Assembly: GCF_003259615.1 (NCBI RefSeq)
Contig: NZ_QLLR01000016.1
Span: forward strand, 1 to 64,000
DNA: 64,000 nucleotides
Source of the DNA: Pedobacter cryoconitis
Lineage (GTDB): Bacteria > Bacteroidota > Bacteroidia > Sphingobacteriales > Sphingobacteriaceae
Direction: 5' to 3'
Translations under genes and position numbers: made by a program
Shown here: piece by piece, positions 1-64,000 of the stretch
Layout of the letters: every line of letters begins with the position of its first letter
Position numbering within the stretch: the first letter of the stretch is position 1
The notes under the pieces: model-generated
The model's input: the letters and a program-made list of their open reading frames with translations, nothing else
What the model was told of the DNA's origin: nothing
The model's database searches: none

Positions 1-64
1 GCTAATTGTTAGGTGGCAATAATTGTTAGTTGTTGATGTTAGATGCTAATTGTTAGGTGGCAAT
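1..64. repeat. 20-bp perfect direct repeat pair
   Basis: GCTAATTGTTAGGTGGCAAT occurs at 1-20 and again at 45-64, with partial copies of the same TAATTGTTAG-type wording between them. The stretch lies downstream of the minus-strand DUF1963 gene and continues to the window edge, so a larger array may lie to the left. No coding potential was seen in 1-173. Confidence 0.75.
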
Positions 65-173
65 CGTTAGTAGCCAGGATGTTATTATTAAATCGTAATT
101 AAATCTGTTTAACAGCTAGTTTTTATGCTAAAATATTGTTGATCTGGTAAAAAGACAGCTGATTATATAACTG

Positions 174-953
174 TTAGTGGCACTGTAAAGTGAATTCTAT
201 TTTTTCAGAAGCTTCGTCATAAAACACATAGATTAATCCAACATCACCCCACATGAGTCCAGCATGCTCTTCCGAGTCAATTTGAAACAACAGTTTCATC
301 GGTTTATTATCATGATCTGGTGTGCCCTCACCCTGAACCCAGTTAGGATAACCACCTATCTGACTTCTATACACCTGTTCACCCGCTAATTTTTCAGCTG
401 CTTTCTGATAACTATCCCACGGTTCATCTTCATTTAGGACACAAGATAATTTCGAAGCATTTTTACTATAGATTTCAATCCCTTCCCAATCCGGTAATGA
501 TTGCACTGCTTTAAATGTTACCTCACAAAACTTAGTGAGTTCTGATTCAGTTGATTTATTAAGTTTTATAACCTGGTCAATATTTAATGTTTTATATATT
601 CTCACCAGCCAGCCATCATTTTCAGTATCCCACGGAGACTCTTCCCAATCATAAAAAAACTGAACTAACTGAATATTATCCGGCAGGTTAACCTCACCAT
701 TATTAAAAACCTGAAAAATAAAGTCTAATTCCTGACCATCTTTCGTTTTCGGCCATTCTTCCTCCTTTTCAAAATAAGGCTGCCCACCAAAATGAGAAAT
801 CAGCTGTGTATTTTCTTTTAATTCTGAAGGTTTTGAAACGTTAATTTTTGTCGCTGACCTAATCAATGGTTTAATCAGATCTTCCAGATCTTTAAACGAA
901 GTCAGGTTGTCCTTACTTAATTCTTCCCTGTATTTATCAAAATGCGAATCCAT
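174..953 (-). CDS. DUF1963 (YwqG-like) protein
   Basis: A 259-aa cytosolic protein with no signal peptide or membrane segment. It has the layout of the DUF1963/YwqG family: an SHFGGQPYF motif near residue 53, a mid-region IGGYPNWVQGEG motif (about 199-210) and a C-terminal block around LLFQIDSEE...MWGDVGLIYVF (about 223-243). The molecular function of the family is not established; members often sit in polymorphic-toxin or stress contexts. It stands alone, with its promoter side occupied by a 66-bp tandem repeat array. The ATG start at 951-953 is the first good start. I am fairly sure of the family and cannot say what it does. Confidence 0.75.
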   Translation of the reverse strand: MDSHFDKYREELSKDNLTSFKDLEDLIKPLIRSATKINVSKPSELKENTQLISHFGGQPYFEKEEEWPKTKDGQELDFIFQVFNNGEVNLPDNIQLVQFFYDWEESPWDTENDGWLVRIYKTLNIDQVIKLNKSTESELTKFCEVTFKAVQSLPDWEGIEIYSKNASKLSCVLNEDEPWDSYQKAAEKLAGEQVYRSQIGGYPNWVQGEGTPDHDNKPMKLLFQIDSEEHAGLMWGDVGLIYVFYDEASEKIEFTLQCH

Positions 954-1000
954 TTGTCTTTTTCTATTTCTTTTATAATCCCAGCTTTTGCAGCTTATTA

Positions 1001-1185
1001 TTTCTCCTGTTTTTCAATCTAAGAGAACATTTACAAGGGTATAACTCTCGTTTTTACACTTAATTATTTCTCCTGTTTTTCAATCTAAGAGAACATTTAC
1101 AAGGGTATAACTCTTGTTTTTGCACTTAATTATTTCTCCTGTTTTCCAATCCAACAAAACATTTACAAGGGTATAACTCTAGTTT
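1001..1185. repeat. 66-bp tandem repeat, about 2.8 copies
   Basis: Three head-to-tail copies start at 1001, 1067 and 1133 (each opens TTTCTCCTGT and ends near ATAACTCT), period exactly 66 bp. Copies 1 and 2 differ at very few positions; copy 3 is more diverged and truncated. Read on the minus strand, copy 2 is exactly one GTG-to-TAA frame of 22 codons. A smaller 13-bp repeat, TTTGCATCATATA, follows at 1183-1195 and 1209-1221. The array lies upstream of the minus-strand DUF1963 gene, so it forms that gene's leader or promoter region. Confidence 0.85.
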
Positions 1186-1321
1186 GCATCATATAGATTA
1201 TAACTTTTTTTGCATCATATAATTTATCCCGTCTTCCAGGAACACTCCAAATGTACTGAGGGAAATTTCAAAAGGCTATCATCCCGGTATAAAACAGGCT
1301 ATGTGTGGGGGAACTCTTTGA

Positions 1322-1406
1322 GCACAAAAAAAAGCAACTACAGTTTCCGGACATTGATCCCGTTTGGGGATCGTCGACCGGAAACTGTAGTTGCTTTTTT
1401 TTGTGC
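1322..1406 (-). terminator. Long hairpin terminator after the nucleotide-sugar operon
   Basis: Arms 1322-1350 and 1378-1406 are perfect 29-bp inverted repeats: an A8 run, a GC-containing core (GCAACTACAGTTTCCGG) and T8 on the other arm. The 27-nt loop contains a second small stem, GATCCC/GGGATC. It begins 16 nt past the rmlB stop and would work as an intrinsic terminator on either strand, though no plus-strand gene reads into it. Confidence 0.85.
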
Positions 1407-1422
1407 CCTATTTCCCTGGTAC

Positions 1423-2472
1423 TTACCTGTTATACTGAGTTTGATAGTACTTTTGATAGTTTCCTGAAGTAACATCACTTAACCAAGTTTCATTCTCCAA
1501 ATACCACTCCACCGTCTTCTCTAACCCCTCTTCAAACTGCAAACTCGGTACCCAGTTCAACTTCTCCTGTAACTTCGTAGAATCAATCGCATACCTTAAA
1601 TCATGACCCGCGCGATCCGTCACAAACGTAATCAGCTTTGCCGACTCACCCTCTGCCCTGCCTAACTTCTGATCCATAATCTTGCACAACAAATGTATCA
1701 GATCAATATTTTTCCACTCATTATGTCCGCCGATATTATAAGTTTCCCCGGTTTTAGCCTCATGGAAAATAACATCAATTGCACGTGCATGATCCTCTAC
1801 CCATAACCAGTCGCGGATATTCTCTCCCTTACCATATACTGGTACGGGAAGGTTATTCTTAATATTATTGATAGCTAAGGGGATCAGTTTCTCAGGGAAA
1901 TGGTGGGAGCCATAATTATTTGAACAGTTTGAGATTACTATATCAATACCATAAGTATCATGATAAGCTCTTACAAAGTGATCTGAAGAAGCTTTAGAAG
2001 CTGAGTAAGGACTATGAGGATCATATCCAGTGCTTTCAGTAAACATACCTGTATCACCTAATGCACCATATACTTCATCTGTTGAGACATGATAAAAACG
2101 TTTTGTGTTATAATCGCCTTTCCAGTATTCTCTGGCTGCATTTAACAGGTTAACAGTACCAATTACATTGGTCATTACAAATGCTGTAGGGTCAGTGATT
2201 GATCTGTCCACATGAGATTCTGCAGCAAGGTGAATCACCGCATCAAAGTTTTCCTTTTGGAATAGGGCATTGATCTCTTCTGCATCTGTAATGTCAGCTT
2301 TAACAAAACTGTAATTTGGGTTTGCCTCTATATCAGTTAAGTTAGCAAGGTTTCCTGCGTAAGTTAATTTATCCAGGTTTACGATTTGATAATCAGGATA
2401 TTTATTAACGAACCTTCTCACCACGTGAGAACCGATAAATCCTGCGCCTCCTGTTATTAAAATTTTCTTCAT
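1423..2472 (-). CDS. rmlB: dTDP-glucose 4,6-dehydratase
   Basis: A 349-aa cytosolic extended SDR that converts dTDP-glucose to dTDP-4-keto-6-deoxyglucose, the branch-point precursor of rhamnose and other deoxysugars. It has the NAD-binding GGAGFIG at 8-14, the HLAAESHVDRS block, the catalytic STDEVYG with T131-D132-E133, and Y156-x3-K160 in SPYSASK. Length and motifs are those of full-length RmlB. It is the last gene of a five-gene minus-strand operon, 34 nt after the upstream 188-aa gene. The partner genes rmlA, rmlC and a canonical rmlD are not beside it; an RmlD-like SDR lies far away at 61251-62183. The 1322-1406 hairpin terminates the operon. Confidence 0.95.
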   Translation of the reverse strand: MKKILITGGAGFIGSHVVRRFVNKYPDYQIVNLDKLTYAGNLANLTDIEANPNYSFVKADITDAEEINALFQKENFDAVIHLAAESHVDRSITDPTAFVMTNVIGTVNLLNAAREYWKGDYNTKRFYHVSTDEVYGALGDTGMFTESTGYDPHSPYSASKASSDHFVRAYHDTYGIDIVISNCSNNYGSHHFPEKLIPLAINNIKNNLPVPVYGKGENIRDWLWVEDHARAIDVIFHEAKTGETYNIGGHNEWKNIDLIHLLCKIMDQKLGRAEGESAKLITFVTDRAGHDLRYAIDSTKLQEKLNWVPSLQFEEGLEKTVEWYLENETWLSDVTSGNYQKYYQTQYNR

Positions 2473-2506
2473 TGTCTTATTTATACTTTTTTTTCTAGGT
2501 ATGTCT

Positions 2507-3073
2507 TTATAATTCTTTTGGCAAGCCCAGCTCTGAAGCTGCCCTTGTCAAGTCGTACTGATCGAGTTTCTTTAAAACGATATTGAATTCTTCCTTCAGA
2601 TCGTATTGCAAATCTTCGTGCAGCTTTATGTATTTTTTGTACAGTGCCAGTGTTGTTCTTAAAAAGTAGGTTTTCAGCCGGTCATTAAATTTTGCCATCG
2701 GTGAAAGCACACTCTCATTATATCCTGCTGGTATAGTCTTCAGTAAGTACAGTCTCAGTTCCGCTTCTGTATTAAGGTCTTTCGTCACTTTATAGTGATG
2801 GTTGACCCTGCCATTCAGCTTCCGGAGAATGAGCAGTGCATCTTTGGAAGTTGCCTTTCTCAGTTCGTTCAGCCACGCTACAGATTCATCAATTTCCTCT
2901 TGAAGTAATTGATGTCTTTCTTCCAGATCAGACTCATCTTCCAGGAGTTTAAAGTGGAGGTGCTCTGTCAGTACTTTATCTTTTGCGATCAGACGCAGCA
3001 GTAACTTATCCTTTTCTTTATCAGGAATAGCTGTTATTGCTGCTTTAAGGTCTTTATGATCTTTTAATAGCAT
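2507..3073 (-). CDS. Conserved helical protein of unknown function
   Basis: A 188-aa protein I do not recognise as a named family. It is very rich in Leu, Lys, Glu and Asp, with no signal peptide or membrane segment, and reads as almost entirely helical with likely coiled-coil stretches (for example around EERHQLLQEEIDESVAWLNEL, roughly 51-71). Its ATG (3071-3073) immediately follows the galE stop codon (3074-3076), and rmlB follows after 34 nt, so it is translated within the sugar-nucleotide operon. That placement suggests a structural or regulatory partner of these enzymes, but the function is unknown. Confidence 0.7.
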   Translation of the reverse strand: MLLKDHKDLKAAITAIPDKEKDKLLLRLIAKDKVLTEHLHFKLLEDESDLEERHQLLQEEIDESVAWLNELRKATSKDALLILRKLNGRVNHHYKVTKDLNTEAELRLYLLKTIPAGYNESVLSPMAKFNDRLKTYFLRTTLALYKKYIKLHEDLQYDLKEEFNIVLKKLDQYDLTRAASELGLPKEL

Positions 3074-4096
3074 TTAAAATGGGTTATCTTTGATGTAATT
3101 TTCCCAGGCCCATGCTGATGACATCATTTGATTAATGTCGAGTTCTGCTTTCCAGCCCAGTTGTTCGCTGGATTTAGTCACATCACCCCAAACCTGTTCA
3201 ATATCGCCTTCTCTTCTTGCGCCTATGGTATAGTTCAATTGAGCGCCTGTAGATTTTTCAAAAGCACCGATGATTTCCAGTACCGAAGTACCTTTTCCTG
3301 TGCCCAGATTGAATACTTCATAGTTACTTTCTGCTTTACCGCTTTCCATGCGCTTAATTGCTGCAACGTGCGCTTTTGCAAGATCCACTACGTGGATGTA
3401 ATCTCTGATTGCACTCCCGTCCGGGGTATTGTAATCGTTTCCGTAAACGGTAATCGGGCCGCGCTTACCTATAGCAGATTGTGTGATAAATGGAATCAGA
3501 TTTTGAGGTACACCAATCGGCAATTCACCAATCAGCGACGTTTCATGCGCACCAACCGGGTTAAAATAACGCAAAGAGGTCACTTTTAAGCCTGGGGTAA
3601 CGGCACAGGTTTCAGTCAGGATTTCTTCTGCGATCTGTTTGGTATTTCCGTAAGGTGATTCAGCTCTTTTAACAGGGGCATCTTCAGTTACAGGCAATTG
3701 ATCGGGCTGTCCGTATACGGTGCAGGATGAAGAGAATACCAGGTCTATTTTACTATCAAATGCGTTAATCAGATTGATCAGTGAATAGAAGTTGTTTCTG
3801 TAGTATTTAAGTGGCTGTTGTACGGACTCTCCTACTGCTTTATAGGCCGCAAAGTGAATCACACCTGTAATATCAGGATGCTGGTCAACAAATTCCTTAA
3901 CTTTCGCTTCATCACAAAGATCAAGTTCTACAAATTCTGGCTGCTGACCAAGGATAGTTTCCAGTTGTGTGAGAATCCTCCGGTTGGAGTTAGAAAAATT
4001 ATCTACCAGGATGATTTCATAGCCTGCGTTGATCAATTCTACTGCGGTGTGAGAACCTATAAATCCTGTTCCTCCTGTAACTAATATTTTTCCCAT
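3074..4096 (-). CDS. galE: UDP-glucose 4-epimerase
   Basis: A 340-aa cytosolic SDR that interconverts UDP-glucose and UDP-galactose; some members also act on the N-acetylated sugars. It shows the NAD-binding GGTGFIG (8-14), the HFAAYKAVGES signature near 81-91, SSSCTVYG with the catalytic Ser, and Y149-x3-K153 in SPYGNTK. The downstream RYFNPVGAH motif is typical of GalE. It lies between the UDP-glucuronate decarboxylase gene (6-nt gap) and the 188-aa unknown gene (0-nt gap). The product supplies UDP-galactose for surface glycans, and could link to GalNAc metabolism if it accepts UDP-GalNAc; that second point is inference. Confidence 0.95.
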   Translation of the reverse strand: MGKILVTGGTGFIGSHTAVELINAGYEIILVDNFSNSNRRILTQLETILGQQPEFVELDLCDEAKVKEFVDQHPDITGVIHFAAYKAVGESVQQPLKYYRNNFYSLINLINAFDSKIDLVFSSSCTVYGQPDQLPVTEDAPVKRAESPYGNTKQIAEEILTETCAVTPGLKVTSLRYFNPVGAHETSLIGELPIGVPQNLIPFITQSAIGKRGPITVYGNDYNTPDGSAIRDYIHVVDLAKAHVAAIKRMESGKAESNYEVFNLGTGKGTSVLEIIGAFEKSTGAQLNYTIGARREGDIEQVWGDVTKSSEQLGWKAELDINQMMSSAWAWENYIKDNPF

Positions 4097-4102
4097 TTCT
4101 AA

Positions 4103-5092
4103 TTAGCGGTTGTATGTTGTAAAATCTTTATGTTCTTTATTTATCAATGCTTCAGCTGGCAGGCTTTTGAAATAAGCATAAGTAATTTTCAAACCTTCTG
4201 CACGGCTTATTTTTGGCTCCCAGTTCAGTAAGGCTCTCGCTTTAGTAATATCCGGTCTGCGTTGTTTAGGGTCATCCACCGGCAAGTCTTTGTAAATAAC
4301 TTTTTGGGTAGTCCCGGTCAGCTTAATAATTTCTTCAGCAAACTGGCTGATCGTAATTTCATCAGGATTCCCAATGTTTACGGGCTGTGCGTAATCACTT
4401 AAAAGTAAGCGGTAAATACCTTCTACCAGATCGTCTACGTAACAGAAAGAGCGGGTTTGTGAACCATCACCGAAAACGGTAAGATCTTCTCCTCTTAGTG
4501 CCTGGCCAATAAAAGCTGGCAATACACGGCCGTCATTCAGACGCATCCTTGGCCCGTAAGTATTAAAGATACGAACGATACGTGTTTCAAGTCCGTGGAA
4601 GGTATGGTAAGCCATAGTCATCGCCTCCTGGAAACGTTTAGCTTCATCGTATACACCTCTCGGGCCTACAGGATTTACATTTCCCCAGTACTCCTCAGGC
4701 TGAGGGTTAACGCTTGGGTCACCATATACTTCTGAAGTAGAAGCAATAATCATCCTTGCTTTTTTATTTTTTGCCAGTCCCAGCAGATTATGTGTTCCTA
4801 ATGAACCCACTTTCAGGGTCTGTATAGGAATTTTAAGATAATCTATCGGACTTGCAGGGGAAGCAAAGTGCAGGATATAATCCAGTTTGCCGGGTACATA
4901 TACGAATTTAGAAACATCGTGATGAGAGAACTCGAAGTTCTCCAGGGCGAACAGATGTTCTATGTTCTGAAGGTCACCTGTAATCAGGTTATCCATCGCA
5001 ATCACATGATAGTCTTCTTTAATAAACCGGTCACATAAATGCGAACCCAAAAATCCGGCTGCACCGGTAATCAATACTCTTTTACGCTCCAT
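4103..5092 (-). CDS. uxs: UDP-glucuronate decarboxylase (UDP-xylose synthase)
   Basis: A 329-aa extended SDR that oxidises and decarboxylates UDP-glucuronate to UDP-xylose. The family-specific signature is clear: GAAGFLG (10-16) for [14 protein letters not shown] near 75-85, [10 protein letters not shown], and [11 protein letters not shown] with Y148 and K152. The [12 protein letters not shown] block that follows is also typical. It follows ugd, whose product is its substrate, with the two genes overlapping by one base (TAATG). That coupling and the enzyme order strongly support the assignment over an ordinary NAD-dependent epimerase. Confidence 0.9.
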
Positions 5093-6402
5093 TAATCTAT
5101 TAGTTTACGGCCTATGCTGTTGTAATAATATCCCAAATCAATCATCTTCTGTAAATCGTATAAGTTACGACCGTCAAAAATGACTTTGTTCGCTAATTTC
5201 TCTTCCATTCTTTCGAAGTCAGGATTACGGAAAACTGACCACTCTGTAGCAATCAGCAGGGCATCTGCACCTGTCAATGCTTCATATTGGTTAGGGGCAT
5301 ACTTCACTTTATCCCCAATCTGAGCTTTCACATTTTCCATTCCTTCAGGATCAAAAACGGTAACTGTAGCGCCGTGTTTAACCAGTTCATCGATAATGTA
5401 TAAGGCTGGTGCTTCACGTATGTCATCAGTCTCCGGTTTAAAAGCAAGCCCCCACAATGCGAAATGCTTTCCTTTTAAATCGTCTTTGTAATAACGCAGC
5501 AATTTATCAACAAGTACAGTTTTTTGCTTTTCATTAATCTCCATAACTGCTTTCAGAATCTGGAAATCATATTTATTCTCTTCGGCCGATTTAGCCAAAG
5601 CCTGCACGTCTTTTGGAAAGCAAGAACCTCCGTAACCAATACCGGGAAACAGAAAACGTTTACCAATCCTGCCGTCAGAGCCTATTCCTTTACGGACAGC
5701 ATCCACATCAGCCCCTACCAGTTCACAAAGGTTAGCCACTTCATTCATGAAAGTGATCTTTGTAGCCAGGAACGAGTTTGCGGCATACTTAGTCAGTTCT
5801 GAGGAACGTTCATCCATAAATAGAATCGGATTTCCCTGACGTACATAAGGTCCGTATAACTCGGACATTAGTTTCTGTGCACGTTCACTTCTTGTACCGA
5901 TCACTACACGATCTGGTTTCATAAAATCTTCCACTGCCACGCCTTCACGCAGGAATTCAGGATTCGAAACCACATCAATCTGGATAGAAGTGTGTTCAGC
6001 GAATACAGCCTGTACTTTATCTGCTGTCCCAACAGGAACGGTAGATTTATTGACAATGACTTTGTATTCAGTTACCAGTTTGGCGATGTCTTTTGCTGCA
6101 CCAAGAATGTAGGAAAGATCAGCTGCACCGTCTCCTCCGGGAGGCGTAGGCAAAGCCATAAAGATAATCTGCGCAGAAGCTACTGCCACTGCAAGATCAG
6201 TGGTAAAGGTTAATCTTTTTTGCTCAATATTTCTAAGGAATAACACGTCTAATCCTGGTTCATAAATAGGTATTTCCCCATTTTGCATTTTCAGAACCTT
6301 TGCTTCATTGATGTCAACACAAATCACAGTATTACCTGTTTCAGCAAGACAAGTCCCTGTTACAAGCCCTACGTACCCTGTTCCGATTACGGCAATTTTC
6401 AT
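5092..6402 (-). CDS. ugd: UDP-glucose 6-dehydrogenase
   Basis: A 436-aa cytosolic enzyme that oxidises UDP-glucose to UDP-glucuronate with two NAD+. The N-terminal Rossmann motif [10 protein letters not shown] (7-16) is followed by [21 protein letters not shown] and SNPEFLREG. The catalytic cysteine is C261 in [10 protein letters not shown]. The C-terminal UDP-binding domain carries the [17 protein letters not shown] motif. It is first in the operon and feeds the decarboxylase gene, which overlaps its stop by one base. The upstream 180 bp is shared with the divergent waaA gene and must hold both promoters; no exact TAnnTTTG box was found on the ugd side. Confidence 0.95.
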
Positions 6403-6582
6403 ATAGATGTTTTAAAATATATTTAACTCGTTCAAATTAACTTAATGCCTGTCCCATTTGATCATACAAATTTCAACAGGCTCCCAGATACATCACACTA
6501 AAGCCTAACGACTTAACATATAATCAGAAAATTTTAAATTTTAATCAAGTATCTTCGGCTAAGATAATAAATAAACAACAAA

Positions 6583-7803
6583 ATGCTTTTGCTTTATAAT
6601 TTTGGTATCTCGCTTTACAGAGCGGTTATTTTCATCGCTTCATTCTTTAACCAGAAGGCTCAATTATTTCGGAAAGGCAGACAAAATATCTTTGATTTTA
6701 TCGAAACAAAGGTAGATGGCAAACACAAACATGTCTGGTTTCATTTTGCATCGCTGGGCGAATTTGAACAGGGAAGAACTGTTCTGGAACAGCTGAAGAA
6801 AAACTATCCGGATAAAAAAATCATCGTTACTTTCTTCTCTCCTTCGGGTTACGAAATCCGTAAAAATTATGCGCTGGCGGATGGTGTTTTCTACCTGCCA
6901 CTGGACACCAGAAAGAATGCAAGACAATTTATAGAGCTTATTCAGCCTGAGATTGCCATTTTCACAAAGTATGAGTTTTGGTTCCATTATTTTCAATTGC
7001 TTCACGAAAGAAAGGTACCGCTTTTGATTATCTCAGGAATCTTCAGACCTGACCAGTTATTTTTTAAATGGTATGGTGGTTTTTACCGCAGTATGCTTGA
7101 TTGTGTAACTCATTTTTTTGTACAGAATACCGAGAGTGTGGAACTCCTGAGTGGGTTAAATTATCAAAATGTAAGTTTAAGCGGGGATACGCGTTTTGAC
7201 AGGGTAGCGGAAAATGTATTAACGGTAAAATCTTTACCCTTGATTGAAAAGTTTTGCGGACAGGCCCCTGTTTTTATTGCGGGCAGCACGTGGCCTCAGG
7301 ATGAGCAATTAGTAACTGCTTTAATTGCTGCTTATCCGCAATGGAAGTTCATTATTGCACCGCATGAGATTGATTCTGCCCATGTAGAGCAGCTGCTCAG
7401 ATTAGTACCGGGAGCGTTACGTTATACGCAGTTGAATGCTCAGCTCCCTCAACCAGACAGCCAGGTGATGGTCATTGACAATATTGGCCTGCTTTCTTCG
7501 ATTTACCAGTATGGAAAGATTGTTTATATCGGGGGTGGCTTCGGGGTGAGCATCCACAATACGCTGGAAGCCGCGGCTTTTGGTTTACCGGTGATCTTTG
7601 GCCCTAAGTACGATAAGTTTCATGAAGCAAAGGATTTACTGCGTTTGAATGCGGCGATTACCATCAAGTCGATGGATGAACTTTCTGCAGCTTTTGAAAA
7701 GCTACAGAAAGATACCAATGCCGGGCCTGCGGCGAAAAAATATGTGCAGGATAAAACTGGTTCTACCAAACAGATTTTAAGCTATCTGGAACAGTATGTT
7801 TAA
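6583..7803 (+). CDS. waaA: 3-deoxy-D-manno-octulosonate (Kdo) transferase
   Basis: A 406-aa GT30 glycosyltransferase that adds Kdo from CMP-Kdo to the lipid A precursor at the inner face of the cytoplasmic membrane. An N-terminal hydrophobic segment (about 2-19) anchors it. The acceptor-side motif HFASLGEFEQGR (about 56-67) contains the conserved Glu of GT30. The C-terminal donor domain has IAGSTWPQDE, APHEID and GGGFGVSIHNTLEAAAFG. It is divergent from ugd and convergent with hemH, the two stop codons being only 2 nt apart. Confidence 0.93.
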   Translation: MLLLYNFGISLYRAVIFIASFFNQKAQLFRKGRQNIFDFIETKVDGKHKHVWFHFASLGEFEQGRTVLEQLKKNYPDKKIIVTFFSPSGYEIRKNYALADGVFYLPLDTRKNARQFIELIQPEIAIFTKYEFWFHYFQLLHERKVPLLIISGIFRPDQLFFKWYGGFYRSMLDCVTHFFVQNTESVELLSGLNYQNVSLSGDTRFDRVAENVLTVKSLPLIEKFCGQAPVFIAGSTWPQDEQLVTALIAAYPQWKFIIAPHEIDSAHVEQLLRLVPGALRYTQLNAQLPQPDSQVMVIDNIGLLSSIYQYGKIVYIGGGFGVSIHNTLEAAAFGLPVIFGPKYDKFHEAKDLLRLNAAITIKSMDELSAAFEKLQKDTNAGPAAKKYVQDKTGSTKQILSYLEQYV

Positions 7804-7805
7804 GA

Positions 7806-8831
7806 TTATTTCGAGTGATGGTCTTTAACCATTTTCACCAGGGCAGCAATCCATTGAGGATGATCGTTTAAGCTGGAAACCAACTGTACTTCTTCTCCTC
7901 CTAATTTCTTGAATTCTTCCCCGTATTCTACCGTTACTTCGTAAAGCGTTTCCAAACAATCTGCAACGAAAGCCGGACAGAAAACCAACAGTCTTTTTTT
8001 GCCTTTTGCGGCTAATTCTTTAAGGGTATCAGAAGTATAAGGTTGTACCCATGGTTCTTTTCCTAACCGGGATTGAAAACACACAGAGTACTGTGTAGCC
8101 GGGATATTCAGTTCGGCAGCAATCAGCCTTGCGGTATCATGGCATTGTGCAGAGTAACAGAATTTATTCACATCTGTTAGCGTAGCACAGCAATCGGCGC
8201 TTTTAAGACAGTGCTGACCGGAGTGATCACATTTTTTAAGCTGACGTTCTGGTAAACCGTGGAAACTGAATAAGATCTGATCGTAAGTTTCCGGCTGATA
8301 TTTCTTTGCATTGTCAGCAAATGTACTGATCATCATTTCGTTATCATGGAAAGAGTTTACGAACGATACCGGCGGAATAGTTTGCCATTTACCGACGATC
8401 TCCATGACTTTCTGAATGACTGATCCGGTACTCGCTGAAGCGTATTGAGGGAATAAAGGGATAACCTGGATGCTTTCTACCAGTCCTGCTTTCATGCGCT
8501 CTAATGCCGCTTCAATGGATGGGCTTTGATAACGCATAGCCAGTTCTACGTGATAGTCTGAGCCTAGTTGTTCCTGAACTAATGCGGCTTGTATTTTACT
8601 GTAATATAAAAGGGGTGAGCCATTTTCATCCCAGATTTCTTTATAAAGTTTAGCAGTTTTTGGACTACGGAAAGGCACAATAACTCCTTTTACTAATAAT
8701 GTCCTGCTAAATGTGCTAATGTCAATTACGCGTTCATCCATCAAAAACTGATCAAGATATTTACGCACATCTTTTACTTCCGGACTATCCGGAGTTCCCA
8801 AATTCACTAATAATACACCCTTTTTTCCCAT
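7806..8831 (-). CDS. hemH: Ferrochelatase
   Basis: A 341-aa enzyme inserting Fe2+ into protoporphyrin IX (or coproporphyrin III) as the last metal step of heme synthesis. The N-terminal LLVNLGTPDSP, the PLFPQYASASTGS block and the catalytic H191 in FSFHGLPERQ are canonical. Between H191 and the SVCFQSRLGKEPW block lies a Cys-rich segment (C201, C208, C214, C215, C225, C230) that may bind an iron-sulphur cluster. It follows ispH on the same strand after a 123-nt gap holding its own -7 box. It converges with waaA. Confidence 0.95.
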   Translation of the reverse strand: MGKKGVLLVNLGTPDSPEVKDVRKYLDQFLMDERVIDISTFSRTLLVKGVIVPFRSPKTAKLYKEIWDENGSPLLYYSKIQAALVQEQLGSDYHVELAMRYQSPSIEAALERMKAGLVESIQVIPLFPQYASASTGSVIQKVMEIVGKWQTIPPVSFVNSFHDNEMMISTFADNAKKYQPETYDQILFSFHGLPERQLKKCDHSGQHCLKSADCCATLTDVNKFCYSAQCHDTARLIAAELNIPATQYSVCFQSRLGKEPWVQPYTSDTLKELAAKGKKRLLVFCPAFVADCLETLYEVTVEYGEEFKKLGGEEVQLVSSLNDHPQWIAALVKMVKDHHSK

Positions 8832-8882
8832 AGTTTATGTAAAGAATCAGCACTGATATAAATCAGAAGTTGATTTCTGCAG

Positions 8883-8890
8883 CAAATATA
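8883..8890 (-). promoter_or_regulatory. Candidate -7 box of hemH
   Basis: The minus strand reads TATATTTG, an exact match to the Bacteroidota TAnnTTTG element, 51 nt before the hemH ATG and inside the ispH-hemH gap. No convincing TTG-type -33 element lies at the usual spacing. Confidence 0.45.
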
Positions 8891-8954
8891 CATTATGCCT
8901 GATTTGCCTTAGAACGGCTTTTGAATAATTACTTTTTAATGATGAACAATTTAG

Positions 8955-9803
8955 TTAAAAAGACTCCAGTTTGGCTTTTACCTGCTCCATCAGCCACATC
9001 GGGGTTGAGGTAGCTCCGCAAATACCAATTTTATCGTTTACACTAAACCAGCTCATATCCAGTTCTTCTATATTAGAAATGAAGTAAGAGTGTTCATTGT
9101 ATTTTTTACAAACATCGTAAAGGACTTTTCCGTTAGATGATTTTTTACCGGATACAAAAATTATCCTGTCATAGTTGACTACAAAATTCTCCAGGTCTTC
9201 GTAACGGTTAGAGACTTGCCTGCAAATCGTATCATTGGCTTTCACTTCATATCCGCGGCTTAATAGCTGTTCTTTGATGTAATAGAATTTATCTGTGCTT
9301 TTAGTAGTCTGACTGTAAAGGGTAAATTTACCGGGTAAATCTACATGATCGAGTTCGGCAAGATCCTGGAAAACGATGGCATTACCATCTGTTTGTCCTT
9401 GTAGTCCGATCACTTCTGCATGACCATGTTTCCCGAAGATCAGAATCTGCTCTTTATCGTCATAGGAGTTTTTAATCCTGTTTTGCAGTTTCAAAACAAC
9501 CGGACAGGAAGCATCAATTAAAATCAGGTCATTTTCCAGTGCCAGCTGATAGGTAGAAGGTGCTTCTCCATGTGCCCTGATCAGTACCTTTTCATTGCGG
9601 AGCTGCTGTAATTGTTCGTGGTCAATGATCCGCAGGCCTTTATCGGTTAAACGCTTTACTTCTTCATCGTTGTGAACAATATCACCAAGGCAGTATAAGT
9701 AGTCTTCTTCAGCCAAAATATCTTCAGCCATTTCTATAGCATATACTACCCCGAAACAGAATCCTGAGGCTTTATCTATGGTAACGGCTAAATCGTATTT
9801 CAT
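8955..9803 (-). CDS. ispH: 4-hydroxy-3-methylbut-2-enyl diphosphate reductase
   Basis: The final enzyme of the MEP isoprenoid pathway, a [4Fe-4S] protein making IPP and DMAPP. With the ATG at 9801-9803 the protein is 282 aa; a longer reading would need a TTG five codons upstream, so I prefer the ATG. Cluster ligands are C16 (SGFCFGV), C100 (DASCPVV) and C194 (NDTICRQ). The substrate motifs HGEAP, SQTTKSTDKF and ATSTP are present. A well-formed promoter lies 25 nt upstream. It is followed by hemH on the same strand. Confidence 0.93.
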   Translation of the reverse strand: MKYDLAVTIDKASGFCFGVVYAIEMAEDILAEEDYLYCLGDIVHNDEEVKRLTDKGLRIIDHEQLQQLRNEKVLIRAHGEAPSTYQLALENDLILIDASCPVVLKLQNRIKNSYDDKEQILIFGKHGHAEVIGLQGQTDGNAIVFQDLAELDHVDLPGKFTLYSQTTKSTDKFYYIKEQLLSRGYEVKANDTICRQVSNRYEDLENFVVNYDRIIFVSGKKSSNGKVLYDVCKKYNEHSYFISNIEELDMSWFSVNDKIGICGATSTPMWLMEQVKAKLESF

Positions 9804-9827
9804 GTTCTTTGTTTTCAATTGATACTA

Positions 9828-9857
9828 CAAAATTACACAAAAAGAGTTTCATATCAA
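9828..9857 (-). promoter_or_regulatory. Promoter of ispH (TTG-N19-TAATTTTG)
   Basis: On the minus strand TTG (9857-9855), a 19-nt spacer and TAATTTTG (9835-9828) fit the full Bacteroidota primary-sigma promoter. The ispH ATG follows 24 nt after the box. This is the best-spaced promoter seen in the window and supports the shorter ispH start. Confidence 0.6.
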
Positions 9858-9863
9858 TGTCAG

Positions 9864-10904
9864 TTATTTTTTGCGTGGCTGAAAGATCCTGATCGAGATC
9901 GCCTTCAGCAAGGAAATGACCAGAAAAATCATTTGTATGGGATGAAGCAAAACATTCCACAGCGCATTTTGGCCGGACAGGAAAGAAATCATAATCCTGC
10001 TCAGGAAAATAAGCCCAACCGGAAGGATCAGTAATCTGTAATCATAATCAGCCAGAATATAAAGCGGCCCACCTATAAGCAGCAGCAGGTACAAAAGGGC
10101 TACCAAGCTATTATTCCCGAAGTTCCTTAACAGGCGCTGGCCTGTTTTATGAATTAAATCGTTTTGGTTCTCGGACACATAACTATATATCAATTGATTA
10201 CCAACCAGGGTTTCTGCTTTAAGTTTTTCTTGTTTAACGGCTTTAACGATTTCCAGTGCTTCGGGTATCTCCCCTTTCATCCGGCGGTGCCATTCGTATT
10301 TTTTATAGATGGCAGCATCAAAAAACATGCACTGGTTTGTGCCTGCGGAAAATGCCGGGCTGGAAAAAAGACGGATGAGCCTGAGGGGAATTAAATTCAA
10401 CAGCACAAAGTTATGGAGTGGCAGTAAACAGTAATTGAAGAATCCGCTGATAGATTGGGTAGGAATGATGTTGAGCAGCGTCAGGTTAAAAACTTTAGTC
10501 CGGTAAATCAAACTATTGATCAATCCATCGCAAATGATGGTATGAGTACCTAAAAACAAGAAATAATCTCCGGTGGCTTCATCTTCGACTGCACCTGTTT
10601 TCTGCTTTCTGAAATTAAAGCGGCGGTCGGCTGCACAAAAACTGGCCAGTGCTGCAGATTGATCTGCATTTTCATGGCGCTGAATAATAACTTCAATGTC
10701 GTAGTAGTCTTGTGCTTTAATGGTGTTAAGCAGTTCCAGTAAAACCGCAGTATCGGGTGTAGCTTCAATCAATATCGAAACCTTGTCATCGAAATGCCTG
10801 CCATAAATGCCCAGTTTAGGATTAGACAGGAAATTAAATACAGTGACAGAGAACCGAAGGACAAGAAAAATAAGGATGATATAGATCGTGGTGAGAATAA
10901 GCAT
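9864..10904 (-). CDS. GT2-like membrane glycosyltransferase lacking DXD
   Basis: A 346-aa membrane protein. An N-terminal helix (about 2-25) precedes a GT-A-like domain starting KVSILIEA at 41-48, and two or three hydrophobic segments close the C-terminus (about 262-340). The layout matches GT2 enzymes of the CrtQ/diaponeurosporenoate type. The place where GT2 enzymes have GDYLLFLDADT reads GDYFLFLGTHT (112-122), so both metal-binding Asp positions (119 and 121) are Gly and His. The usual ED and QxxRW acceptor motifs are also not evident. It starts 1 nt after the upstream PRTase gene stops, so the two are coupled. It is either an atypical transferase or a non-catalytic relative. Confidence 0.6.
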   Translation of the reverse strand: MLILTTIYIILIFLVLRFSVTVFNFLSNPKLGIYGRHFDDKVSILIEATPDTAVLLELLNTIKAQDYYDIEVIIQRHENADQSAALASFCAADRRFNFRKQKTGAVEDEATGDYFLFLGTHTIICDGLINSLIYRTKVFNLTLLNIIPTQSISGFFNYCLLPLHNFVLLNLIPLRLIRLFSSPAFSAGTNQCMFFDAAIYKKYEWHRRMKGEIPEALEIVKAVKQEKLKAETLVGNQLIYSYVSENQNDLIHKTGQRLLRNFGNNSLVALLYLLLLIGGPLYILADYDYRLLILPVGLIFLSRIMISFLSGQNALWNVLLHPIQMIFLVISLLKAISIRIFQPRKK

Positions 10905-10905
10905 A

Positions 10906-11415
10906 CTAGCTTAAATAAACACCATCCTCCTGCCCTGCTACGTCAAGAACGACATCTACATGCTCTTTTAACACAGTAGCCATCTGCAGACCTACGAAAT
11001 CGGTCGCTACCGGGTATATTTTATGACTTCTGTCGACGAGCACAACTGTACGGATCTTTTTATGGGGGGTATTCAGGAATACACCAAAGCCATAAGCCAG
11101 GGTTTTACCGCTGTTCAGCACATCATCAACAAGGATAATTACTTTATTTTTCACTTTAGCCGGCTCCAGGTCAGTAGTTGCTTTAAGGCAGCTGTTCTCT
11201 TTTTCCAGGTCAATTTTAAGCATAGTCACCGTCAGGTCAGAGATTTCCAGTAAAACTGTTTTTAGCCTGAGGGCAAGTTTATATCCTCTGTCCCATATTC
11301 CTGCAAGCACAATTTCCTTCTCATTTAAATTGTCCTCCAGGATCTGATAAGCCATACGGTTAATTTTCTGCTGAATTTGTTTTTTATCTAGAATAAGTAA
11401 TTGTGAATCGGCCAT
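10906..11415 (-). CDS. Phosphoribosyltransferase-family protein (PyrR-like)
   Basis: A 169-aa type I PRTase. The PRPP-binding signature is VIILVDDVLNSGKTLAYG, about 92-109, and an IWDRGYKLA motif near 40-48 matches the pyrophosphate loop. Size and layout resemble PyrR/uracil-PRTase, but several other base-specific PRTases look similar and the substrate cannot be read from the sequence. It sits upstream of the GT2-like gene with one base between stop and start. No pyr genes are nearby, so a role as pyr-operon attenuator is not supported by context. Confidence 0.75.
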   Translation of the reverse strand: MADSQLLILDKKQIQQKINRMAYQILEDNLNEKEIVLAGIWDRGYKLALRLKTVLLEISDLTVTMLKIDLEKENSCLKATTDLEPAKVKNKVIILVDDVLNSGKTLAYGFGVFLNTPHKKIRTVVLVDRSHKIYPVATDFVGLQMATVLKEHVDVVLDVAGQEDGVYLS

Positions 11416-11547
11416 CTAAATTATGATTGTTTTAAGGGACAAAAAGAAGGATTTATTATCTCAACCAAATATCAGAAAAATAATTTCAAATTGTTGCAAC
11501 GTTTACAAGGTCTGTGCGTCTAATTTGTATAAACTAATAAAACCAAG

Positions 11548-12261
11548 ATGATGAAGTCGAATTTTTTACTCAAACCAACACTGCTTTTACTGATCACTGC
11601 TTCTTTCAGTGCATTTACTTTAAAAGCTCAGGATACTAAAAACATAGCTTTAAGTAATGTTTCTGGGGTAAGTGTCCATGCAGGCATTGACTTATTTATT
11701 ACACAGGGCAATACGGAATCTGCTAAAATCGTAGCCAATAAAGATTTTATCAACGAAGTCGTTGTAGAAAACAATGGCGGAAATGTAAAAGTGTCCTGGA
11801 AAGAAAATCGTGGTTCAGATTTTATGAAAAATAAAAGTGCCAAGGTCTATCTTACTTATAAAACACTAAATAGTATAGCTGCAAGCAGCGGAAGCTCTTT
11901 AAAGACCGAAAACACTTTAAAAACTGGTTCACTTGATGCTAAGGTTTCTTCTGGTGCAAGTATGACAGCGAGTATCGTTTGTAAGGATCTTCAGATAAAA
12001 TCGAGCAGCGGGGCTTCCTCTTCTTTTTCCGGAACAGCGTCTAATCTGGATGTTAAAGCAAGTTCTGGTGCTAATGTAAAAGCTTTAGACCTAAAAACTG
12101 ACTACGCAAATGCAACGGCCAGTTCTGGTGGAGATATTGAAATCAATGTAGCAAAAGCATTGGAAACTACTTCAAGCAGTGGTGGTAGTATCAATTATAA
12201 AGGAGGGGCAAGTTTAAAAAACAACTCTTCCAGAAGTGGTAATGTGAACAGGATAAATTAA
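11548..12261 (+). CDS. Secreted DUF2807 (GIN domain) protein
   Basis: A 237-aa exported protein. A signal peptide spans about 1-27 and ends TLKAQD. The rest is a GIN/DUF2807 domain built of short beta repeats: an N-terminal ISLS/GVSVHAGIDLFITQG part, then repeated turns carrying SSG or ASSG (SSGSSL, SSGASM, SSGASS, SSGANV, SSGGD, SSGGS) that should stack as a parallel beta solenoid. Members are common cell-envelope proteins in Bacteroidota; the function is unknown, and the old name 'auto-transporter adhesin head' is only a guess. It is a single gene followed by a bidirectional terminator. Confidence 0.85.
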   Translation: MMKSNFLLKPTLLLLITASFSAFTLKAQDTKNIALSNVSGVSVHAGIDLFITQGNTESAKIVANKDFINEVVVENNGGNVKVSWKENRGSDFMKNKSAKVYLTYKTLNSIAASSGSSLKTENTLKTGSLDAKVSSGASMTASIVCKDLQIKSSSGASSSFSGTASNLDVKASSGANVKALDLKTDYANATASSGGDIEINVAKALETTSSSGGSINYKGGASLKNNSSRSGNVNRIN

Positions 12262-12280
12262 TTTTTGAGTTTTTAAACAG

Positions 12281-12315
12281 AAAACCCTGACCTATTTGCC
12301 ATTGGTCAGGGTTTT
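12281..12315. terminator. Bidirectional terminator
   Basis: AAAACCCTGACC (12281-12292) pairs with GGTCAGGGTTTT (12304-12315) around an 11-nt loop, with further T residues after it. It separates the convergent DUF2807 gene and the 132-aa minus-strand gene and can serve both. Confidence 0.9.
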
Positions 12316-12319
12316 TTTA

Positions 12320-12718
12320 TTACTTTTTATAAGGGTAAAATATAAAATTGGCTCCTTCGGGAACAATAACAAAGACACACATAAAGTCTTCTGGCTTTTT
12401 ATAATTCTTCAGAAAGAGTTCTTTAAGCTCAGGTTTTATGATCCCTTTTTCTATAAATTCTTCAAACATCGAAGCCTGGATATTCCAGTTGGTATTCAGT
12501 TCTTCTTTGTTTAAAATCATTTCCCCTATAGATACGGTATGCTGGTGTGCTACAAATATCGGATTCTGAGATACTCCTTCAGCAATAATTTCCAATGCAA
12601 TCTCTCTGATAGATTCTGCGTAAAGTTCCAGATCTTTTTCCAGGCTAACTAACGGGCTAACCTTTTTTTCAGTTTTCCCTTCTTCAGGCTGTTGAGGCAA
12701 TAACTCTTCTATATCCAT
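12320..12718 (-). CDS. Conserved hypothetical protein
   Basis: A 132-aa acidic cytosolic protein with no recognised domain. The N-terminus (1-25) is a low-complexity Glu/Lys/Pro tail, followed by a long helix (SLEKDLELYAESIREIALEI, 25-44) and a C-terminal block ending in a hydrophobic FMCVFVIVPEGANFIFYPY strand pair. It lies 10 nt downstream of rlmD on the same strand, so it is probably co-transcribed with it. No function can be assigned. Confidence 0.65.
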   Translation of the reverse strand: MDIEELLPQQPEEGKTEKKVSPLVSLEKDLELYAESIREIALEIIAEGVSQNPIFVAHQHTVSIGEMILNKEELNTNWNIQASMFEEFIEKGIIKPELKELFLKNYKKPEDFMCVFVIVPEGANFIFYPYKK

Positions 12719-12728
12719 CTGTGCTAAT

Positions 12729-14144
12729 TTATTTGATTAGATTTAATAAAACAACGTTTTCTACGTGTTGTGTGTGCGGAAACATGTCAACCGGTTTAAT
12801 ACGGCTTACTTCATATTTCTCTTTCAGTAAAGCCAGATCCCTTGCTTGTGTGGCTGCATTACAGCTTACATAAACAATTTTCTCTGCTTCCATTTCTAAT
12901 AGTCTTTCGACTACATCGGTGTGCATTCCTGCGCGTGGCGGGTCAGTAATGACCACATCTGGTTTACCGTGTGCTGCAATAAAGTCTGTAGTCAGAATAT
13001 CCTTCATGTCACCTGCATAGAAAACAGTGTTTTCAATGCCGTTCAATTCTGAGTTGAATTTAGCATCTTCTATAGCTGTTGGCACATATTCTACACCGAT
13101 AACCTGTTTTACACTGCCTGCAATAAAATTGGCGATTGTTCCTGCTCCTGTATAAAGGTCATAAACCAATTCGTCGCCTTTAAAACCTGCAAATTCTTTA
13201 GTGATTTTATAAAGTTCGTGTGCTTGCAGTGAGTTGGTCTGATAGAATGACTTCGCTCCGATCTTAAATTTAAGCCCATTCATTTCTTCGAAGATATAAT
13301 CTCTTCCTGCATAGGTAATTACCTCCTGATCAAAGATAGTATCGTTCTTTTTCTGATTAAGAATGTAAAGCAGGGAAGTTATTTCAGGGAAATTAACTTT
13401 CAGGTGTTCCATTAAACCGTTCACCTGCTCTGGTTCTGCATAAGCAAAAACAACCACAACCATCACTTCTCCTGTAGAAGAGGTACGGATAATCAGGTTT
13501 CTCAGGCTTCCTTCGTGGTTACGAAGATCATAAAAGCTTAAATCATTTTTAAGCGCATAAGCTCTTACTTCATTCCTTAAAGTGTTTGATGGTTCTGCTT
13601 GCAGGTAGCAATGCTGAATATCAAGGATCTTATCAAAACGCAACGGAACGTGAAAACCGAGTGCATTCATTTCCAGATCATCACGATCTGTCATATCCTG
13701 CGCGTTTAACCAGCGTTTGTTGGAAAAAGTATATTCGAGTTTATTACGGTAGTATTTGTTTTCAGCAGAACCTAAAATTGGCTCCATAGAAGAGGTGTCT
13801 ACTTTTGCAAGACGCTGTAGTGCTGCTTCAACATTTTTTTGTTTGAAGTGCAGTTGCGCGTCATATTGCATGTGCTGCCATTTGCAACCGCCGCAAGTAC
13901 CAAAATGCTCACAGAATGGATCTGTCCGCAGGTCTGAAGCTGTATGCAGTGTTTCAATAACTGCTTCTGCAAAATTCTTTTTCTTTTTTACGATTTTGAC
14001 ATCAACGATATCACCTGGTACGGCTTTATCTACAAACACAACTAATTCATCTGCTTTGGCTACTCCTTTGCCTTCTTCAGCAATATCAATTATACTTAAA
14101 TTGGGCAGGATGGTAACCGTTCCAGCTTTTCTATTTCTACTCAT
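12729..14144 (-). CDS. rlmD: 23S rRNA (uracil-5-)-methyltransferase
   Basis: A 471-aa SAM-dependent enzyme forming m5U in 23S rRNA. The N-terminal TRAM domain (about 12-66) is followed by a four-Cys iron-sulphur site, C78-x5-C84-x2-C87 plus C179. The SAM domain has VYDLYTGAGTIANF (about 327-340), ITDPPRAGMH (399-408) and the catalytic Cys C428 in VYVSCNAATQARD. The motifs distinguish it from TrmA. RlmD or RlmCD specificity (U1939 alone, or also U747) cannot be decided. The only start is the ATG at 14142-14144, a few bases after a perfect -7 box. Confidence 0.92.
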   Translation of the reverse strand: MSRNRKAGTVTILPNLSIIDIAEEGKGVAKADELVVFVDKAVPGDIVDVKIVKKKKNFAEAVIETLHTASDLRTDPFCEHFGTCGGCKWQHMQYDAQLHFKQKNVEAALQRLAKVDTSSMEPILGSAENKYYRNKLEYTFSNKRWLNAQDMTDRDDLEMNALGFHVPLRFDKILDIQHCYLQAEPSNTLRNEVRAYALKNDLSFYDLRNHEGSLRNLIIRTSSTGEVMVVVVFAYAEPEQVNGLMEHLKVNFPEITSLLYILNQKKNDTIFDQEVITYAGRDYIFEEMNGLKFKIGAKSFYQTNSLQAHELYKITKEFAGFKGDELVYDLYTGAGTIANFIAGSVKQVIGVEYVPTAIEDAKFNSELNGIENTVFYAGDMKDILTTDFIAAHGKPDVVITDPPRAGMHTDVVERLLEMEAEKIVYVSCNAATQARDLALLKEKYEVSRIKPVDMFPHTQHVENVVLLNLIK

Positions 14145-14151
14145 TCTGCTG

Positions 14152-14159
14152 CAAAGCTA
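14152..14159 (-). promoter_or_regulatory. Candidate -7 box of rlmD
   Basis: The minus strand reads TAGCTTTG, an exact TAnnTTTG, with only 7 nt between it and the rlmD ATG. If used, the mRNA would have almost no 5' leader. Confidence 0.45.
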
Positions 14160-14291
14160 AAACTTGTATTTAACAGTTCCTATTTTTTTTAGCTTCCTGA
14201 ATAGTAAGATGATAAATTTACAACGGATAATCAGGGCACAATGATTTTATCTGGCTATAATTATACCCATCAGCGTGGTGAAATCGACTGG

Positions 14292-14408
14292 TTAGCTCCC
14301 AATTCCGAAAACCTTCAGGATAATTCCTAAAAGGCCTCCGTCAAGGTTAAAGCTAACATCGAACTTCTCTTCTACCAGGATTGAAATCTCTAAAACCTCT
14401 TTGCTCAT
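14292..14408 (-). CDS. Possible 38-aa small protein
   Basis: In the 350-bp gap between rlmD and the TetR gene, an ATG at 14406-14408 opens a 38-codon frame beginning MSKEVLEISILVEEKF and ending FGIGS. A TACTTTG sequence lies about 20 nt upstream. The protein is amphipathic with no recognised family. A 29-codon frame overlaps it on the other strand (from about 14242). Evidence for translation is weak; apart from these the gap holds only the rlmD -7 box. Confidence 0.25.
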   Translation of the reverse strand: MSKEVLEISILVEEKFDVSFNLDGGLLGIILKVFGIGS

Positions 14409-14510
14409 TGTAAATGATGTTACAAAGTAAATATAGAGGTTTATATACCGAAAACCAAATTGGTATATATGCTTGATATTAACAAATTATGAACAGTTTA
14501 TACCCTGATC

Positions 14511-15086
14511 CTAAAGTGCTGCTTTAACGAGAAAAGGCAGCATTTCTTTTTGGAAGCTGACAAAGTTCTTACGAACGTCTGAATCGCTTACAGAAGTAAA
14601 GGCGAAGGAGAAGACTATACTTTTACTTGCTTTCAATAAAAATGCAAGCCCTTCTCTTCTGGATGGATTATTCTTAAAATGATCCAGGCCAAGGTAGGCG
14701 GAAAGCAGTAAGGATTCCAGCTGGTCTGAAAGATGTTTAAGGAACTCTTGTGAATTGGCATTTTCCCTGACAAAATCCCACCCGATAAATTCGTTGCAAA
14801 CGGTATAGGTGAGCCTGCAGGTTTTCATAACCAATGCTTTAAGGTGTTCTTCTTCATCAACAAACTGTGCTTTGTTTTTTAATATTTCATGCAAATTAAG
14901 GTCAAGATAGTCCATCAGAATAGCATCTAATACTTGTTCCTTGCTTTCAAAATATTTATAAATGGTTGCTTTGGCTATTCTTGCTTTTTTTGCAATCTCA
15001 TTTACGCTGGTTTTATGATACCCGTATTTCCTGAATAGTTCTTTGGCAGCTCTAATGATGCTCTCTTTTATTTTTTCTGGTTCCAT
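14511..15086 (-). CDS. TetR-family transcriptional regulator
   Basis: A 191-aa regulator. The N-terminal TetR helix-turn-helix is clear: ELFRKYGYHKTSVNEIAKKA followed by IAKATIYKYFESKEQVL (about 15-52). The C-terminal ligand domain is not assignable. The ATG at 15084-15086 overlaps the stop codon of the upstream lipoprotein gene by one base (TGATG), so the two are translationally coupled; a TTG one codon earlier is a less likely start. The linkage suggests the regulator and the lipoprotein act in one response, but the target is unknown. No palindrome was seen directly upstream. Confidence 0.85.
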   Translation of the reverse strand: MEPEKIKESIIRAAKELFRKYGYHKTSVNEIAKKARIAKATIYKYFESKEQVLDAILMDYLDLNLHEILKNKAQFVDEEEHLKALVMKTCRLTYTVCNEFIGWDFVRENANSQEFLKHLSDQLESLLLSAYLGLDHFKNNPSRREGLAFLLKASKSIVFSFAFTSVSDSDVRKNFVSFQKEMLPFLVKAAL

Positions 15087-15511
15087 CAATTAGTGACTCG
15101 GTAACTGTTATTTCCTGAAATAGTTATATTATATGTTCTCAACGCTGCTTTAGCAGGTGCTTTTGTTGGCGTACCGTCTATCAGGGAGTATTTAGCGCCC
15201 GAACATGGATCAACCACATTATAAGGATTTTCGATAGTCACTGCGCACCTGTTTTCCGGATTTACAGTACTGCAACGGTCATAAGCTTTATAACTATACC
15301 CCCCGCTACCATCAAGACTTACATTGTACGCAATAATCACTCCTGCAACCCCACCATCGATTAAAATTGCACCCTTTGCTTTCAGATCTGATAATTGCCC
15401 GGGGGTAAAAAAACCAATAATATCGACACCTACATTAGGCACCAGGTTGGTTTGCTTTCCACATGCGGAAAATAAAAAAAGTACTAAAAGAAGGCCTGCA
15501 ATTTTTCTCAT
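15086..15511 (-). CDS. Lipoprotein with degenerate Rieske-like domain
   Basis: A 141-aa predicted lipoprotein: signal peptide with lipobox LFSAC, lipidated at C17. Residues about 52-130 follow the order of a Rieske domain: a strand pair (AGVIIAYNV), box I at YDRCST (C80), box II at DPCSGAKYSL (101-110), then the GTPTKAPAKAALRTYNI tail that matches the usual GPAPRPLRRYPV end. Three of the four cluster ligands are lost: T82 and S104 replace the two His, and D101 replaces the second ligand Cys. A [2Fe-2S] centre is therefore unlikely. It lies 9 nt after pheS and overlaps the TetR gene. The Rieske relation is read from the pattern and is moderately sure. Confidence 0.6.
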   Translation of the reverse strand: MRKIAGLLLVLFLFSACGKQTNLVPNVGVDIIGFFTPGQLSDLKAKGAILIDGGVAGVIIAYNVSLDGSGGYSYKAYDRCSTVNPENRCAVTIENPYNVVDPCSGAKYSLIDGTPTKAPAKAALRTYNITISGNNSYRVTN

Positions 15512-15520
15512 AGATTGGTT

Positions 15521-16558
15521 TTAAATCAACGAAGTTTTAAATTGTTTCAGGAAACGCTGATCGTTTTCTGAGAATAAGCGTAAGTCTTTGATCTCAAATT
15601 TTAAGTTCGCAATACGCTCGATACCCATACCGAATGCAAATCCACTATATTTTTCACTGTCAATACCACAGTTTTCCAATACATTCGGATCTACCATACC
15701 ACAGCCTAATATCTCTACCCAGCCGCTATATTTACACAACTGACAGCCTGCTCCTTTACAAATGGTACAGGAAATGTCCATTTCTGCAGATGGTTCTGTG
15801 AAAGGGAAATAGGAAGGGCGGAAACGTACTTTAGTACCTTCACCGTATAGTTCCTGCACGAAATAGAAAAGGGTTTGTTTTAAATCTGCAAATGATACAT
15901 TCTCATCTACGTACAAGCCTTCTACCTGGTGGAAGAAACAATGTGCTCTTGCAGAGATTGCTTCATTACGGTAAACGCGTCCTGGCATTAATGCTCTGAA
16001 AGGTGGTTTCCCGGCTTCCATCATCCTTACCTGCACAGAAGAAGTATGTGTCCTTAAGGCAATATCCCCATGCTCTCCGCCTTTTTTTATGAAAAAAGTG
16101 TCCTGCATATCTCTTGCCGGGTGTTCTTCTGGAAAGTTTAAGGCAGAAAAGTTGTGCCAGTCGTCTTCTATTTCAGGTCCCTCAGCTACAATAAATCCAA
16201 GTTTACTGAAAATATCTACAATCTCTCTTCTAACCAAAGCCAGCGGGTGACGGGCACCTACTTCAAAACCTGCACCAGGAAGTGTTAAGTCCAGGCCAGC
16301 GTCCTTTCTGGTCAGTTCTGCTGAGTCTTGTTCTTTAAGTGCCTGGTATTTTGCTTCTGCAAGTTGTTTAAACTCATTCAGAACTTTTCCAAGTGTTCTC
16401 TTTTCTTCCGGAGATACGGCTTTAAATTCATCAAAAATATCTTTTATAATTCCTTTAGTGCCAAGGAATTTTATTCTGAACTGTTCTAATTCGTCTGCAT
16501 TTTCCGTAGAAAAAGCATTTATTTCCGTAGTATATTCTGTAATCTTAGCTTGCAACAT
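15521..16558 (-). CDS. pheS: Phenylalanyl-tRNA synthetase alpha subunit
   Basis: A 345-aa class II aminoacyl-tRNA synthetase subunit that forms an alpha2beta2 enzyme with PheT (not in this window). The N-terminal coiled coil (about 1-90) is followed by motif 1 (HPLALVRREIVDIFSKLGF), motif 2 (FRALMPGRVYRNEAISARAH, with the Arg) and motif 3 (FGMGIERIANL). The segment DISCTICKGAGCQLCKYSGW carries a CxxC-x4-CxxC pattern seen in many bacterial PheS. The lipoprotein and TetR genes follow closely and may share its transcript. Confidence 0.95.
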   Translation of the reverse strand: MLQAKITEYTTEINAFSTENADELEQFRIKFLGTKGIIKDIFDEFKAVSPEEKRTLGKVLNEFKQLAEAKYQALKEQDSAELTRKDAGLDLTLPGAGFEVGARHPLALVRREIVDIFSKLGFIVAEGPEIEDDWHNFSALNFPEEHPARDMQDTFFIKKGGEHGDIALRTHTSSVQVRMMEAGKPPFRALMPGRVYRNEAISARAHCFFHQVEGLYVDENVSFADLKQTLFYFVQELYGEGTKVRFRPSYFPFTEPSAEMDISCTICKGAGCQLCKYSGWVEILGCGMVDPNVLENCGIDSEKYSGFAFGMGIERIANLKFEIKDLRLFSENDQRFLKQFKTSLI

Positions 16559-16563
16559 GATGC

Positions 16564-16571
16564 CAAATATA
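16564..16571 (-). promoter_or_regulatory. Candidate -7 box of pheS
   Basis: The minus strand reads TATATTTG with 5 nt between it and the pheS ATG, implying a very short or absent leader. Confidence 0.45.
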
Positions 16572-16636
16572 CAGCTATTTCATTAATATATTAATAACCG
16601 GCAAATGCGAATTATTTTTGACGTTAAAACAAGAAA

Positions 16637-16663
16637 CCGCCATTCCTGCTGAGGGAATGGCGG
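16637..16663 (-). terminator. Terminator after kbl
   Basis: CCGCCATTCC (16637-16646) pairs with GGAATGGCGG (16654-16663) over a 7-nt loop; on the minus strand it is followed by TTTCTTGTTTT. It sits between the kbl stop and pheS. Confidence 0.85.
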
Positions 16664-16690
16664 CTGGTCTTTAGTTTATATAGAATAGAC

Positions 16691-17881
16691 TTAAGAGATT
16701 ACTTTCAATTCTTTTCCTACTTTAATGAAAGCGGCGATAGCTTTATCTAAATGATGTTGTTCATGACCTGCAGAAAGCTGTACTCTGATACGTGCTTTCC
16801 CCTGAGGAACAACAGGATAATAGAATCCAATCACATAAATACCTTCTTCCAGCATTTTTGCTGCAAATTCCTGTGCAAGTTTAGCGTCGTATAACATCAC
16901 CGGCACAATCGGGTGAATACCTTCTTTAATATCAAATCCGGCTGCTGTCATTTCCTGACGGAAATAAAGTGTATTGTGTTCTAATTTATCTCTTAGTGCT
17001 GTACTTTCATTTAAGAGTTCCAATACGGCAACTGAAGCACCGGCAATTGCAGGAGCCAGTGTATTAGAGAATAAATAAGGTCTTGAACGCTGACGAAGCA
17101 TGTCAATAATTTCTTTTTTCCCTGCTGTAAAACCGCCGGAAGCACCACCTAGTGCTTTACCTAAAGTACCTGTAATAATATCAATTCTATCAATTACGCC
17201 ACAGTGTTCATGTGTTCCTCTGCCTGTTTTCCCCATAAATCCGGAACAGTGAGATTCATCAATCATAACCAGTGCTTCATATTTATCTGCTAAATCACAG
17301 ATTTTATCCAATTGTGCAATGGTTCCATCCATAGAGAATGCGCCGTCTGTAACGATAATACGGTGACGGCAGGAAGCTGCTGCTTTAAGCTGCTCTTCCA
17401 GGTCTGCCATATCGCTATGTTTATAACGGAAACGTTTTGCTTTACACAAACGTACACCGTCAATGATAGAAGCGTGGTTCAGTTCGTCAGAGATAATGGC
17501 ATCCTGATCGTTGAACAAGGGTTCAAATACTCCTCCATTGGCATCAAAGGCTGCTGCATATAGTATAGTATCTTCTGTACCCAAGAATTCAGATAGTTTT
17601 TGCTCTAATTCTTTATGTACATCCTGAGTTCCACAGATAAAGCGGACAGATGACATTCCATAACCATATTTATCAATTGCAGCTTTCGCAGCAGCAGTTA
17701 CTCTTGGATCTGAAGACAAGCCCAGGTAGTTATTAGCGCAAAAATTCACCACTTCCTGACCAGTACTTACTTTGATATCAGCTCCCTGAGGTGTGATGAT
17801 TACTCTTTCCCGTTTGTATAATCCGTCTTTTTCTATTTGTTCTAATTCCTGTTGAAGAACAGGTTGCAGTGTTTTATACAT
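16691..17881 (-). CDS. kbl: Glycine C-acetyltransferase (2-amino-3-ketobutyrate CoA ligase)
   Basis: A 396-aa PLP enzyme of the alpha-oxoamine synthase family. It cleaves 2-amino-3-ketobutyrate with CoA to glycine and acetyl-CoA in threonine breakdown. Motifs include [28 protein letters not shown], the [15 protein letters not shown] block and the PLP lysine in GTLGKALGG (about 243). The [14 protein letters not shown] wording favours Kbl over BioF or HemA. No tdh gene is adjacent. A TAACTTTG -7 box lies about 23 nt upstream and a strong terminator follows. Confidence 0.92.
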
Positions 17882-17904
17882 ATATGCTAGTTATTTGATG
17901 CTTC

Positions 17905-17912
17905 CAAAGTTA
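17905..17912 (-). promoter_or_regulatory. Candidate -7 box of kbl
   Basis: The minus strand reads TAACTTTG, an exact TAnnTTTG match, 23 nt before the kbl ATG. Confidence 0.45.
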
Positions 17913-17995
17913 TAAAAATATCAATTTAGAAGCCTTTTAATTTTAGCCTTCTCCTATAATCACTAATTAAATTTCCAATTGATCAGGCTTAATGG

Positions 17996-18032
17996 TTATT
18001 TCGGACACTAATTCTTAAGAATGTCCGAATAA
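17996..18032. promoter_or_regulatory. Nested palindromic operator candidate
   Basis: TTATTTCGGACA (17996-18007) and TGTCCGAATAA (18022-18032) form an inverted repeat that encloses a separate 12-bp palindrome ATTCTTAAGAAT (18011-18022). The site lies in the divergent region between kbl and the LexA-like regulator gene, about 125 bp before the latter's start. It is the best candidate binding site for that regulator. Confidence 0.55.
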
Positions 18033-18157
18033 TAATTCAGGCAGCATACTTTAAAAGAATTTTATTTCGTATCTTGCAATAAATTATAAAGTAAGGATAA
18101 TTTAGCTTAACTTTATAATCTGCATTAAATTAACAATTAATTATCCCAATTAGATAA

Positions 18158-18844
18158 ATGACTGATAATCAAAGACAATATTTCGGACCCAGATTGAAAG
18201 AAATCCGGTTAGCAAAGAAAATGACGCTTCAGGAATTCTATAGCCCGATAGCTAAACACGTAAACAACTTCTCGCCTATAGAAAATGGCTCGAGAATGAT
18301 AGGTAAAAGGCTGTCAGAGGATGTGATAAAACATTATCATATCAATGAAAACTGGCTGGCCACTGGTGTGGGGAAAATATATTCAATAGACGAACTGCTT
18401 AAAGAAACCAATAGCTTAAACACAGCACCAGAAGAAGGTGTTCCTTTTATTAATGTAAATCCTTCAGATTTTGCCTCCGGGGAACTTAATTTTTTAAAGG
18501 AGAAGCCCGAATATTATGTGAACTTCCGTCCTTTTAATGATTGTGATGCTTATCTTCCGGTCTATGGAGACAGTATGTACCCAAAGTATTCAAGCGGGGA
18601 AATAATAGCCATCAGAGAGGTTGTGAACAAAGACATTATCCAATGGGGAGAAGCCTATTTGATCATGGCAGACGAAAGTGCGAACAATATTACAACTGTA
18701 AAATTACTGTTTGAGCACGCTATTCCGGGTAAGATTGTACTGCGCGCAGCGAACACAGACTATAAAGGAGATACGATTCTGGATAAGCAGTCGATTAACC
18801 GGTTATTCATTGTCAAAGGGAAGATTACCAGAAATCAGCTATAG
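18158..18844 (+). CDS. HTH / S24 peptidase-like (LexA/CI-like) regulator
   Basis: A 228-aa two-domain regulator. Residues about 8-68 are an XRE-type helix-turn-helix (PRLKEIRLAKKMTLQEF...FSPIENGSR). Residues about 125-222 form an S24 LexA-fold domain: S139 in YGDSMYP is the catalytic Ser and K182 in ITTVKLLF the catalytic Lys. Such proteins are CI/LexA-type repressors that self-cleave on DNA damage, or HTH regulators that keep the fold without cleavage; a clear Ala-Gly or Cys-Gly cleavage site in the linker was not obvious. No phage genes surround it, so it looks like a chromosomal regulator. A large palindrome lies upstream. Confidence 0.82.
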   Translation: MTDNQRQYFGPRLKEIRLAKKMTLQEFYSPIAKHVNNFSPIENGSRMIGKRLSEDVIKHYHINENWLATGVGKIYSIDELLKETNSLNTAPEEGVPFINVNPSDFASGELNFLKEKPEYYVNFRPFNDCDAYLPVYGDSMYPKYSSGEIIAIREVVNKDIIQWGEAYLIMADESANNITTVKLLFEHAIPGKIVLRAANTDYKGDTILDKQSINRLFIVKGKITRNQL

Positions 18845-18910
18845 GATGAATCATGGCTGTATTTGAGATTAAGGGACAGTTGTCTCCCAACCGTTCGCAG
18901 AGAATTATTG

Positions 18911-18918
18911 TATCTTTG
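18911..18918 (+). promoter_or_regulatory. Candidate -7 box of map
   Basis: TATCTTTG, an exact TAnnTTTG element, lies 31 nt before the map ATG. No clear -33 TTG at 19-21 nt. Confidence 0.5.
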
Positions 18919-18949
18919 TCTGTATATTTTTAACTAAAAAAAAGACTAT

Positions 18950-19708
18950 ATGTCAATCACATCAGCAGATGAATTATTAGGGATGCAGCGGGTAAGTGAT
19001 GCTGTTGCAAACACACTCAGACAAATGCGTGAATTCGCTCAACCCGGCATATCAACTAAAGAACTGGATGAATTCGGAGGAAAAATACTAGCTGGTTATG
19101 GCGCGAAGTCCGCTCCAAAACTAACTTATGGATTTCCGGGATGGACTTGTATCAGTATTAATAACGAGGCTGCGCATGGTATTCCTTCTGAGGAAAAGAT
19201 ACTTGCAGATGGCGACCTGGTTAATATAGATGTCTCAGCTGAACTGAATGGGTTTTGGGCAGACAATGGAGGTTCTTTTGTATTGGGAGACGATATAAAT
19301 AATCATCAGCCATTAGTGGATGCTTCGAAAGACATCCTTTATAAAGCAATCAGCAAGATTAAAGGTGGGGTTAAGATTGCCGATATTGGCAGGTTGATAG
19401 AAACTGAGGCAAGGAAACATGGTTTTACTGTAATCCGTAATTTAGCTGGTCATGGTGTTGGCCGTAGTCTGCATGAATCTCCGGACTGCATTTTGAACTG
19501 CTACGATAAATACAATACCCAGAGGTTTAAGAAAAACTCAACGGTAGCTATAGAAACTTTTATCGCCACAACCTCCAACATGGCTATTGAGCAGGCAGAC
19601 GGCTGGACATTAAAAGGAAATAAAGGCGGCTTTGTAGCGCAGCATGAGCATACGATATTAGTAACTGATGGGGTCCCTGAAATTCTGACCAGCGCTAATA
19701 AAATATAA
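18950..19708 (+). CDS. map: Type I methionine aminopeptidase
   Basis: A 252-aa cytosolic metalloprotease removing initiator Met. The five metal ligands are all present: D94 (NIDVSAEL), D105 (FWADNGGSF), H168 (GHGVGR), E202 (VAIETF) and E233 (AQHEHT), with the substrate His H76 in AAHGIP. It lacks an N-terminal zinc-finger extension. The sequence departs from the housekeeping form at several usually invariant places (GWTCISIN for YPKSVCTSVN, ADNGGSF for GDSAxTF), so it may be a second, accessory paralogue. A strong terminator follows. Confidence 0.9.
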   Translation: MSITSADELLGMQRVSDAVANTLRQMREFAQPGISTKELDEFGGKILAGYGAKSAPKLTYGFPGWTCISINNEAAHGIPSEEKILADGDLVNIDVSAELNGFWADNGGSFVLGDDINNHQPLVDASKDILYKAISKIKGGVKIADIGRLIETEARKHGFTVIRNLAGHGVGRSLHESPDCILNCYDKYNTQRFKKNSTVAIETFIATTSNMAIEQADGWTLKGNKGGFVAQHEHTILVTDGVPEILTSANKI

Positions 19709-19724
19709 TTAAATTATTCAGGAG

Positions 19725-19760
19725 AAAAGAGGGGCACTTCAGCAGGGGTGCCCCTCTTTT
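19725..19760 (+). terminator. Terminator after map
   Basis: AAAAGAGGGGCAC (19725-19737) pairs with GTGCCCCTCTTTT (19748-19760), followed by more T residues. It is a classical intrinsic terminator. Confidence 0.93.
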
Positions 19761-19839
19761 TTTTGTGAAATTCAGTATTAATTAACTAAATTAATGGCAC
19801 TAAAATAAAATTACTCTTATCAATCTCATACAAGGGCTT

Positions 19840-20292
19840 ATGGTAGCGAAACATGTCATCCTGGTTTTCTTAACAACATTCACATTAATTTCCTGTCACA
19901 GTGCAAATCATAAAAATATGGAGCCCATTAACAATGAAAAACTTGTAAGAGTTTATTTTGAACATTTCAATAAGCATGACTGGGTAAAAATGGCCGATAT
20001 ATATGCTGAAACTGCATTGTTCAAAGACCCCTCTTTAGGAAAAGGAGTTGTAACACAAAAAAGAGAACAGACTGTAAAAAAATATAGTGAGCTAAGTCAG
20101 CAGTTTCCGGATGTCAAAGACAGCATATTGAATATTTATCCTTCAGGAGATAAAAATATAATTGTAGAATTTGTTTCAAGCGGAACAGCACCCGATAATT
20201 CTAAATTTGAATTGCCAATTTGTACGATCTTCACAATTGAAAATGGGTTAATTACCAAGGATTTCACTTATTATGATAATTCTCAGGAATAA
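19840..20292 (+). CDS. SnoaL/NTF2-like lipoprotein
   Basis: A 150-aa exported lipoprotein with signal peptide and lipobox TLISC (lipidated Cys at 19). The mature part has an NTF2-like cone fold pattern: helix NEKLVRVYFEHFNKHDWVKMADIYAE, then ALFKDPSLG and strand regions NIIVEFVSSG and PICTIFTIENGLITK. Family members include SnoaL cyclases, ketosteroid isomerases and many binding-only proteins, so no reaction can be assigned. It is a single gene with a terminator 50 nt after its stop. Confidence 0.72.
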   Translation: MVAKHVILVFLTTFTLISCHSANHKNMEPINNEKLVRVYFEHFNKHDWVKMADIYAETALFKDPSLGKGVVTQKREQTVKKYSELSQQFPDVKDSILNIYPSGDKNIIVEFVSSGTAPDNSKFELPICTIFTIENGLITKDFTYYDNSQE

Positions 20293-20342
20293 TAGCTAAT
20301 TCCCGGGAGTAATAGTTTAATTAAGAACAGACCAAAAACAAG

Positions 20343-20374
20343 AAAGGGATGTTCCATCCAGACACATCCCTTTT
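20343..20374 (+). terminator. Terminator after the SnoaL lipoprotein gene
   Basis: AAAGGGATGT (20343-20352) pairs with ACATCCCTTT (20364-20373), with a T-rich tail. The rest of the 20293-20723 gap holds one further inverted repeat and otherwise nothing I can name. Confidence 0.82.
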
Positions 20375-20414
20375 CTAACCAAATATAAACCTGTATGAAC
20401 GGGTTTTTCTTTTC

Positions 20415-20433
20415 TGTATCTGAAACAGATACA
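20415..20433. repeat. 8-bp inverted repeat with 3-nt spacer
   Basis: TGTATCTG-AAA-CAGATACA lies between the convergent SnoaL lipoprotein and bestrophin genes. It has no T tail and resembles a protein-binding dyad more than a terminator, but no promoter is beside it. Confidence 0.5.
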
Positions 20434-20723
20434 CAGTATTATCTATCTAAAAATTGAGCCAGTTTAAGAAAAGACTTATTTCTTATATATTATAGGGGAA
20501 ACATCCACTAACTGACCTGATTATGAACATATTCGTATGATTATGAAGTCTAAATGACCTGTTTACTACTCAAATATCACGAAAACAATCAGTTCCTATC
20601 TAATAATTAACAATTTTTAACAATAGCCTGATACCAATTGCAATTACTATAGGAAATCGAAGAATTAAACGCTGCTCAAAACCAATTATTGTGATTATTA
20701 TACAGAAATAGCACGTAATGACA

Positions 20724-21638
20724 CTAATTCAATATATAATCCTTTTCAGGTATTGGTGTTTTAAGTTCACGCTCAGAAAGTTCCAGTAAAGTATTTTCTA
20801 TCATCCTGCAAAGTGAGTTTAAAGCAAGATCGTTGGGTTCTAATCCAAAAGGGTCTTCCAGTTCATCTGCTACCGCTTCTAAAGCCACAAAAGTATAGGC
20901 TATAAAAGAAACAATAACGGGCATCATCCAGCCTAAACTATCTACAAAACCAAATGGCAGTAAGAAACAGTAGATGTAAACAGTGCGGTGGAGCAATACT
21001 TTATAAGTGTAGGGGATTGGGGTACTGGCAATCCGCTCGCATCCACCAAGAATATTTGATAGTTCACTTAAATTCTGGTCAAAACTGACTGTAAGAATAG
21101 AATCAAGATCACCCTTTAGTCTATGCTTCCTGATCCAAAACCCCATTTCCTTAATCAACATAGCAGGTTTGTATATTGCAGGTTTCAATTTATCAGCTAA
21201 GCCTGCTCCCGAGATTTCAGCAATATCATTTGTAGCATCTGTATGACGTAATTGATGCTTCAGCGCATAAGTAAATGAAATCATCAAATCGACAAAGGTG
21301 TTGACTTCCTCTGTATTTGCTGTTTGAGACAGGGTCTGCGCTTGCCTGGTCAGGGAACGCGTAGTATTCAATAAAGAACCCCACAATTTTCTGCCTTCCC
21401 AAAACCGATCATAACTCACATTATTTCTAAAACCAAAGAAAATAGCCAGTGCAATTCCAAAAAGTGTGAACGGGCCCGGATTCAACTGTATTTTATAGTT
21501 AAAGAATGAGCCTCGAAAATAGACGATGACAATAGAGATCAGCAACAAAAGCAATAATCGAAAGAGAATCTGAGGTAAGACAGATCCTTTCCAGATGAAA
21601 AGCATTCTTAGCCAGTTTTCCTTTTTCCTGATGATCAT
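20724..21638 (-). CDS. Bestrophin-family anion channel
   Basis: A 304-aa inner-membrane protein of the bestrophin (UPF0187/YneE) family, pentameric channels for chloride or other monovalent ions. Hydrophobic segments lie at about 20-43 and 57-72, and again near 210-255. The family signature NNVSYDRFWEGRKLWGSL (72-89) and the late EDPFGLEPNDLAL block are clear. It begins 20 nt after the SulP transporter gene on the same strand, so the pair probably forms an operon for anion (bicarbonate, sulphate or chloride) handling; the ion is not readable. Confidence 0.87.
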   Translation of the reverse strand: MIIRKKENWLRMLFIWKGSVLPQILFRLLLLLLISIVIVYFRGSFFNYKIQLNPGPFTLFGIALAIFFGFRNNVSYDRFWEGRKLWGSLLNTTRSLTRQAQTLSQTANTEEVNTFVDLMISFTYALKHQLRHTDATNDIAEISGAGLADKLKPAIYKPAMLIKEMGFWIRKHRLKGDLDSILTVSFDQNLSELSNILGGCERIASTPIPYTYKVLLHRTVYIYCFLLPFGFVDSLGWMMPVIVSFIAYTFVALEAVADELEDPFGLEPNDLALNSLCRMIENTLLELSERELKTPIPEKDYILN

Positions 21639-21658
21639 AAGTTCCGGTTTTAATTTTT

Positions 21659-23197
21659 CTATTTTCTATCTGTTGCAATGAGGTAATTTGGGTCTTCCAG
21701 AATATTAACTTCAATTACTGCGGCTGCATCTTGTAACAAACGTCTGCAATCTGCACTTAAGTGTCGCAATTGCAAAGTTTTGTTGGCTTCAAAGTACCTT
21801 TTTGTTAATTTATGAATAGCATCTATGGCCGACATATCAGCTATTCTGCTTTCTTTAAAATCTATAATGATATGCGCCGGATCTGAAGAAATATCAAACT
21901 GTTCATTGAATGTACTCACCGATCCGAAAAATAAAGGACCAAATAGCTCATAATGAACCGCCCCGTTTTGATCTGTATATTTATTGACACGCATACGTTT
22001 TGAACTCTCCCAGGCGAAAACGAGTGCTGAAATGATTACCCCAATCAACACGGCCAATGCCAGGTTGTGCAGCCAAACTGTAATCCCGGCAACCAGTATC
22101 CCTACAAAAATATCCTGTTTGGGCATTTTGTTTATAATCCTGAAACTCATCCATTCAAAGGTGCCTATTGCAACCATAATCATCACCCCTACCAGTGCTG
22201 CCATAGGTACTCTTTCAATAATTGGTGCTCCCCAGATAATGATGACAAGAATAGTAAGCGCAGCAACAATACCCGACAAACGTGCCCTTGATCCTGCCGA
22301 AAGATTAACCAGGGTTTGGGCAATCATCGGGCAACCGCCCATTCCAAAAAAGAAGCCGTTTAGCATATTAGCCCCGCCCTGAGCGATACATTCCTTACTG
22401 CTGTTCCCTTTTGTTTCAGTAATTTCATCTACCAGGTTCAGTGTAAGCAGCCCCTCTGTTAGTCCTACACCTGCCATAATCAGTGCAAATGGAAAGATTA
22501 TACTTAGCGTATGCAGATTGAAGGGAACCGAAGGAATATGAAAAGGAGGAAAACCACCACTTACTGCAGCAATATTTCTTACAATTTTAGTGTCAATACC
22601 TAATGTCAATACGATAATAAATACAACAATTATAGCGACAAGTGAGGAAGGAACAGCTTTGGTAAGTTTAGGTAATAAAACTACAATAGCTATAGTCAAA
22701 GCAACCAAACCAAGCATAATCCAAAGTGGATTACCAGAGAGCCATGCTGAATGTCCATTGACTACAGTTTTGAACTGCTCTATCTGCGACATAAAAATAA
22801 TAATAGCCAGACCGTTTACAAAACCAAACATGACGGGCTGAGGAACAAGCCTGATAAATTTACCCAGCTTAAAAATCCCTACCAATATTTGAAATACTCC
22901 AGCCAATGCAACCGCAGCAAAAACATATTCTATACCCTGAGATTTCATCAGCGCAATCAACACAATTACTGTAGCACCTGCACCTCCTGAAACCATTCCC
23001 GGCCTGCCGCCAAAAACAGCTGTAACCAATCCCATAATAAAGGCAGCATATAAGCCTGCCAGGGGAGGAAATCCACCAAGAATAGCAAAGGACAGGGATT
23101 CGGGTATCATGGTCATAGCGACCGTTAAACCAGCAAGAATTTCTACTTTATAATCAATCTTTTGGGTAAAGTCGAAAAGATTTAGTTTTGACATCAT
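21659..23197 (-). CDS. SulP-family anion transporter
   Basis: A 512-aa inner-membrane transporter of the SLC26/SulP family, with about 12-14 hydrophobic segments (residues about 20-400) and a cytosolic STAS domain (about 425-505; HIIIDFKESRIADMSAIDAI). The GLYAAFIMGLVTAVFGGRPG and GGCPMIAQTLVN motifs are typical. Family members carry sulphate, bicarbonate or other anions. It heads an operon with the bestrophin gene. A perfect TAGCTTTG box lies 7 nt before its ATG. Confidence 0.92.
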   Translation of the reverse strand: MMSKLNLFDFTQKIDYKVEILAGLTVAMTMIPESLSFAILGGFPPLAGLYAAFIMGLVTAVFGGRPGMVSGGAGATVIVLIALMKSQGIEYVFAAVALAGVFQILVGIFKLGKFIRLVPQPVMFGFVNGLAIIIFMSQIEQFKTVVNGHSAWLSGNPLWIMLGLVALTIAIVVLLPKLTKAVPSSLVAIIVVFIIVLTLGIDTKIVRNIAAVSGGFPPFHIPSVPFNLHTLSIIFPFALIMAGVGLTEGLLTLNLVDEITETKGNSSKECIAQGGANMLNGFFFGMGGCPMIAQTLVNLSAGSRARLSGIVAALTILVIIIWGAPIIERVPMAALVGVMIMVAIGTFEWMSFRIINKMPKQDIFVGILVAGITVWLHNLALAVLIGVIISALVFAWESSKRMRVNKYTDQNGAVHYELFGPLFFGSVSTFNEQFDISSDPAHIIIDFKESRIADMSAIDAIHKLTKRYFEANKTLQLRHLSADCRRLLQDAAAVIEVNILEDPNYLIATDRK

Positions 23198-23204
23198 TAT
23201 AGGT

Positions 23205-23212
23205 CAAAGCTA
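23205..23212 (-). promoter_or_regulatory. Candidate -7 box of the SulP operon
   Basis: The minus strand reads TAGCTTTG with 7 nt between it and the SulP ATG. Confidence 0.42.
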
Positions 23213-23337
23213 ATCAATAAAATTAAAATGAACAGGCGATAGCCTTTCAAGATTAAGGAAAGCAGGAAAAATTATAGAAGACAATTGTATTGCTCAGAAA
23301 TGAGTTTTTTGTCTTGCAAGAGCGATATGCTGCGTGT

Positions 23338-23373
23338 AGTAAAACCTGCCATTAAAAAATGGCAGGTTTTACT
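23338..23373 (-). terminator. 16-bp perfect hairpin terminator
   Basis: AGTAAAACCTGCCATT (23338-23353) and AATGGCAGGTTTTACT (23358-23373) enclose a 4-nt loop. One arm includes the stop codon of the 44-aa ORF at 23369-23503, so termination follows directly on the end of that small gene. Confidence 0.85.
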
Positions 23374-23503
23374 TAATGACTTTAGTAGCCTGATTATGTG
23401 TATTCGGGTTGTGATTTTTTTTCTTGGTGATTTTGTAAGTTCCTAAAATAAGCATCGAAGCTGCTACAACAGTAAAAAGGAAATAAAATGATCTCTTATC
23501 CAT
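23369..23503 (-). CDS. 44-aa single-pass membrane protein
   Basis: A frame from the ATG at 23501-23503 encodes MDKRSFYFLFTVVAASMLIL followed by a strongly basic tail (GTYKITKKKNHNP...). The first 22 residues form one transmembrane helix or an uncleaved signal anchor, and the tail would face the cytoplasm. The stop codon lies inside the arm of a strong terminator, an arrangement expected for a real small gene. It is isolated between obgE and the SulP gene in an otherwise empty 486-bp gap. No family was recognised. Confidence 0.5.
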   Translation of the reverse strand: MDKRSFYFLFTVVAASMLILGTYKITKKKNHNPNTHNQATKVIK

Positions 23504-23683
23504 ACATTAAAAATTTAAATTGAAGATGTGCAAAACCTGTGCCTATAATTATTTGCAGGAGAAATTCTATTCTGAATGAGAAGCGGAAGAATTTAGAAGA
23601 GCAAATGGTAAGGCACTGATTGTTAACCCTAATTTAAAAATAATTAAGAATAATAACAAATAATTCAACAAAAATCAGAAAAT

Positions 23684-24706
23684 TTATTTTGGTAAAGGAG
23701 AGGTCTGATCAGCATCAATCGCTTGCCAAATCATATCCTTTAACTCTACAAGCCCTTTTTGTGCAACTGAAGAAATAAATACTGAAGGAATATTTGCAGG
23801 AAGATCTTTCTTAATTTCTGCGACCAGCTCATCATCCAGCATATCAGATTTAGTGATCGCCAGTAAATGAGGTTTTTGCATTAACTCCGGATTATAGTCA
23901 AGCAATTCTGATTTAAGAATTTCGTACTCTTCTGTGATCGTTCTGTTGGTATCTGCAGGAACCATAAATAAAAGGACAGAGTTACGCTCAATATGACGTA
24001 AGAAACGGTATCCTAAACCTTTTCCTTTAGATGCACCTTCAATAATACCTGGAATATCAGCCATCACGAATGATTTATTCGCACGGTAAGATACAATGCC
24101 CAGGTTAGGGACAAGCGTTGTAAAAGGATAGTCAGCAATTTCAGGCTTAGCAGCTGAAACCACAGAAAGTAATGTAGATTTTCCAGCATTAGGAAATCCT
24201 ACTAAACCAACGTCAGCTAAAACTTTTAATTCAAGTACAACCCATTGTTCGGTACCTGATTCTCCAGGTTGTGCGAAACGTGGTGTTTGTAAGGTAGAAG
24301 TTTTAAAATGCCAGTTTCCAAGACCTCCCCTGCCTCCTGCAGTCAGGATTTCAGTTTGTCCGTCTTCGGTAATTTCAAAAAGATCTTCTCCGGTTTCAGC
24401 ATCTTTAGCGATAGTCCCCAGGGGAACATCAAGATATTCGTCTTTACCAGATTTACCTGTACTGGTAGAACTTGAACCAGGTCCGCCATCGGTAGCAAGA
24501 ATGTGCTTGCGGTATTTTAAGTGTAAAAGGGTCCAGAACTGGGCGTTGCCTCTCAGGATAATATGTCCGCCTCTACCACCATCACCACCATCCGGACCAC
24601 CTGTTGAGGTCATCTTATCACGGTGTAAATGCGAAGATCCTGACCCTCCTTTTCCTGAACGGCAGCATATCTTAACATAATCTACAAAATTCGAACCCTG
24701 TGACAT
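23684..24706 (-). CDS. obgE: GTPase Obg/CgtA
   Basis: A 340-aa essential GTPase that acts in 50S ribosome assembly and stress control. The N-terminal Gly-rich Obg fold (about 3-158, with [12 protein letters not shown]) precedes the G domain: G1 [11 protein letters not shown], switch region [12 protein letters not shown]3 [10 protein letters not shown], and G4 at TKSD. The variable C-terminal OCT domain is absent, as is normal for short bacterial Obg proteins. It is downstream of adk, with a terminator between them. Confidence 0.95.
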
Positions 24707-24733
24707 AACCTTTTATTTTTTCTTACCAATAAA

Positions 24734-24767
24734 AATAGCGGGAAGAACTTACATCCGTCCCGCTATT
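24734..24767 (-). terminator. Terminator after adk
   Basis: AATAGCGGGA (24734-24743) pairs with TCCCGCTATT (24758-24767); on the minus strand a TTTTTATTGG tail follows. It lies between the adk stop and the obgE start. Confidence 0.85.
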
Positions 24768-24783
24768 CATTATATTATTTTAA

Positions 24784-25353
24784 TTAATATTTATCAAGCA
24801 CCCCGCACAATTCAGCAAAGATTTCATCAATCTTACCGATGCCGTTCACTTTTCTTAACTTGTTCTGTGCTTCATAATAAGGCAAAACATGAATTGTTTT
24901 GCTAAAATACTCATCAATACGCTTTTGTAATTTGTCTGCATGATCGTCAACTCTGTTAGTTAATTTCTGACGTTCGGCAATCCGTTTTGTCAGTTCAACC
25001 TGGTCAACGTCTAATGCAATTACAACTGCGATAGAACTTCCTTTACTCACTAAAAACTCATCTAATGCTGCTGCCTGAGCTACTGTTCTCGGGAAACCGT
25101 CAAAGATAAATCCCTTAGCTTCAGGATTTTTATCTACTTCTTCTTCCAGCATAGCAATCGTAATCTCATCGGGAACAAGCTGTCCGTCTGCGATAAGCGC
25201 GCTTACTTGTTGACCAAGCGGGCTTTGATTTGTGATATGTGCTCTGAAAAGATCACCTGTAGAAATATGTATCAATTGATAACGATCAATCAATTTTTGT
25301 GATTGGGTGCCTTTACCTGCACCCGGTGGGCCAAAGAGAACAAAATTTAGCAT
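24784..25353 (-). CDS. adk: Adenylate kinase
   Basis: A 189-aa enzyme balancing ATP, ADP and AMP. P-loop GPPGAGKGTQ (8-17), AMP site STGDLFRAH, GFIFDGFPRTVAQA and the Arg-rich AERQKLTNRVDDH lid are all present. The lid is the short form without the zinc-binding Cys set, as in many Bacteroidota. The usual neighbour hpt is not upstream here. A long leader is possible, since a TATATTTG element lies about 325 nt upstream. Confidence 0.95.
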   Translation of the reverse strand: MLNFVLFGPPGAGKGTQSQKLIDRYQLIHISTGDLFRAHITNQSPLGQQVSALIADGQLVPDEITIAMLEEEVDKNPEAKGFIFDGFPRTVAQAAALDEFLVSKGSSIAVVIALDVDQVELTKRIAERQKLTNRVDDHADKLQKRIDEYFSKTIHVLPYYEAQNKLRKVNGIGKIDEIFAELCGVLDKY

Positions 25354-25374
25354 TTGGGTTGTCTTTAAAATTTT

Positions 25375-25407
25375 AAAAGCCTTTCCGCAATTGACAGTAA
25401 GGCTTTT
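25375..25407 (-). terminator. Hairpin between the MFS locus and adk
   Basis: AAAAGCCTT (25375-25383) pairs with AAGGCTTTT (25399-25407) over a 15-nt loop, with T-rich sequence on both sides. It ends 21 nt before the adk start, so it may be an upstream terminator or a control hairpin in the adk leader. Confidence 0.6.
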
Positions 25408-25777
25408 CAGTTGATTATATTAGCTTCTAAAAAAAGGAGATTTAACCACTGAAAACAATTTATTTATTTTTGTTAATTTAAATCACATTAATCCCTGACT
25501 ATATCCTCAGCAAATTGTACTGAACAAACAAGAAAAGGTTTAAGTTATAAATCAGCCTTAGCCAAAAAGACGAGCCTTTTGTTCCGATTGACCATTTTCC
25601 TTCAGAAGAATTCAGTGCTATTAACAAGAAAATTTCTTCTCTTTATTACAGCTAACTGTAAATCTTTTCAAGGCTGCAAATATATAATTATTAATTTACT
25701 ATAGTTACTTTTTTTCAAAATACTGCTGTGTATTAGCCCTCTGTTTGTCTTCATTGTTTGTGTTTTATTATATACTA
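25408..25777 (-). other. Gap upstream of adk with cryptic frame
   Basis: Apart from the adk-proximal hairpin, this stretch has a minus-strand TATATTTG (25677-25684), a possible long-leader promoter for adk. It also has a 42-codon frame without ATG (TTG at 25625-25627, stop at 25499-25501) whose translation begins LLIALNSSEGKW and ends LFVQYNLLRI. The frame reads like protein sequence but has no start signal, so it may be a remnant. Nothing else was seen. Confidence 0.35.
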
Positions 25778-26952
25778 TCAGACCTGAAATATTTGCTTAT
25801 TTTGTGGCTTAGGAGATTCCAGCATTCTTTTAATCAACATCATCACCAATGCTGCTGCGCCAAAAGCAAACATGACCCACGGAGTACTGTGTATACCATG
25901 AGCGGCAATAGAGAATCCGCCTACCGCTGTTCCAATTGAAATGCCAAGGTTCCCAAAAGAAATGGAGATACTATTCGCAAATTCAGGTGCTTCTGGTGCA
26001 GTCTCTATCATATAAGCCTGGGAGGTCAAAAAACATGGGTTTGAATGAATCCCCATACCGCTATAATCAGTACTGTAGCAACAGACATGGGGCCCGAAAA
26101 GTAAATAGGCACAGCAACGACCGTCAATGCAATCAGAAAAATTGCAGTGATCTTTGTGATATTCTTCGTTAATAATTTACCTGCAATATAATTTCCTAAA
26201 ACACCTGTCAATCCAAATAGTAAAAGCATCAGACTTATTGTTTGTTCATCCATTCCATTGACCTTGCTCAGGTAATCAGCAAAATAACTATAAGTGCTGA
26301 AAATTGACCCGATCATTAAAAATGCAAATAGAGAACTGGCAATAAAAACAGGCTTTTTTAATATCCGCAGCTGCGAACTATAAGATTTTTTTTCTGTAAC
26401 CGGCATCGAGGGAAGAAGCGCTATGATCGCTATAAGCACAGTTAAACTAATCACGGCCTGTACCATAAAGGAAGATTGCCAGTTATTAAAAAACCCTGCA
26501 ATATAAGTTGCAAATGGTACGGTAGTGATCGTTGCAATTCCGATCCCTCCTATCACAATGGCCATCATTTTATGGGCATCTTTCCGGTCTGCGTTAGTGG
26601 TTGCTGCTGCAACGGCAGTGGAAACTAATACCGGATGAAGAAAAGCCGGTAAAACTCTGACAAGCATCAATAGCCAGAATGGAGGTGCAAGGGATGATAT
26701 AACTCCGGTAAATAAGAATATGGCCATGGTTAAAGCCATCAGGTATTTCCGGTTATAACCAGACGCGAACATTGTCATGAAAGGGCCTGCCAAAGCTACA
26801 ACCATGGCATAGGCACTGAGTAACATACCCGCTTTATCGATACTGATCTGATAATAATCAGCGACCTGGGGAAGTATTCCAATTACCCCAAATTCTGTTG
26901 TAATCATGCCGATCAGGCTGAGACACCCAATATAAGCTATTTTATTTTTCAT
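25778..26952 (-). pseudogene. MFS transporter, frameshifted (DHA1 efflux type)
   Basis: Two overlapping frames together make one 12-helix major facilitator of about 396 aa, of the AraJ-like drug or sugar efflux type. The first frame (26952 to 26026) covers about 10 helices and stops at TGA directly after a run of six T (26028-26033 on the plus strand as A6). The second frame continues from the same point with LTSQAYMIETAPEAP, the normal continuation of this family, and ends at 25778. One extra T would restore the gene; a -1 slip would also do it. I prefer ATG at 26950-26952 over the TTG two codons upstream. It may be a true pseudogene, a phase-variable gene or a sequencing error. It follows the TetR gene by about 44 nt. 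Confidence 0.8.
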
Positions 26953-26966
26953 GATCAATTACTTAC

Positions 26967-26983
26967 AATGGAATAAACATTCC
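26967..26983. promoter_or_regulatory. Second TetR operator, before the MFS gene
   Basis: AATGGAATAAACATTCC carries the same GGAAT...ATTCC dyad as the large palindrome at 27580-27619 (AATGGAATATATATTCC there), differing only in the central three bases. It sits 15 nt before the MFS start, so the same TetR probably controls both transcripts. Confidence 0.6.
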
Positions 26984-26996
26984 TTTTTTGACAGAC

Positions 26997-27554
26997 TTAG
27001 TTTTTTACTGCATCCCAGGCTGCCTGGATATACTTATTGATAGTTTCTTCCTGGATTGAGATATAATTACTATGATGCAATTTAACCAGCGACACGAGAG
27101 ATCCACTGGTAAAGCCTATCCATTCTTTTATATCCCCATCTTTCATAAGTTGTTGTGTTTGACCGTCCAGATATACTTCATCAAGGTCTTTGAGATATAA
27201 ACTTCCATGATGTTTGGCTTTCGGATTAATGGCAGGAGAATAATAGAATTGTTCTAAAAACATGAAATCCAAGGGCTCAGACAGGAAATATGTGATCATT
27301 TTCTTCCATAAATAAACAAACCGCTGTTTAACAGACAGCTCTTTATCATATCCCTGGGCAATAATGGCCGACTCTTTTGTCTTTAAATAAAAATATAATT
27401 CATTTACCAGAGCTTCCTTATTCGGGAAGTAATTATATATCGCACCCATACCGGTGTCTGCCGCTTTAGCTATTTCTGACATGGGGGTTGATTCAATACC
27501 TTTCTGAACTATTAATTTCAATGTGGCATTTAATATTTGCTCTCTTTTATTCAT
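26997..27554 (-). CDS. TetR-family regulator of the MFS gene
   Basis: A 185-aa regulator. The TetR helix-turn-helix reads STPMSEIAKAADTGMGAIYNYFPNKEALV (about 22-50). The C-terminal domain is rich in aromatic residues, as expected of a ligand pocket. It precedes an efflux-type MFS gene on the same strand and has a perfect 40-bp palindrome over its own promoter plus a related site before the MFS gene. The arrangement is a standard drug- or metabolite-responsive efflux switch with negative autoregulation; the ligand is unknown. Confidence 0.87.
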   Translation of the reverse strand: MNKREQILNATLKLIVQKGIESTPMSEIAKAADTGMGAIYNYFPNKEALVNELYFYLKTKESAIIAQGYDKELSVKQRFVYLWKKMITYFLSEPLDFMFLEQFYYSPAINPKAKHHGSLYLKDLDEVYLDGQTQQLMKDGDIKEWIGFTSGSLVSLVKLHHSNYISIQEETINKYIQAAWDAVKN

Positions 27555-27579
27555 AGGAAATTCTCAATTGAGATTACAA

Positions 27580-27619
27580 ATGTATTAAAAATGGAATATA
27601 TATTCCATTTTTAATACAT
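27580..27619. promoter_or_regulatory. 40-bp perfect palindrome, TetR operator and promoter
   Basis: ATGTATTAAAAATGGAATAT (27580-27599) is followed without spacer by its exact reverse complement (27600-27619). The minus-strand box TACATTTG (27584-27577), an exact -7 element for the TetR gene, overlaps the proximal end, so binding would block transcription. A separate 12-bp palindrome TCTCAATTGAGA lies at 27562-27573. Confidence 0.8.
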
Positions 27620-27656
27620 TTTATTCCTATACCAATAGTTTATATTTTTGTGAGCA

Positions 27657-27833
27657 TTGAGGCGAGTCTTCTTAATTACGAATAATAAAGAGCCTGAACG
27701 GGTATGCCAGGTATATACACTGGATACTGAATGGAGAAAGTGCGATCAATTTATAAATGGACGTGAGGAAGTGTGGCCTGATGCAAAAGAGATTCGCTTC
27801 TATCAACAATATTCAAAATCAGGAGGAAGATAG
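27657..27833 (+). CDS. Cryptic 58-codon ORF divergent from tetR
   Basis: A frame opening at TTG (27657-27659) and stopping at TAG (27831-27833) encodes a protein-like sequence with VCQVYTLDTEWRKCDQFI and REEVWPDAKEIRFYQQYS. It has ordinary codon usage and a mixed hydrophilic composition. No ATG is available, but an exact TAnnTTTG sequence (TATTTTTG, 27643-27650) lies just upstream and the 40-bp operator is 38 nt before the start. It could be a small gene under the same TetR or the 3' remnant of a lost gene. No family was recognised. Confidence 0.35.
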   Translation: MRRVFLITNNKEPERVCQVYTLDTEWRKCDQFINGREEVWPDAKEIRFYQQYSKSGGR

Positions 27834-27837
27834 AAAA

Positions 27838-28344
27838 CTATTCTAACCTCAATATATTAGCGCCCAAATCCTCATCAAAAACACGTTCAAATTTCTTGTC
27901 ATGCGTAATCACCATAATCTCCAGTGAGCCGGTCCCTACAGTACCGGACAAGATATGTCCGCCATAAGCCAGAAAATCATTTCCAGCAACAACTCCATGC
28001 AGATGGATACTTGGTTTTCCTTTCTGCCAGGCAATGGAACCGTTCATACTTGCAAGTTCAACATCTTTGAATTCACTGGGATTAAATTTTTTTGCTTTTG
28101 AATCGAAAAATCCAAATACTACATTGACAAATCCCATACCTGTAAAATTTGCAGAAAGTATCTTTTCATCTTTAGCAAATGCCTCCAATTGTTCGACAAT
28201 ATTATCTCCTTTTTGAAGTACCAGAAGATAACCAGCCGGTACTTTAGCATAGCGCTTATGCGATTCTGCTTTCTGAGCAAAGGTTACATCTGTAAATCCC
28301 AGGAGTAAAATTAATATGCACAAAACTTTTAAAGTATTTTTCAT
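27838..28344 (-). CDS. Secreted DUF296 (PPC/PCC domain) protein
   Basis: A 168-aa protein from ATG 28342-28344: signal peptide (about 1-24, ending TFAQ) followed by a PPC/DUF296 domain with GDNIVEQLEAFAKDEKI, the FTGMGFVNVV turn, SIHLHGVVAG and YGGHILSGTVG. The HLHG and GGH histidines match the metal-site residues of the family. Most PPC proteins are cytosolic or fused to AT-hooks, so a signal peptide is notable, though exported forms are known in Bacteroidota. A longer reading from 28383 would bury the signal peptide, and a -7 box sits between, so I reject it. Function unknown. Confidence 0.8.
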   Translation of the reverse strand: MKNTLKVLCILILLLGFTDVTFAQKAESHKRYAKVPAGYLLVLQKGDNIVEQLEAFAKDEKILSANFTGMGFVNVVFGFFDSKAKKFNPSEFKDVELASMNGSIAWQKGKPSIHLHGVVAGNDFLAYGGHILSGTVGTGSLEIMVITHDKKFERVFDEDLGANILRLE

Positions 28345-28353
28345 CTTTTTTTT

Positions 28354-28361
28354 CAAAAATA
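28354..28361 (-). promoter_or_regulatory. Candidate -7 box of the DUF296 gene
   Basis: The minus strand reads TATTTTTG, 9 nt before the preferred ATG at 28344 and inside the longer frame, supporting the shorter start. Confidence 0.4.
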
Positions 28362-28451
28362 CCCTAAAGATCAAAGTTGTCAAAATCAGTTAGCTGATAG
28401 CTAAACCTCATTGAGCTAATAAGGGCAATCATTGCTGTAGCATAAAAAAGG

Positions 28452-28485
28452 TAATCTGGTGCTTTCGATAGAAAACACCAGATTA
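28452..28485 (-). terminator. Terminator of the galactosamine PUL
   Basis: TAATCTGGTG (28452-28461) pairs with CACCAGATTA (28476-28485); on the minus strand it is followed by CCTTTTTTATG. It directly follows the GH114 stop codon and closes the PUL transcript. Confidence 0.85.
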
Positions 28486-28488
28486 TAC

Positions 28489-29334
28489 CTATTTACATTT
28501 GTAAACCCATTTATCGAGATCTCTTTTCTTAAGAATAGCGGAGTATTTTAAATTCTGAGCTTTGGGACATACATTATTCTGAAAGGAACTTTGTGACATG
28601 TTATCAGTATACTCAACTGCAAATACAGGCTTATTTTGTGTAATATAAGGTTTTACATCATTCTCCCATTTTTGATCAAAAGCATCTTCAGTCAATACCC
28701 AATCAAATTTCTTACTGTATTCTGCAGACAGCTCAGGTACATTTTTCTGGCCAATGCCCAGACCTTTATCATGAGCCAGTTTAATCAAAAAGTCGCAATA
28801 TAATTTAGTATCATTAATACTAATATCAAACCCGGTTTCATTGCTGTAACTATCCAGGTTATCTGGCTCTATGGCATCAAATCCTTTACTGATAATTCTA
28901 TCAATCCGGGAATTAAGCCATGGCCTTAGTTTTTCCCGTTGCCTGATATCAAGCCAGCGCTCCTTTGGCCACTCTGGATACACCTGGCCAATAACTTCTT
29001 TTGGAAGCAGGTTAATATCTGGTCTGTCGTCTTCAATTGTTCCTGCAGAAATGTATGCAATCACCTTTTTCCCCTGGGCATGCAGCGCCGCTACCTGCTG
29101 AGCTGTCGTCGTAAACGCATCTACATCGACTACTTCTGCTGTAAATGTATCACTGTTTTTCAGGTCATCCAGACACCAGTCAAATGTTACACCTGCTTTG
29201 GGTTGCCACCAGGATACTTTACTGGCTTCATTTTGATTACCATCTGCAACATTATTGTCGCTATTATCCTTACTTTCTTTTTGACAGGCAGTCAAAGAAA
29301 GAATCAGAATTGATACTAGAATCGTGTTTTTCAT
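28489..29334 (-). CDS. GH114 endo-alpha-1,4-polygalactosaminidase lipoprotein
   Basis: A 281-aa lipoprotein (lipobox LTAC, C17) with a TIM-barrel GH114 domain from about residue 42. It carries the family landmarks: the WWQPKAGVTFDWCLDD entry, VVDVDAF (68-74), GKKVIAYISAGTIEDDRPD (88-106) and the acidic strand end FDAIEPDNLDSY with E156 and D158. GH114 enzymes cut alpha-1,4-galactosamine-containing polymers, for example the fungal galactosaminogalactan. The lipid anchor suggests it acts at the cell surface or in the periplasm. It is the last gene of a ten-gene PUL and lies 35 nt after GH109. The assignment is by pattern, and close TM1410-like relatives exist. Confidence 0.82.
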   Translation of the reverse strand: MKNTILVSILILSLTACQKESKDNSDNNVADGNQNEASKVSWWQPKAGVTFDWCLDDLKNSDTFTAEVVDVDAFTTTAQQVAALHAQGKKVIAYISAGTIEDDRPDINLLPKEVIGQVYPEWPKERWLDIRQREKLRPWLNSRIDRIISKGFDAIEPDNLDSYSNETGFDISINDTKLYCDFLIKLAHDKGLGIGQKNVPELSAEYSKKFDWVLTEDAFDQKWENDVKPYITQNKPVFAVEYTDNMSQSSFQNNVCPKAQNLKYSAILKKRDLDKWVYKCK

Positions 29335-29369
29335 AATTTATTTTTAAAGGTTAGATTTTTAAACATGGA

Positions 29370-30719
29370 TTAAAAGTCACTGTTGTCCAGTGCAAATGTA
29401 TTTTTGGAATCTTTCCACTTGCCTTTAGTAAAATCAGGAAACTGTTGTGGCATATTCCCTTCTTGTATTGACTTTTCGGAAAGCGGGGTAATGACGCTCA
29501 TCGTTAATGAATCATAAATATCTATCGGTGTCTGCTTCCGCTGTTTAACAGACTCTACAAAAGCATTAAACACAAACCAATCCATACCACCATGACCTGC
29601 TCCATCGGCCTGATGTTCATATTTTTTCCATAATGGATGGTCATATTTATCCAGCCATACTTTCGCTTTATCCCATTCGTCATAAGTTTTAGACTTGTCC
29701 TCTATGTAGATCGAATCTGCAACATCCATCCATAAACCCTGAGTTCCCTGTACTCTGAACCCTAAAGAATAGGGTCTGGGTAAATGAGTATCATGTGTTA
29801 AAGTGACCGTTTCTCCGTTTGCACAGTTCAGCATAGTGGTCACCAAATCACCATTTTTGAATTTTACAGCAAGATTTTTACTTCCAGGAGATGCTTTCTC
29901 TATATACTGGTGCAACCCCCTCGATTTGGAGGCAAACGAAACCAGGTTTGTAAACTGATTTCCTCTATTAATATTGATATAGTTCATAATCGGGCCAGCA
30001 CCATGCGTGGGATAAATATCTCCATTCCGGTCTGCGTTCCATTGTGTACGCCATTGGGCTTCTCCAACTGTGTCTGGCCCAAACTCCCCGCCCTTTGCGT
30101 CAAAAGATTTTCCATCATTAAACAAAACACCTCTGAGATCATGTTGGTATCCCCCTTCTAAATGTATCAGCTCTCCGAAAACATTATTCCGGACCATGTT
30201 TAATACAGCGAGTACATCCCGGCGGTAACAAACATTTTCCAGCGTCATGTAAGGGATTTTTGTCTCTTCATAAACTTTTAAGATCTCCCAGTGGTCTTCT
30301 ACCGTAATACCCGCAATCACTTCACAACCCACATATTTTCCAGCTCTCATTGAATCAATGGCCTGTTCTTTATGAAACTCCCATGGTGTTGCAATGATCA
30401 CCGCGTCTATATCTTTTCGTTCCAGTAGTTTTTTATAGGCATCAATTCCTCCGGTATATTCTGCAGGAAGTTTCTTGCCCGCCTTTACAAACTGTGCACG
30501 GCAGTATTTTAAAGAACTCTCCTGTGTATCACATATTGCAGTGATTTCCACATCAGAACGAAGAAGCCCTTCACTGATATGGTTCCTGCCCCTTAAGCCC
30601 ACACCGATATAACCTAATCTGATTTTGTCTTTTGCATTCGCAAATAATACTCCGGAGGGCATTAAAGTAAGTCCCGCCAATCCAACTAATCCGTTGGCAC
30701 AAAAATGTCTTCTATCCAT
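29370..30719 (-). CDS. GH109 alpha-N-acetylgalactosaminidase
   Basis: A 449-aa protein of the Gfo/Idh/MocA fold whose details match GH109, the NAD-dependent glycosidases that release terminal alpha-GalNAc by an oxidation-elimination route. It has a Tat-like signal (DRRHFCA, 2-8), the Rossmann motif GYIGVGLRGRNH (36-47), CYRRDV with Y165, GGYQHDLR and IYPTHGAGP with Y236 and H239, the residues expected at the active site. Later blocks (THDTHLPRPYSLGFRVQGT, DHPLWKKYEHQADGAGHGGMD in parts) also follow the known family. It starts 4 nt after the kinase gene stop. The Tat signal fits export of a folded, NAD-containing enzyme to the periplasm. Confidence 0.9.
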   Translation of the reverse strand: MDRRHFCANGLVGLAGLTLMPSGVLFANAKDKIRLGYIGVGLRGRNHISEGLLRSDVEITAICDTQESSLKYCRAQFVKAGKKLPAEYTGGIDAYKKLLERKDIDAVIIATPWEFHKEQAIDSMRAGKYVGCEVIAGITVEDHWEILKVYEETKIPYMTLENVCYRRDVLAVLNMVRNNVFGELIHLEGGYQHDLRGVLFNDGKSFDAKGGEFGPDTVGEAQWRTQWNADRNGDIYPTHGAGPIMNYININRGNQFTNLVSFASKSRGLHQYIEKASPGSKNLAVKFKNGDLVTTMLNCANGETVTLTHDTHLPRPYSLGFRVQGTQGLWMDVADSIYIEDKSKTYDEWDKAKVWLDKYDHPLWKKYEHQADGAGHGGMDWFVFNAFVESVKQRKQTPIDIYDSLTMSVITPLSEKSIQEGNMPQQFPDFTKGKWKDSKNTFALDNSDF

Positions 30720-30723
30720 GATT

Positions 30724-31851
30724 CTAGCTGTTAATTAACTGATGATGTTTTCCCGCTTCTTTAAATATTACTTTTTCCAGAACCGGAGAATGGGTGCACA
30801 ATTCCTTTAGCAGTTGTAGTTGCGCCCTGGTACGTTGAAGATTATGAGCTGGAGATTCGATCTTATAATAAGTATCTCCGTTGAGGTAGTCTGTTAAAAA
30901 TCTTACCGCCTGCATATAAGGCAGCAAAAGGACACCTTTGATTAAGGATCTTAACTCCCACTCATTCAGGAATTGCCCGGCTTCTTTCATATATCCTTTG
31001 GTATAGGCTCCAAATAGTGGAAGATTCAATTTAATCTTCGACAATTCCGGTTCATCCTCCGCAGCTGTATTAATAATAGTGCGGATAGCATCCCCAAAAT
31101 CATAAGCGATATAATCGGCCATTACAGTATCCAGGTCTATGATACACTGTGCCTTGCCTTTTAAATTCAATAGTACATTATTAAACTTAGTATCGTTATG
31201 GGTCACTCTCAAAGGCAAAGTGAGCCGCTGTTCATCCTCCTGAAAAAACAACATAGATTTAGCGCTGTCCTGTATCGTTTTTATCTCAGGCCATGCCTGT
31301 TGAACACGGTCAAAAGAATCTGTGTTTATGGCCTGTGCCAACTGCCCCAGTCTTTTTTCGATATTATGAAAATCAGGGATCACCTCATACATGGCTTCCG
31401 GAGAAAGATCATAAAGCATAGCCTGAAATTTACCGAAAGCTTTTCCACCCTCATAAGCCTGCTTTTCTGTTTCAACCACATCATAGGTTTTAGTATGCTT
31501 CAGAAAATGACACATCCGCCAATATTCCCCATTACTGTCCTGGTAAAAATAAGGGCCGGATTTAGTGGCAACCATGGTCATGACTTCTTTGTCAGGATTA
31601 CCTTTGCCGGCGATGATCATTTTATTTTTAAGATGTGCAATAACTCTGCACATATTTTCCGTAAGCCTGGGAACATCTTTAAACACGTGATGGTTGATCT
31701 TTTGAAGCAAATAGTCATGTTCTTCACTCACCAGGTTCTTTAGCCGATAAGTATCATTGATATGCCCTGTCCCATAAGATTTAAGAGAAGAAATATCAAC
31801 ATGACATTTAAACTGCGAAGTGATTTCAAATAAATTCTTAATTCTTTTCAA
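30724..31851 (-). CDS. N-acetylhexosamine 1-kinase (NahK-like)
   Basis: A 375-aa cytosolic kinase of the APH fold that matches bifidobacterial NahK along its whole length: SYGTGHINDTY (24-34) as nucleotide loop, RVTHNDTKFNNVLL with the catalytic Asp, IIDLDTVMADY, YDFGDAIR and the C-terminal FLTDYLNGDTYY and HNLQRTRAQLQL. NahK phosphorylates GlcNAc or GalNAc at the anomeric carbon. The start codon is TTG (31849-31851); no in-frame ATG lies close by and the family's N-terminus begins here. Its place beside GH109 points to GalNAc, giving GalNAc-1-phosphate. A GalNAc-1-P uridylyltransferase is not in the window. Confidence 0.85.
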   Translation of the reverse strand: MKRIKNLFEITSQFKCHVDISSLKSYGTGHINDTYRLKNLVSEEHDYLLQKINHHVFKDVPRLTENMCRVIAHLKNKMIIAGKGNPDKEVMTMVATKSGPYFYQDSNGEYWRMCHFLKHTKTYDVVETEKQAYEGGKAFGKFQAMLYDLSPEAMYEVIPDFHNIEKRLGQLAQAINTDSFDRVQQAWPEIKTIQDSAKSMLFFQEDEQRLTLPLRVTHNDTKFNNVLLNLKGKAQCIIDLDTVMADYIAYDFGDAIRTIINTAAEDEPELSKIKLNLPLFGAYTKGYMKEAGQFLNEWELRSLIKGVLLLPYMQAVRFLTDYLNGDTYYKIESPAHNLQRTRAQLQLLKELCTHSPVLEKVIFKEAGKHHQLINS

Positions 31852-31881
31852 AATATAACTTTAAGATGAATGGATAATTAT

Positions 31882-33435
31882 TTAATAAGCTGATTCGTCC
31901 GCGCCAATATCTACGCGGCCATTTCTCACTCTCGCTTCTTTATCGATGTCAAATTCTCCGGGTTGAGCCACAAATGAAGGCAGGCCCCTGTTAACACATA
32001 AAGACGTGTTGCTTAAATGAAGATTTGGGTTAGGCAAGGCGGCAGAAATAAAAGAAGGTGTACTGTAGTTTGAATTTGCATCTAAACCAGTTCCGGCTTT
32101 AAATGCGGCAAAAGAGGGATAGGTAATACCGTTAATCCCGCCCCAGTCAAAAGTAACAGTGGCTGCAGAGCCTGAGACAGAGAAATAATTGTTATAATCA
32201 AATACCAGGTTGGTTGAGTTATATCCGGAAGAAGCAACAATCACAATATTACTGGCAGATTGAATAATATTGTTTTTGATAGTCAGATGATCTGTATTTT
32301 GAAGATGGATTTCTCCTCCCCAACCAGTTTTTGAGTAGTTTTTAAATAAAGTGTTATTGGTAATCGTGGAATTAATGACTTTACTGTTTGCTGCATTCGA
32401 GCCCATTATTATTCCAGCCTCCACATTATTATAGATAAAATTGCTTCTGATATTGATTCCATCTGTGCTATTGTTATTGTTCTCACAACCAGCACTGATC
32501 CCTGTTGAGTTCTCGTAACAAGTATTTCCTTCAATATTGATCCATTTTGCCCCGTCTACATAAATACCAGCAGAAGTTGCTACGGGTGAAACGCAACGGT
32601 ATACTTTATTGTATTTCACATTGCCATTGCGTGCGAAATTTACGTTTGCAGGTGCGCCTGTCCAGGAATAATTGCCTGTCATATCAATTCCAATATTGGT
32701 GATGTCATGCACAGTATTATTCTCTATCAGGAAATTTTCTACATTACCCGCTACAGTTAATCCTTCGCTGAAACCGGTAGTACAGTTATAAATTTCATTA
32801 TTCCCGATATAGATCTGGTTATAGGAATTCGCAGTTGTTCCCACGATAACCAAAGGATTGGCATTATCACTTGAAGAAGGAACAGTAGCGGCATTTGATG
32901 TCCACCCAACATTGTATATTTTACAATCTGTAAAATGGACATCTGTTCCTGAACCAGACATATAGATGCCGGAAGCAAAACTCCGGATATTATTCGCAAT
33001 CCGGATAGATTGTACCCGGATATGACTTTTACTTGAAATGGCAATCATCGCGTTTTGTGCTGCATTGGTTGCATTCGCTCCGTCAAGAATCACCGTCCCG
33101 CTGTTGTAATTAGTCAGGGTAATAGGTTCAGTTGCGGAAGCTCCCGAATTGGGCCAGGTTAATCTTTCTTTATAGGTTCCTGCTGCCACGAAAATTGTGC
33201 TGCCTGCTCCTTCTGTTGTTTTATTCAATGCAGCCTGAATTGTTTTTAATGCCACAGCTGCCGATGTACCAGTATTGGTGTCATTTCCGGTTGTGCCATT
33301 GACATAATAGCTGGTCAGAGCAAGCAGCGTGGTCTTATCTTTTGAAGTTTCGGGCTGCCCCAAATTTCCATTGTTTACTTTGGAACAGGCACTAAAAAGC
33401 CCTGTCAGGAGGATAAAAATGATTACTTTTTTCAT
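31882..33435 (-). CDS. Parallel beta-helix lipoprotein
   Basis: A 517-aa lipoprotein (lipobox LFSAC, C17). After a YYVNGTTGNDTNTGTS entry it has a right-handed parallel beta-helix from about 60 to 400, with repeated coils such as NIRSNFIYNNVEAGI and LTIKNNIIQSASNIVI. The C-terminal NRGLPSF...FDIDKEARVRNGRVDIGADE block is the choice-of-anchor Q type tail. Such proteins are polysaccharide lyases, epimerases, esterases or glycan binders; the catalytic class cannot be read here. It lies inside the PUL between the acetyltransferase-like gene and the kinase, so it likely acts on the same glycan. Confidence 0.8.
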   Translation of the reverse strand: MKKVIIFILLTGLFSACSKVNNGNLGQPETSKDKTTLLALTSYYVNGTTGNDTNTGTSAAVALKTIQAALNKTTEGAGSTIFVAAGTYKERLTWPNSGASATEPITLTNYNSGTVILDGANATNAAQNAMIAISSKSHIRVQSIRIANNIRSFASGIYMSGSGTDVHFTDCKIYNVGWTSNAATVPSSSDNANPLVIVGTTANSYNQIYIGNNEIYNCTTGFSEGLTVAGNVENFLIENNTVHDITNIGIDMTGNYSWTGAPANVNFARNGNVKYNKVYRCVSPVATSAGIYVDGAKWINIEGNTCYENSTGISAGCENNNNSTDGINIRSNFIYNNVEAGIIMGSNAANSKVINSTITNNTLFKNYSKTGWGGEIHLQNTDHLTIKNNIIQSASNIVIVASSGYNSTNLVFDYNNYFSVSGSAATVTFDWGGINGITYPSFAAFKAGTGLDANSNYSTPSFISAALPNPNLHLSNTSLCVNRGLPSFVAQPGEFDIDKEARVRNGRVDIGADESAY

Positions 33436-33451
33436 ATAGGTTCAGGTTAAT

Positions 33452-34561
33452 TTATAGTTTAAAGAAGATTTTGTTTTTATAGAGCCAGTAACAGAGTGAA
33501 CATTCTGCAAACCATACCGCTAAAGCAGAGATCAGCCCGGTAAAATTGACAGGCAGATTAAAAAGAAGGTGCAGCATATCTCCGGTAAAAATCCCAACAG
33601 CGCCATTGAGCCATTCATGCCCAACAGTTTCAAAAAAGACGTAAATAAAAATGGCATTCATCCCTACTACGGTAAAAAACCAGGCATACTTTATATTTTG
33701 CCTGACATCAACCAACCAGTAAATCGCAGCTAACATCAACAGTACCCAACCTCCCGATGCGAAAACAAAGGAACTTGTACTGATTCGTTTAATAATCAGC
33801 GTAATCCCACTCAGATCCATGCCAAAACCAATCAATAATCCAATACTGCCTGCAAATACCAGCGCTTTGATTTTCTCTGCCGCCGTTTGCTTTGAGATTA
33901 AGAGTTTGCCGGCCAGCACTCCCCAAATAGTATGTGCAGCAGTAGGAATGGCATTAATTGCCACCCAGCCATCAGTGTTGATTTTACCCATAAGCAGGGT
34001 ATCCACATAGGCCCCAAAATTATGGTACTCCGTAAAGGGCTGATCAAATCCCGGCACATGCACATAGCGGTATAAAGTTTCAGTCAGGATCAATAGTGCT
34101 ATGGAAAACAGGAACTGGAATACGGGATCCCTGTTAATAATGAGGTAAGCAACAAGGCTGGTAAAAGCAAGCTGGGTCAGTACATTCCAAAGTTCAAAAA
34201 CAGGTTTTCCTGCATAGACACAATGCAGCCCCACACCAAAAAGGAAGAGTTTAAAACTCCTGATTAAAACATGCTTGAGATTACGCTGCCATGTGATTCC
34301 CTTTTCCAGCTTTCTGCTGTAGGAAATATATAACGCGGCACCTGCCATAAACATAAATGCCGGCTGTACAAGATCCCAAAAACGAAGTCCATGCCATGGG
34401 TGATGAAAAAGCTGATCAATTATAAAGGAATTTTCATTCAGCCTTTTCAAAGACACAAAAACTAAACAACTTTCTGCACAAAGCAAGATCATGATCATTC
34501 CACGCATCACGTCTAAAGACATAAGTCTCCCCGCTACAGTCTGATTATCTGTATTTTTCAT
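33452..34561 (-). CDS. HGSNAT-like transmembrane N-acetyltransferase (DUF5009)
   Basis: A 369-aa inner-membrane protein with about ten hydrophobic segments. It belongs to the DUF5009/COG4299 family, the bacterial relatives of heparan-alpha-glucosaminide N-acetyltransferase. The N-terminal RLMSLDVMRGM (12-22) and LFHHPWHGLRFWDLVQPAFMFM match the first helices and loop of HGSNAT; H53/H54 align with the loop holding the active-site His of the human enzyme. NAIPTAAHTIWGVLAGKLL and GMNAIFIYVF follow. HGSNAT moves acetyl from cytosolic acetyl-CoA onto terminal amino sugars across the membrane. In this PUL the probable substrate is terminal alpha-GalN, made ready for GH109. The fold call is fairly sure; the substrate is inference. 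Confidence 0.8.
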   Translation of the reverse strand: MKNTDNQTVAGRLMSLDVMRGMIMILLCAESCLVFVSLKRLNENSFIIDQLFHHPWHGLRFWDLVQPAFMFMAGAALYISYSRKLEKGITWQRNLKHVLIRSFKLFLFGVGLHCVYAGKPVFELWNVLTQLAFTSLVAYLIINRDPVFQFLFSIALLILTETLYRYVHVPGFDQPFTEYHNFGAYVDTLLMGKINTDGWVAINAIPTAAHTIWGVLAGKLLISKQTAAEKIKALVFAGSIGLLIGFGMDLSGITLIIKRISTSSFVFASGGWVLLMLAAIYWLVDVRQNIKYAWFFTVVGMNAIFIYVFFETVGHEWLNGAVGIFTGDMLHLLFNLPVNFTGLISALAVWFAECSLCYWLYKNKIFFKL

Positions 34562-34591
34562 CGATATAATTTTAAATGGTATTTTTTGAAC

Positions 34592-35446
34592 TTACTCTAA
34601 CATTTCCAGAAGAAATCCGGGTTGCCCTTCATCAGGTGCATAACCAAGTGATACAGACCAGTCACTTTTAGTGGCGATAATGCCTATTCTTGCTCCTGAA
34701 CCTGTGAGACTTTTTAACTTACCGCGTACCAGCCGCATTTCAAACTTCAAAAGTCCGCCTTCTTCTACAACTGTTCCAATTTGATAAGCCTCTGTGATTG
34801 ATTGCTGCTGAAAGGAAAAACTGGTTTGAGGACCATTATGATAAAAAACATCCATATTCCCGGTAAGCAGAGGTCCTTCAAGTAAAATATCATAACCGCC
34901 GCCGGGAAAACCACCGAGTAGCCCCGTTGCACTGCTGTTGTCGGAGTCTATATAAAAATCAAAAATATCAGCATTAGATTTTCCAGAAGCCATTTCCATA
35001 TAGATGTAGATATAATTTCCATCGTAGTCGTATTTAACTTTCCTAAAAACCCCTCCTTTAGCACCAGAAGTAATGACATTTGCTGTAATTGTATTCCAGT
35101 CATCCAGTGTCTGGTCATTCAATTTCACAGGACTGCTTTTCGCAATCCGGATAACCGTCGAAGCCTCTGCAGGCTGCCCGTTAACTGTTGCATAAAGTGT
35201 AGGTACGTATTTCCCTTTGCCAGGATAAGTATGTACAGGACTGGCTTCTGTTGAAGATTGCCCATCACCAAAATCCCATTTATAGCTGGATATTCCGGTA
35301 GTAACTGGTTTAAATTTCACCTGGTTCCCCTCTACTTCCAGTGTGTATGACAGGTCGGTAAATTTTTCATTTTTATCCTTTTTACAAGAACTCCATACTG
35401 ACCCCGCCAGAATCAGTACAAAACCTAATTTTTTTATAGTTTTCAT
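34592..35446 (-). CDS. PKD-domain surface glycan-binding lipoprotein (SusE-like role)
   Basis: A 284-aa lipoprotein with lipobox WSSC. The ATG at 35444-35446 is chosen because it starts the signal peptide and follows the SusD stop by 13 nt; the longer frame overlaps susD. Residues about 25-105 form a PKD domain (YKWDFGDGQSSTEASPVHTY). The C-terminal half has a beta-rich region with FDFYIDSDNSSATG and GGYDILLEGPLL, similar to Ca-binding carbohydrate modules. Its place after SusCD is that of the third outer-membrane glycan binder of a PUL. No catalytic residues are evident. Confidence 0.78.
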   Translation of the reverse strand: MKTIKKLGFVLILAGSVWSSCKKDKNEKFTDLSYTLEVEGNQVKFKPVTTGISSYKWDFGDGQSSTEASPVHTYPGKGKYVPTLYATVNGQPAEASTVIRIAKSSPVKLNDQTLDDWNTITANVITSGAKGGVFRKVKYDYDGNYIYIYMEMASGKSNADIFDFYIDSDNSSATGLLGGFPGGGYDILLEGPLLTGNMDVFYHNGPQTSFSFQQQSITEAYQIGTVVEEGGLLKFEMRLVRGKLKSLTGSGARIGIIATKSDWSVSLGYAPDEGQPGFLLEMLE

Positions 35447-35459
35447 GTCTGTATACGGT

Positions 35460-36968
35460 TTATGGGTTTTGAATAGCCTTTGGATTACTAAGTACCTCAT
35501 CTACTGGAATAAAATAAATAATCCTTGGATTGGTAAAATCTATACTCAAATTCGGATAACCGGAAGGAGTTTTAGAGAGATCTATATCTGTTTCCTTTAA
35601 TCCCTGTATATGATAACCCCAATAGGTTTTATTCATTTTTCTTTTATTCCTGTATACATCGTATGAACGGTGGCCTTCAAAAGCCATTTCTATTCTTTTT
35701 TCATCCAGAACCACATCCATCGCTGTTGCGCCTGATGGGAGTGTTTTATTGTAAAGCGATGCTTCTAAACCACGGTTAGCACGAATTTGATCTACATCAT
35801 CCAGCGCAGCATTTGTATTGCCTGTTTTTGCTTCTGCTTCTGCCCTGTTTAAATACATTTCACTCAGTCTGAATAGAATCGGTGAGCTCAGGTTAGGTGA
35901 GCCATCCTGAAAAGAAAATTTACTGATATAATAAACTTCAATCCCATTCTTCTTTTGAACAGCTCCGTCTCCATCTTTAAGTGGTTTGATATAGGACCAT
36001 CTGACATCTTCAGGATGTTTAGACATCAGGTTTCGCAGTGACGAAGAGGCATATTCTTCTCCCCATCCGGAATTACCGTCAGAAAATACCATAGAAGCTA
36101 TAGATCCGAATTTACCATAATCATCAACGGCTGTAAATGCAACGCATAAAATAGTTTCATTACCAGCTTTTGCATTGGCAAACAAAGCGGGATAACTAGT
36201 TTTGGTTTCCAGTTTAAAACGGTTGGAAGCAATAACTTTGTTAGCATAGTCAATGGTTTTAGCATGATCTTCTTTATAAAGATTCACCCTGGACAAAAGT
36301 GCCCAGGCAGCCTCTTTTGAAGCATATTGAACGCCCCTGGAAAGACTCATCAGCGAAGCACCTTTTTCTGCGTCGGCAATAACCGCCTCATAAACTTCAG
36401 CCACTGTAGACCGGGCTTTTTTTGCTTCACCGGTCAACGAAGTCCGGAGAATAATACCAGGTGAACTGGAGTCAATAGTATAAGGTTTACCGAATAAACG
36501 TACGAGGTTAAAGTGACAATAAGCTCTCAGAAAGTAACATTCTCCTAGTAATTGCTGCGTTTTAACATCATTCTTACCAGATTTCTCTACAGCATCAATT
36601 ATAGTATTTACCCCGGTTATGATTTTATAAGATACATACCAGAAATAACGGGTGTTACTTTGACCGGGAGAATGTAAAAGATTGAAACTGTAAAATAAAG
36701 GATCTTCAGTGACCTGTCCGCAAACAATATCATCACTTGCAAAATCAGACAACTGATAAAACTGCCGCAGATACATATTGTTCTGATCTACGATACCGTT
36801 AAAAGTTATATGGTCTTTAAATAAAGCATATGCTCCGTTTAAAGCATTGGTTAAGCCTTCTTCTGTGGTGACCAGATCTGTTGTATTAATGGCATCGCTT
36901 GGTGAGATCTCTGCATTTTTACAACTGCTTACTGCAATAAAAAATAGAATAAATATAATTTTCTTCAT
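35460..36968 (-). CDS. SusD/RagB-family glycan-binding lipoprotein
   Basis: A 502-aa outer-membrane lipoprotein (signal MKKIIFILFFIAVSSC, lipidated at C16). The ATG at 36966-36968 is 4 nt after the SusC stop; the longer frame would overlap susC without a signal peptide. It has the SusD order: N-terminal alpha helices with TPR-like repeats (ECYFLRAYCHFNLVRLFGKPY, in parts), a middle domain and the C-terminal RLSEMYLNRAEAEAKTGN and DEKRIEMAFEGHRSYDVYRN blocks. It pairs with the adjacent SusC as the lid of the transporter. Confidence 0.93.
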   Translation of the reverse strand: MKKIIFILFFIAVSSCKNAEISPSDAINTTDLVTTEEGLTNALNGAYALFKDHITFNGIVDQNNMYLRQFYQLSDFASDDIVCGQVTEDPLFYSFNLLHSPGQSNTRYFWYVSYKIITGVNTIIDAVEKSGKNDVKTQQLLGECYFLRAYCHFNLVRLFGKPYTIDSSSPGIILRTSLTGEAKKARSTVAEVYEAVIADAEKGASLMSLSRGVQYASKEAAWALLSRVNLYKEDHAKTIDYANKVIASNRFKLETKTSYPALFANAKAGNETILCVAFTAVDDYGKFGSIASMVFSDGNSGWGEEYASSSLRNLMSKHPEDVRWSYIKPLKDGDGAVQKKNGIEVYYISKFSFQDGSPNLSSPILFRLSEMYLNRAEAEAKTGNTNAALDDVDQIRANRGLEASLYNKTLPSGATAMDVVLDEKRIEMAFEGHRSYDVYRNKRKMNKTYWGYHIQGLKETDIDLSKTPSGYPNLSIDFTNPRIIYFIPVDEVLSNPKAIQNP

Positions 36969-36972
36969 TTCC

Positions 36973-39900
36973 TTAAAAATTAAAATTGACAGTGAACAAG
37001 TATTGCCTGTTATTCGGATATTTAAAATCAGATACACCTGGTGTAGCATTCCCGGGTGTAATCGTAGTTTGAGGGTCCTGACCTAAGAAATTTGAAAAAG
37101 TGGCCACATTATCTGCTGTTACCCCTACGGTAATCCGCTCCATGTTTAATTTCTTCGCCAAATTTTGAGGTAGTGTATAATTCAAAGCAATATTTCTGAT
37201 GGTCAGATAACTTCCATTTTTTAAATAACGGGTAGAAGTTTCAGTAGAATTGGCCGAATTCTGAGGGCTTGGTTCCGTTGCTCCGGTATCACCGGGGAAA
37301 CTCCATATTCTTGATCCGGATGGCATTTGAATCTGGTTATAATAAGGCTCATGACCATCATTCATCATAAAGCGCAGGTTATTACTAAAAACCTTATTAC
37401 CGTAGTTGAAATAAGTACTGATTCTCAGGCTGAAGTCTTTGTATTTAAAACTGTTGTTAAATCCACCCTGATATTTTGGAAGTGCACTTCCTGCTTTTTG
37501 GTTTGTCGCTTCTGAATAGTTCAAGGTCCGTTCACTTCCTACAGCCTTTCCATTTTCATCATTGATGATCTTCTCCCAGACAGGTGCCCCGGTCTGGCTG
37601 TCTACACCAAGCCATTTGGGCATATAAAATTCATATAAATTCCCTCCATTACTATAGATCTGCGAGATATTCCAGGAGCCGGTTTTAACAATATCGGAAG
37701 GCAAACCATATAACTTATTATCATTAAAGTTGATGGTAAAATCTGTTGCCCACTCAAAGTTTTTTGTTTTGATATTGATAGTGTTTATACCCAGTTCTAT
37801 TCCCCGGTTAATCACATTCCCTGAATTCTCCCACCTTGTTTCAAAGCCAACTGACAGTGGCTGGGAAACTTGCAATAAAAGATTTTTAGTGTTGTTCCGG
37901 TAGGCATCTAAAGTCAGGTTAACTCTTTTGAACAAGCCGATGTCAATACCTGCATTAACCTGGTGTTTACTTTCCCAGGTGAGCAGCGGATTTGCCAGCT
38001 GAAAAGGTACAGCCCCGATTAAGCCGTTGTATTGTGTGGTTAAAGAATACAGGCCCAGGTATCTGGAGGACCCAATATCCTGAGTACCGGTCACCCCATA
38101 ACTAAATCTTAATTTCAAATTATCGATTGCGGCATGGTCTTTCATGAAATCCTCATTACTGATCAGCCAGCTTCCTGATAAGGCAGGAAACGAGGCATAT
38201 CGGTTTGCTTTGGGAAAAGCTGAAGAACCATCTACACGAAAGGAGGCGGTCAGAAAGTAGCGGCTTTTATAATTATAATTAACTTGAGAAATTATAGACT
38301 GAAGGTATTTCTTATCATTTAACCCAGTTACAAGCTGACCGTTTGATACTACATTCAATACTTTCAAGCCTGCAGGTAAACCTTTTCCGGAACCACCTGA
38401 AAGTTCAGTCTGTGATCCTTCTAAAGCTACTCCTGCAAAACCACTCATGGTATGGTCTGATAGTCTGAAGTTAAATTTCAAGAGGTTATTTGAAATCCCG
38501 CCATAATTAAAGGTATTCAATTCACTCAGAAATCCTTGTCCATGGTAAGTACCAGCAGTTAATGGGGAATAGTAATTGGCTACTTTATTAAATGACGCAG
38601 AACCCCGGTTTGTACTGGAGAATATCAGCCAATCGTTAATATGATAGTTTACCGCAAAATCATAATTCACATCAAAGCCCTTAGTAGGATGGTCAGAATT
38701 TTCAACGGAATGGATAGGATTTACTTTATCCCTTGACCACCACTTAAAAGTAGAATTTCCGTCTACATATACAGGTGAGCCATTTTCATCATATGGATTA
38801 TCCCATGGTAAATTCAGAAAGGCGTAATAGACATCATTGTAATCATAACTGTGACCGTCTTGCGCACTAATGTTTATATTGTTAGTGATGCTGAGGTTTT
38901 TTGAAAAGTTATAAGTTGAATTTGCCCTTAGATTTATCCTTTGAAAATCTGTGTTCAGAAAAGTGCCTTTTTCTTTATAATAGGACGCGCCAATGTAATA
39001 ACTGTTTTTCTCTGTCCTGCCACTGGCAGATAGATAAACGCTATTTATAGGAGCTGGTTTAAAGGATTCATTCGACCAGTCATAATCCTGGTTCCTTAAA
39101 CTCAATGGCCGCTCCTGATAGAATTTGGTCAAATCTATTTTGTATGAGTTATCTGTTGCACCCACAATATAATCCCGGTAAAATTCCTTTTGATGGTCAT
39201 AAAGTTCATTACTGTTCATCAATTTCATTTTCCCAAAGTCCGGTGTCTTAAATCCGGAGGAGACTTTAACTTCAAAATTGATTTTGTCGGTTTTAGCACT
39301 CTTTGTGGTGACGATAATGACTCCTGCATTTGCTTGTGAGCCGTATAAAGCAGTCGCTCCTGCATCCTTAAGGACAGTGATACTTTCTACATCATTAGGA
39401 TCATAATTTCCACCAATAATTCCATCTACTACTACCAGCGGACTTTGGCTGGCATTTACAGAAGAAACTCCCCGAAGCCTGATTTCAGGGGCAGATCCTG
39501 GTGCGCCAGAACTGTTGATCACCTGTAAGCCGGCTACTTTCCCTTGTAACATGGCTCCAATATTATTGGAAGTTACATCCTTTAATTTTTCTGATGAAAC
39601 AACAGATACAGCACTCGTCAGCTCACTTTGTTTTTTGGAGTCATAACCAACTACAATTACATTGTTTAGCTGGCTAACATCTTCATCAAGGATGATATTG
39701 AGTAACTGCCCTGGAACTACCTTCACCTCTTTACTTAAATATCCAATAAAAGAAACGGTCAATATTGCCTGATCATTGACCCCCTTTAACAGAAAACCTC
39801 CTTCTGCGTCTGTGCTAACGACTCTTTTTTGTCCCTTTATGCTGACCGATGCGCCAGGTAAAGGGCGGCCATCTTTATCTATGACTTTTCCTTTTACATC

Positions 39901-40359
39901 AACATCTTTAATAGCGATGATTTCAGGATGTACCGGAATGAAGGATTTCACCTTAATCAATATGGTTTTCCGGTCGATTTTATAGGTCAGGTTCTGGTCT
40001 TTCAACAAAGTTTCCATAACCTGGTCAAGCGCTGAATTTTTGAAGTCTACATTAATTTTCAACTGACCGTTTACATTCTGGTCTGAATATAAAACTCTGA
40101 ATCCTGCTTGCTTTTTGATTTCCAGGAAAACCTGCTGAAGCGTCGTATTCTGTTTGGTATAACTGATGCGCTGTGCAAAACTGGCCGCACTAACTTGCAA
40201 CAAGCAGCTTGTAATGATGGCGACAATCAGGTTAATTCTCATTAATAATTTTCTTTTATTCTTTGTTAAGGCTTGCTGAATAACAAATTTCAGGATAAAT
40301 AAAAGTTTAGGAAATAGCCATATGCGTAGCATACCTAGGTTAAAAGCATTTAATTTCAT
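36973..40359 (-). CDS. SusC/RagA TonB-dependent transporter with STN domain
   Basis: An 1128-aa outer-membrane transporter from the ATG at 40357-40359; an upstream TTG frame is rejected. A long signal region (about 1-62, ending SAASFAQR) precedes an STN domain (about 64-138, TLQQVFLEIKKQAGFRVLYS), a CarboxypepD_reg-like domain (about 152-225), the TonB plug (about 250-360; LQGKVAGLQVINSSGAPG) and a barrel ending in the aromatic FTVNFNF. The STN domain is the one that talks to FecR, and a FecR/sigma pair lies directly upstream, so import of the substrate can switch on the operon. Confidence 0.93.
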   Translation of the reverse strand: MKLNAFNLGMLRIWLFPKLLFILKFVIQQALTKNKRKLLMRINLIVAIITSCLLQVSAASFAQRISYTKQNTTLQQVFLEIKKQAGFRVLYSDQNVNGQLKINVDFKNSALDQVMETLLKDQNLTYKIDRKTILIKVKSFIPVHPEIIAIKDVDVKGKVIDKDGRPLPGASVSIKGQKRVVSTDAEGGFLLKGVNDQAILTVSFIGYLSKEVKVVPGQLLNIILDEDVSQLNNVIVVGYDSKKQSELTSAVSVVSSEKLKDVTSNNIGAMLQGKVAGLQVINSSGAPGSAPEIRLRGVSSVNASQSPLVVVDGIIGGNYDPNDVESITVLKDAGATALYGSQANAGVIIVTTKSAKTDKINFEVKVSSGFKTPDFGKMKLMNSNELYDHQKEFYRDYIVGATDNSYKIDLTKFYQERPLSLRNQDYDWSNESFKPAPINSVYLSASGRTEKNSYYIGASYYKEKGTFLNTDFQRINLRANSTYNFSKNLSITNNINISAQDGHSYDYNDVYYAFLNLPWDNPYDENGSPVYVDGNSTFKWWSRDKVNPIHSVENSDHPTKGFDVNYDFAVNYHINDWLIFSSTNRGSASFNKVANYYSPLTAGTYHGQGFLSELNTFNYGGISNNLLKFNFRLSDHTMSGFAGVALEGSQTELSGGSGKGLPAGLKVLNVVSNGQLVTGLNDKKYLQSIISQVNYNYKSRYFLTASFRVDGSSAFPKANRYASFPALSGSWLISNEDFMKDHAAIDNLKLRFSYGVTGTQDIGSSRYLGLYSLTTQYNGLIGAVPFQLANPLLTWESKHQVNAGIDIGLFKRVNLTLDAYRNNTKNLLLQVSQPLSVGFETRWENSGNVINRGIELGINTINIKTKNFEWATDFTINFNDNKLYGLPSDIVKTGSWNISQIYSNGGNLYEFYMPKWLGVDSQTGAPVWEKIINDENGKAVGSERTLNYSEATNQKAGSALPKYQGGFNNSFKYKDFSLRISTYFNYGNKVFSNNLRFMMNDGHEPYYNQIQMPSGSRIWSFPGDTGATEPSPQNSANSTETSTRYLKNGSYLTIRNIALNYTLPQNLAKKLNMERITVGVTADNVATFSNFLGQDPQTTITPGNATPGVSDFKYPNNRQYLFTVNFNF

Positions 40360-40575
40360 ACTTTCGTAAGCTTGGGTTAATACATGAACGGATCTCAATT
40401 TTGTTTTTTGGGTTAACTCAGATCTTTGCCATGGAAGTGCTGATACACTTTCATGGCTTTCTCTTGAAAACCGGAAGTATTAACTTGCTTTTCCCTTGAT
40501 TCTTTTCATTTTGTTTTGGTTTTATGGTTGATAGGTTGGTTTTTACCGGATTGGTCAGATCCTCTTTTATTCTTT

Positions 40576-41703
40576 TTATTTAGTAATTACACTGATTTTT
40601 CTTCCTTCAATAGTGAAGCGTACATTACTGGTTTCCTCCAGCATTTTTAAAACACTTGATATATTTTCAGCCCGGGAAACAGAGCCAGTAAATGTGGGTA
40701 TGTCCACCGGAGTATGCACATACCTGATCTCTACATCATACCACCGGGAAACTTTCTTCAGAATACTGGTTAAGGATTCATTCGTAAATACAAATTCCCC
40801 ATTTTTCCAGTCCACGGCATCATTAACATTCACTTCTTTCACACTGAATTTTTCGCCTGCCATTGAAGATTGTTCTCCTGGTTTTAAAGTGATTTGTTGA
40901 TTCAACTTTACTGAGCCTTCTAATAAGGTTGTTTTAATCAGCTGTTCATCAGGATAAGCACTCACATCAAAGTGAGTTCCCAAAACCCGGATTTCTTGTC
41001 TTCCGCTTTTCACAATAAAAGGATGTGTTTTATCTTTGGCAACTTCAAAATAAGCCTCTCCGCTTAGTTCAACTCTGCGTTCTTTTAATGCGGCAAAAGA
41101 CGACGGATATTTTAAAGAAGAAGCTGAGTTCAGCCAGATCCTGGTGCCATCGGGCAAATTCAGCTGGTACTGCCCTGCGCGAGGAGTTTCAATCCTGTTA
41201 TATCCAGCAATGCCTTTTTTCCCCTGATCAGTAATGGTATAAACTAATTGCCCGTCTGCAGTTTTAGTAATCTTTATCCCTGCTTCTTCTGCAAGTATAC
41301 CATTAACTGAATTTGTCAATGCGAGTTTTTTCCCACTGGCCAGGGTCAGATAAGCTTTATTCATCCCTGCAGGAATGTCATTTGTATAAGCTTTAAACCG
41401 GGTTGATTCAGGTGAAGAGTGCTGCTGATTATAGTACAGGCTAATTCCTGCAACCAGGGCTATGGATGCTGCAGCTGCCAGTGAGATCACTGATTTCTTG
41501 TATTGATTAAGCCAATGTTGTTTTTTATTCCGTTCCAGTGATGCCCACATCTGGTTACTGGCTTCATGAAGTTCTTCTTCAGAAAGTCCAGCCTCTTCCT
41601 GCTGGTGAAGTTGATGTAACCAAAGTTTAGCGATAGTTTCTTCCTCCGGGTTATAATTGCCCGAACTGATCTTATCCAATACATCTTTTACATCCTTCTT
41701 CAT
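40576..41703 (-). CDS. FecR-family anti-sigma factor
   Basis: A 375-aa single-pass membrane protein. The cytosolic N-terminal part (about 1-67) would bind the sigma factor; one transmembrane helix (about 70-88, VISLAAAASIALVAGISLYY) follows, then a periplasmic FecR domain (about 175-275) with ETPRAGQYQLNLPDGTRIWL and VELSGEAYFEVAKD, and a C-terminal DUF4974 domain (about 305-372). It responds to the STN domain of SusC and releases the sigma factor. It lies 109 bp after the sigma gene and 216 bp before susC. Confidence 0.93.
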   Translation of the reverse strand: MKKDVKDVLDKISSGNYNPEEETIAKLWLHQLHQQEEAGLSEEELHEASNQMWASLERNKKQHWLNQYKKSVISLAAAASIALVAGISLYYNQQHSSPESTRFKAYTNDIPAGMNKAYLTLASGKKLALTNSVNGILAEEAGIKITKTADGQLVYTITDQGKKGIAGYNRIETPRAGQYQLNLPDGTRIWLNSASSLKYPSSFAALKERRVELSGEAYFEVAKDKTHPFIVKSGRQEIRVLGTHFDVSAYPDEQLIKTTLLEGSVKLNQQITLKPGEQSSMAGEKFSVKEVNVNDAVDWKNGEFVFTNESLTSILKKVSRWYDVEIRYVHTPVDIPTFTGSVSRAENISSVLKMLEETSNVRFTIEGRKISVITK

Positions 41704-41812
41704 TGAAATGTTTTTTGTTATTGCTCAACAAGATTAAAGACGATTTAGCAGGAGAGATTAGGTACACCTCTTAAAAATAAAATTACAAACAACTGATATT
41801 CAGCTAAATAAT

Positions 41813-42391
41813 TTAAATTTTAAAGATCCACAAAAGATAAACTACCAGTCCGAGTTTTATTCGCAGATGTTTCATAGCTCTTTTGAGTTGTGTGGACACG
41901 GTATGTTCGGAGACACCCAATTGCAGGGCAATTTCTTTGGTACTTAAATAGTTTTTTCTTTTTAGAATATAGATCTCCCTCATTTTAGGGGGCATTGCGG
42001 CAATTTCCCGTTCAATTAAAGCCTTAATATCTTTTTCCCGAATCAGATAATCGGTTTCTGCAGAATTGAGCTCGACATAATGCTCCCCGCTTTCAGCATA
42101 TTTTTTTATAATACCTTTATGTTTGAAAATATCGAATATTTTATGAAGGACTGCTTTATATAGATAACCAGACAGCGATACCTTCAAATGAATTTCATTC
42201 CGATTATTTAACAACCAGGTAAAAACATCCTGAACAACATCTTTAGCCTCCTCTTTGTTCCTCAGTTTCTTATAGGCATATAAGTATAACAGTTTATCAT
42301 ACCGGAGATAAATTTCCCTGAAAGCAGCGTCATTATCCTCTTTCAACAAAAGGATCAATTCACTGTCAGTAAAGGCATTATAGTTGGCCAT
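41813..42391 (-). CDS. ECF sigma-70 factor
   Basis: A 192-aa extracytoplasmic-function sigma factor. Region 2 spans about 20-90 (FREIYLRYDKLLYLYAYKKLRN, in parts, then EAKDVVQDVFTWL) and region 4 about 125-180 (MPPKMREIYILKRKNYLSTKEIALQLGVS, in parts). It is followed by FecR and the SusCD operon, the standard sigma/anti-sigma/transporter unit of Bacteroidota. The natural target promoter is upstream of susC (40400-40575), but the motif is not recognisable. Confidence 0.93.
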   Translation of the reverse strand: MANYNAFTDSELILLLKEDNDAAFREIYLRYDKLLYLYAYKKLRNKEEAKDVVQDVFTWLLNNRNEIHLKVSLSGYLYKAVLHKIFDIFKHKGIIKKYAESGEHYVELNSAETDYLIREKDIKALIEREIAAMPPKMREIYILKRKNYLSTKEIALQLGVSEHTVSTQLKRAMKHLRIKLGLVVYLLWIFKI

Positions 42392-42518
42392 AAAGAATAC
42401 AAGTTATTCATTTTATTAAGAAAAGGAAATCGTAAAATTATATTTCTTATCCTTTTTCAAAGAAAACGATTTTTATGCGTTACCAGCTATATCCTGAAAA
42501 CTAAGTTTAAAGACGTAA

Positions 42519-44924
42519 CTAATTCCTATTACCGCTTTTTGCCTGTCTGACAGACTGATTCTCTTTGAGGTTAAGACGGTATACAAAGGTTAAACGATAA
42601 CGTGCCGCATTTGGAATACTGGTTTGCGCGAGTATATAATCATTTCCGGTTGTGGTGGTCTGATACTTATGAAGGTTGAACAAATTGGTAATATCAAGTA
42701 ATAGTGTGGCCTTATCTTTCAGCAAATTCTTACTTGCTCCAAGATCAATATAATTCATTGCTGCTGAGTAGCTCTGCGCATTACTTTGTGCGCCAGTGAA
42801 GTTATAGCGGCACTGCAAACTTAATTTATTTTTAAATTTCACCTGCGTACTTAGACGGCTGGTGAAAACATTACCGGAATAATTGAAATTATGCGCTTGA
42901 TACCAACCGGTTTGCTTAAAACTGTAAGCATTAAATTCTGTGTTCAGCTGCAACCATTGCAGTGGATTATATATGGCAGACAGCTCTATTCCACGCCGTA
43001 TCTCTCCATCTATATTTACAGGGGTTGTGATAAAAATACCATCCTGATTTCTGAAAGTATAATTTTGAATGGTTCCTTTATTATTTTGATAATATACGGA
43101 TGGATTAAGCGTAAAAGTATTCCAGCGCTGTAAGAAACCGACTTCAAAAACATTCGCATAGGAAGGATTTAATTCCGGATTACCAATAAACATGGCATTA
43201 TAGTCTGTGAGCTCATTAAAAGGATATAAAAGATTTAGTGACGGGCGATTAATCCGCTTACTGTAACTTCCCTGTATAGCGCCACCTTTAGCTAACTGAT
43301 AAGTGAGGCTAAGCGTTGGAAATAACCGGACATAATTTTTATTATTGTTATAAGTTCCAGCCCTGTCTTCAACTCTGACCCTGGTTAGCTCTGTTCTTAA
43401 ACCCAGCTGGTAAGCTAACTTCCCAATTTTGCTGCCCAACTGAGCATAGCCGCCACCTATCAATTCATTATAGTTAAGTTGATTATTGATATTATCAATG
43501 ATACTCCAATCTCCTGCCATCTGTTGTTCAGCTTTGAATTCACTGGTCACCCTGCGGTTTTCAGCTTTCAACCCAAATTCAAGCGTAGTATTACTATCCA
43601 GGGGCTGAGTGAAATCTGTTTGCGCCATAAAATCTTTACTTGTTCCAATAGAACTGGTTCTGATGGCAGGTAAAATCTCTATAACCGGCAACAGTTTTTT
43701 CGTCCCCAGGTTCCAGTCCTTATCACTGTTCCAGAAATCATATTGTATGTCAATGGTATGTTTTTTACCCGGTTGTTTAAATTTGCGGGTATAATTGAAT
43801 TCCAACTGGTTATAACTCCGTCTTTCCCACGATTCACCGTTACGCAACAGGCTGCTGTCAGCTGCATTACCTGTATTCATATACTTATAATTCAGTGCTG
43901 TTTTATCATGGTCATGAGTTGAATTTTTCAGAAAAGCTACCGTAACAGTCTGCTGATCATTGAGCTGATAATCTGCACCAACATATAATAATTTAGCATC
44001 ATCATGCCGGTTTTCATCCTGCTGCTGATTCAGAAAAGTGATAGCCCCGTTATTGGAAACGGACTGATTAGTTGTATATAAACCTACATAATCAGATAAC
44101 CGGATTCCAAAAGTTGAAAATACATTCAGTTTATCAGATTTATAACTCAGGCTTGGTGTAATCCTGGTTTCATTTGGAATACCGCCTACCAGCCTGAGCT
44201 GCCCATTAAATCCACCCTTTTTATTTTTCTTCAAAATGATATTAATAATGCCTGATGAACCGGCAGCGTCATATCTGGAGGAAGGATTGGTGATGACTTC
44301 CACACGTTCTACCTGATCAGCGGGTATTTGCTCCAGTGCATTTCCCTGGGTAAGCCCGGAGCGACGACCGTTGATTAAAACCAGTACATTACTGCTTCCT
44401 CTTAAGCTAACAGTTCCTGAGGGGCCTACGCTGACCGCAGGAACGCCATTTAAGAGTTCAACTGCCGAACCAGTCTGCGATAAGATGTCCTTTCCTGTTT
44501 CAAATACTTTTTTATCCAGTTTCAGGGTAATTGCTGGCTGATCACTGGTTATCGAAATTTCTTTTAGCAGTCTTGAATCAGCGTTCAGAAATGTCGTTCC
44601 GGTATTGATATGATCCATAGCAGCAGTTATCAATAAAGGCTTTGTTATTATAAGATACCCCATCATCGTAAATTCAATAGTCAGCTTACCCGGGGGAATA
44701 TCATTGAACTTAAATGCTCCCTTTTCATCAGTGATCCCCGCAGCAATCAGTTTCATTGACTGGTCTTTTATACTTACGGTAGCATAAACAACCGGCATTT
44801 TAGCTTGCTGTTCCTGCACTATACCATAGACTGTTTTCTTCTTCGGATCAGAAGAACCTGATGGCTGAGCCAAAATACTTGTGCAGTAAAACACTGCTAT
44901 AAAAATAATTAAGAGTCGTTTCAT
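42519..44924 (-). CDS. TonB-dependent-type outer-membrane beta-barrel protein
   Basis: An 801-aa outer-membrane protein from the ATG at 44922-44924 (the longer frame adds a spurious N-terminus before the signal peptide). It has a signal peptide (ending SILAQ), a CarboxypepD_reg-like beta sandwich (about 33-115), a plug-like domain (about 125-230; VEVITNPSSRYDAAGSSGII in parts) and a barrel of the OMP_b-brl_3 type ending near VYRLNLKE. Lack of a SusD partner suggests a substrate other than a large glycan, such as a peptide, siderophore or small oligomer. It is divergent from the LytS-type kinase, 109 nt away, which may regulate it. Confidence 0.87.
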   Translation of the reverse strand: MKRLLIIFIAVFYCTSILAQPSGSSDPKKKTVYGIVQEQQAKMPVVYATVSIKDQSMKLIAAGITDEKGAFKFNDIPPGKLTIEFTMMGYLIITKPLLITAAMDHINTGTTFLNADSRLLKEISITSDQPAITLKLDKKVFETGKDILSQTGSAVELLNGVPAVSVGPSGTVSLRGSSNVLVLINGRRSGLTQGNALEQIPADQVERVEVITNPSSRYDAAGSSGIINIILKKNKKGGFNGQLRLVGGIPNETRITPSLSYKSDKLNVFSTFGIRLSDYVGLYTTNQSVSNNGAITFLNQQQDENRHDDAKLLYVGADYQLNDQQTVTVAFLKNSTHDHDKTALNYKYMNTGNAADSSLLRNGESWERRSYNQLEFNYTRKFKQPGKKHTIDIQYDFWNSDKDWNLGTKKLLPVIEILPAIRTSSIGTSKDFMAQTDFTQPLDSNTTLEFGLKAENRRVTSEFKAEQQMAGDWSIIDNINNQLNYNELIGGGYAQLGSKIGKLAYQLGLRTELTRVRVEDRAGTYNNNKNYVRLFPTLSLTYQLAKGGAIQGSYSKRINRPSLNLLYPFNELTDYNAMFIGNPELNPSYANVFEVGFLQRWNTFTLNPSVYYQNNKGTIQNYTFRNQDGIFITTPVNIDGEIRRGIELSAIYNPLQWLQLNTEFNAYSFKQTGWYQAHNFNYSGNVFTSRLSTQVKFKNKLSLQCRYNFTGAQSNAQSYSAAMNYIDLGASKNLLKDKATLLLDITNLFNLHKYQTTTTGNDYILAQTSIPNAARYRLTFVYRLNLKENQSVRQAKSGNRN

Positions 44925-45033
44925 AACACAAGAATAATTTGCAGGAATAATTAAGTGGTAGAAAAACATGTCAACAGCTCTATCTCCTTTTGAAATGCGC
45001 TTTTTTGACTTATCTTAACCCTAACTTTATTCC

Positions 45034-46701
45034 ATGCAGCGCCTCTTAATTATCTTTACCGTTTTATTATTACTTTCTTCCTGTAAATCAACTGTGGTTT
45101 ATGAAGAATATCCTACTGTTTATCAAACGGGCGACAATAAAAATTGGGCAGAAAAAAACTTCAATGCTGCTCAGTGGACAACTGAAAGAGGAAACACAGC
45201 CAAGGGAATCTTCTGGTCACGGTCACCAGTAAAACTGATCAGGTCTTCTGCTGTTCCAATGGGCCTGCATATTGAAGCTTTCGGCGCTTTCGAAGTCTAT
45301 TGGGATGGGATACTGCTTGGTCATAATGGGCAGATCACACAAAAGGATAAACCTGAAGTAGCTGGTTATACCACAAGTTATTTCCAGATACCCGATTCTT
45401 TAGCGCATATGGGTACGCATATTTTAGCCCTTCGTACCTCACAATCCTACTTAAATGGAGTAAAGCGACCTGTTGGGATAGAATTAAATCAATATCCAGC
45501 GCTATTAAGAAATCCGCTGATCATCACATCATTCATGAATTTGATGGCAGGGGCTTTCCTGATTGCTGCAGTTTATTATTTTTTCCTGTACCTCAACAGC
45601 AGGCGCAAAGAATACAGTATCCTGATTTTTGCAGTCATTTGTTCACTATTTTTTTCTTTACTGATTGCAGAATATATCAAATTCTACATCGCTATACCGT
45701 ATACCCATTTTTTTATACGGCTTGAAATTATTGGCTGGCTGACTTTTGCAATCGCTATACTGGTTCCCCTATATTTCAGCATACAGTTCCACTTCAACAG
45801 GAAAAAGATATTGTTGATCACCCTGTTCATGATTCTGATCAGTGTATACCTTGTAAATTATGATCATTTTGATCTGACCGCCATAGTGTATAGCCGGGTA
45901 ATGTGGTTTACAGCTGTGATCATTGTACTGAACGCCATTGTTCAAAAGGAAAAAGGCGGATTCATCGTGCTTATGGGTTTACTGGCCAGCGCCATAGTTA
46001 ATCATTTTCTGCTTTATGATTTCGGCTTATTCATCAGCTTTACCCTGATCATTTTATGTATGCTATACCTGCATGCTTTACGCGCCAGAATAATAGAAGA
46101 TGAATTTCAATCTTCCTTACTTCTTTCTTCCAGATTACAATTAGAGCTGATTAAAAAGAATATCCAACCTCACTTCCTTAGGAATACACTGACCTCGCTG
46201 ATGGACTGGGTAGAAGAATCTCCAAAACAAGGTGCTGAATTTATCCAGGCACTGGCAGGTGAATTTGACATTATGAATTACATAGCCGAAGCCGTGTTAA
46301 TTCCAATAAGACAAGAAATAGAACTTTGTAAAACTCATCTTAAAGTGATGCATTTCAGGAAAGAAATATGTTATGAGTGGGAGGAATCCGGAATTGATGA
46401 AGCTGAATACCTTCCTCCTGCACTGATACACACGCTGCTTGAAAACGGGATAACCCATAGTATTCCAATTGCCAATAGCCTCATTACTTTTAAATTGACT
46501 TATTTACGTACAGCTGTTTACAAGCAATATACTTTTGAAACGCATGCGCTGAACCGGGAAGTATCAAAAAAAAGAAATGGAGGCAATGGTTTTCGCTACA
46601 TCCAGGCCCGTTTAACAGAAAGTTATGGAGATCGCTGGAAATTCATTTCAGCAGCAATTCCAGGGGGCTGGTTAACTACGATACAGATTTACGACAAATG
46701 A
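45034..46701 (+). CDS. LytS/YehU-type sensor histidine kinase
   Basis: A 555-aa sensor. A signal peptide with a lipobox-like LLSSC (C17) is followed by a periplasmic jelly-roll domain (about 25-155; 7TMR-DISM extracellular type), seven or so membrane helices (about 160-350), and a His_kinase domain with H380 in IQPHFLRNTL. The ATPase half keeps the N-box (LLENGITHS) and a G-box-like GGNGFRYIQARL, but the usual acidic DxGxG motif between them is not evident. Its stop overlaps the response-regulator start by 4 nt (ATGA), so they are a cognate pair. Confidence 0.88.
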   Translation: MQRLLIIFTVLLLLSSCKSTVVYEEYPTVYQTGDNKNWAEKNFNAAQWTTERGNTAKGIFWSRSPVKLIRSSAVPMGLHIEAFGAFEVYWDGILLGHNGQITQKDKPEVAGYTTSYFQIPDSLAHMGTHILALRTSQSYLNGVKRPVGIELNQYPALLRNPLIITSFMNLMAGAFLIAAVYYFFLYLNSRRKEYSILIFAVICSLFFSLLIAEYIKFYIAIPYTHFFIRLEIIGWLTFAIAILVPLYFSIQFHFNRKKILLITLFMILISVYLVNYDHFDLTAIVYSRVMWFTAVIIVLNAIVQKEKGGFIVLMGLLASAIVNHFLLYDFGLFISFTLIILCMLYLHALRARIIEDEFQSSLLLSSRLQLELIKKNIQPHFLRNTLTSLMDWVEESPKQGAEFIQALAGEFDIMNYIAEAVLIPIRQEIELCKTHLKVMHFRKEICYEWEESGIDEAEYLPPALIHTLLENGITHSIPIANSLITFKLTYLRTAVYKQYTFETHALNREVSKKRNGGNGFRYIQARLTESYGDRWKFISAAIPGGWLTTIQIYDK

Positions 46702-47399
46702 TGAGAATATTAATTATTGAAGATGAGGCAAGGATAGCTAAAAGAATCGAGCGGATGACCCGCAATCATTTTGAACAGAATATAGCTGCTATTGCAATTT
46801 GTGATTCCTTACAAAAAGGTTTAGTTTATATAGCAAATCATCCTATTGATATTTTATTATTAGATCTGAATTTAAATGGTGAAAATGGCTTTGACATCTT
46901 GGAGTCGATGGTAGCGGGCTCATTCCATACGATCATTGTTTCTGCCTATACAGATAAAGCAATCGACGCATTTACTTATGGCGTACTTGATTTTGTCCCT
47001 AAACCATTTGATCAGGCAAGGCTGTCGATGGCTTTCAGAAGGATTACCAACAGTGGAAAAACAACTGAAAGTACAATGAAATATCTGGCTGTAAAAAAAG
47101 CTGGTATTACCCGTTTGATAGCCATTAAGGATGTCCTTTACATTAAAGGGGCAGGAATTTATAGCGAATTGTATTTACAGGATGGTAAACAGGAACTACA
47201 TGACAAATCAATGGAAATGCTGGAACAGCTGCTGCCGGGTTCATTTGAGCGTATTCACAAATCGTATCTGATTTCTTTAGATCAGGCAGAAAAAATTATT
47301 ATACGCCCGGGAAGCAGTTATAGCCTTTTACTTAAGAATGGTGAAATACTGCCTATTGGCAGATCCAGGTACAAAGAGCTAAAACGAAAGATGATTTAA
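46698..47399 (+). CDS. LytTR-family response regulator
   Basis: A 233-aa regulator: receiver domain (about 3-118; phosphorylation at D56 in ILLLDLNLNG, switch Lys in FVPKPF) and LytTR DNA-binding domain (about 135-230; IKDVLYIKGAGIYSELYL and SFERIHKSYLISLDQ). It overlaps the kinase gene by 4 nt, so the two are translated together. Likely targets are the divergent outer-membrane protein gene or unlinked promoters. It converges with the 568-aa secreted-protein gene, with 5 nt between stop codons. Confidence 0.92.
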   Translation: MMRILIIEDEARIAKRIERMTRNHFEQNIAAIAICDSLQKGLVYIANHPIDILLLDLNLNGENGFDILESMVAGSFHTIIVSAYTDKAIDAFTYGVLDFVPKPFDQARLSMAFRRITNSGKTTESTMKYLAVKKAGITRLIAIKDVLYIKGAGIYSELYLQDGKQELHDKSMEMLEQLLPGSFERIHKSYLISLDQAEKIIIRPGSSYSLLLKNGEILPIGRSRYKELKRKMI

Positions 47400-47404
47400 C
47401 TAAA

Positions 47405-49111
47405 TTATTTGTAATTGTAATCAACGATTACTCCATTGATAGCTAAACGTTTATTTTTAACCTGCATTTTACCCTGAGCAGGAACACTCACCAAAACAAC
47501 TGATTTTAGTGCTGGAATAGTCACATTAACCGCTTTAGACACATTGCGGGCCACATAGCGTTGCGCAACCAGATCGTAAATATCTGATTTTGCCTGGGTA
47601 ACTTTGAACGAAATGTTTTTAGGTACAGGGTAAGGATTATAAAATAAATGTGTCGGATAGGCATCTTGTTTAAAGAAGTCGGTAGCCAGTAAATCCAAAC
47701 CTAAAATACCTTTCACTTCTGTCTCTTTGACGATGCTGCCAAAAATCCCGGCATGCCCGCTTCCATATACACTAAATTGCGAAACATCCGGATTTTGACC
47801 AGGAACCCATTTAGGGCCGTCACCCTGTGCTACCGGAGCTTTCAAAGTCTGGTATAAAGTGTCAAAAGTAGAAGCCTTTGCAAAGCCTTCATAAGCAATT
47901 ACCCCTTTGGTCACATCGGCTAAATCAGGGATGGTTTGATGTTCCCCCGGCATGTACTGGGGATAGAAAAGCCGCGACGCATTTACGGCATTCAACATCC
48001 ATTTCCCGATTGCATCCGCATATTCAGGTTTATACCTCACCAAAGGGACTAATGGCCATGCCGCATCAAAAGTATTCATTAAAAAGGCATATCCATCATG
48101 ATCTACAGTGCTGCCCACAGTTCCGGAAATGTCAAAACCATTCCAGTTCCCAACCAAAAATCCCCAGCCCTCTCTACAAACTGCAGTACCATCAAACGTC
48201 CAGTCCAGCATTTTAGCCGTATCAAAATTTGTTCCTTGTTCTGCATTCATCCTGGCCGCTACATAAGCACCAAAAGGCATCAGCAGTTCATAAGTAGGAT
48301 TGATCTTTTCACTTTCCAAGGCCTTCATGGCACTGATTGCACCTTTGAGATAACGTGGATCACCAAACTTTTTATAGGCTGAATACAAAACGTATGCATG
48401 TCCGGCAGCTGCGTCCGGTTGGGCACAAATGTGTGTAGACATGGGTTTCATTTGCCCATAATCGAAATAGGAATATTTGTAATTGCCGTTCAAAATGGAA
48501 TCGGCCTTGTAAAATTTCTCTGCGATGCTTCTGGCCATCATTTCAAAACCAGGCTCTGCAGGGTATTTGTCGTAAACCGCATAAAACAAGACATTGGGAT
48601 ACACATCGTACCACCAATCGCGACCGTAACCACCGCCCAATAAGGCAACTTCAGGCGCAGTATTGTTCATCATGATGTCCCATCCAGTATCCTTATTGAA
48701 ATAATTCCGTAGCATCCCTACATAGTTTAAACCCTGTTGTTTGCTTTTATCGAGTCCGACCAGGGTAGCACCTAAAACAGCGCCCATATTGGCCACCGCT
48801 TCATGAAACATGCCTTTATTATGTTGTAAGCCTTGTCTCACATCTCCAATAGCGGTATACATCCCTAAAGTCGGTTCCTTAAAGTTTTTGCCCGTACTGT
48901 CTATCCAAACCATTGGCCAGTATTTCCCTTTAGCGTTGAAATCATATACAGTGCGGTCAAATTTAAGCGCCATAGCTTTCCAATCTATGATTTGAAGTGG
49001 TTGAGGCAGATCGGCCATCGCGTCAACACGACTGATATTAACTTGTTTAACCTGAGCCTGGGAAAGCGTAAATAGAAATAAGATAAGGAAGGTGATCAGT
49101 TTAAATTTCAT
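47405..49111 (-). CDS. Secreted protein of unrecognised family, putative glycosidase fold
   Basis: A 568-aa exported protein: signal peptide (about 1-20, ending SQAQ), a large helical domain (about 35-460) and a C-terminal beta-sandwich (about 485-568; NPYPVPKNISFKV ... VNVTIPALKSVVLVSVP). The helical part resembles an (alpha/alpha)6-barrel, with aromatic and acidic motifs such as GRDWWYDVYPN (about 162-172), AQPDAAAGHAYVL, FDGTAVCREGWGF and VDHDGYAFLMN. Such layout is common in glycoside hydrolases, but I cannot match a family. It is the last gene of the GH130 PUL, 25 nt after the transporter gene, so a role in trimming the exported or imported glycan is likely. Confidence 0.65.
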   Translation of the reverse strand: MKFKLITFLILFLFTLSQAQVKQVNISRVDAMADLPQPLQIIDWKAMALKFDRTVYDFNAKGKYWPMVWIDSTGKNFKEPTLGMYTAIGDVRQGLQHNKGMFHEAVANMGAVLGATLVGLDKSKQQGLNYVGMLRNYFNKDTGWDIMMNNTAPEVALLGGGYGRDWWYDVYPNVLFYAVYDKYPAEPGFEMMARSIAEKFYKADSILNGNYKYSYFDYGQMKPMSTHICAQPDAAAGHAYVLYSAYKKFGDPRYLKGAISAMKALESEKINPTYELLMPFGAYVAARMNAEQGTNFDTAKMLDWTFDGTAVCREGWGFLVGNWNGFDISGTVGSTVDHDGYAFLMNTFDAAWPLVPLVRYKPEYADAIGKWMLNAVNASRLFYPQYMPGEHQTIPDLADVTKGVIAYEGFAKASTFDTLYQTLKAPVAQGDGPKWVPGQNPDVSQFSVYGSGHAGIFGSIVKETEVKGILGLDLLATDFFKQDAYPTHLFYNPYPVPKNISFKVTQAKSDIYDLVAQRYVARNVSKAVNVTIPALKSVVLVSVPAQGKMQVKNKRLAINGVIVDYNYK

Positions 49112-49136
49112 AGTATCGGGTTATTTAATGTATTTA

Positions 49137-50432
49137 CTAAACTACAGAATGATTTGGATTGACAACGCTGCTCAAACTTTCAGCCTCAAGTTCCAACTCC
49201 TGGTTCATAATTTTTCCTTTTTTAATGATGCCTTTAGCCACCCAGTACGAACTGAGCTGTAAAACGGCAACAATAATAATGGCATAACGCAAAGCGATTT
49301 CAGTAGAGAAATAGTAAGCAAGCAATAAAAATGTCCCGGCACCAGTTAAACGACCAACGTATAAACCAGCCTCGTGATTCAAAATATAGGCAAATTCACT
49401 TCGTTTTTCCTTTTTTGTAAGAATATCAATCACGCTAAACTGGATCGGGAAATAAGCCAGATCCAATAAAGGCTTGGCCAGTAATAAAAACAACATAAAC
49501 AGAATCACTCCAGTTTCATTAAACAGGATTCCGTTGATAAGTGCTGCGATGGTAAACAAAGCCAGTCCAATTCCAAATACATATACCCGGTGTTGTGGCC
49601 CTGTTTTACGCCCGATGATGTACATCAGCACAGCGGCAAATATAGCACCAACCGATTGAGCGGTACCCAATGCGCCTTCTTTACCCAATAAAAGCATAAT
49701 CAGCATCGCCGGAGCTGTAACCAGGAAGCCTTGCACCAAACCTTTCAATACCGCCAGAAACAGCAATTTATTCCAATAAGGATCAAACTTAAAGTAAATG
49801 AATTTTTTATTGATTGGATTGATAAACTTACCAGTAAAACACATGATGGATGCACCAATGGTGACGATAAACACAATGCCTGTTACAATTTTATAGGCAA
49901 GCTTAGCATCGCCGGTACCTGCATAAAACTCGATAAACCAACCGATCAAAACTGGAATGACCACCGCGATAATGGTATAAAAGAAAGTTTCCAGTCCATA
50001 ATAGTAATTTCGGTTCTCATCATTTGTGGTCGCCAGCGCCAGAAAATCCCGGTTTGCCCAGTAAAATCCAAAGGACATGCCCATCACAATTCCCGCAATG
50101 GCAATTCCGGTAATGTCCAGGGTAGTCAGCGACATCATAATCATCATGGAAATGCCGCTCAGTACCATCCCAAAGGAATAGAGTACCTTAATGGGAAAAC
50201 GATTCAACAACCACCCATTGATTAAAAAAGTTAAGGGTATACCCGTATAAATTGTTAATTGATACACCACCACTTTAACCGGATCGTTGGAACTGCGCAT
50301 CACATAAGCCGCAACAAAAATATCAATAACCGGCAAGACCAGGCTATAGATTAAATTGGTTAAGGTAAGCACCTTAAAGTTATGCGACTGGCTTTTGAAA
50401 TGTGCAATTTCAGATTTGAGTTTGCTAATCAT
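49137..50432 (-). CDS. MFS sugar transporter of the GH130 locus
   Basis: A 431-aa inner-membrane protein with 12 predicted helices and no signal peptide, of the major facilitator superfamily. The loop between helices 2 and 3 (INGWLLNRFPIKVLYSFGM) is MFS-like. Its start overlaps the GH130 stop by 8 nt, indicating coupling. By position it would import the short oligosaccharides that GH130 then phosphorolyses in the cytosol; that role is inferred from context, since the sequence itself does not give the substrate. Confidence 0.82.
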   Translation of the reverse strand: MISKLKSEIAHFKSQSHNFKVLTLTNLIYSLVLPVIDIFVAAYVMRSSNDPVKVVVYQLTIYTGIPLTFLINGWLLNRFPIKVLYSFGMVLSGISMMIMMSLTTLDITGIAIAGIVMGMSFGFYWANRDFLALATTNDENRNYYYGLETFFYTIIAVVIPVLIGWFIEFYAGTGDAKLAYKIVTGIVFIVTIGASIMCFTGKFINPINKKFIYFKFDPYWNKLLFLAVLKGLVQGFLVTAPAMLIMLLLGKEGALGTAQSVGAIFAAVLMYIIGRKTGPQHRVYVFGIGLALFTIAALINGILFNETGVILFMLFLLLAKPLLDLAYFPIQFSVIDILTKKEKRSEFAYILNHEAGLYVGRLTGAGTFLLLAYYFSTEIALRYAIIIVAVLQLSSYWVAKGIIKKGKIMNQELELEAESLSSVVNPNHSVV

Positions 50433-51474
50433 AGGTTAAGGCGTTTAATATTTCAGTGATTGAAAACTTAGCCCCGCAAACAAATTCATCTGCAGCACCA
50501 TAATAAATGGTCAGTTCATCCCCATGAACCACATGGCCATTGGTAAATACCACATGACCAAAAAAGCCGGTCAGCTCATATTCTGCGGTAGGTACCATAA
50601 TAGGATCTGCTGTTCTGGCCAACACCACAGTCGGGTCGTTCAGATCAAGCAGGAAAGCGCCCAGGCAATACCGTTGCCCGGCATTGGCACCGTGGTAAAT
50701 TTCCAGCCAGCCTTTTTCCGTTTTAATGGGTGCTGCCCCGGCTCCTACTCTCTTGCTGTCCCAACTTCCTTTACGGGTCTGGATGATGCACTTATGCCTG
50801 CCCCAGTGGATACCATCCGGAGATTCGGCAATCCAGATGTAGTTACCCCCCAGATCCACACTGCTTGGGCGGTGCAAGGCATAGAACTTCCCATTGATTT
50901 TTTCTTCAAATATGGCACAGTCCTTATTGTGAGGCGGGATAATCATGCCTTCCGATTCAAAAGTCTTCCAGTCTTTGGTAGTGCGTAAACCAACACCAAC
51001 ACCCTGACCGGAAACGGCAGTATAGCTGAGGTAATACGTTCCATCCAATAAAGCCACCCGGCAATCTTCTATACCAAATGCTTCCTGATCAGTTTCACCC
51101 TTTAACAAGGGATAACCTTCAGGTTGATAAAAGTCAATGCCATCATCACTGCAAAGCAGGCGCAAATGAGACAAAGTGGTTAGGTAATCTAAACCTTTAT
51201 AATTGATCACCCTTGGATCACTGGCGTTCAGTTCCGGGTCATTGGCCTGAATTTCTATAATTTCAATTCCGTCACCTTTCAATACCGGGAAAGAGATCAG
51301 TCCTTGCTGCTGTTCAGGTCTTTCTGCTACTCGTACCAATAACCAGGTTTTGCCCTCGAAAGTAAAAACCCCTGGGTTTAGCAGGCAGGTAATTTCTAAG
51401 CCTGGCCTGCTTGGTTGAAGGTCAATAGGAGATAATACAGGATTTTGTGTAAAACGTTTTGCAATGTCTGTCAT
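50425..51474 (-). CDS. GH130 mannoside phosphorylase
   Basis: A 349-aa cytosolic five-bladed beta-propeller of family GH130, enzymes that split beta-mannosides with phosphate (or, in a subset, water). The family blocks are present: NPGVFTFEGKTWLLVRVAERP (34-53 in part), GIEDCRV (134-140) with the catalytic Asp D137, ALHRPSS with H201-R202, SWDSKRVGAG (237-246) and EIYHGA. The His-Arg and Lys-Arg pairs match phosphate-binding positions, so a phosphorylase is more likely than a hydrolase. Linkage (beta-1,2 or beta-1,4) cannot be decided. No signal peptide. Coupled by overlap to the MFS gene and 27 nt from susD. Confidence 0.9.
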   Translation of the reverse strand: MTDIAKRFTQNPVLSPIDLQPSRPGLEITCLLNPGVFTFEGKTWLLVRVAERPEQQQGLISFPVLKGDGIEIIEIQANDPELNASDPRVINYKGLDYLTTLSHLRLLCSDDGIDFYQPEGYPLLKGETDQEAFGIEDCRVALLDGTYYLSYTAVSGQGVGVGLRTTKDWKTFESEGMIIPPHNKDCAIFEEKINGKFYALHRPSSVDLGGNYIWIAESPDGIHWGRHKCIIQTRKGSWDSKRVGAGAAPIKTEKGWLEIYHGANAGQRYCLGAFLLDLNDPTVVLARTADPIMVPTAEYELTGFFGHVVFTNGHVVHGDELTIYYGAADEFVCGAKFSITEILNALTYD

Positions 51475-51501
51475 GCCGTAAGAAATAAATGATTATAATA
51501 A

Positions 51502-52986
51502 TTAGTAACCTGGGTTTTGAGTGATCACACCAGCAGTTTTATCAACCTCTCCTTGTGGGATCGGATACACGTAATTTTTATCCTGAAAGTTTTTACCCTG
51601 TGCAGTCAATACAGTTTTAGCTGTTTTCCATCGCTTTAAATCCAGAAAGCGTTCACCTTCCAGCCCCAGCTCTACTCTTCTTTCCTGCATCAACCAGGTT
51701 TTCACCAAGGCCTTATCCGCAGAAGCAGGACGATCAGGAAGTGTACCCGCCGGAGCAGTTGTTCCGGTAATGGTCACTGTATTTCTGGCACGTTGTCTAA
51801 CCTGATTGATAATTGAAATGGCACCAGCCTGATCGTTCATTTCATTTAAAGCTTCCGCTTTCCATAAGATCACATCTGCATATCTGATGTAAACTTTGTT
51901 GTTTGGTGCATCATCATTCCCTTTATTTGAACCCGTTTTCTCGCCTAACAATTTGTAGATAGTTTGCTTGCTGACATCAACTGTATAACCTAACCTGGGA
52001 TCATTTGCTTCAAAAGCATTCACAAAATTTGTGGTCACGGCGAAGAAACCCCAACCCAGTGGCGCGCAATAACCATTGCCGTTTGAAGGGGTTTGCCCGG
52101 TAGTATGATTGTAAGCAAAGATCACTTCGTTGTCGGTGAATTCTTTGGTCTGATCAAAACTGTCAAAGTAGTTTGTATTTAAACTATAAAAACTCAAAGC
52201 CTGTAATTCATTGATTAATGTAATCACCTCTGAATATTTTTCATTGAATAAGGCAACCTTGGCCTGCAAAGCGATAACAGCACCTTTTGACACTCTCCAG
52301 GGCTCAGCCGAATTGGAGAACTTTGTTGAAGGCATTGCAGTTTTAGCAGCTGCGAGATCGGCAGTAATTTGTGCATAGACCTCTGCTTTGGGAATTCTTC
52401 TTGCTACTGCATAAGCCTCATTAAAGTTTTCCAAAGGTTTTAAAACTACAGGTACATCGCCAAAGTTATTCACCAGATCAAAGTAATAATAAGCTCTCAA
52501 AAAATAAGCTTCGCCCAGAGAACGGGTTTTTAAATCGGCACTGATCCCAGTCTTGGCGATAATGGTTTCATTGGTTAAATAGCTAATGGCTGTATTTGCC
52601 CTGGCAATTCCCTCATAATCATAAGACCAGATTCCTTTAAAAGCCTGGTTACCGGAAGTAAATTGAAAATTATCTACCTCATCCATCCAGGTCTGATCTC
52701 CATCCATGATCCATTTTTTCATGGCATCATCAGAAGCGATGTCCTGTACAATAAAGTCATTTCTGAAAACCGTTCCGTTCGTCCAATCCCATTGTCCCAA
52801 AAGGTTAAGAGTGTTTGAAAGCATTCTGTAAGATGAATTCACAGAACTGGTCAGTAGATTTACGGTTGGGTTTGCAGTCGCATCAATATTGGTAACCAAA
52901 CCTACAGGGTCCAGATTTAATTCTTTTTTGCAGCCCCACATCAGGAACAATGCTGCGGTGAATATTGAAATGTATGTCTTTTTCAT
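51502..52986 (-). CDS. SusD/RagB-family glycan-binding lipoprotein
   Basis: A 494-aa outer-membrane lipoprotein (signal ending MWGC, lipidated at about C19). It has the SusD blocks GEAYFLRAYYYFDLVNNFGD, KAEVYAQITADLAAAK, IRYADVILWKAEALNEMND and ERRVELGLEGERFLDLKRW (each in part). It follows the SusC gene by 11 nt and precedes GH130. It captures the glycan at the surface for the adjacent SusC transporter. No close relation in sequence to the first SusD, so the two loci target different glycans. Confidence 0.93.
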   Translation of the reverse strand: MKKTYISIFTAALFLMWGCKKELNLDPVGLVTNIDATANPTVNLLTSSVNSSYRMLSNTLNLLGQWDWTNGTVFRNDFIVQDIASDDAMKKWIMDGDQTWMDEVDNFQFTSGNQAFKGIWSYDYEGIARANTAISYLTNETIIAKTGISADLKTRSLGEAYFLRAYYYFDLVNNFGDVPVVLKPLENFNEAYAVARRIPKAEVYAQITADLAAAKTAMPSTKFSNSAEPWRVSKGAVIALQAKVALFNEKYSEVITLINELQALSFYSLNTNYFDSFDQTKEFTDNEVIFAYNHTTGQTPSNGNGYCAPLGWGFFAVTTNFVNAFEANDPRLGYTVDVSKQTIYKLLGEKTGSNKGNDDAPNNKVYIRYADVILWKAEALNEMNDQAGAISIINQVRQRARNTVTITGTTAPAGTLPDRPASADKALVKTWLMQERRVELGLEGERFLDLKRWKTAKTVLTAQGKNFQDKNYVYPIPQGEVDKTAGVITQNPGY

Positions 52987-52997
52987 CTTCGATTTAA

Positions 52998-55900
52998 TTA
53001 AAATTTGATATTAACGCCAAACAAGTAAGCTTTGGATTGCGGATACGTACCATAGTCGATCAGATCCACAGTCTCGGGATCAAGTCCTGTATATTTGGTA
53101 CGTGTATAAAGATTTTGACCAGAAACATATAGCCGAATATCCTGAACACCCATTTTAAGTTTTTTGATTACGTTTCCGAAAGAATACCCTAGTTCCACAT
53201 TTTTAATACGCAGATACGAAGCGTCTTCCACAAAAATACTGGAGATTTTTTCTCCGCCGGTTGCATTTTGACTTAGTCTGGGGGTGGTATTTGAAGTACC
53301 TTCTCCATGCCAGGCATCTAAAACTGCCGTGGTATGATTAAATGGCCTGGTATCATAGTCTATGATCTGCTTCAATTGGTTGTATCGGTCAACTCCCTGA
53401 ACACCTTGCAGCAATACAGACAAATCAAAACCACGATAAGAACCAGACAAATTTAGTCCGTAAGTGAATTTAGGGATGTTGCTACCCAAAAACGTACGGT
53501 CCTTGTCGTCAATAATACCATCGTTATTCAAATCTGCAAATTTAATATCTCCCGGTTTTTGCGCATAGCCTGGCGTGCCATGCAAATAACTGGCAATCTC
53601 AGCTGCGTTTTGGTAAATACCGACCATTTTGTAGCCGTAGTAGGCATTTATAGGCTGTCCCACTACAGTTCTGTAGGGTGAATTGTCAGCACCCACCAGT
53701 GGTAAGTTTGGATGCAGCTTCGTGACCTGATTGGAAAGTGTAGCAAAGTTTCCATTGACACGGTATTTGAAGGCATGGTCATTGTTCGCATAAGTTAAAC
53801 CAAATTCAAAACCTTTATTTTTAACCTCACCTGCATTTACCCTGGTAGGCTGTAAATCACCGATAAAACCCGGCAACTGCAAGGGCAATAAAATATCAGA
53901 AGTAACTTTCTGAAAATAATCCATACTGATATACAAGCTATTTTTAATCAAGCCTAAATCAAGCCCGATATTTGCCTGTGTCACTCTTTCCCATTTCAAA
54001 TCAGGATTGCCATATCTTAATTTCTTATATTCTTCACCATCCTTTGTAAAAAGAGTCTGATAATCATAATCCCCGATGGCATACTGATTACCTAAAGAAC
54101 CATAACTCGCCCTTAGTTTCAAATCAGAAATCCATTCCATAGGTTTCATGAAATTTTCTTCTGATATTTTCCATCCTGCAGAGAAGGAAGGGAAATAGCC
54201 CCATTTGTTATTTTCACCAAACCTGGAAGATGCGTCGGCACGCATATTTGCAGTTACAAAGTATTTATTGTCGTAGCTATAAGTTACGGTTCCAAATACA
54301 GAAAACAGGTTGTTCTCTGTACCGCTTCCACCATTAAACAAATTCAATGCAGTACCTCCTAAATCTATATACTGAAAAGAGGGCGAGGTATAATCGTATC
54401 TTCTTCTGGAAGCAGAAATGGCATCAGATTTATTGCTGATGTATTCAGACCCCACCAATGCGTTGAATACATTTTTCCCTATAATTTTATCATAAGACAC
54501 CGTATTGGTCCAGGTAATATTGGTTTGTTGCCCTCTTTCCTCATTTAATCCGTTCGGACGGTTTTGTCTGCCGGCTCCCGGATCGATAAAGTTCCCGCTG
54601 GCATCCTTGGCACCTTCTCCATTATCATCGCCAAAATTCACAAGAAAAGCTTTGTTATGTCTGAACAATAAATCCATACCCAGGTTTGTCCTGACTTTTA
54701 AGCTCTTATCTTTTAAAAATGCGTATTCTCCATAAGCATTTCCAAATGTTCTGAAACTGGTACGCTTATCGTTACTAAAATTGGCCAGCGCAATGGGATT
54801 TGAGGTCAATTCAAAGCTTTTATCCCAACCATTTACCTGATTATTGTTCTTATAAAAAGGAAGATCAGTAAAAGGATTTGCAGCAGACCAGGTTAGGTCA
54901 GACGGATCTTTGTAAACACTCAAAACAGGTGGTCTTAAAAAAGCATGGCGAATGATACCAGGCGCATCTCCTTTCGAAGATAAAGCATCCTGTGTCTCAT
55001 TAGAAATCTGCAGATTGGTTCCGACTTTAAAACGATCTGTCACATTTGCATTTACATTTGCCCTAAAGTTCAGCCTTTTATAACCGTCATTGCCATAAAT
55101 GACAATGCCGTCTTGTTTATAATAACCACCAGCCAACAGATAAGTGATTTTATCAGAGCCTCCGCTAATCGACAATTGTGCGCTTTGCGAACGGCCAGTT
55201 TCAAAAAGTTCTTTCAGCCAATCGGTATTGGCAAGATCAGTTCTTGATTTTGCAGTAGTATAAGGATTGGTACCGGAAAGGCCAGTTGTATTATTCCAGG
55301 CTTGTTCCTGGACATTCAAGTACTGCTGGGTATTCAACATCTTCGGCAAATTGGAAACTTTCTGAATCCCGTTGAAATAGGTAAAATCAATTTTGGAGAG
55401 TCCTGAAGCACCCTGGTTCGTTGTAATGACAATCACTCCGCCCGAAGCTCTTGAACCATACATGGCCGCAGCTGAAGCATCTTTCAATACAGTCATTGTT
55501 TTGATGTCCCCAGGATTTAAGAAGGAAATGTCATAAGTGGATACCCCATCCACAATAAACAAAGGATTATTGCCATTGATGGTACCCTGCCCGCGAATAG
55601 TGATGTTAATCGGATCACCAGGGGCACCTGTACTTTGGGTAACCTGCACCCCGGCAACCTGACCTTGCAGTACCTGGGATACATCAGAAACACGTCGTTT
55701 TTCGGCATCAGCCATATTGACCAAACCAGTAGCACCTGTTAATGCTGACTTTTTCTGACTGGTATACCCCAATACAACCACTTCATCTAAATCTGAAGTA
55801 CCCGGCTTAAGCGAAACATTTAAAGGTCCGCTGCCAGAATAAGGCAAGGTAAGCGCGGTATAGCCCAGATAATTAAAAACGAGTGATTTAGCACCTGCCT

Positions 55901-56102
55901 CTGATAAGGTAATGGTGTAATTACCATTCGCATCTGTAGCGGTTTTGTTTTGTGTATTGAGTTGCTGAACAATAACACCCGGAAAGGGGACATTATACTC
56001 GTTAGTAACTTTTCCACTAATTTTGACCTGGGCCAGGGCTGCAAAACCTGAAAGTACCATTAATAGTACCATACCCAGAGAGAAATATAGATTTCTTTTC
56101 AT
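52998..56102 (-). CDS. SusC/RagA TonB-dependent transporter (no STN domain)
   Basis: A 1034-aa outer-membrane transporter: signal peptide (about 1-24, ending AALAQ), CarboxypepD_reg-like domain (about 26-105), plug (about 115-230; LQGQVAGVQVTQSTGAPGD) and barrel. Unlike the SusC at 36973 it has no STN domain, which fits control by the adjacent hybrid two-component sensor rather than by sigma/FecR. The barrel ends AYLFGVNIKF. It starts 82 nt after the regulator gene. Confidence 0.94.
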   Translation of the reverse strand: MKRNLYFSLGMVLLMVLSGFAALAQVKISGKVTNEYNVPFPGVIVQQLNTQNKTATDANGNYTITLSEAGAKSLVFNYLGYTALTLPYSGSGPLNVSLKPGTSDLDEVVVLGYTSQKKSALTGATGLVNMADAEKRRVSDVSQVLQGQVAGVQVTQSTGAPGDPINITIRGQGTINGNNPLFIVDGVSTYDISFLNPGDIKTMTVLKDASAAAMYGSRASGGVIVITTNQGASGLSKIDFTYFNGIQKVSNLPKMLNTQQYLNVQEQAWNNTTGLSGTNPYTTAKSRTDLANTDWLKELFETGRSQSAQLSISGGSDKITYLLAGGYYKQDGIVIYGNDGYKRLNFRANVNANVTDRFKVGTNLQISNETQDALSSKGDAPGIIRHAFLRPPVLSVYKDPSDLTWSAANPFTDLPFYKNNNQVNGWDKSFELTSNPIALANFSNDKRTSFRTFGNAYGEYAFLKDKSLKVRTNLGMDLLFRHNKAFLVNFGDDNGEGAKDASGNFIDPGAGRQNRPNGLNEERGQQTNITWTNTVSYDKIIGKNVFNALVGSEYISNKSDAISASRRRYDYTSPSFQYIDLGGTALNLFNGGSGTENNLFSVFGTVTYSYDNKYFVTANMRADASSRFGENNKWGYFPSFSAGWKISEENFMKPMEWISDLKLRASYGSLGNQYAIGDYDYQTLFTKDGEEYKKLRYGNPDLKWERVTQANIGLDLGLIKNSLYISMDYFQKVTSDILLPLQLPGFIGDLQPTRVNAGEVKNKGFEFGLTYANNDHAFKYRVNGNFATLSNQVTKLHPNLPLVGADNSPYRTVVGQPINAYYGYKMVGIYQNAAEIASYLHGTPGYAQKPGDIKFADLNNDGIIDDKDRTFLGSNIPKFTYGLNLSGSYRGFDLSVLLQGVQGVDRYNQLKQIIDYDTRPFNHTTAVLDAWHGEGTSNTTPRLSQNATGGEKISSIFVEDASYLRIKNVELGYSFGNVIKKLKMGVQDIRLYVSGQNLYTRTKYTGLDPETVDLIDYGTYPQSKAYLFGVNIKF

Positions 56103-56184
56103 CTGTGATATATTTGGTTAAAGCAAATTTATCACAGTGGTACTGTTCAGAGGTGTACTATAGTTACAAATTAGTTCACTATAG

Positions 56185-59100
56185 TTACGAAACGGGGTTA
56201 TTTTCTTCGTATTGCTGTTGACGGTACTCATTTGGAGCACAGTTATAGATTTTTTTAAATTCCCTGAAGAAATAAGATTTGTTATTGAATCCGGTCCGGT
56301 AAAAGATTTCTGAAACGGTATATTGCGATACGATCAGCATATCTGCAGCGTGTTTCAGGCGGATTCTTTTGATGAATTCTGAAGGGGTCATTCCCGCCAG
56401 GTTCTTCAGCCTGCGGTACAATTGCATTTTACTGATGGCTAACGCATCTTCAATCGTTGCAGCATTCAGGTCCGGCTCGTTTAAGTTTTCTTCAATAACT
56501 TTCAACAACGATTCTAAAAATTTCTTATCTGTGTCGGCAATATCCGCGTCCATAAACTGCGTAGTGATGTGCTGATCTTTAATCAGGCTCGCCATCCGTT
56601 CCTGGTAATCGAGTAGTTTCCGAATCCTAACCAATAAATAGTTGATCTGAAAAGGTTTAGGGATATAGGCATCGGCACCTAGTTCATAACCTTCGGCCTT
56701 ATGGTCTTCAGAGCCCCTTGCTGATAAAATAACAAAAGGAATATGGGCCATTGCAGGTGTTTGTTTAAGCGTTCTGCACAATTTCAGCCCGTTCATACCT
56801 GGCATCATCACATCACTAATAATGATATTGGGAAGAGTTTTATTTAAAAAAGCCAGTGCTTCTATCCCGTTAGCCGCTTCATAAACCACATACTGGTCTT
56901 TCAATACATTTTTGATCAGATAGCGAAGGTCCGGCTCATCCTCAACCAATAATACACTCTGTTTGTTCCCTTGCTGCAAATCGTGAATCAAACTGTTTTT
57001 GTTTTCCTCCTCAGCCGAAAGTAGTTCTGGTTGTTCATACACTTGCACCAGTGATTCATATAATGCAGACGGAGCTGAAGTAATCACTTTTCCCTCATTT
57101 TCATCAGCAACCTTATTCAATTGAATACTTACACTAAAGTCTATCCAACCGTTGTCCAGGCTAACCTGAATATCCGCGTTAATCAAGTCAGCGAGCTCTT
57201 TGGTAAAGGCTAAGCCAATTCCAGTACTGAACTTCTCGGTTTGTTGTTCGTTGCTGACGTAGAATTTATTGAAAATCACCTCCAGGTGCTCCGGCTTCAG
57301 GGTACAGCCGGAGTTTGAAACCCGTATTTCCAATAAACCGGCCGGACTGTAAGCAATGTTTAATTTTACAGTTTCTCCTTTGCCAGAATGTTTAAAGGCA
57401 TTCGACAATAAGTTAAACATGATTTTCTCAAATTTGTCTTTATCTATAAGTCCGGCAATATCTTCGGGAATGGTCCGGATATAGACTTGCTTATTTCGTT
57501 CGCTTAATGGAATAAATAAAAAGGAAAGGCTATCCAGCATTTTGCTGATGTCCACATAGTCCTCATTCTTTTTCAGATAACCAGCCTCAGATTTTCTGAA
57601 TTCCAGCAGTTGCTGCACCAGGTAAGTTAACCTGGCCGTATGCTGGTGGATCATGGAAATGAAGTAATTGCTATCCTTCTTTTGAAGTCGCTCTACAGAC
57701 CCCATGATCATAGTTAATGGAGTCTGGATTTCATGCGCAATATTGGTGAAGAAATTCAGGCGCTGCAGGTGCTCCTCTTCCTCTTTTTCTCTCAACAGAT
57801 GTTCCATCCTGAGCTGGTACTTCATTTGAAGTTTATTTTTCCGGTAAACATGAAAAGCATACCCAGAAGCGATCAGGATTATAAAGTAGCAAAATAAGAC
57901 CGGATAGGTTAGCCAGAAATACTGCTCAACATCCAGCTTAAAAACACTTACACCTTCAGTCCAAGTACCTTCACCATTACTCCACCTTACTTGCAGCGTA
58001 TACTGACCCGGAGGTACATTATTATACACAATATTGCCAATAGCACCAGAGTAGTTCCAATTTTTATCAAGTCCGGCAAGTTTAAAAGCGAATTCAGTCT
58101 TTGCTTCATTTAAATAACTCATCGGCTTCAGGCTCAATTGGAAGAAATTGCTTTTTCTGGCCAGGATATATTCAGGAACAGCAGCTCCTCCAAGTTTCAA
58201 TACCTGCAGCCTGTTTTCATCCAAATTCTTACCCCCCATCTGAATGCCCGAGATCAGCAAATTCGGTTGTAATTTATTGCTGGCAATTTGCTCCGGGACA
58301 AAATAATTGAAACCATAAATCCCCCCAAAGAACAATGTCCCTGAAGCCGACTTCCAAACTGCGCCGTCGCTGAATTCATTACTCTGCAAGCCATCACTCG
58401 CCCTGAAATTAGCAAAAGCACCATTGGTTGTATTTAATTTAGCCAACCCCTTATTCGTACTTAACCAAATATTGCCCGATTTATCTCCTTCAATTCCATG
58501 GATGGTATTGTTCGGCAGGCCGTCATTAATAGTAAATCGTTTAAATTCAGGCTTATCTTTTAAGGATTCGGAATGAACCAGCATATTTAAACCATAACTG
58601 GTTCCTATCCATAATCTCTTTTGAGGATCATGGTATAGCGACAGCACGTCATTGTTGGAAAGACTGTTTGCAGCAGTGGAAGCTTTAAACGTTTTGAATT
58701 GTTCTGTCTTCTTATCGAGTACGCTCAGTCCTCCATATCGGCAGGCAATCCAGAGCCGGCCCTGATCATCAGCGCTCAGTGCATAAATAATATCATTGGC
58801 CGGACCTTTCCCGTTGCTCGAAAGAAACTGTCTGAAATAGTTTAAACGGAGTACCCCATTGCTATTTTTGGTCAGTTTTAAATGGATCAAACCACTTCCG
58901 CTCGTACCCAGCCACAGGGAACTGTCAGGATCAGTTACAATCGCATAAACAGAACCAAAACCGGGCACTGCTGATGTTCCGGCCACTTGCGACCAATTGA
59001 TCACCTTTTTCGCTTTTAAATCGTAAATATCGATGCCCTTTCCATCTGTTCCGATATATAGATAAGGCTCAGCACCTTTTTTTAAAGCATATACGGCATC

Positions 59101-60285
59101 ATTTGTTAAACCATTGCTGGTATTTACACTTTGTCTCTCAATTTGATTAAAAGCTTGCTTCCGCAAGTTCTTCAGGATCACGATACCTTTTCCCTTGGTT
59201 CCTACCCATAAATTACCCGCTACCTCTACAAAAGCACGTACGGGCTTAATTAAATCGGCAACATTGTTTTTATTGACCAGTCCAAAGTGATTGATCTTCG
59301 GATAAATTTTGATGAGCCCGTTTCCATCCGTCCCGATCCACAAAACGTCATCTTTTGCAACTTCAACAGCCGTTATTTTGGTATTGGTAAATTGTCCAGC
59401 TTCATGCTGCAGTAATAATGCCGGCTTAAAGGCTTCATCATAAACGCCAATGCCAAGCCCTTCCCAGGCTGCAATATAGTGGGAGCGGTAAAAATTGAGT
59501 GATTTAATACCTGAGGGAATTTCAGTGAGTTTAACCGCCTGAAACTGATCATTCAAAGACCATAATCCATTTTTTTCGTCCGTAAAAAGGACCTTATTGT
59601 TAACAAGAAAAAAATTATCGATCCGGATATTGGCTTTTATGGTTCGAACCCGGTTCATACCACTACCCTCTGCTTTAAATAAGGACAATTGCCCATCATT
59701 TTGCAGTGTCCAAATGAGATTACCTTTTCCACTTTCGATTTTGACAACTGCTTTAAACCCATCGGCAGATTTCATTTGCTTAAACTGATTGGTTTGCCTG
59801 TCAAACCTGCTTAAACCATATGTTTTACTATAGCAGAGAACAGTTCCATCTTCTGAAACGACCAATTTATATTCCTTTTCGGTTATGCTCCGTTTGATAT
59901 TGAGATTGTAAAAATATTGATAAAATTTGCCTGTAGCCTTTTCAAATCGGGTAATTCCACCAACCGTACTGATCCAGATGTTAGCATTTTCATCTTCTTT
60001 AATATCCTGGATTACATTGTTACCAATTCCGTTACCGTGATTTTCGGTATTGTGATTGAAGATCCGGAAATCTGTACCATCATACATATTTAAACCGTCC
60101 CAGGTTCCGACCCATAACAATTGATCTTTATCCTGAAATACCCTGTTAACAGCACTGTTTGATAAACCATTCCGGTTATCAAACTGCTGAAAGTAATATG
60201 CGTTAGTTTCTTGCCCCAATACAGGGCTCTGCCTGGCAATACAAATAAAAAAGACTGCGAAATAGACCTTTAAAAAGTGATTCAT
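56185..60285 (-). CDS. Hybrid two-component system (HTCS) sensor-regulator
   Basis: A 1366-aa one-protein signalling system, from the ATG at 60283-60285 which begins the signal peptide. Order: two periplasmic seven-bladed propellers made of repeats such as LLWVGTWDGLNMYD and NIWLSTNKGLAKL (about 30-680), Y_Y_Y domain (about 690-770), one transmembrane helix (about 785), HisKA with H851 in AHEIQTPLT, HATPase, receiver with D1158 in IISDVMMPG, and an AraC helix-turn-helix (about 1245-1360). HTCS proteins bind an oligosaccharide in the periplasm and activate the linked PUL, here the GH130 locus that follows. Confidence 0.95.
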   Translation of the reverse strand: MNHFLKVYFAVFFICIARQSPVLGQETNAYYFQQFDNRNGLSNSAVNRVFQDKDQLLWVGTWDGLNMYDGTDFRIFNHNTENHGNGIGNNVIQDIKEDENANIWISTVGGITRFEKATGKFYQYFYNLNIKRSITEKEYKLVVSEDGTVLCYSKTYGLSRFDRQTNQFKQMKSADGFKAVVKIESGKGNLIWTLQNDGQLSLFKAEGSGMNRVRTIKANIRIDNFFLVNNKVLFTDEKNGLWSLNDQFQAVKLTEIPSGIKSLNFYRSHYIAAWEGLGIGVYDEAFKPALLLQHEAGQFTNTKITAVEVAKDDVLWIGTDGNGLIKIYPKINHFGLVNKNNVADLIKPVRAFVEVAGNLWVGTKGKGIVILKNLRKQAFNQIERQSVNTSNGLTNDAVYALKKGAEPYLYIGTDGKGIDIYDLKAKKVINWSQVAGTSAVPGFGSVYAIVTDPDSSLWLGTSGSGLIHLKLTKNSNGVLRLNYFRQFLSSNGKGPANDIIYALSADDQGRLWIACRYGGLSVLDKKTEQFKTFKASTAANSLSNNDVLSLYHDPQKRLWIGTSYGLNMLVHSESLKDKPEFKRFTINDGLPNNTIHGIEGDKSGNIWLSTNKGLAKLNTTNGAFANFRASDGLQSNEFSDGAVWKSASGTLFFGGIYGFNYFVPEQIASNKLQPNLLISGIQMGGKNLDENRLQVLKLGGAAVPEYILARKSNFFQLSLKPMSYLNEAKTEFAFKLAGLDKNWNYSGAIGNIVYNNVPPGQYTLQVRWSNGEGTWTEGVSVFKLDVEQYFWLTYPVLFCYFIILIASGYAFHVYRKNKLQMKYQLRMEHLLREKEEEEHLQRLNFFTNIAHEIQTPLTMIMGSVERLQKKDSNYFISMIHQHTARLTYLVQQLLEFRKSEAGYLKKNEDYVDISKMLDSLSFLFIPLSERNKQVYIRTIPEDIAGLIDKDKFEKIMFNLLSNAFKHSGKGETVKLNIAYSPAGLLEIRVSNSGCTLKPEHLEVIFNKFYVSNEQQTEKFSTGIGLAFTKELADLINADIQVSLDNGWIDFSVSIQLNKVADENEGKVITSAPSALYESLVQVYEQPELLSAEEENKNSLIHDLQQGNKQSVLLVEDEPDLRYLIKNVLKDQYVVYEAANGIEALAFLNKTLPNIIISDVMMPGMNGLKLCRTLKQTPAMAHIPFVILSARGSEDHKAEGYELGADAYIPKPFQINYLLVRIRKLLDYQERMASLIKDQHITTQFMDADIADTDKKFLESLLKVIEENLNEPDLNAATIEDALAISKMQLYRRLKNLAGMTPSEFIKRIRLKHAADMLIVSQYTVSEIFYRTGFNNKSYFFREFKKIYNCAPNEYRQQQYEENNPVS

Positions 60286-60545
60286 CGATAAGTATTGGGA
60301 TTGCAGATTAACACGTACAATATACGACAATTCTTCCGCACGAACTTTAACAACACTGTCCGAATGACATTAAAAGCCTTTTTAGGTGTTCAAGCTTGTT
60401 CGTACATTTTTGCGACGATGAAACCAGTTTACGAACTCAAAAGTCCACGAAGCAGTTACAAGAAAATCAGGAGTTCGAGAATGCAAAATGTAAAGTATTC
60501 ACATTTTGGGAATATCATGAACTATAGAACCTCCCCGAAACAAGA

Positions 60546-60571
60546 AAAGCCTTAGATTTCTCTAAGGCTTT
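60546..60571 (-). terminator. Terminator after tRNA-Arg
   Basis: AAAGCCTTAGA (60546-60556) pairs with TCTAAGGCTTT (60561-60571) across a TTTC loop; the minus strand then reads TTTTCTTG. It follows the tRNA 3' end by 3 nt. Confidence 0.9.
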
Positions 60572-60574
60572 CAG

Positions 60575-60648
60575 TGCACTTGTAGGGATTCGAACCCCAA
60601 ACCTTCTCATCCGTAGTGAGATGCTCTATCCAATTGAGCTACAAATGC
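60575..60648 (-). tRNA. tRNA-Arg (anticodon ACG)
   Basis: A 74-nt cloverleaf on the minus strand. The acceptor stem GCATTTG/CAAGTGC pairs with one G-U; the anticodon stem TCTCA/TGAGA encloses the loop CTACGGA with anticodon ACG; the T arm TGGGG-TTCGAAT-CCCTA is standard; the discriminator is A. CCA is not encoded. The A at position 34 would normally be edited to inosine to read CGU, CGC and CGA. Confidence 0.95.
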
Positions 60649-60754
60649 GTTTCCCAATTCTGTATCGCTTTGGGATTGCAAAAGTAGTATTTCTATTTGA
60701 AATTCAAAACTTTTTTCAAATAAATATTCAAATAAATAAAGCACCTTAGCCTGA

Positions 60755-61219
60755 CTATCCCTCTACAACTTTCTTAATTGCATCGAAATCAGGAAGATCA
60801 CCTGCCGATTCTAAAACTTCAGCATAAATAATTTTTCCTTCTTCGTCGATCACAAAAGCAGCTCTTTTGGATACACCTTTCAAATTATAGACAAATTCTT
60901 CATAAATTGACTGATAAGCTCTGGACGTTTCTTTGTTAAAATCCGATAATAAAGGGAACTGATAGAACTGCTCTTCTTTAAATTTTGCCAATGTAAAAGG
61001 CGAATCCACAGAAATACCCAATACTTCAGCATTCATTCCCTGGTAAAAACCAAAACTATCTCTCATGGTACAAAGCTGAGTAGTGCATGTACCAGTAAAA
61101 GCCATTGGGAAAAACTGTAATACTAATTTCTTTCCTTTGAAATCAGCTAATGATGTCTCTTTTAAATCTGAGCTGAATAATTTAAAATCCGGAGCCTGAT
61201 CGCCTATTTGTAATCCCAT
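60755..61219 (-). CDS. Peroxiredoxin (AhpE/BCP-like)
   Basis: A 154-aa cytosolic thiol peroxidase. The peroxidatic Cys is C45 in PMAFTGTCTTQLC (P-x3-T-x2-C), and C50 is placed as a possible resolving Cys as in BCP-type enzymes. The conserved Arg lies in VSKRAAFVID. The short length and MGLQIGDQAPDFKL entry resemble the AhpE/BCP group. It reduces H2O2 or organic peroxides using a cellular thiol donor. It precedes the tRNA and follows the RmlD-like SDR on the same strand. Confidence 0.9.
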   Translation of the reverse strand: MGLQIGDQAPDFKLFSSDLKETSLADFKGKKLVLQFFPMAFTGTCTTQLCTMRDSFGFYQGMNAEVLGISVDSPFTLAKFKEEQFYQFPLLSDFNKETSRAYQSIYEEFVYNLKGVSKRAAFVIDEEGKIIYAEVLESAGDLPDFDAIKKVVEG

Positions 61220-61250
61220 TTTAATATATGTTAGTTGTATGTATAATTAT

Positions 61251-62183
61251 CTATTTCGCTTCCTGTTCAGTCAGCCGTTCTCTTTCTTTTAATTGTTCAT
61301 CCAGCAAAGCCAGCCCCTGCTCAAAACTGCGTGGCGCATAACCAAGCTCTTGAATAGCTTTATCTAATATAAAACCAGTCCTTGCTGGTCTTGGTGCCGG
61401 CTGATTAAGAGAAGCTGCGCTAATCTCTGTAATCAATTCCTTATTTAAATTCCAAAAATCAGCAACCCTGAATACCAATTCTGAAACACCCATCATATCT
61501 TTCCCTGAAATATTAAACACACCATGCGCATCCTTCTCTACAACTAAAAGGCAGGCATCTGCCAGATCCTCTGCCAGAGTTGGCATCCGCCACTGATCAT
61601 TGACTACATTAATAGGAATCCCTTTCTCCAGCGCCCCCTTAGCCCACAGTACAATGTTACTTCTGCTTTCATCACTGATAATTCCATATACAATGATAGT
61701 ACGTAAAATAGCCCACTTACAAGAAGCACTTTGAATCAGTTCCTCTGCTTCTAATTTTGTCTTTCCATAATAGCTTAAAGGATTCGGAACATCCGATTCA
61801 AGATATGGGCCATTCAATCCATCAAAAATAAAATCCGTAGACAAATGAACCAATTGTATATTGTATTCCTCACAAATCGTGATTAATGTTTTTACCGCTT
61901 CCACATTCAGTGCATATGCCAGCTCTTTTTCCGTCTCGCATTTATCAACATTTGTTAGTGCAGCCGTATGGATAATTGCATCAGGCCTGTAACGCTCCAG
62001 AACGTCTCTGACATTTACAGGATCAAGAATATCCATTTCCGCATAGACATAGCCCTGAGTAATCTTAAAACGATTTTCACCTTTCGAAGTTGCCACCAGG
62101 TTAAACTGCTTTGCTGACAATATTGCGGAGGTAATTTTCTGTCCGAGAAGCCCGTTACTGCCCGTAACTAATACTGTTTTCAT
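61251..62183 (-). CDS. RmlD-like SDR (dTDP-4-dehydrorhamnose reductase family)
   Basis: A 310-aa NAD(P)-dependent extended SDR from the ATG at 62181-62183 (the longer frame adds residues before the Rossmann motif). It has GSNGLLGQ (7-14), HTAALTNVDKCE, HLSTDFIFDG and Y-x3-K in SYYGKTK. The family includes RmlD and also the MAT2B-like and other sugar reductases; the FDG and VDKCE blocks fit RmlD, but the sequence lacks its closest partners nearby. It could serve the dTDP-sugar path started by rmlB at 1423, though that is only a possibility. It is divergent from atpD. Confidence 0.75.
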   Translation of the reverse strand: MKTVLVTGSNGLLGQKITSAILSAKQFNLVATSKGENRFKITQGYVYAEMDILDPVNVRDVLERYRPDAIIHTAALTNVDKCETEKELAYALNVEAVKTLITICEEYNIQLVHLSTDFIFDGLNGPYLESDVPNPLSYYGKTKLEAEELIQSASCKWAILRTIIVYGIISDESRSNIVLWAKGALEKGIPINVVNDQWRMPTLAEDLADACLLVVEKDAHGVFNISGKDMMGVSELVFRVADFWNLNKELITEISAASLNQPAPRPARTGFILDKAIQELGYAPRSFEQGLALLDEQLKERERLTEQEAK

Positions 62184-62256
62184 GCCCACTAAATTATTGA
62201 TAAAAAAACTGTGGAAAAACTTTTTATTTATATACAAAAATTATATCGAAAATCCT

Positions 62257-62264
62257 TAGCTTTG
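62257..62264 (+). promoter_or_regulatory. Candidate -7 box of atpD
   Basis: TAGCTTTG, an exact TAnnTTTG, lies 69 nt before the atpD ATG. No good TTG at 19-21 nt upstream. Confidence 0.45.
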
Positions 62265-62315
62265 CAAACCGAATTGAAGCCTTTAAAACGGCCTTTAACA
62301 ATTTGATATTTATAA

Positions 62316-63839
<1,524 letters not shown>

Positions 63840-63861
63840 TTAAAGCGTATACACTCAACAT

Positions 63862-64000
63862 ATGACATTAGAAATATTAACACCAGATAAAAAAGTCTTC
63901 GAAGGCGAAGTAACAGCAGTTACTGTACCAGGAACGATGGGATCTTTTCAGATTTTGAGAGATCATGCACCTATTATTTCAACTTTAGAAGATGGACCAG
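63862..64000 (+). CDS. atpC: F1F0 ATP synthase epsilon subunit (partial)
   Basis: The first 46 codons of atpC, cut by the window edge. The sequence MTLEILTPDKKVFEGEVTAV and the following VPGTMGSFQILRDHAPIIS show the N-terminal beta-sandwich of the epsilon subunit. It is co-directional with atpD, 22 nt after its stop. Confidence 0.93.
   Translation, partial: MTLEILTPDKKVFEGEVTAVTVPGTMGSFQILRDHAPIISTLEDGP

Follow-up and report, generated by a model that had tools for sequence, protein, structure and literature searches.

The nearest described relative of the locus studied here is the PUL BT4240-50 of B. thetaiotaomicron, which we take to be under sigma/anti-sigma control. It has a SusCD pair, a GH109 enzyme, an MFS transporter, and a NahK-like, GalNAc-specific kinase, targets mucin glycopeptides, and also encodes an M60-like peptidase and a GH2 domain (PMC11992087). 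The word acetyltransferase is absent from the main text of that paper, which further reports that GH109 enzymes and GalNAc kinases serve mucin and blood-group substrates and that the linkage range of GH109 is broad.

Pel and galactosaminogalactan (GAG), found in the matrix of bacterial and fungal biofilms, are sticky, cationic polymers. Pel is reported to be predominantly an alpha-1,4 GalN-GalNAc repeat (PMC9135694). We found no uptake locus for Pel or GAG in the open-licence literature, represented mostly by titles and abstracts. Here, we describe a PUL of Pedobacter cryoconitis that is probably built for partly N-deacetylated alpha-1,4-galactosamine polymers, either a Pel-like biofilm polymer or fungal GAG. 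We infer the substrate and the order of the steps.

A ten-gene unit on the minus strand

The window is a stretch of 64,000 nucleotides (contig NZ_QLLR01000016.1, positions 1 to 64,000). The initial annotation had placed a ten-gene minus-strand unit at 28489-42391, and we found that the unit is real and ordered as claimed. Pfam and NCBIfam profiles and solved structures upheld its family calls for all ten proteins:

41813..42391, minus strand: ECF sigma factor (TIGR02985, 132.4 bits, cut-off 126.4; PF08281)
40576..41703, minus strand: FecR-type anti-sigma factor (PF04773, PF16344)
36973..40398 (ORF limits), minus strand: SusC-type TonB-dependent transporter with an STN domain (TIGR04056, 733.7 bits; PF07660); the true start is probably inside these limits
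35460..36968, minus strand: SusD-type lipoprotein (PF14322, PF07980); the ORF extends to 37049, with a likely start at 36968
34592..35446, minus strand: PKD-domain lipoprotein in the SusE position, a putative surface glycan-binding protein (PF18911); the ORF extends to 35500
33452..34561, minus strand: HGSNAT/NagX-like transmembrane N-acetyltransferase (NF046061, 120 bits; HGSNAT chain 8vkj, E 1.1e-5)
31882..33435, minus strand: right-handed beta-helix lipoprotein (PF13229)
30724..31851, minus strand: NahK-like N-acetylhexosamine 1-kinase (PF01636, 57.6 bits; solved NahK 4ocu, 205.9 bits)
29370..30719, minus strand: GH109 alpha-N-acetylgalactosaminidase (PF21252, 280.9 bits; solved alpha-N-acetylgalactosaminidase 2ixa, 486 bits)
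28489..29334, minus strand: GH114 lipoprotein, a predicted surface endo-alpha-1,4-galactosaminidase (PF03537, 219.5 bits, cut-off 27; Ega3 6oj1, 129 bits)
28452..28485, minus strand: intrinsic-terminator-like hairpin (15-bp stem, 4-nt loop, T-rich tail)

SusC adjoins SusD, and GH109 and GH114 lie within the same unit, as in a PUL of the SusCD type. The small gaps claimed after susC (4-35 nt) were borne out: from susC to GH114 they are 4, 13, 30, 16, 30, 4, and 35 nt, given the likely ATG starts of SusD at 36968 and of the PKD protein at 35446. Three further genomes from the genus keep the SusC-to-GH114 block at 83-96% identity and the sigma factor and FecR at 77-92%. Pedobacter cryoconitis S3M1 (L044) carries this block.

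The hairpin begins 3 nt past the GH114 stop codon, which suggests that GH114 is the last gene of the operon. Since such sites were overall no commoner than in shuffles (43 versus 45.9 promoter-like and 14 versus 12.1 terminator-like), we judged the hairpin on its stem length and place alone. By eye, three relatives have a hairpin-like sequence of different letters soon after GH114.

Two lipoproteins gave little beyond their families. Structure predictions from two-row alignments were unusable for both the PKD protein (mean pLDDT, 36.9) and the beta-helix protein (mean pLDDT, 41.5). The beta-helix family profile matched the solved xylosidase 3vst over the first ~80 residues only (E 0.0022).

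The initial annotation knew of no described PUL with this set, which holds in part: BT4240-50 shares the sigma/anti-sigma pair, SusCD, GH109, and the GalNAc kinase, but it acts on mucin. Its likeness raises the reading that the Pedobacter locus is a PUL for mucin or glycoprotein GalNAc, in which GH109 strips alpha-GalNAc from Ser/Thr or from terminal epitopes, the freed sugar is captured by the kinase, and GH114 was picked up at the operon end as a bystander. We consider this very unlikely. None of the ten proteins has an M60-like peptidase or GH2 domain, and GH114 lies no more than 35 nt 3' of GH109 and ahead of the hairpin in the window; in three relatives, it directly follows GH109.

Conserved residues and a proposed pathway

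The initial annotation had named assignment of the proteins at 28489 and 29370 to other families as refuting; they fall firmly in GH114 and GH109. GH109 carries a Rossmann domain (PF01408, 44.7 bits), and its Tyr236, His239, and Glu161 align with Tyr225/His228/Glu149 of 2ixa, which we take to be active-site residues. These three are kept in 24 of 24 rows, with one place counted twice. The Arg-Arg N-terminus of GH109, by reading, looks TAT-like.

The kinase matches Bifidobacterium longum NahK (4ocu, 4wh1) over nearly its whole length (residues 6-352 against 4ocu; APH fold). Both share the HNDTK motif, whose Asp220 is present in 26 of 26 rows, again with one place counted twice. NahK acts in a bifidobacterial pathway, whereas the Pedobacter enzyme is predicted, on the precedent of BT4240, to be a cytoplasmic GalNAc kinase.

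GH114 has a lipoprotein-like N-terminus, and its Asp158/Glu216 align with the catalytic pair Asp189/Glu247 of Ega3 (numbering from PMC12054363). With six places counted twice in the 86 rows, Asp158 is kept in 86 and Glu216 in 85, the other being a gap. Ega3, of Aspergillus fumigatus, belongs to the same family but is a fungal single enzyme, whereas the Pedobacter protein is a bacterial lipoprotein inside an import operon. Because bacterial GH114 endo-galactosaminidases are said to "remain elusive" in production attempts (2025 structural paper, PMC12054363), the Pedobacter lipoprotein, with its clear set of partners, is useful as a candidate.

At 120 bits, the acetyltransferase misses the NagX equivalog threshold (NF046061, 480 bits), and thus we call it only NagX/HGSNAT-like. 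It had no Pfam match at E <= 0.01, PF07786, the HGSNAT-type catalytic-domain model (PMC9007349), included. In the 8vkj alignment, His53 aligns with the acetyl-carrier His297 of HGSNAT (numbering from PMC9007349), and it is present in all 44 rows, one place counted twice. The protein resembles NagX (PMC9007349) and human HGSNAT as an HGSNAT-type membrane acetyltransferase with the carrier histidine kept. Unlike NagX, it is far below the equivalog cut-off and has alpha-GalNAc enzymes, not chitin genes, as neighbors.

We propose the following path. The ECF sigma/FecR pair and the SusC STN domain would sense the ligand. GH114, at the cell surface, would cut the chain at GalN-rich stretches, and the PKD protein, SusD, and SusC would bind and import the oligosaccharides. 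The HGSNAT/NagX-like protein would then acetylate them, and periplasmic GH109 would free GalNAc. GH109 handles GalNAc, and therefore the acetylation would make residues usable that GH109 could not otherwise use. A sugar importer, encoded elsewhere in this genome and, in some relatives, within the locus, would take in GalNAc, and the kinase would convert it to GalNAc-1-phosphate. Lysosomal HGSNAT acetylates heparan sulfate ahead of alpha-N-acetylglucosaminidase. Acetylation followed by GH109 would be a bacterial counterpart of this acetylate-then-cleave step.

Alternatively, the acetyltransferase may act on free galactosamine or glucosamine, as proposed for NagX, with no acetylate-then-cleave step. 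NagX takes part in free glucosamine use according to fitness data from five bacteria (PMC9007349), and the Pedobacter protein, the only match in the window's genome at E <= 1e-30, may serve several sources. We regard this alternative as doubtful, since no exo-galactosaminidase that would free GalN was recognized among the ten proteins, GH114 products should bear GalN ends, and a SusCD pair should be unnecessary for monosaccharides. It overlaps with our preferred explanation, which leaves the acceptor open.

Sister loci and the DUF4832 hydrolases

We found that the SusC-SusD-PKD-acetyltransferase-kinase-GH109 set recurs across Sphingobacteriaceae. We compared 57 loci, comprising 44 of 88 acetyltransferase matches (the window, L035-L037, and 40 chosen by hand in descending order of match, with some passed over) and 13 of 16 matches from another search. 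The stretches were up to 20 kb, and a missing gene may sit past the end. We picked 31 core loci at a SusD identity of at least 50%, a selection that explains the presence of the core genes and gives the acetyltransferase in 31 of 31. These loci hold a kinase (26), GH109 (23), GH31 (16), CBM9 (14), an NagP-like MFS protein (10), an NagB-like protein (9), and a GalE-like protein (4).

Most sister loci would use a DUF4874/DUF4832 hydrolase in place of GH114. Because 24 core loci have a DUF4874/DUF4832 lipoprotein, 4 have GH114, 3 have neither, and none has both, we conclude that the two enzyme types alternate in one locus. An auxiliary query (X500) shares its opening motif with the DUF4832 protein, and thus DUF4832-type genes may be undercounted in L180, L186, and L194, none of them core. 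GH114 joins the set in four examined genomes, and in the SusD tree (rooted for drawing only) the GH114 loci form one clade (100/100) among the DUF4832-type loci.

In the four GH114-PUL genomes, the window's own included, searches with the sister GH31 and DUF4832 proteins gave no match at E <= 1e-10. Among five comparison genomes, one of which (G221) is the query's own, GH31 matches are strong in two and weak and partial in two, and DUF4832 is matched in three. The window's locus lacks the GalE and the transporter of some sister loci, and the best NagP-like protein of its genome scores 402.6 bits, below the family cut-off of 625.

The DUF4832 link was also seen at the scale of the order. A survey of 300 genomes gave 63 PF16116 matches, of which 46 were no more than 10 kb from an acetyltransferase match, whereas uniform placement would predict ~0.2; the other 17 are not near one. 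Conversely, 43 of 88 acetyltransferase matches are near PF16116. The two surveys, 300 genomes each, appear to cover the same genomes.

SIR_1591, a DUF4832 protein, is reported to disrupt Pel-dependent aggregates of Streptococcus intermedius, and the domain is found on many glycoside hydrolases (2025, PMC12345266). In streptococci and clostridia, pel operons are also described as having DUF4832 as an accessory gene (PMC7112168). SIR_1591 combines a TIM barrel with DUF4832, the domain that the DUF4874+DUF4832 lipoproteins of sister loci also carry. SIR_1591 sits in a Pel-making locus, unlike the Pedobacter-type uptake locus. Against solved structures, the DUF4832 profile gave two chance-level matches only (E 0.4 and 0.52).

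Taken together, these data support the PUL reading of the initial annotation: GH114 and GH109 are firm, their catalytic residues are kept, and a DUF4832-type hydrolase replaces GH114 in most core loci; we infer the polymer. The GalE, NagP-like, CBM9, and GH31 alpha-galactosidase-like genes of sister loci point the same way. In contrast, mucin offers no obvious use for an amino-sugar acetyltransferase or a DUF4832 hydrolase, which argues against a mucin PUL.

The sister GH31 proteins are nearest to the solved GH31 alpha-galactosidases 8j50-8j53 (543-667 bits). Those enzymes reportedly prefer alpha-1,4-galactobiose, which we did not use as evidence. A search of the open-licence literature gave nothing on the Flavihumibacter GH31. 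Several sister loci also encode unclassified proteins of 663-699 aa; for the one of 699 aa in L176, we found neither a solved relative nor a Pfam or NCBIfam match at the limits used.

A further reading is that the PUL serves another alpha-GalNAc/GalN polymer, such as an O-antigen, a teichoic-acid-like polymer, or a capsular glycan, with galactosamine stretches that GH114 would trim. The broad GH109 linkage range (PMC11992087), these unclassified proteins, and the beta-helix and PKD proteins without an assigned ligand fit this reading, as does the agar response of a distant GH114, which also counts against our preferred explanation. The latter, Zobellia ZGAL_1272, is a putative GH114 that is 25% identical to the characterized enzyme, and its authors propose a different specificity (PMC5613140). 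We nevertheless judge another polymer unlikely, because published work (PMC12054363, PMC12345266) ties both GH114 and DUF4832 types to alpha-1,4-GalN/GalNAc chains and the alpha-galactosidase-like GH31 suits the Gal/GalNAc/GalN composition of GAG. Under our preferred reading, a PUL for Pel- or GAG-type polymers, we predict that GH114-type loci serve a more deacetylated, galactose-poor polymer and that DUF4832+GH31 loci serve a more acetylated, galactose-containing one.

GH114 outside the block and a possible wider family of loci

Our GH114 survey covered 32 loci, 6 of them second copies of a place, which leaves 26 distinct places. Besides the window, GH114 lies inside the block at 3 of these 26, a rarity that favors the bystander role it would have in a mucin PUL; contigs L050, L060, and L061 (3-14 kb) could hardly reveal a block. 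The initial annotation had counted GH114 as part of the PUL. It is a member here, but we ruled it out as the defining gene, since it is limited to one clade of four genomes and occurs elsewhere in Bacteroidota outside the locus.

The nearest GH114 outside the block (Pedobacter nutrimenti, L038) lies directly 3' of two SusC/SusD pairs unlike that of the window, and the second copy in G336 (L041) is preceded on its own strand, ~0.8 kb away, by a SusC/SusD pair. The GH114 tree left out duplicates and loci above L066. We compared the four nearest genes on either side of GH114 in 21 loci, and no family was shared by more than 4 of them. The most recurrent one (4 loci) resembles, by reading, a Crp-type regulator.

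An Anaerolineales operon (L066) encodes DUF4832, GNAT, GH4, GH114, an SIS protein, tagatose-1,6-bisphosphate aldolase proteins, and an ABC importer. L067 and L072 have most of this set without DUF4832.

More tentatively, at somewhat under even confidence, we suggest a widespread Sphingobacteriaceae PUL family for cationic alpha-1,4-galactosamine matrix polymers (GAG, Pel). It would share the acetylate-then-cleave step and have two interchangeable endo-hydrolases: deacetylated polymer would be cut by GH114, and acetylated polymer by DUF4874/DUF4832 proteins, which would constitute a new glycoside hydrolase family. The Chloroflexota GH114+DUF4832 operon, with its tagatose-type pathway, would be analogous and of separate origin. 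If so, these loci would reveal who recycles Pel/GAG-type polymers in soil and water, supply a set of bacterial biofilm-breaking enzymes, and give DUF4874/DUF4832 a function. They would also make it possible to ask genetically whether bacteria re-acetylate the ends of oligosaccharides for exo-hydrolase action.

Outside the window's family, homologues of the acetyltransferase occur in 13 stretches (L194-L206), none within this locus. L194 comes nearest, with NagB-type, kinase (35%, other strand), DUF4874-type, and PKD-like (27%) genes.

Gene content of the GH114 operon

The window locus is built of ordinary parts, each of which we confirmed, and it is their combination that is unusual and coherent. 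In this 6.08-Mb genome, the ten ORFs agree in order and families with the initial annotation, and with the likely SusD and PKD starts, the intergenic gaps between susC and the GH114 gene measure 4 to 35 nt. The locus and its surroundings contain the following.

28489-42391, minus strand: sigma, FecR, SusC, SusD, PKD, acetyltransferase, beta-helix lipoprotein, kinase, GH109, and GH114 genes
28485-28452: hairpin with a 15-bp stem and T-rich tail, beginning 3 nt past the GH114 stop
27838-28383: PCC-domain protein, encoded just past the operon's terminator
42519-44969: OMP_b-brl_3, a TonB-dependent outer-membrane protein encoded immediately upstream of the sigma gene
47405-60330: second PUL, with a hybrid two-component regulator, SusC, SusD, GH130-type phosphorylase, MFS transporter, and 568-aa protein

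By eye, hairpin-like sequences with differing letters also occur soon after GH114 in the three closest relatives. Given these and the window hairpin, GH114 is probably the final operon gene in all four genomes. An OMP_b-brl_3 protein also adjoins the locus in relatives G336 and G308, and none was seen in the G307 stretch. The second PUL probably serves a mannoside; its 568-aa protein had no Pfam match.

The enzyme assignments held for GH114 (PF03537, 219.5 bits), GH109 (486 bits to solved 2ixa), and the NahK-like kinase (205.9 bits to a solved N-acetylhexosamine 1-kinase). The best solved match of GH114 is Ega3, an endo-alpha-1,4-galactosaminidase of Aspergillus fumigatus with catalytic residues Asp189 and Glu247 (PMC12054363). 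Asp158 and Glu216 of the window protein align with these residues; Asp158 is kept in 86 of 86 alignment rows and Glu216 in 85, with one gap (six places are counted twice). The GH109 active-site positions are kept in 24/24 rows, as is Asp220 of the kinase HNDTK motif in 26/26, and the GH109 N terminus carries Arg-Arg. The membrane protein had been called an HGSNAT-like acetyltransferase. Its sole solved relative found is HGSNAT (E = 1.1e-5), and its His53, kept in 44/44 rows, aligns with the acetyl carrier His297 (numbering of PMC9007349). It scored 120 bits against the NagX equivalog cut-off of 480 and matched no Pfam model, so we name it HGSNAT/NagX-like only.

Sigma and anti-sigma genes also belong to BT4240-50 of Bacteroides theta. 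That locus, the nearest characterized one, encodes SusCD, GH109, MFS, and a GalNAc-specific kinase; its target is mucin, on which it acts through an M60-like peptidase and GH2 (PMC11992087). The window locus differs in having no M60-like peptidase or GH2 and in having the acetyltransferase and GH114 besides. In the titles, abstract openings, and excerpts of the open-licence papers listed on GH114 with PULs, GH114 with GH109, and galactosaminogalactan with Bacteroidetes PULs (PMC11653725 and PMC5613140 among them), no such locus appears.

GH114 genes outside the operon

PF03537 was matched in 14 of the 301 family genomes sampled, with scores above 200 bits in six of the 14, and the window protein was matched in 13 of 400 order genomes (E ≤ 1e-15). 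Besides the window, we examined 26 distinct GH114 places, counting L037 and L044 (P. cryoconitis S3M1) once. The SusC-to-GH114 block is present at three (L035, L036, and L037) and absent from 23, which include Pedobacter, Mucilaginibacter, Dyadobacter, and Chitinophaga and of which three are short contigs (L050, L060, and L061). Across the 21 loci searched, no neighbor family was shared by more than 4. Bacteroidota GH114 genes that lack both the block and any recurring partner were seen at L015-L019, L039, L040, L042, L043, and L047-L058. G308 and G336, both of which carry the block, also encode a second GH114 that lies outside it.

The GH114 tree unites the four block copies in a single clade (97/97) and joins this clade to L038 and L039, which belong to the same genus (86/93). 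Capture of the gene therefore probably took place within the genus. Other SusC/SusD genes lie close to GH114 at two places, L041 and L038 of P. nutrimenti. At L038 (2-10459), GH114 comes directly after two SusC/SusD pairs that differ from the window's, possibly a second kind of GH114 PUL.

An independent case is a Chloroflexota MAG, in which one plus-strand run (L066, 46-12817) joins GH114 and DUF4874/DUF4832. It encodes an amidohydrolase, SIS protein, ABC importer, DUF4874/DUF4832, GNAT acetyltransferase, GH4, GH114, tagatose-1,6-bisphosphate aldolase (PRK12858, over cut-off), ribokinase-like kinase, and GatZ/KbaZ (PF08013; agaZ_gatZ, 565 versus a cut-off of 569). The nearest NCBIfam models of the SIS protein, glucosamine-6-phosphate deaminase GlmD and AgaS, are both below cut-off. 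L067 has most of these genes, and L072, which ends at a contig end, has the upstream half. GH114, GH4, SIS, and the ABC importer are common to all three, and tagatose-bisphosphate aldolase genes are in L066 and L067; no DUF4832 was seen in L067 or in L072 up to its contig end. L066 looks like a galactosamine catabolic operon that carries GH114 and DUF4832, with an importer and sugar pathway differing from the window's.

Acetyltransferase loci and DUF4832

The acetyltransferase was matched in 82 of 300 order genomes (E ≤ 1e-30), and we scored gene content around 44 of 88 order-wide matches and around 13 of the 16 matches in a sample of the whole phylum. Thirty-one core loci have both the acetyltransferase and SusD at ≥50% identity. 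They encode PKD (31), kinase (26), DUF4832 (24), GH109 (23), GH31 (16), CBM9 (14), NagP-like MFS (10), NagB-like (9), beta-helix (8), GalE-like (4), and GH114 (4) proteins. DUF4832 and GH114 never occur together in the 31, and three (L156, L174, and L176) have neither. In the SusD tree, midpoint rooted for drawing, the GH114 loci are a single clade (100/100) amid DUF4832-type loci, which favors the view that GH114 replaced a DUF4832 gene. In the GH109 tree, the GH114 loci do not come out as a single clade, a grouping seen in 5% of bootstrap trees. The GH31 and DUF4832 proteins of these sister loci had no match in the four GH114-PUL genomes. Among five comparison genomes, G221 and G343 gave strong GH31 matches, G301 and G315 gave weak, partial ones, and DUF4832 was present in G221, G343, and G315.

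PF16116, the DUF4832 model, gave 63 matches in 53 of 300 order genomes. Forty-six, including all 43 best, have an acetyltransferase match within 10 kb, against about 0.2 expected with uniform placement in 5-Mb genomes; the other 17 have none that near. In reverse, PF16116 is close by for 43 of 88 acetyltransferase matches. In streptococci and clostridia, pel operons include DUF4832 as an accessory gene (PMC7112168). According to PMC12345266, SIR_1591 (TIM barrel plus DUF4832) disrupts Pel-dependent aggregates of Streptococcus intermedius, and Ega3 (GH114) has no disrupting effect on these GalNAc-rich aggregates. The domain is present on many glycoside hydrolases (PMC12345266), so alone it is no proof; we liken SIR_1591 to the sister proteins by domain description rather than sequence.

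Sister-locus proteins of 663 to 699 aa (L176:5871-7967, L184:12220-14208, and L180:14948-17020) had no Pfam match over cut-off and one weak GH31 TIM-barrel match. They are possibly unclassified glycoside hydrolases.

Predicted substrate and pathway

The initial annotation proposed partly deacetylated galactosamine polymers as the substrate. This gained strong comparative support and is still a prediction; we consider it likely that the locus is a SusCD-type PUL for such polymers. The putative GH114 ZGAL_1272 of Zobellia has only 25% identity to the characterized enzyme. It responds to agar, and a different specificity was suggested by its authors (PMC5613140). This speaks against a single substrate for the family. 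P. nutrimenti L038 counts for the galactosamine-polymer substrate and the Zobellia protein against it, and neither changes our odds.

From families and residues, we infer the substrate, acceptor, and step order as follows. A predicted surface GH114 would cut GalN-rich stretches, and SusCD/PKD would then bind and import the products. The HGSNAT/NagX-like protein may acetylate GalN ends or free GalN, GH109 would set GalNAc free, and an importer and the NahK-like kinase would deliver GalNAc-1-phosphate. Elsewhere, the genome encodes a NagP-like protein whose 402.6 bits fall short of the family cut-off of 625.

Among solved proteins, GH31 alpha-galactosidases are nearest to the sister GH31, which would fit the galactose content of galactosaminogalactan from fungi. 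That this GH31 is absent here suggests a polymer poor in galactose, for example Pel, which is predominantly an alpha-1,4 GalN-GalNAc repeat (PMC9135694).
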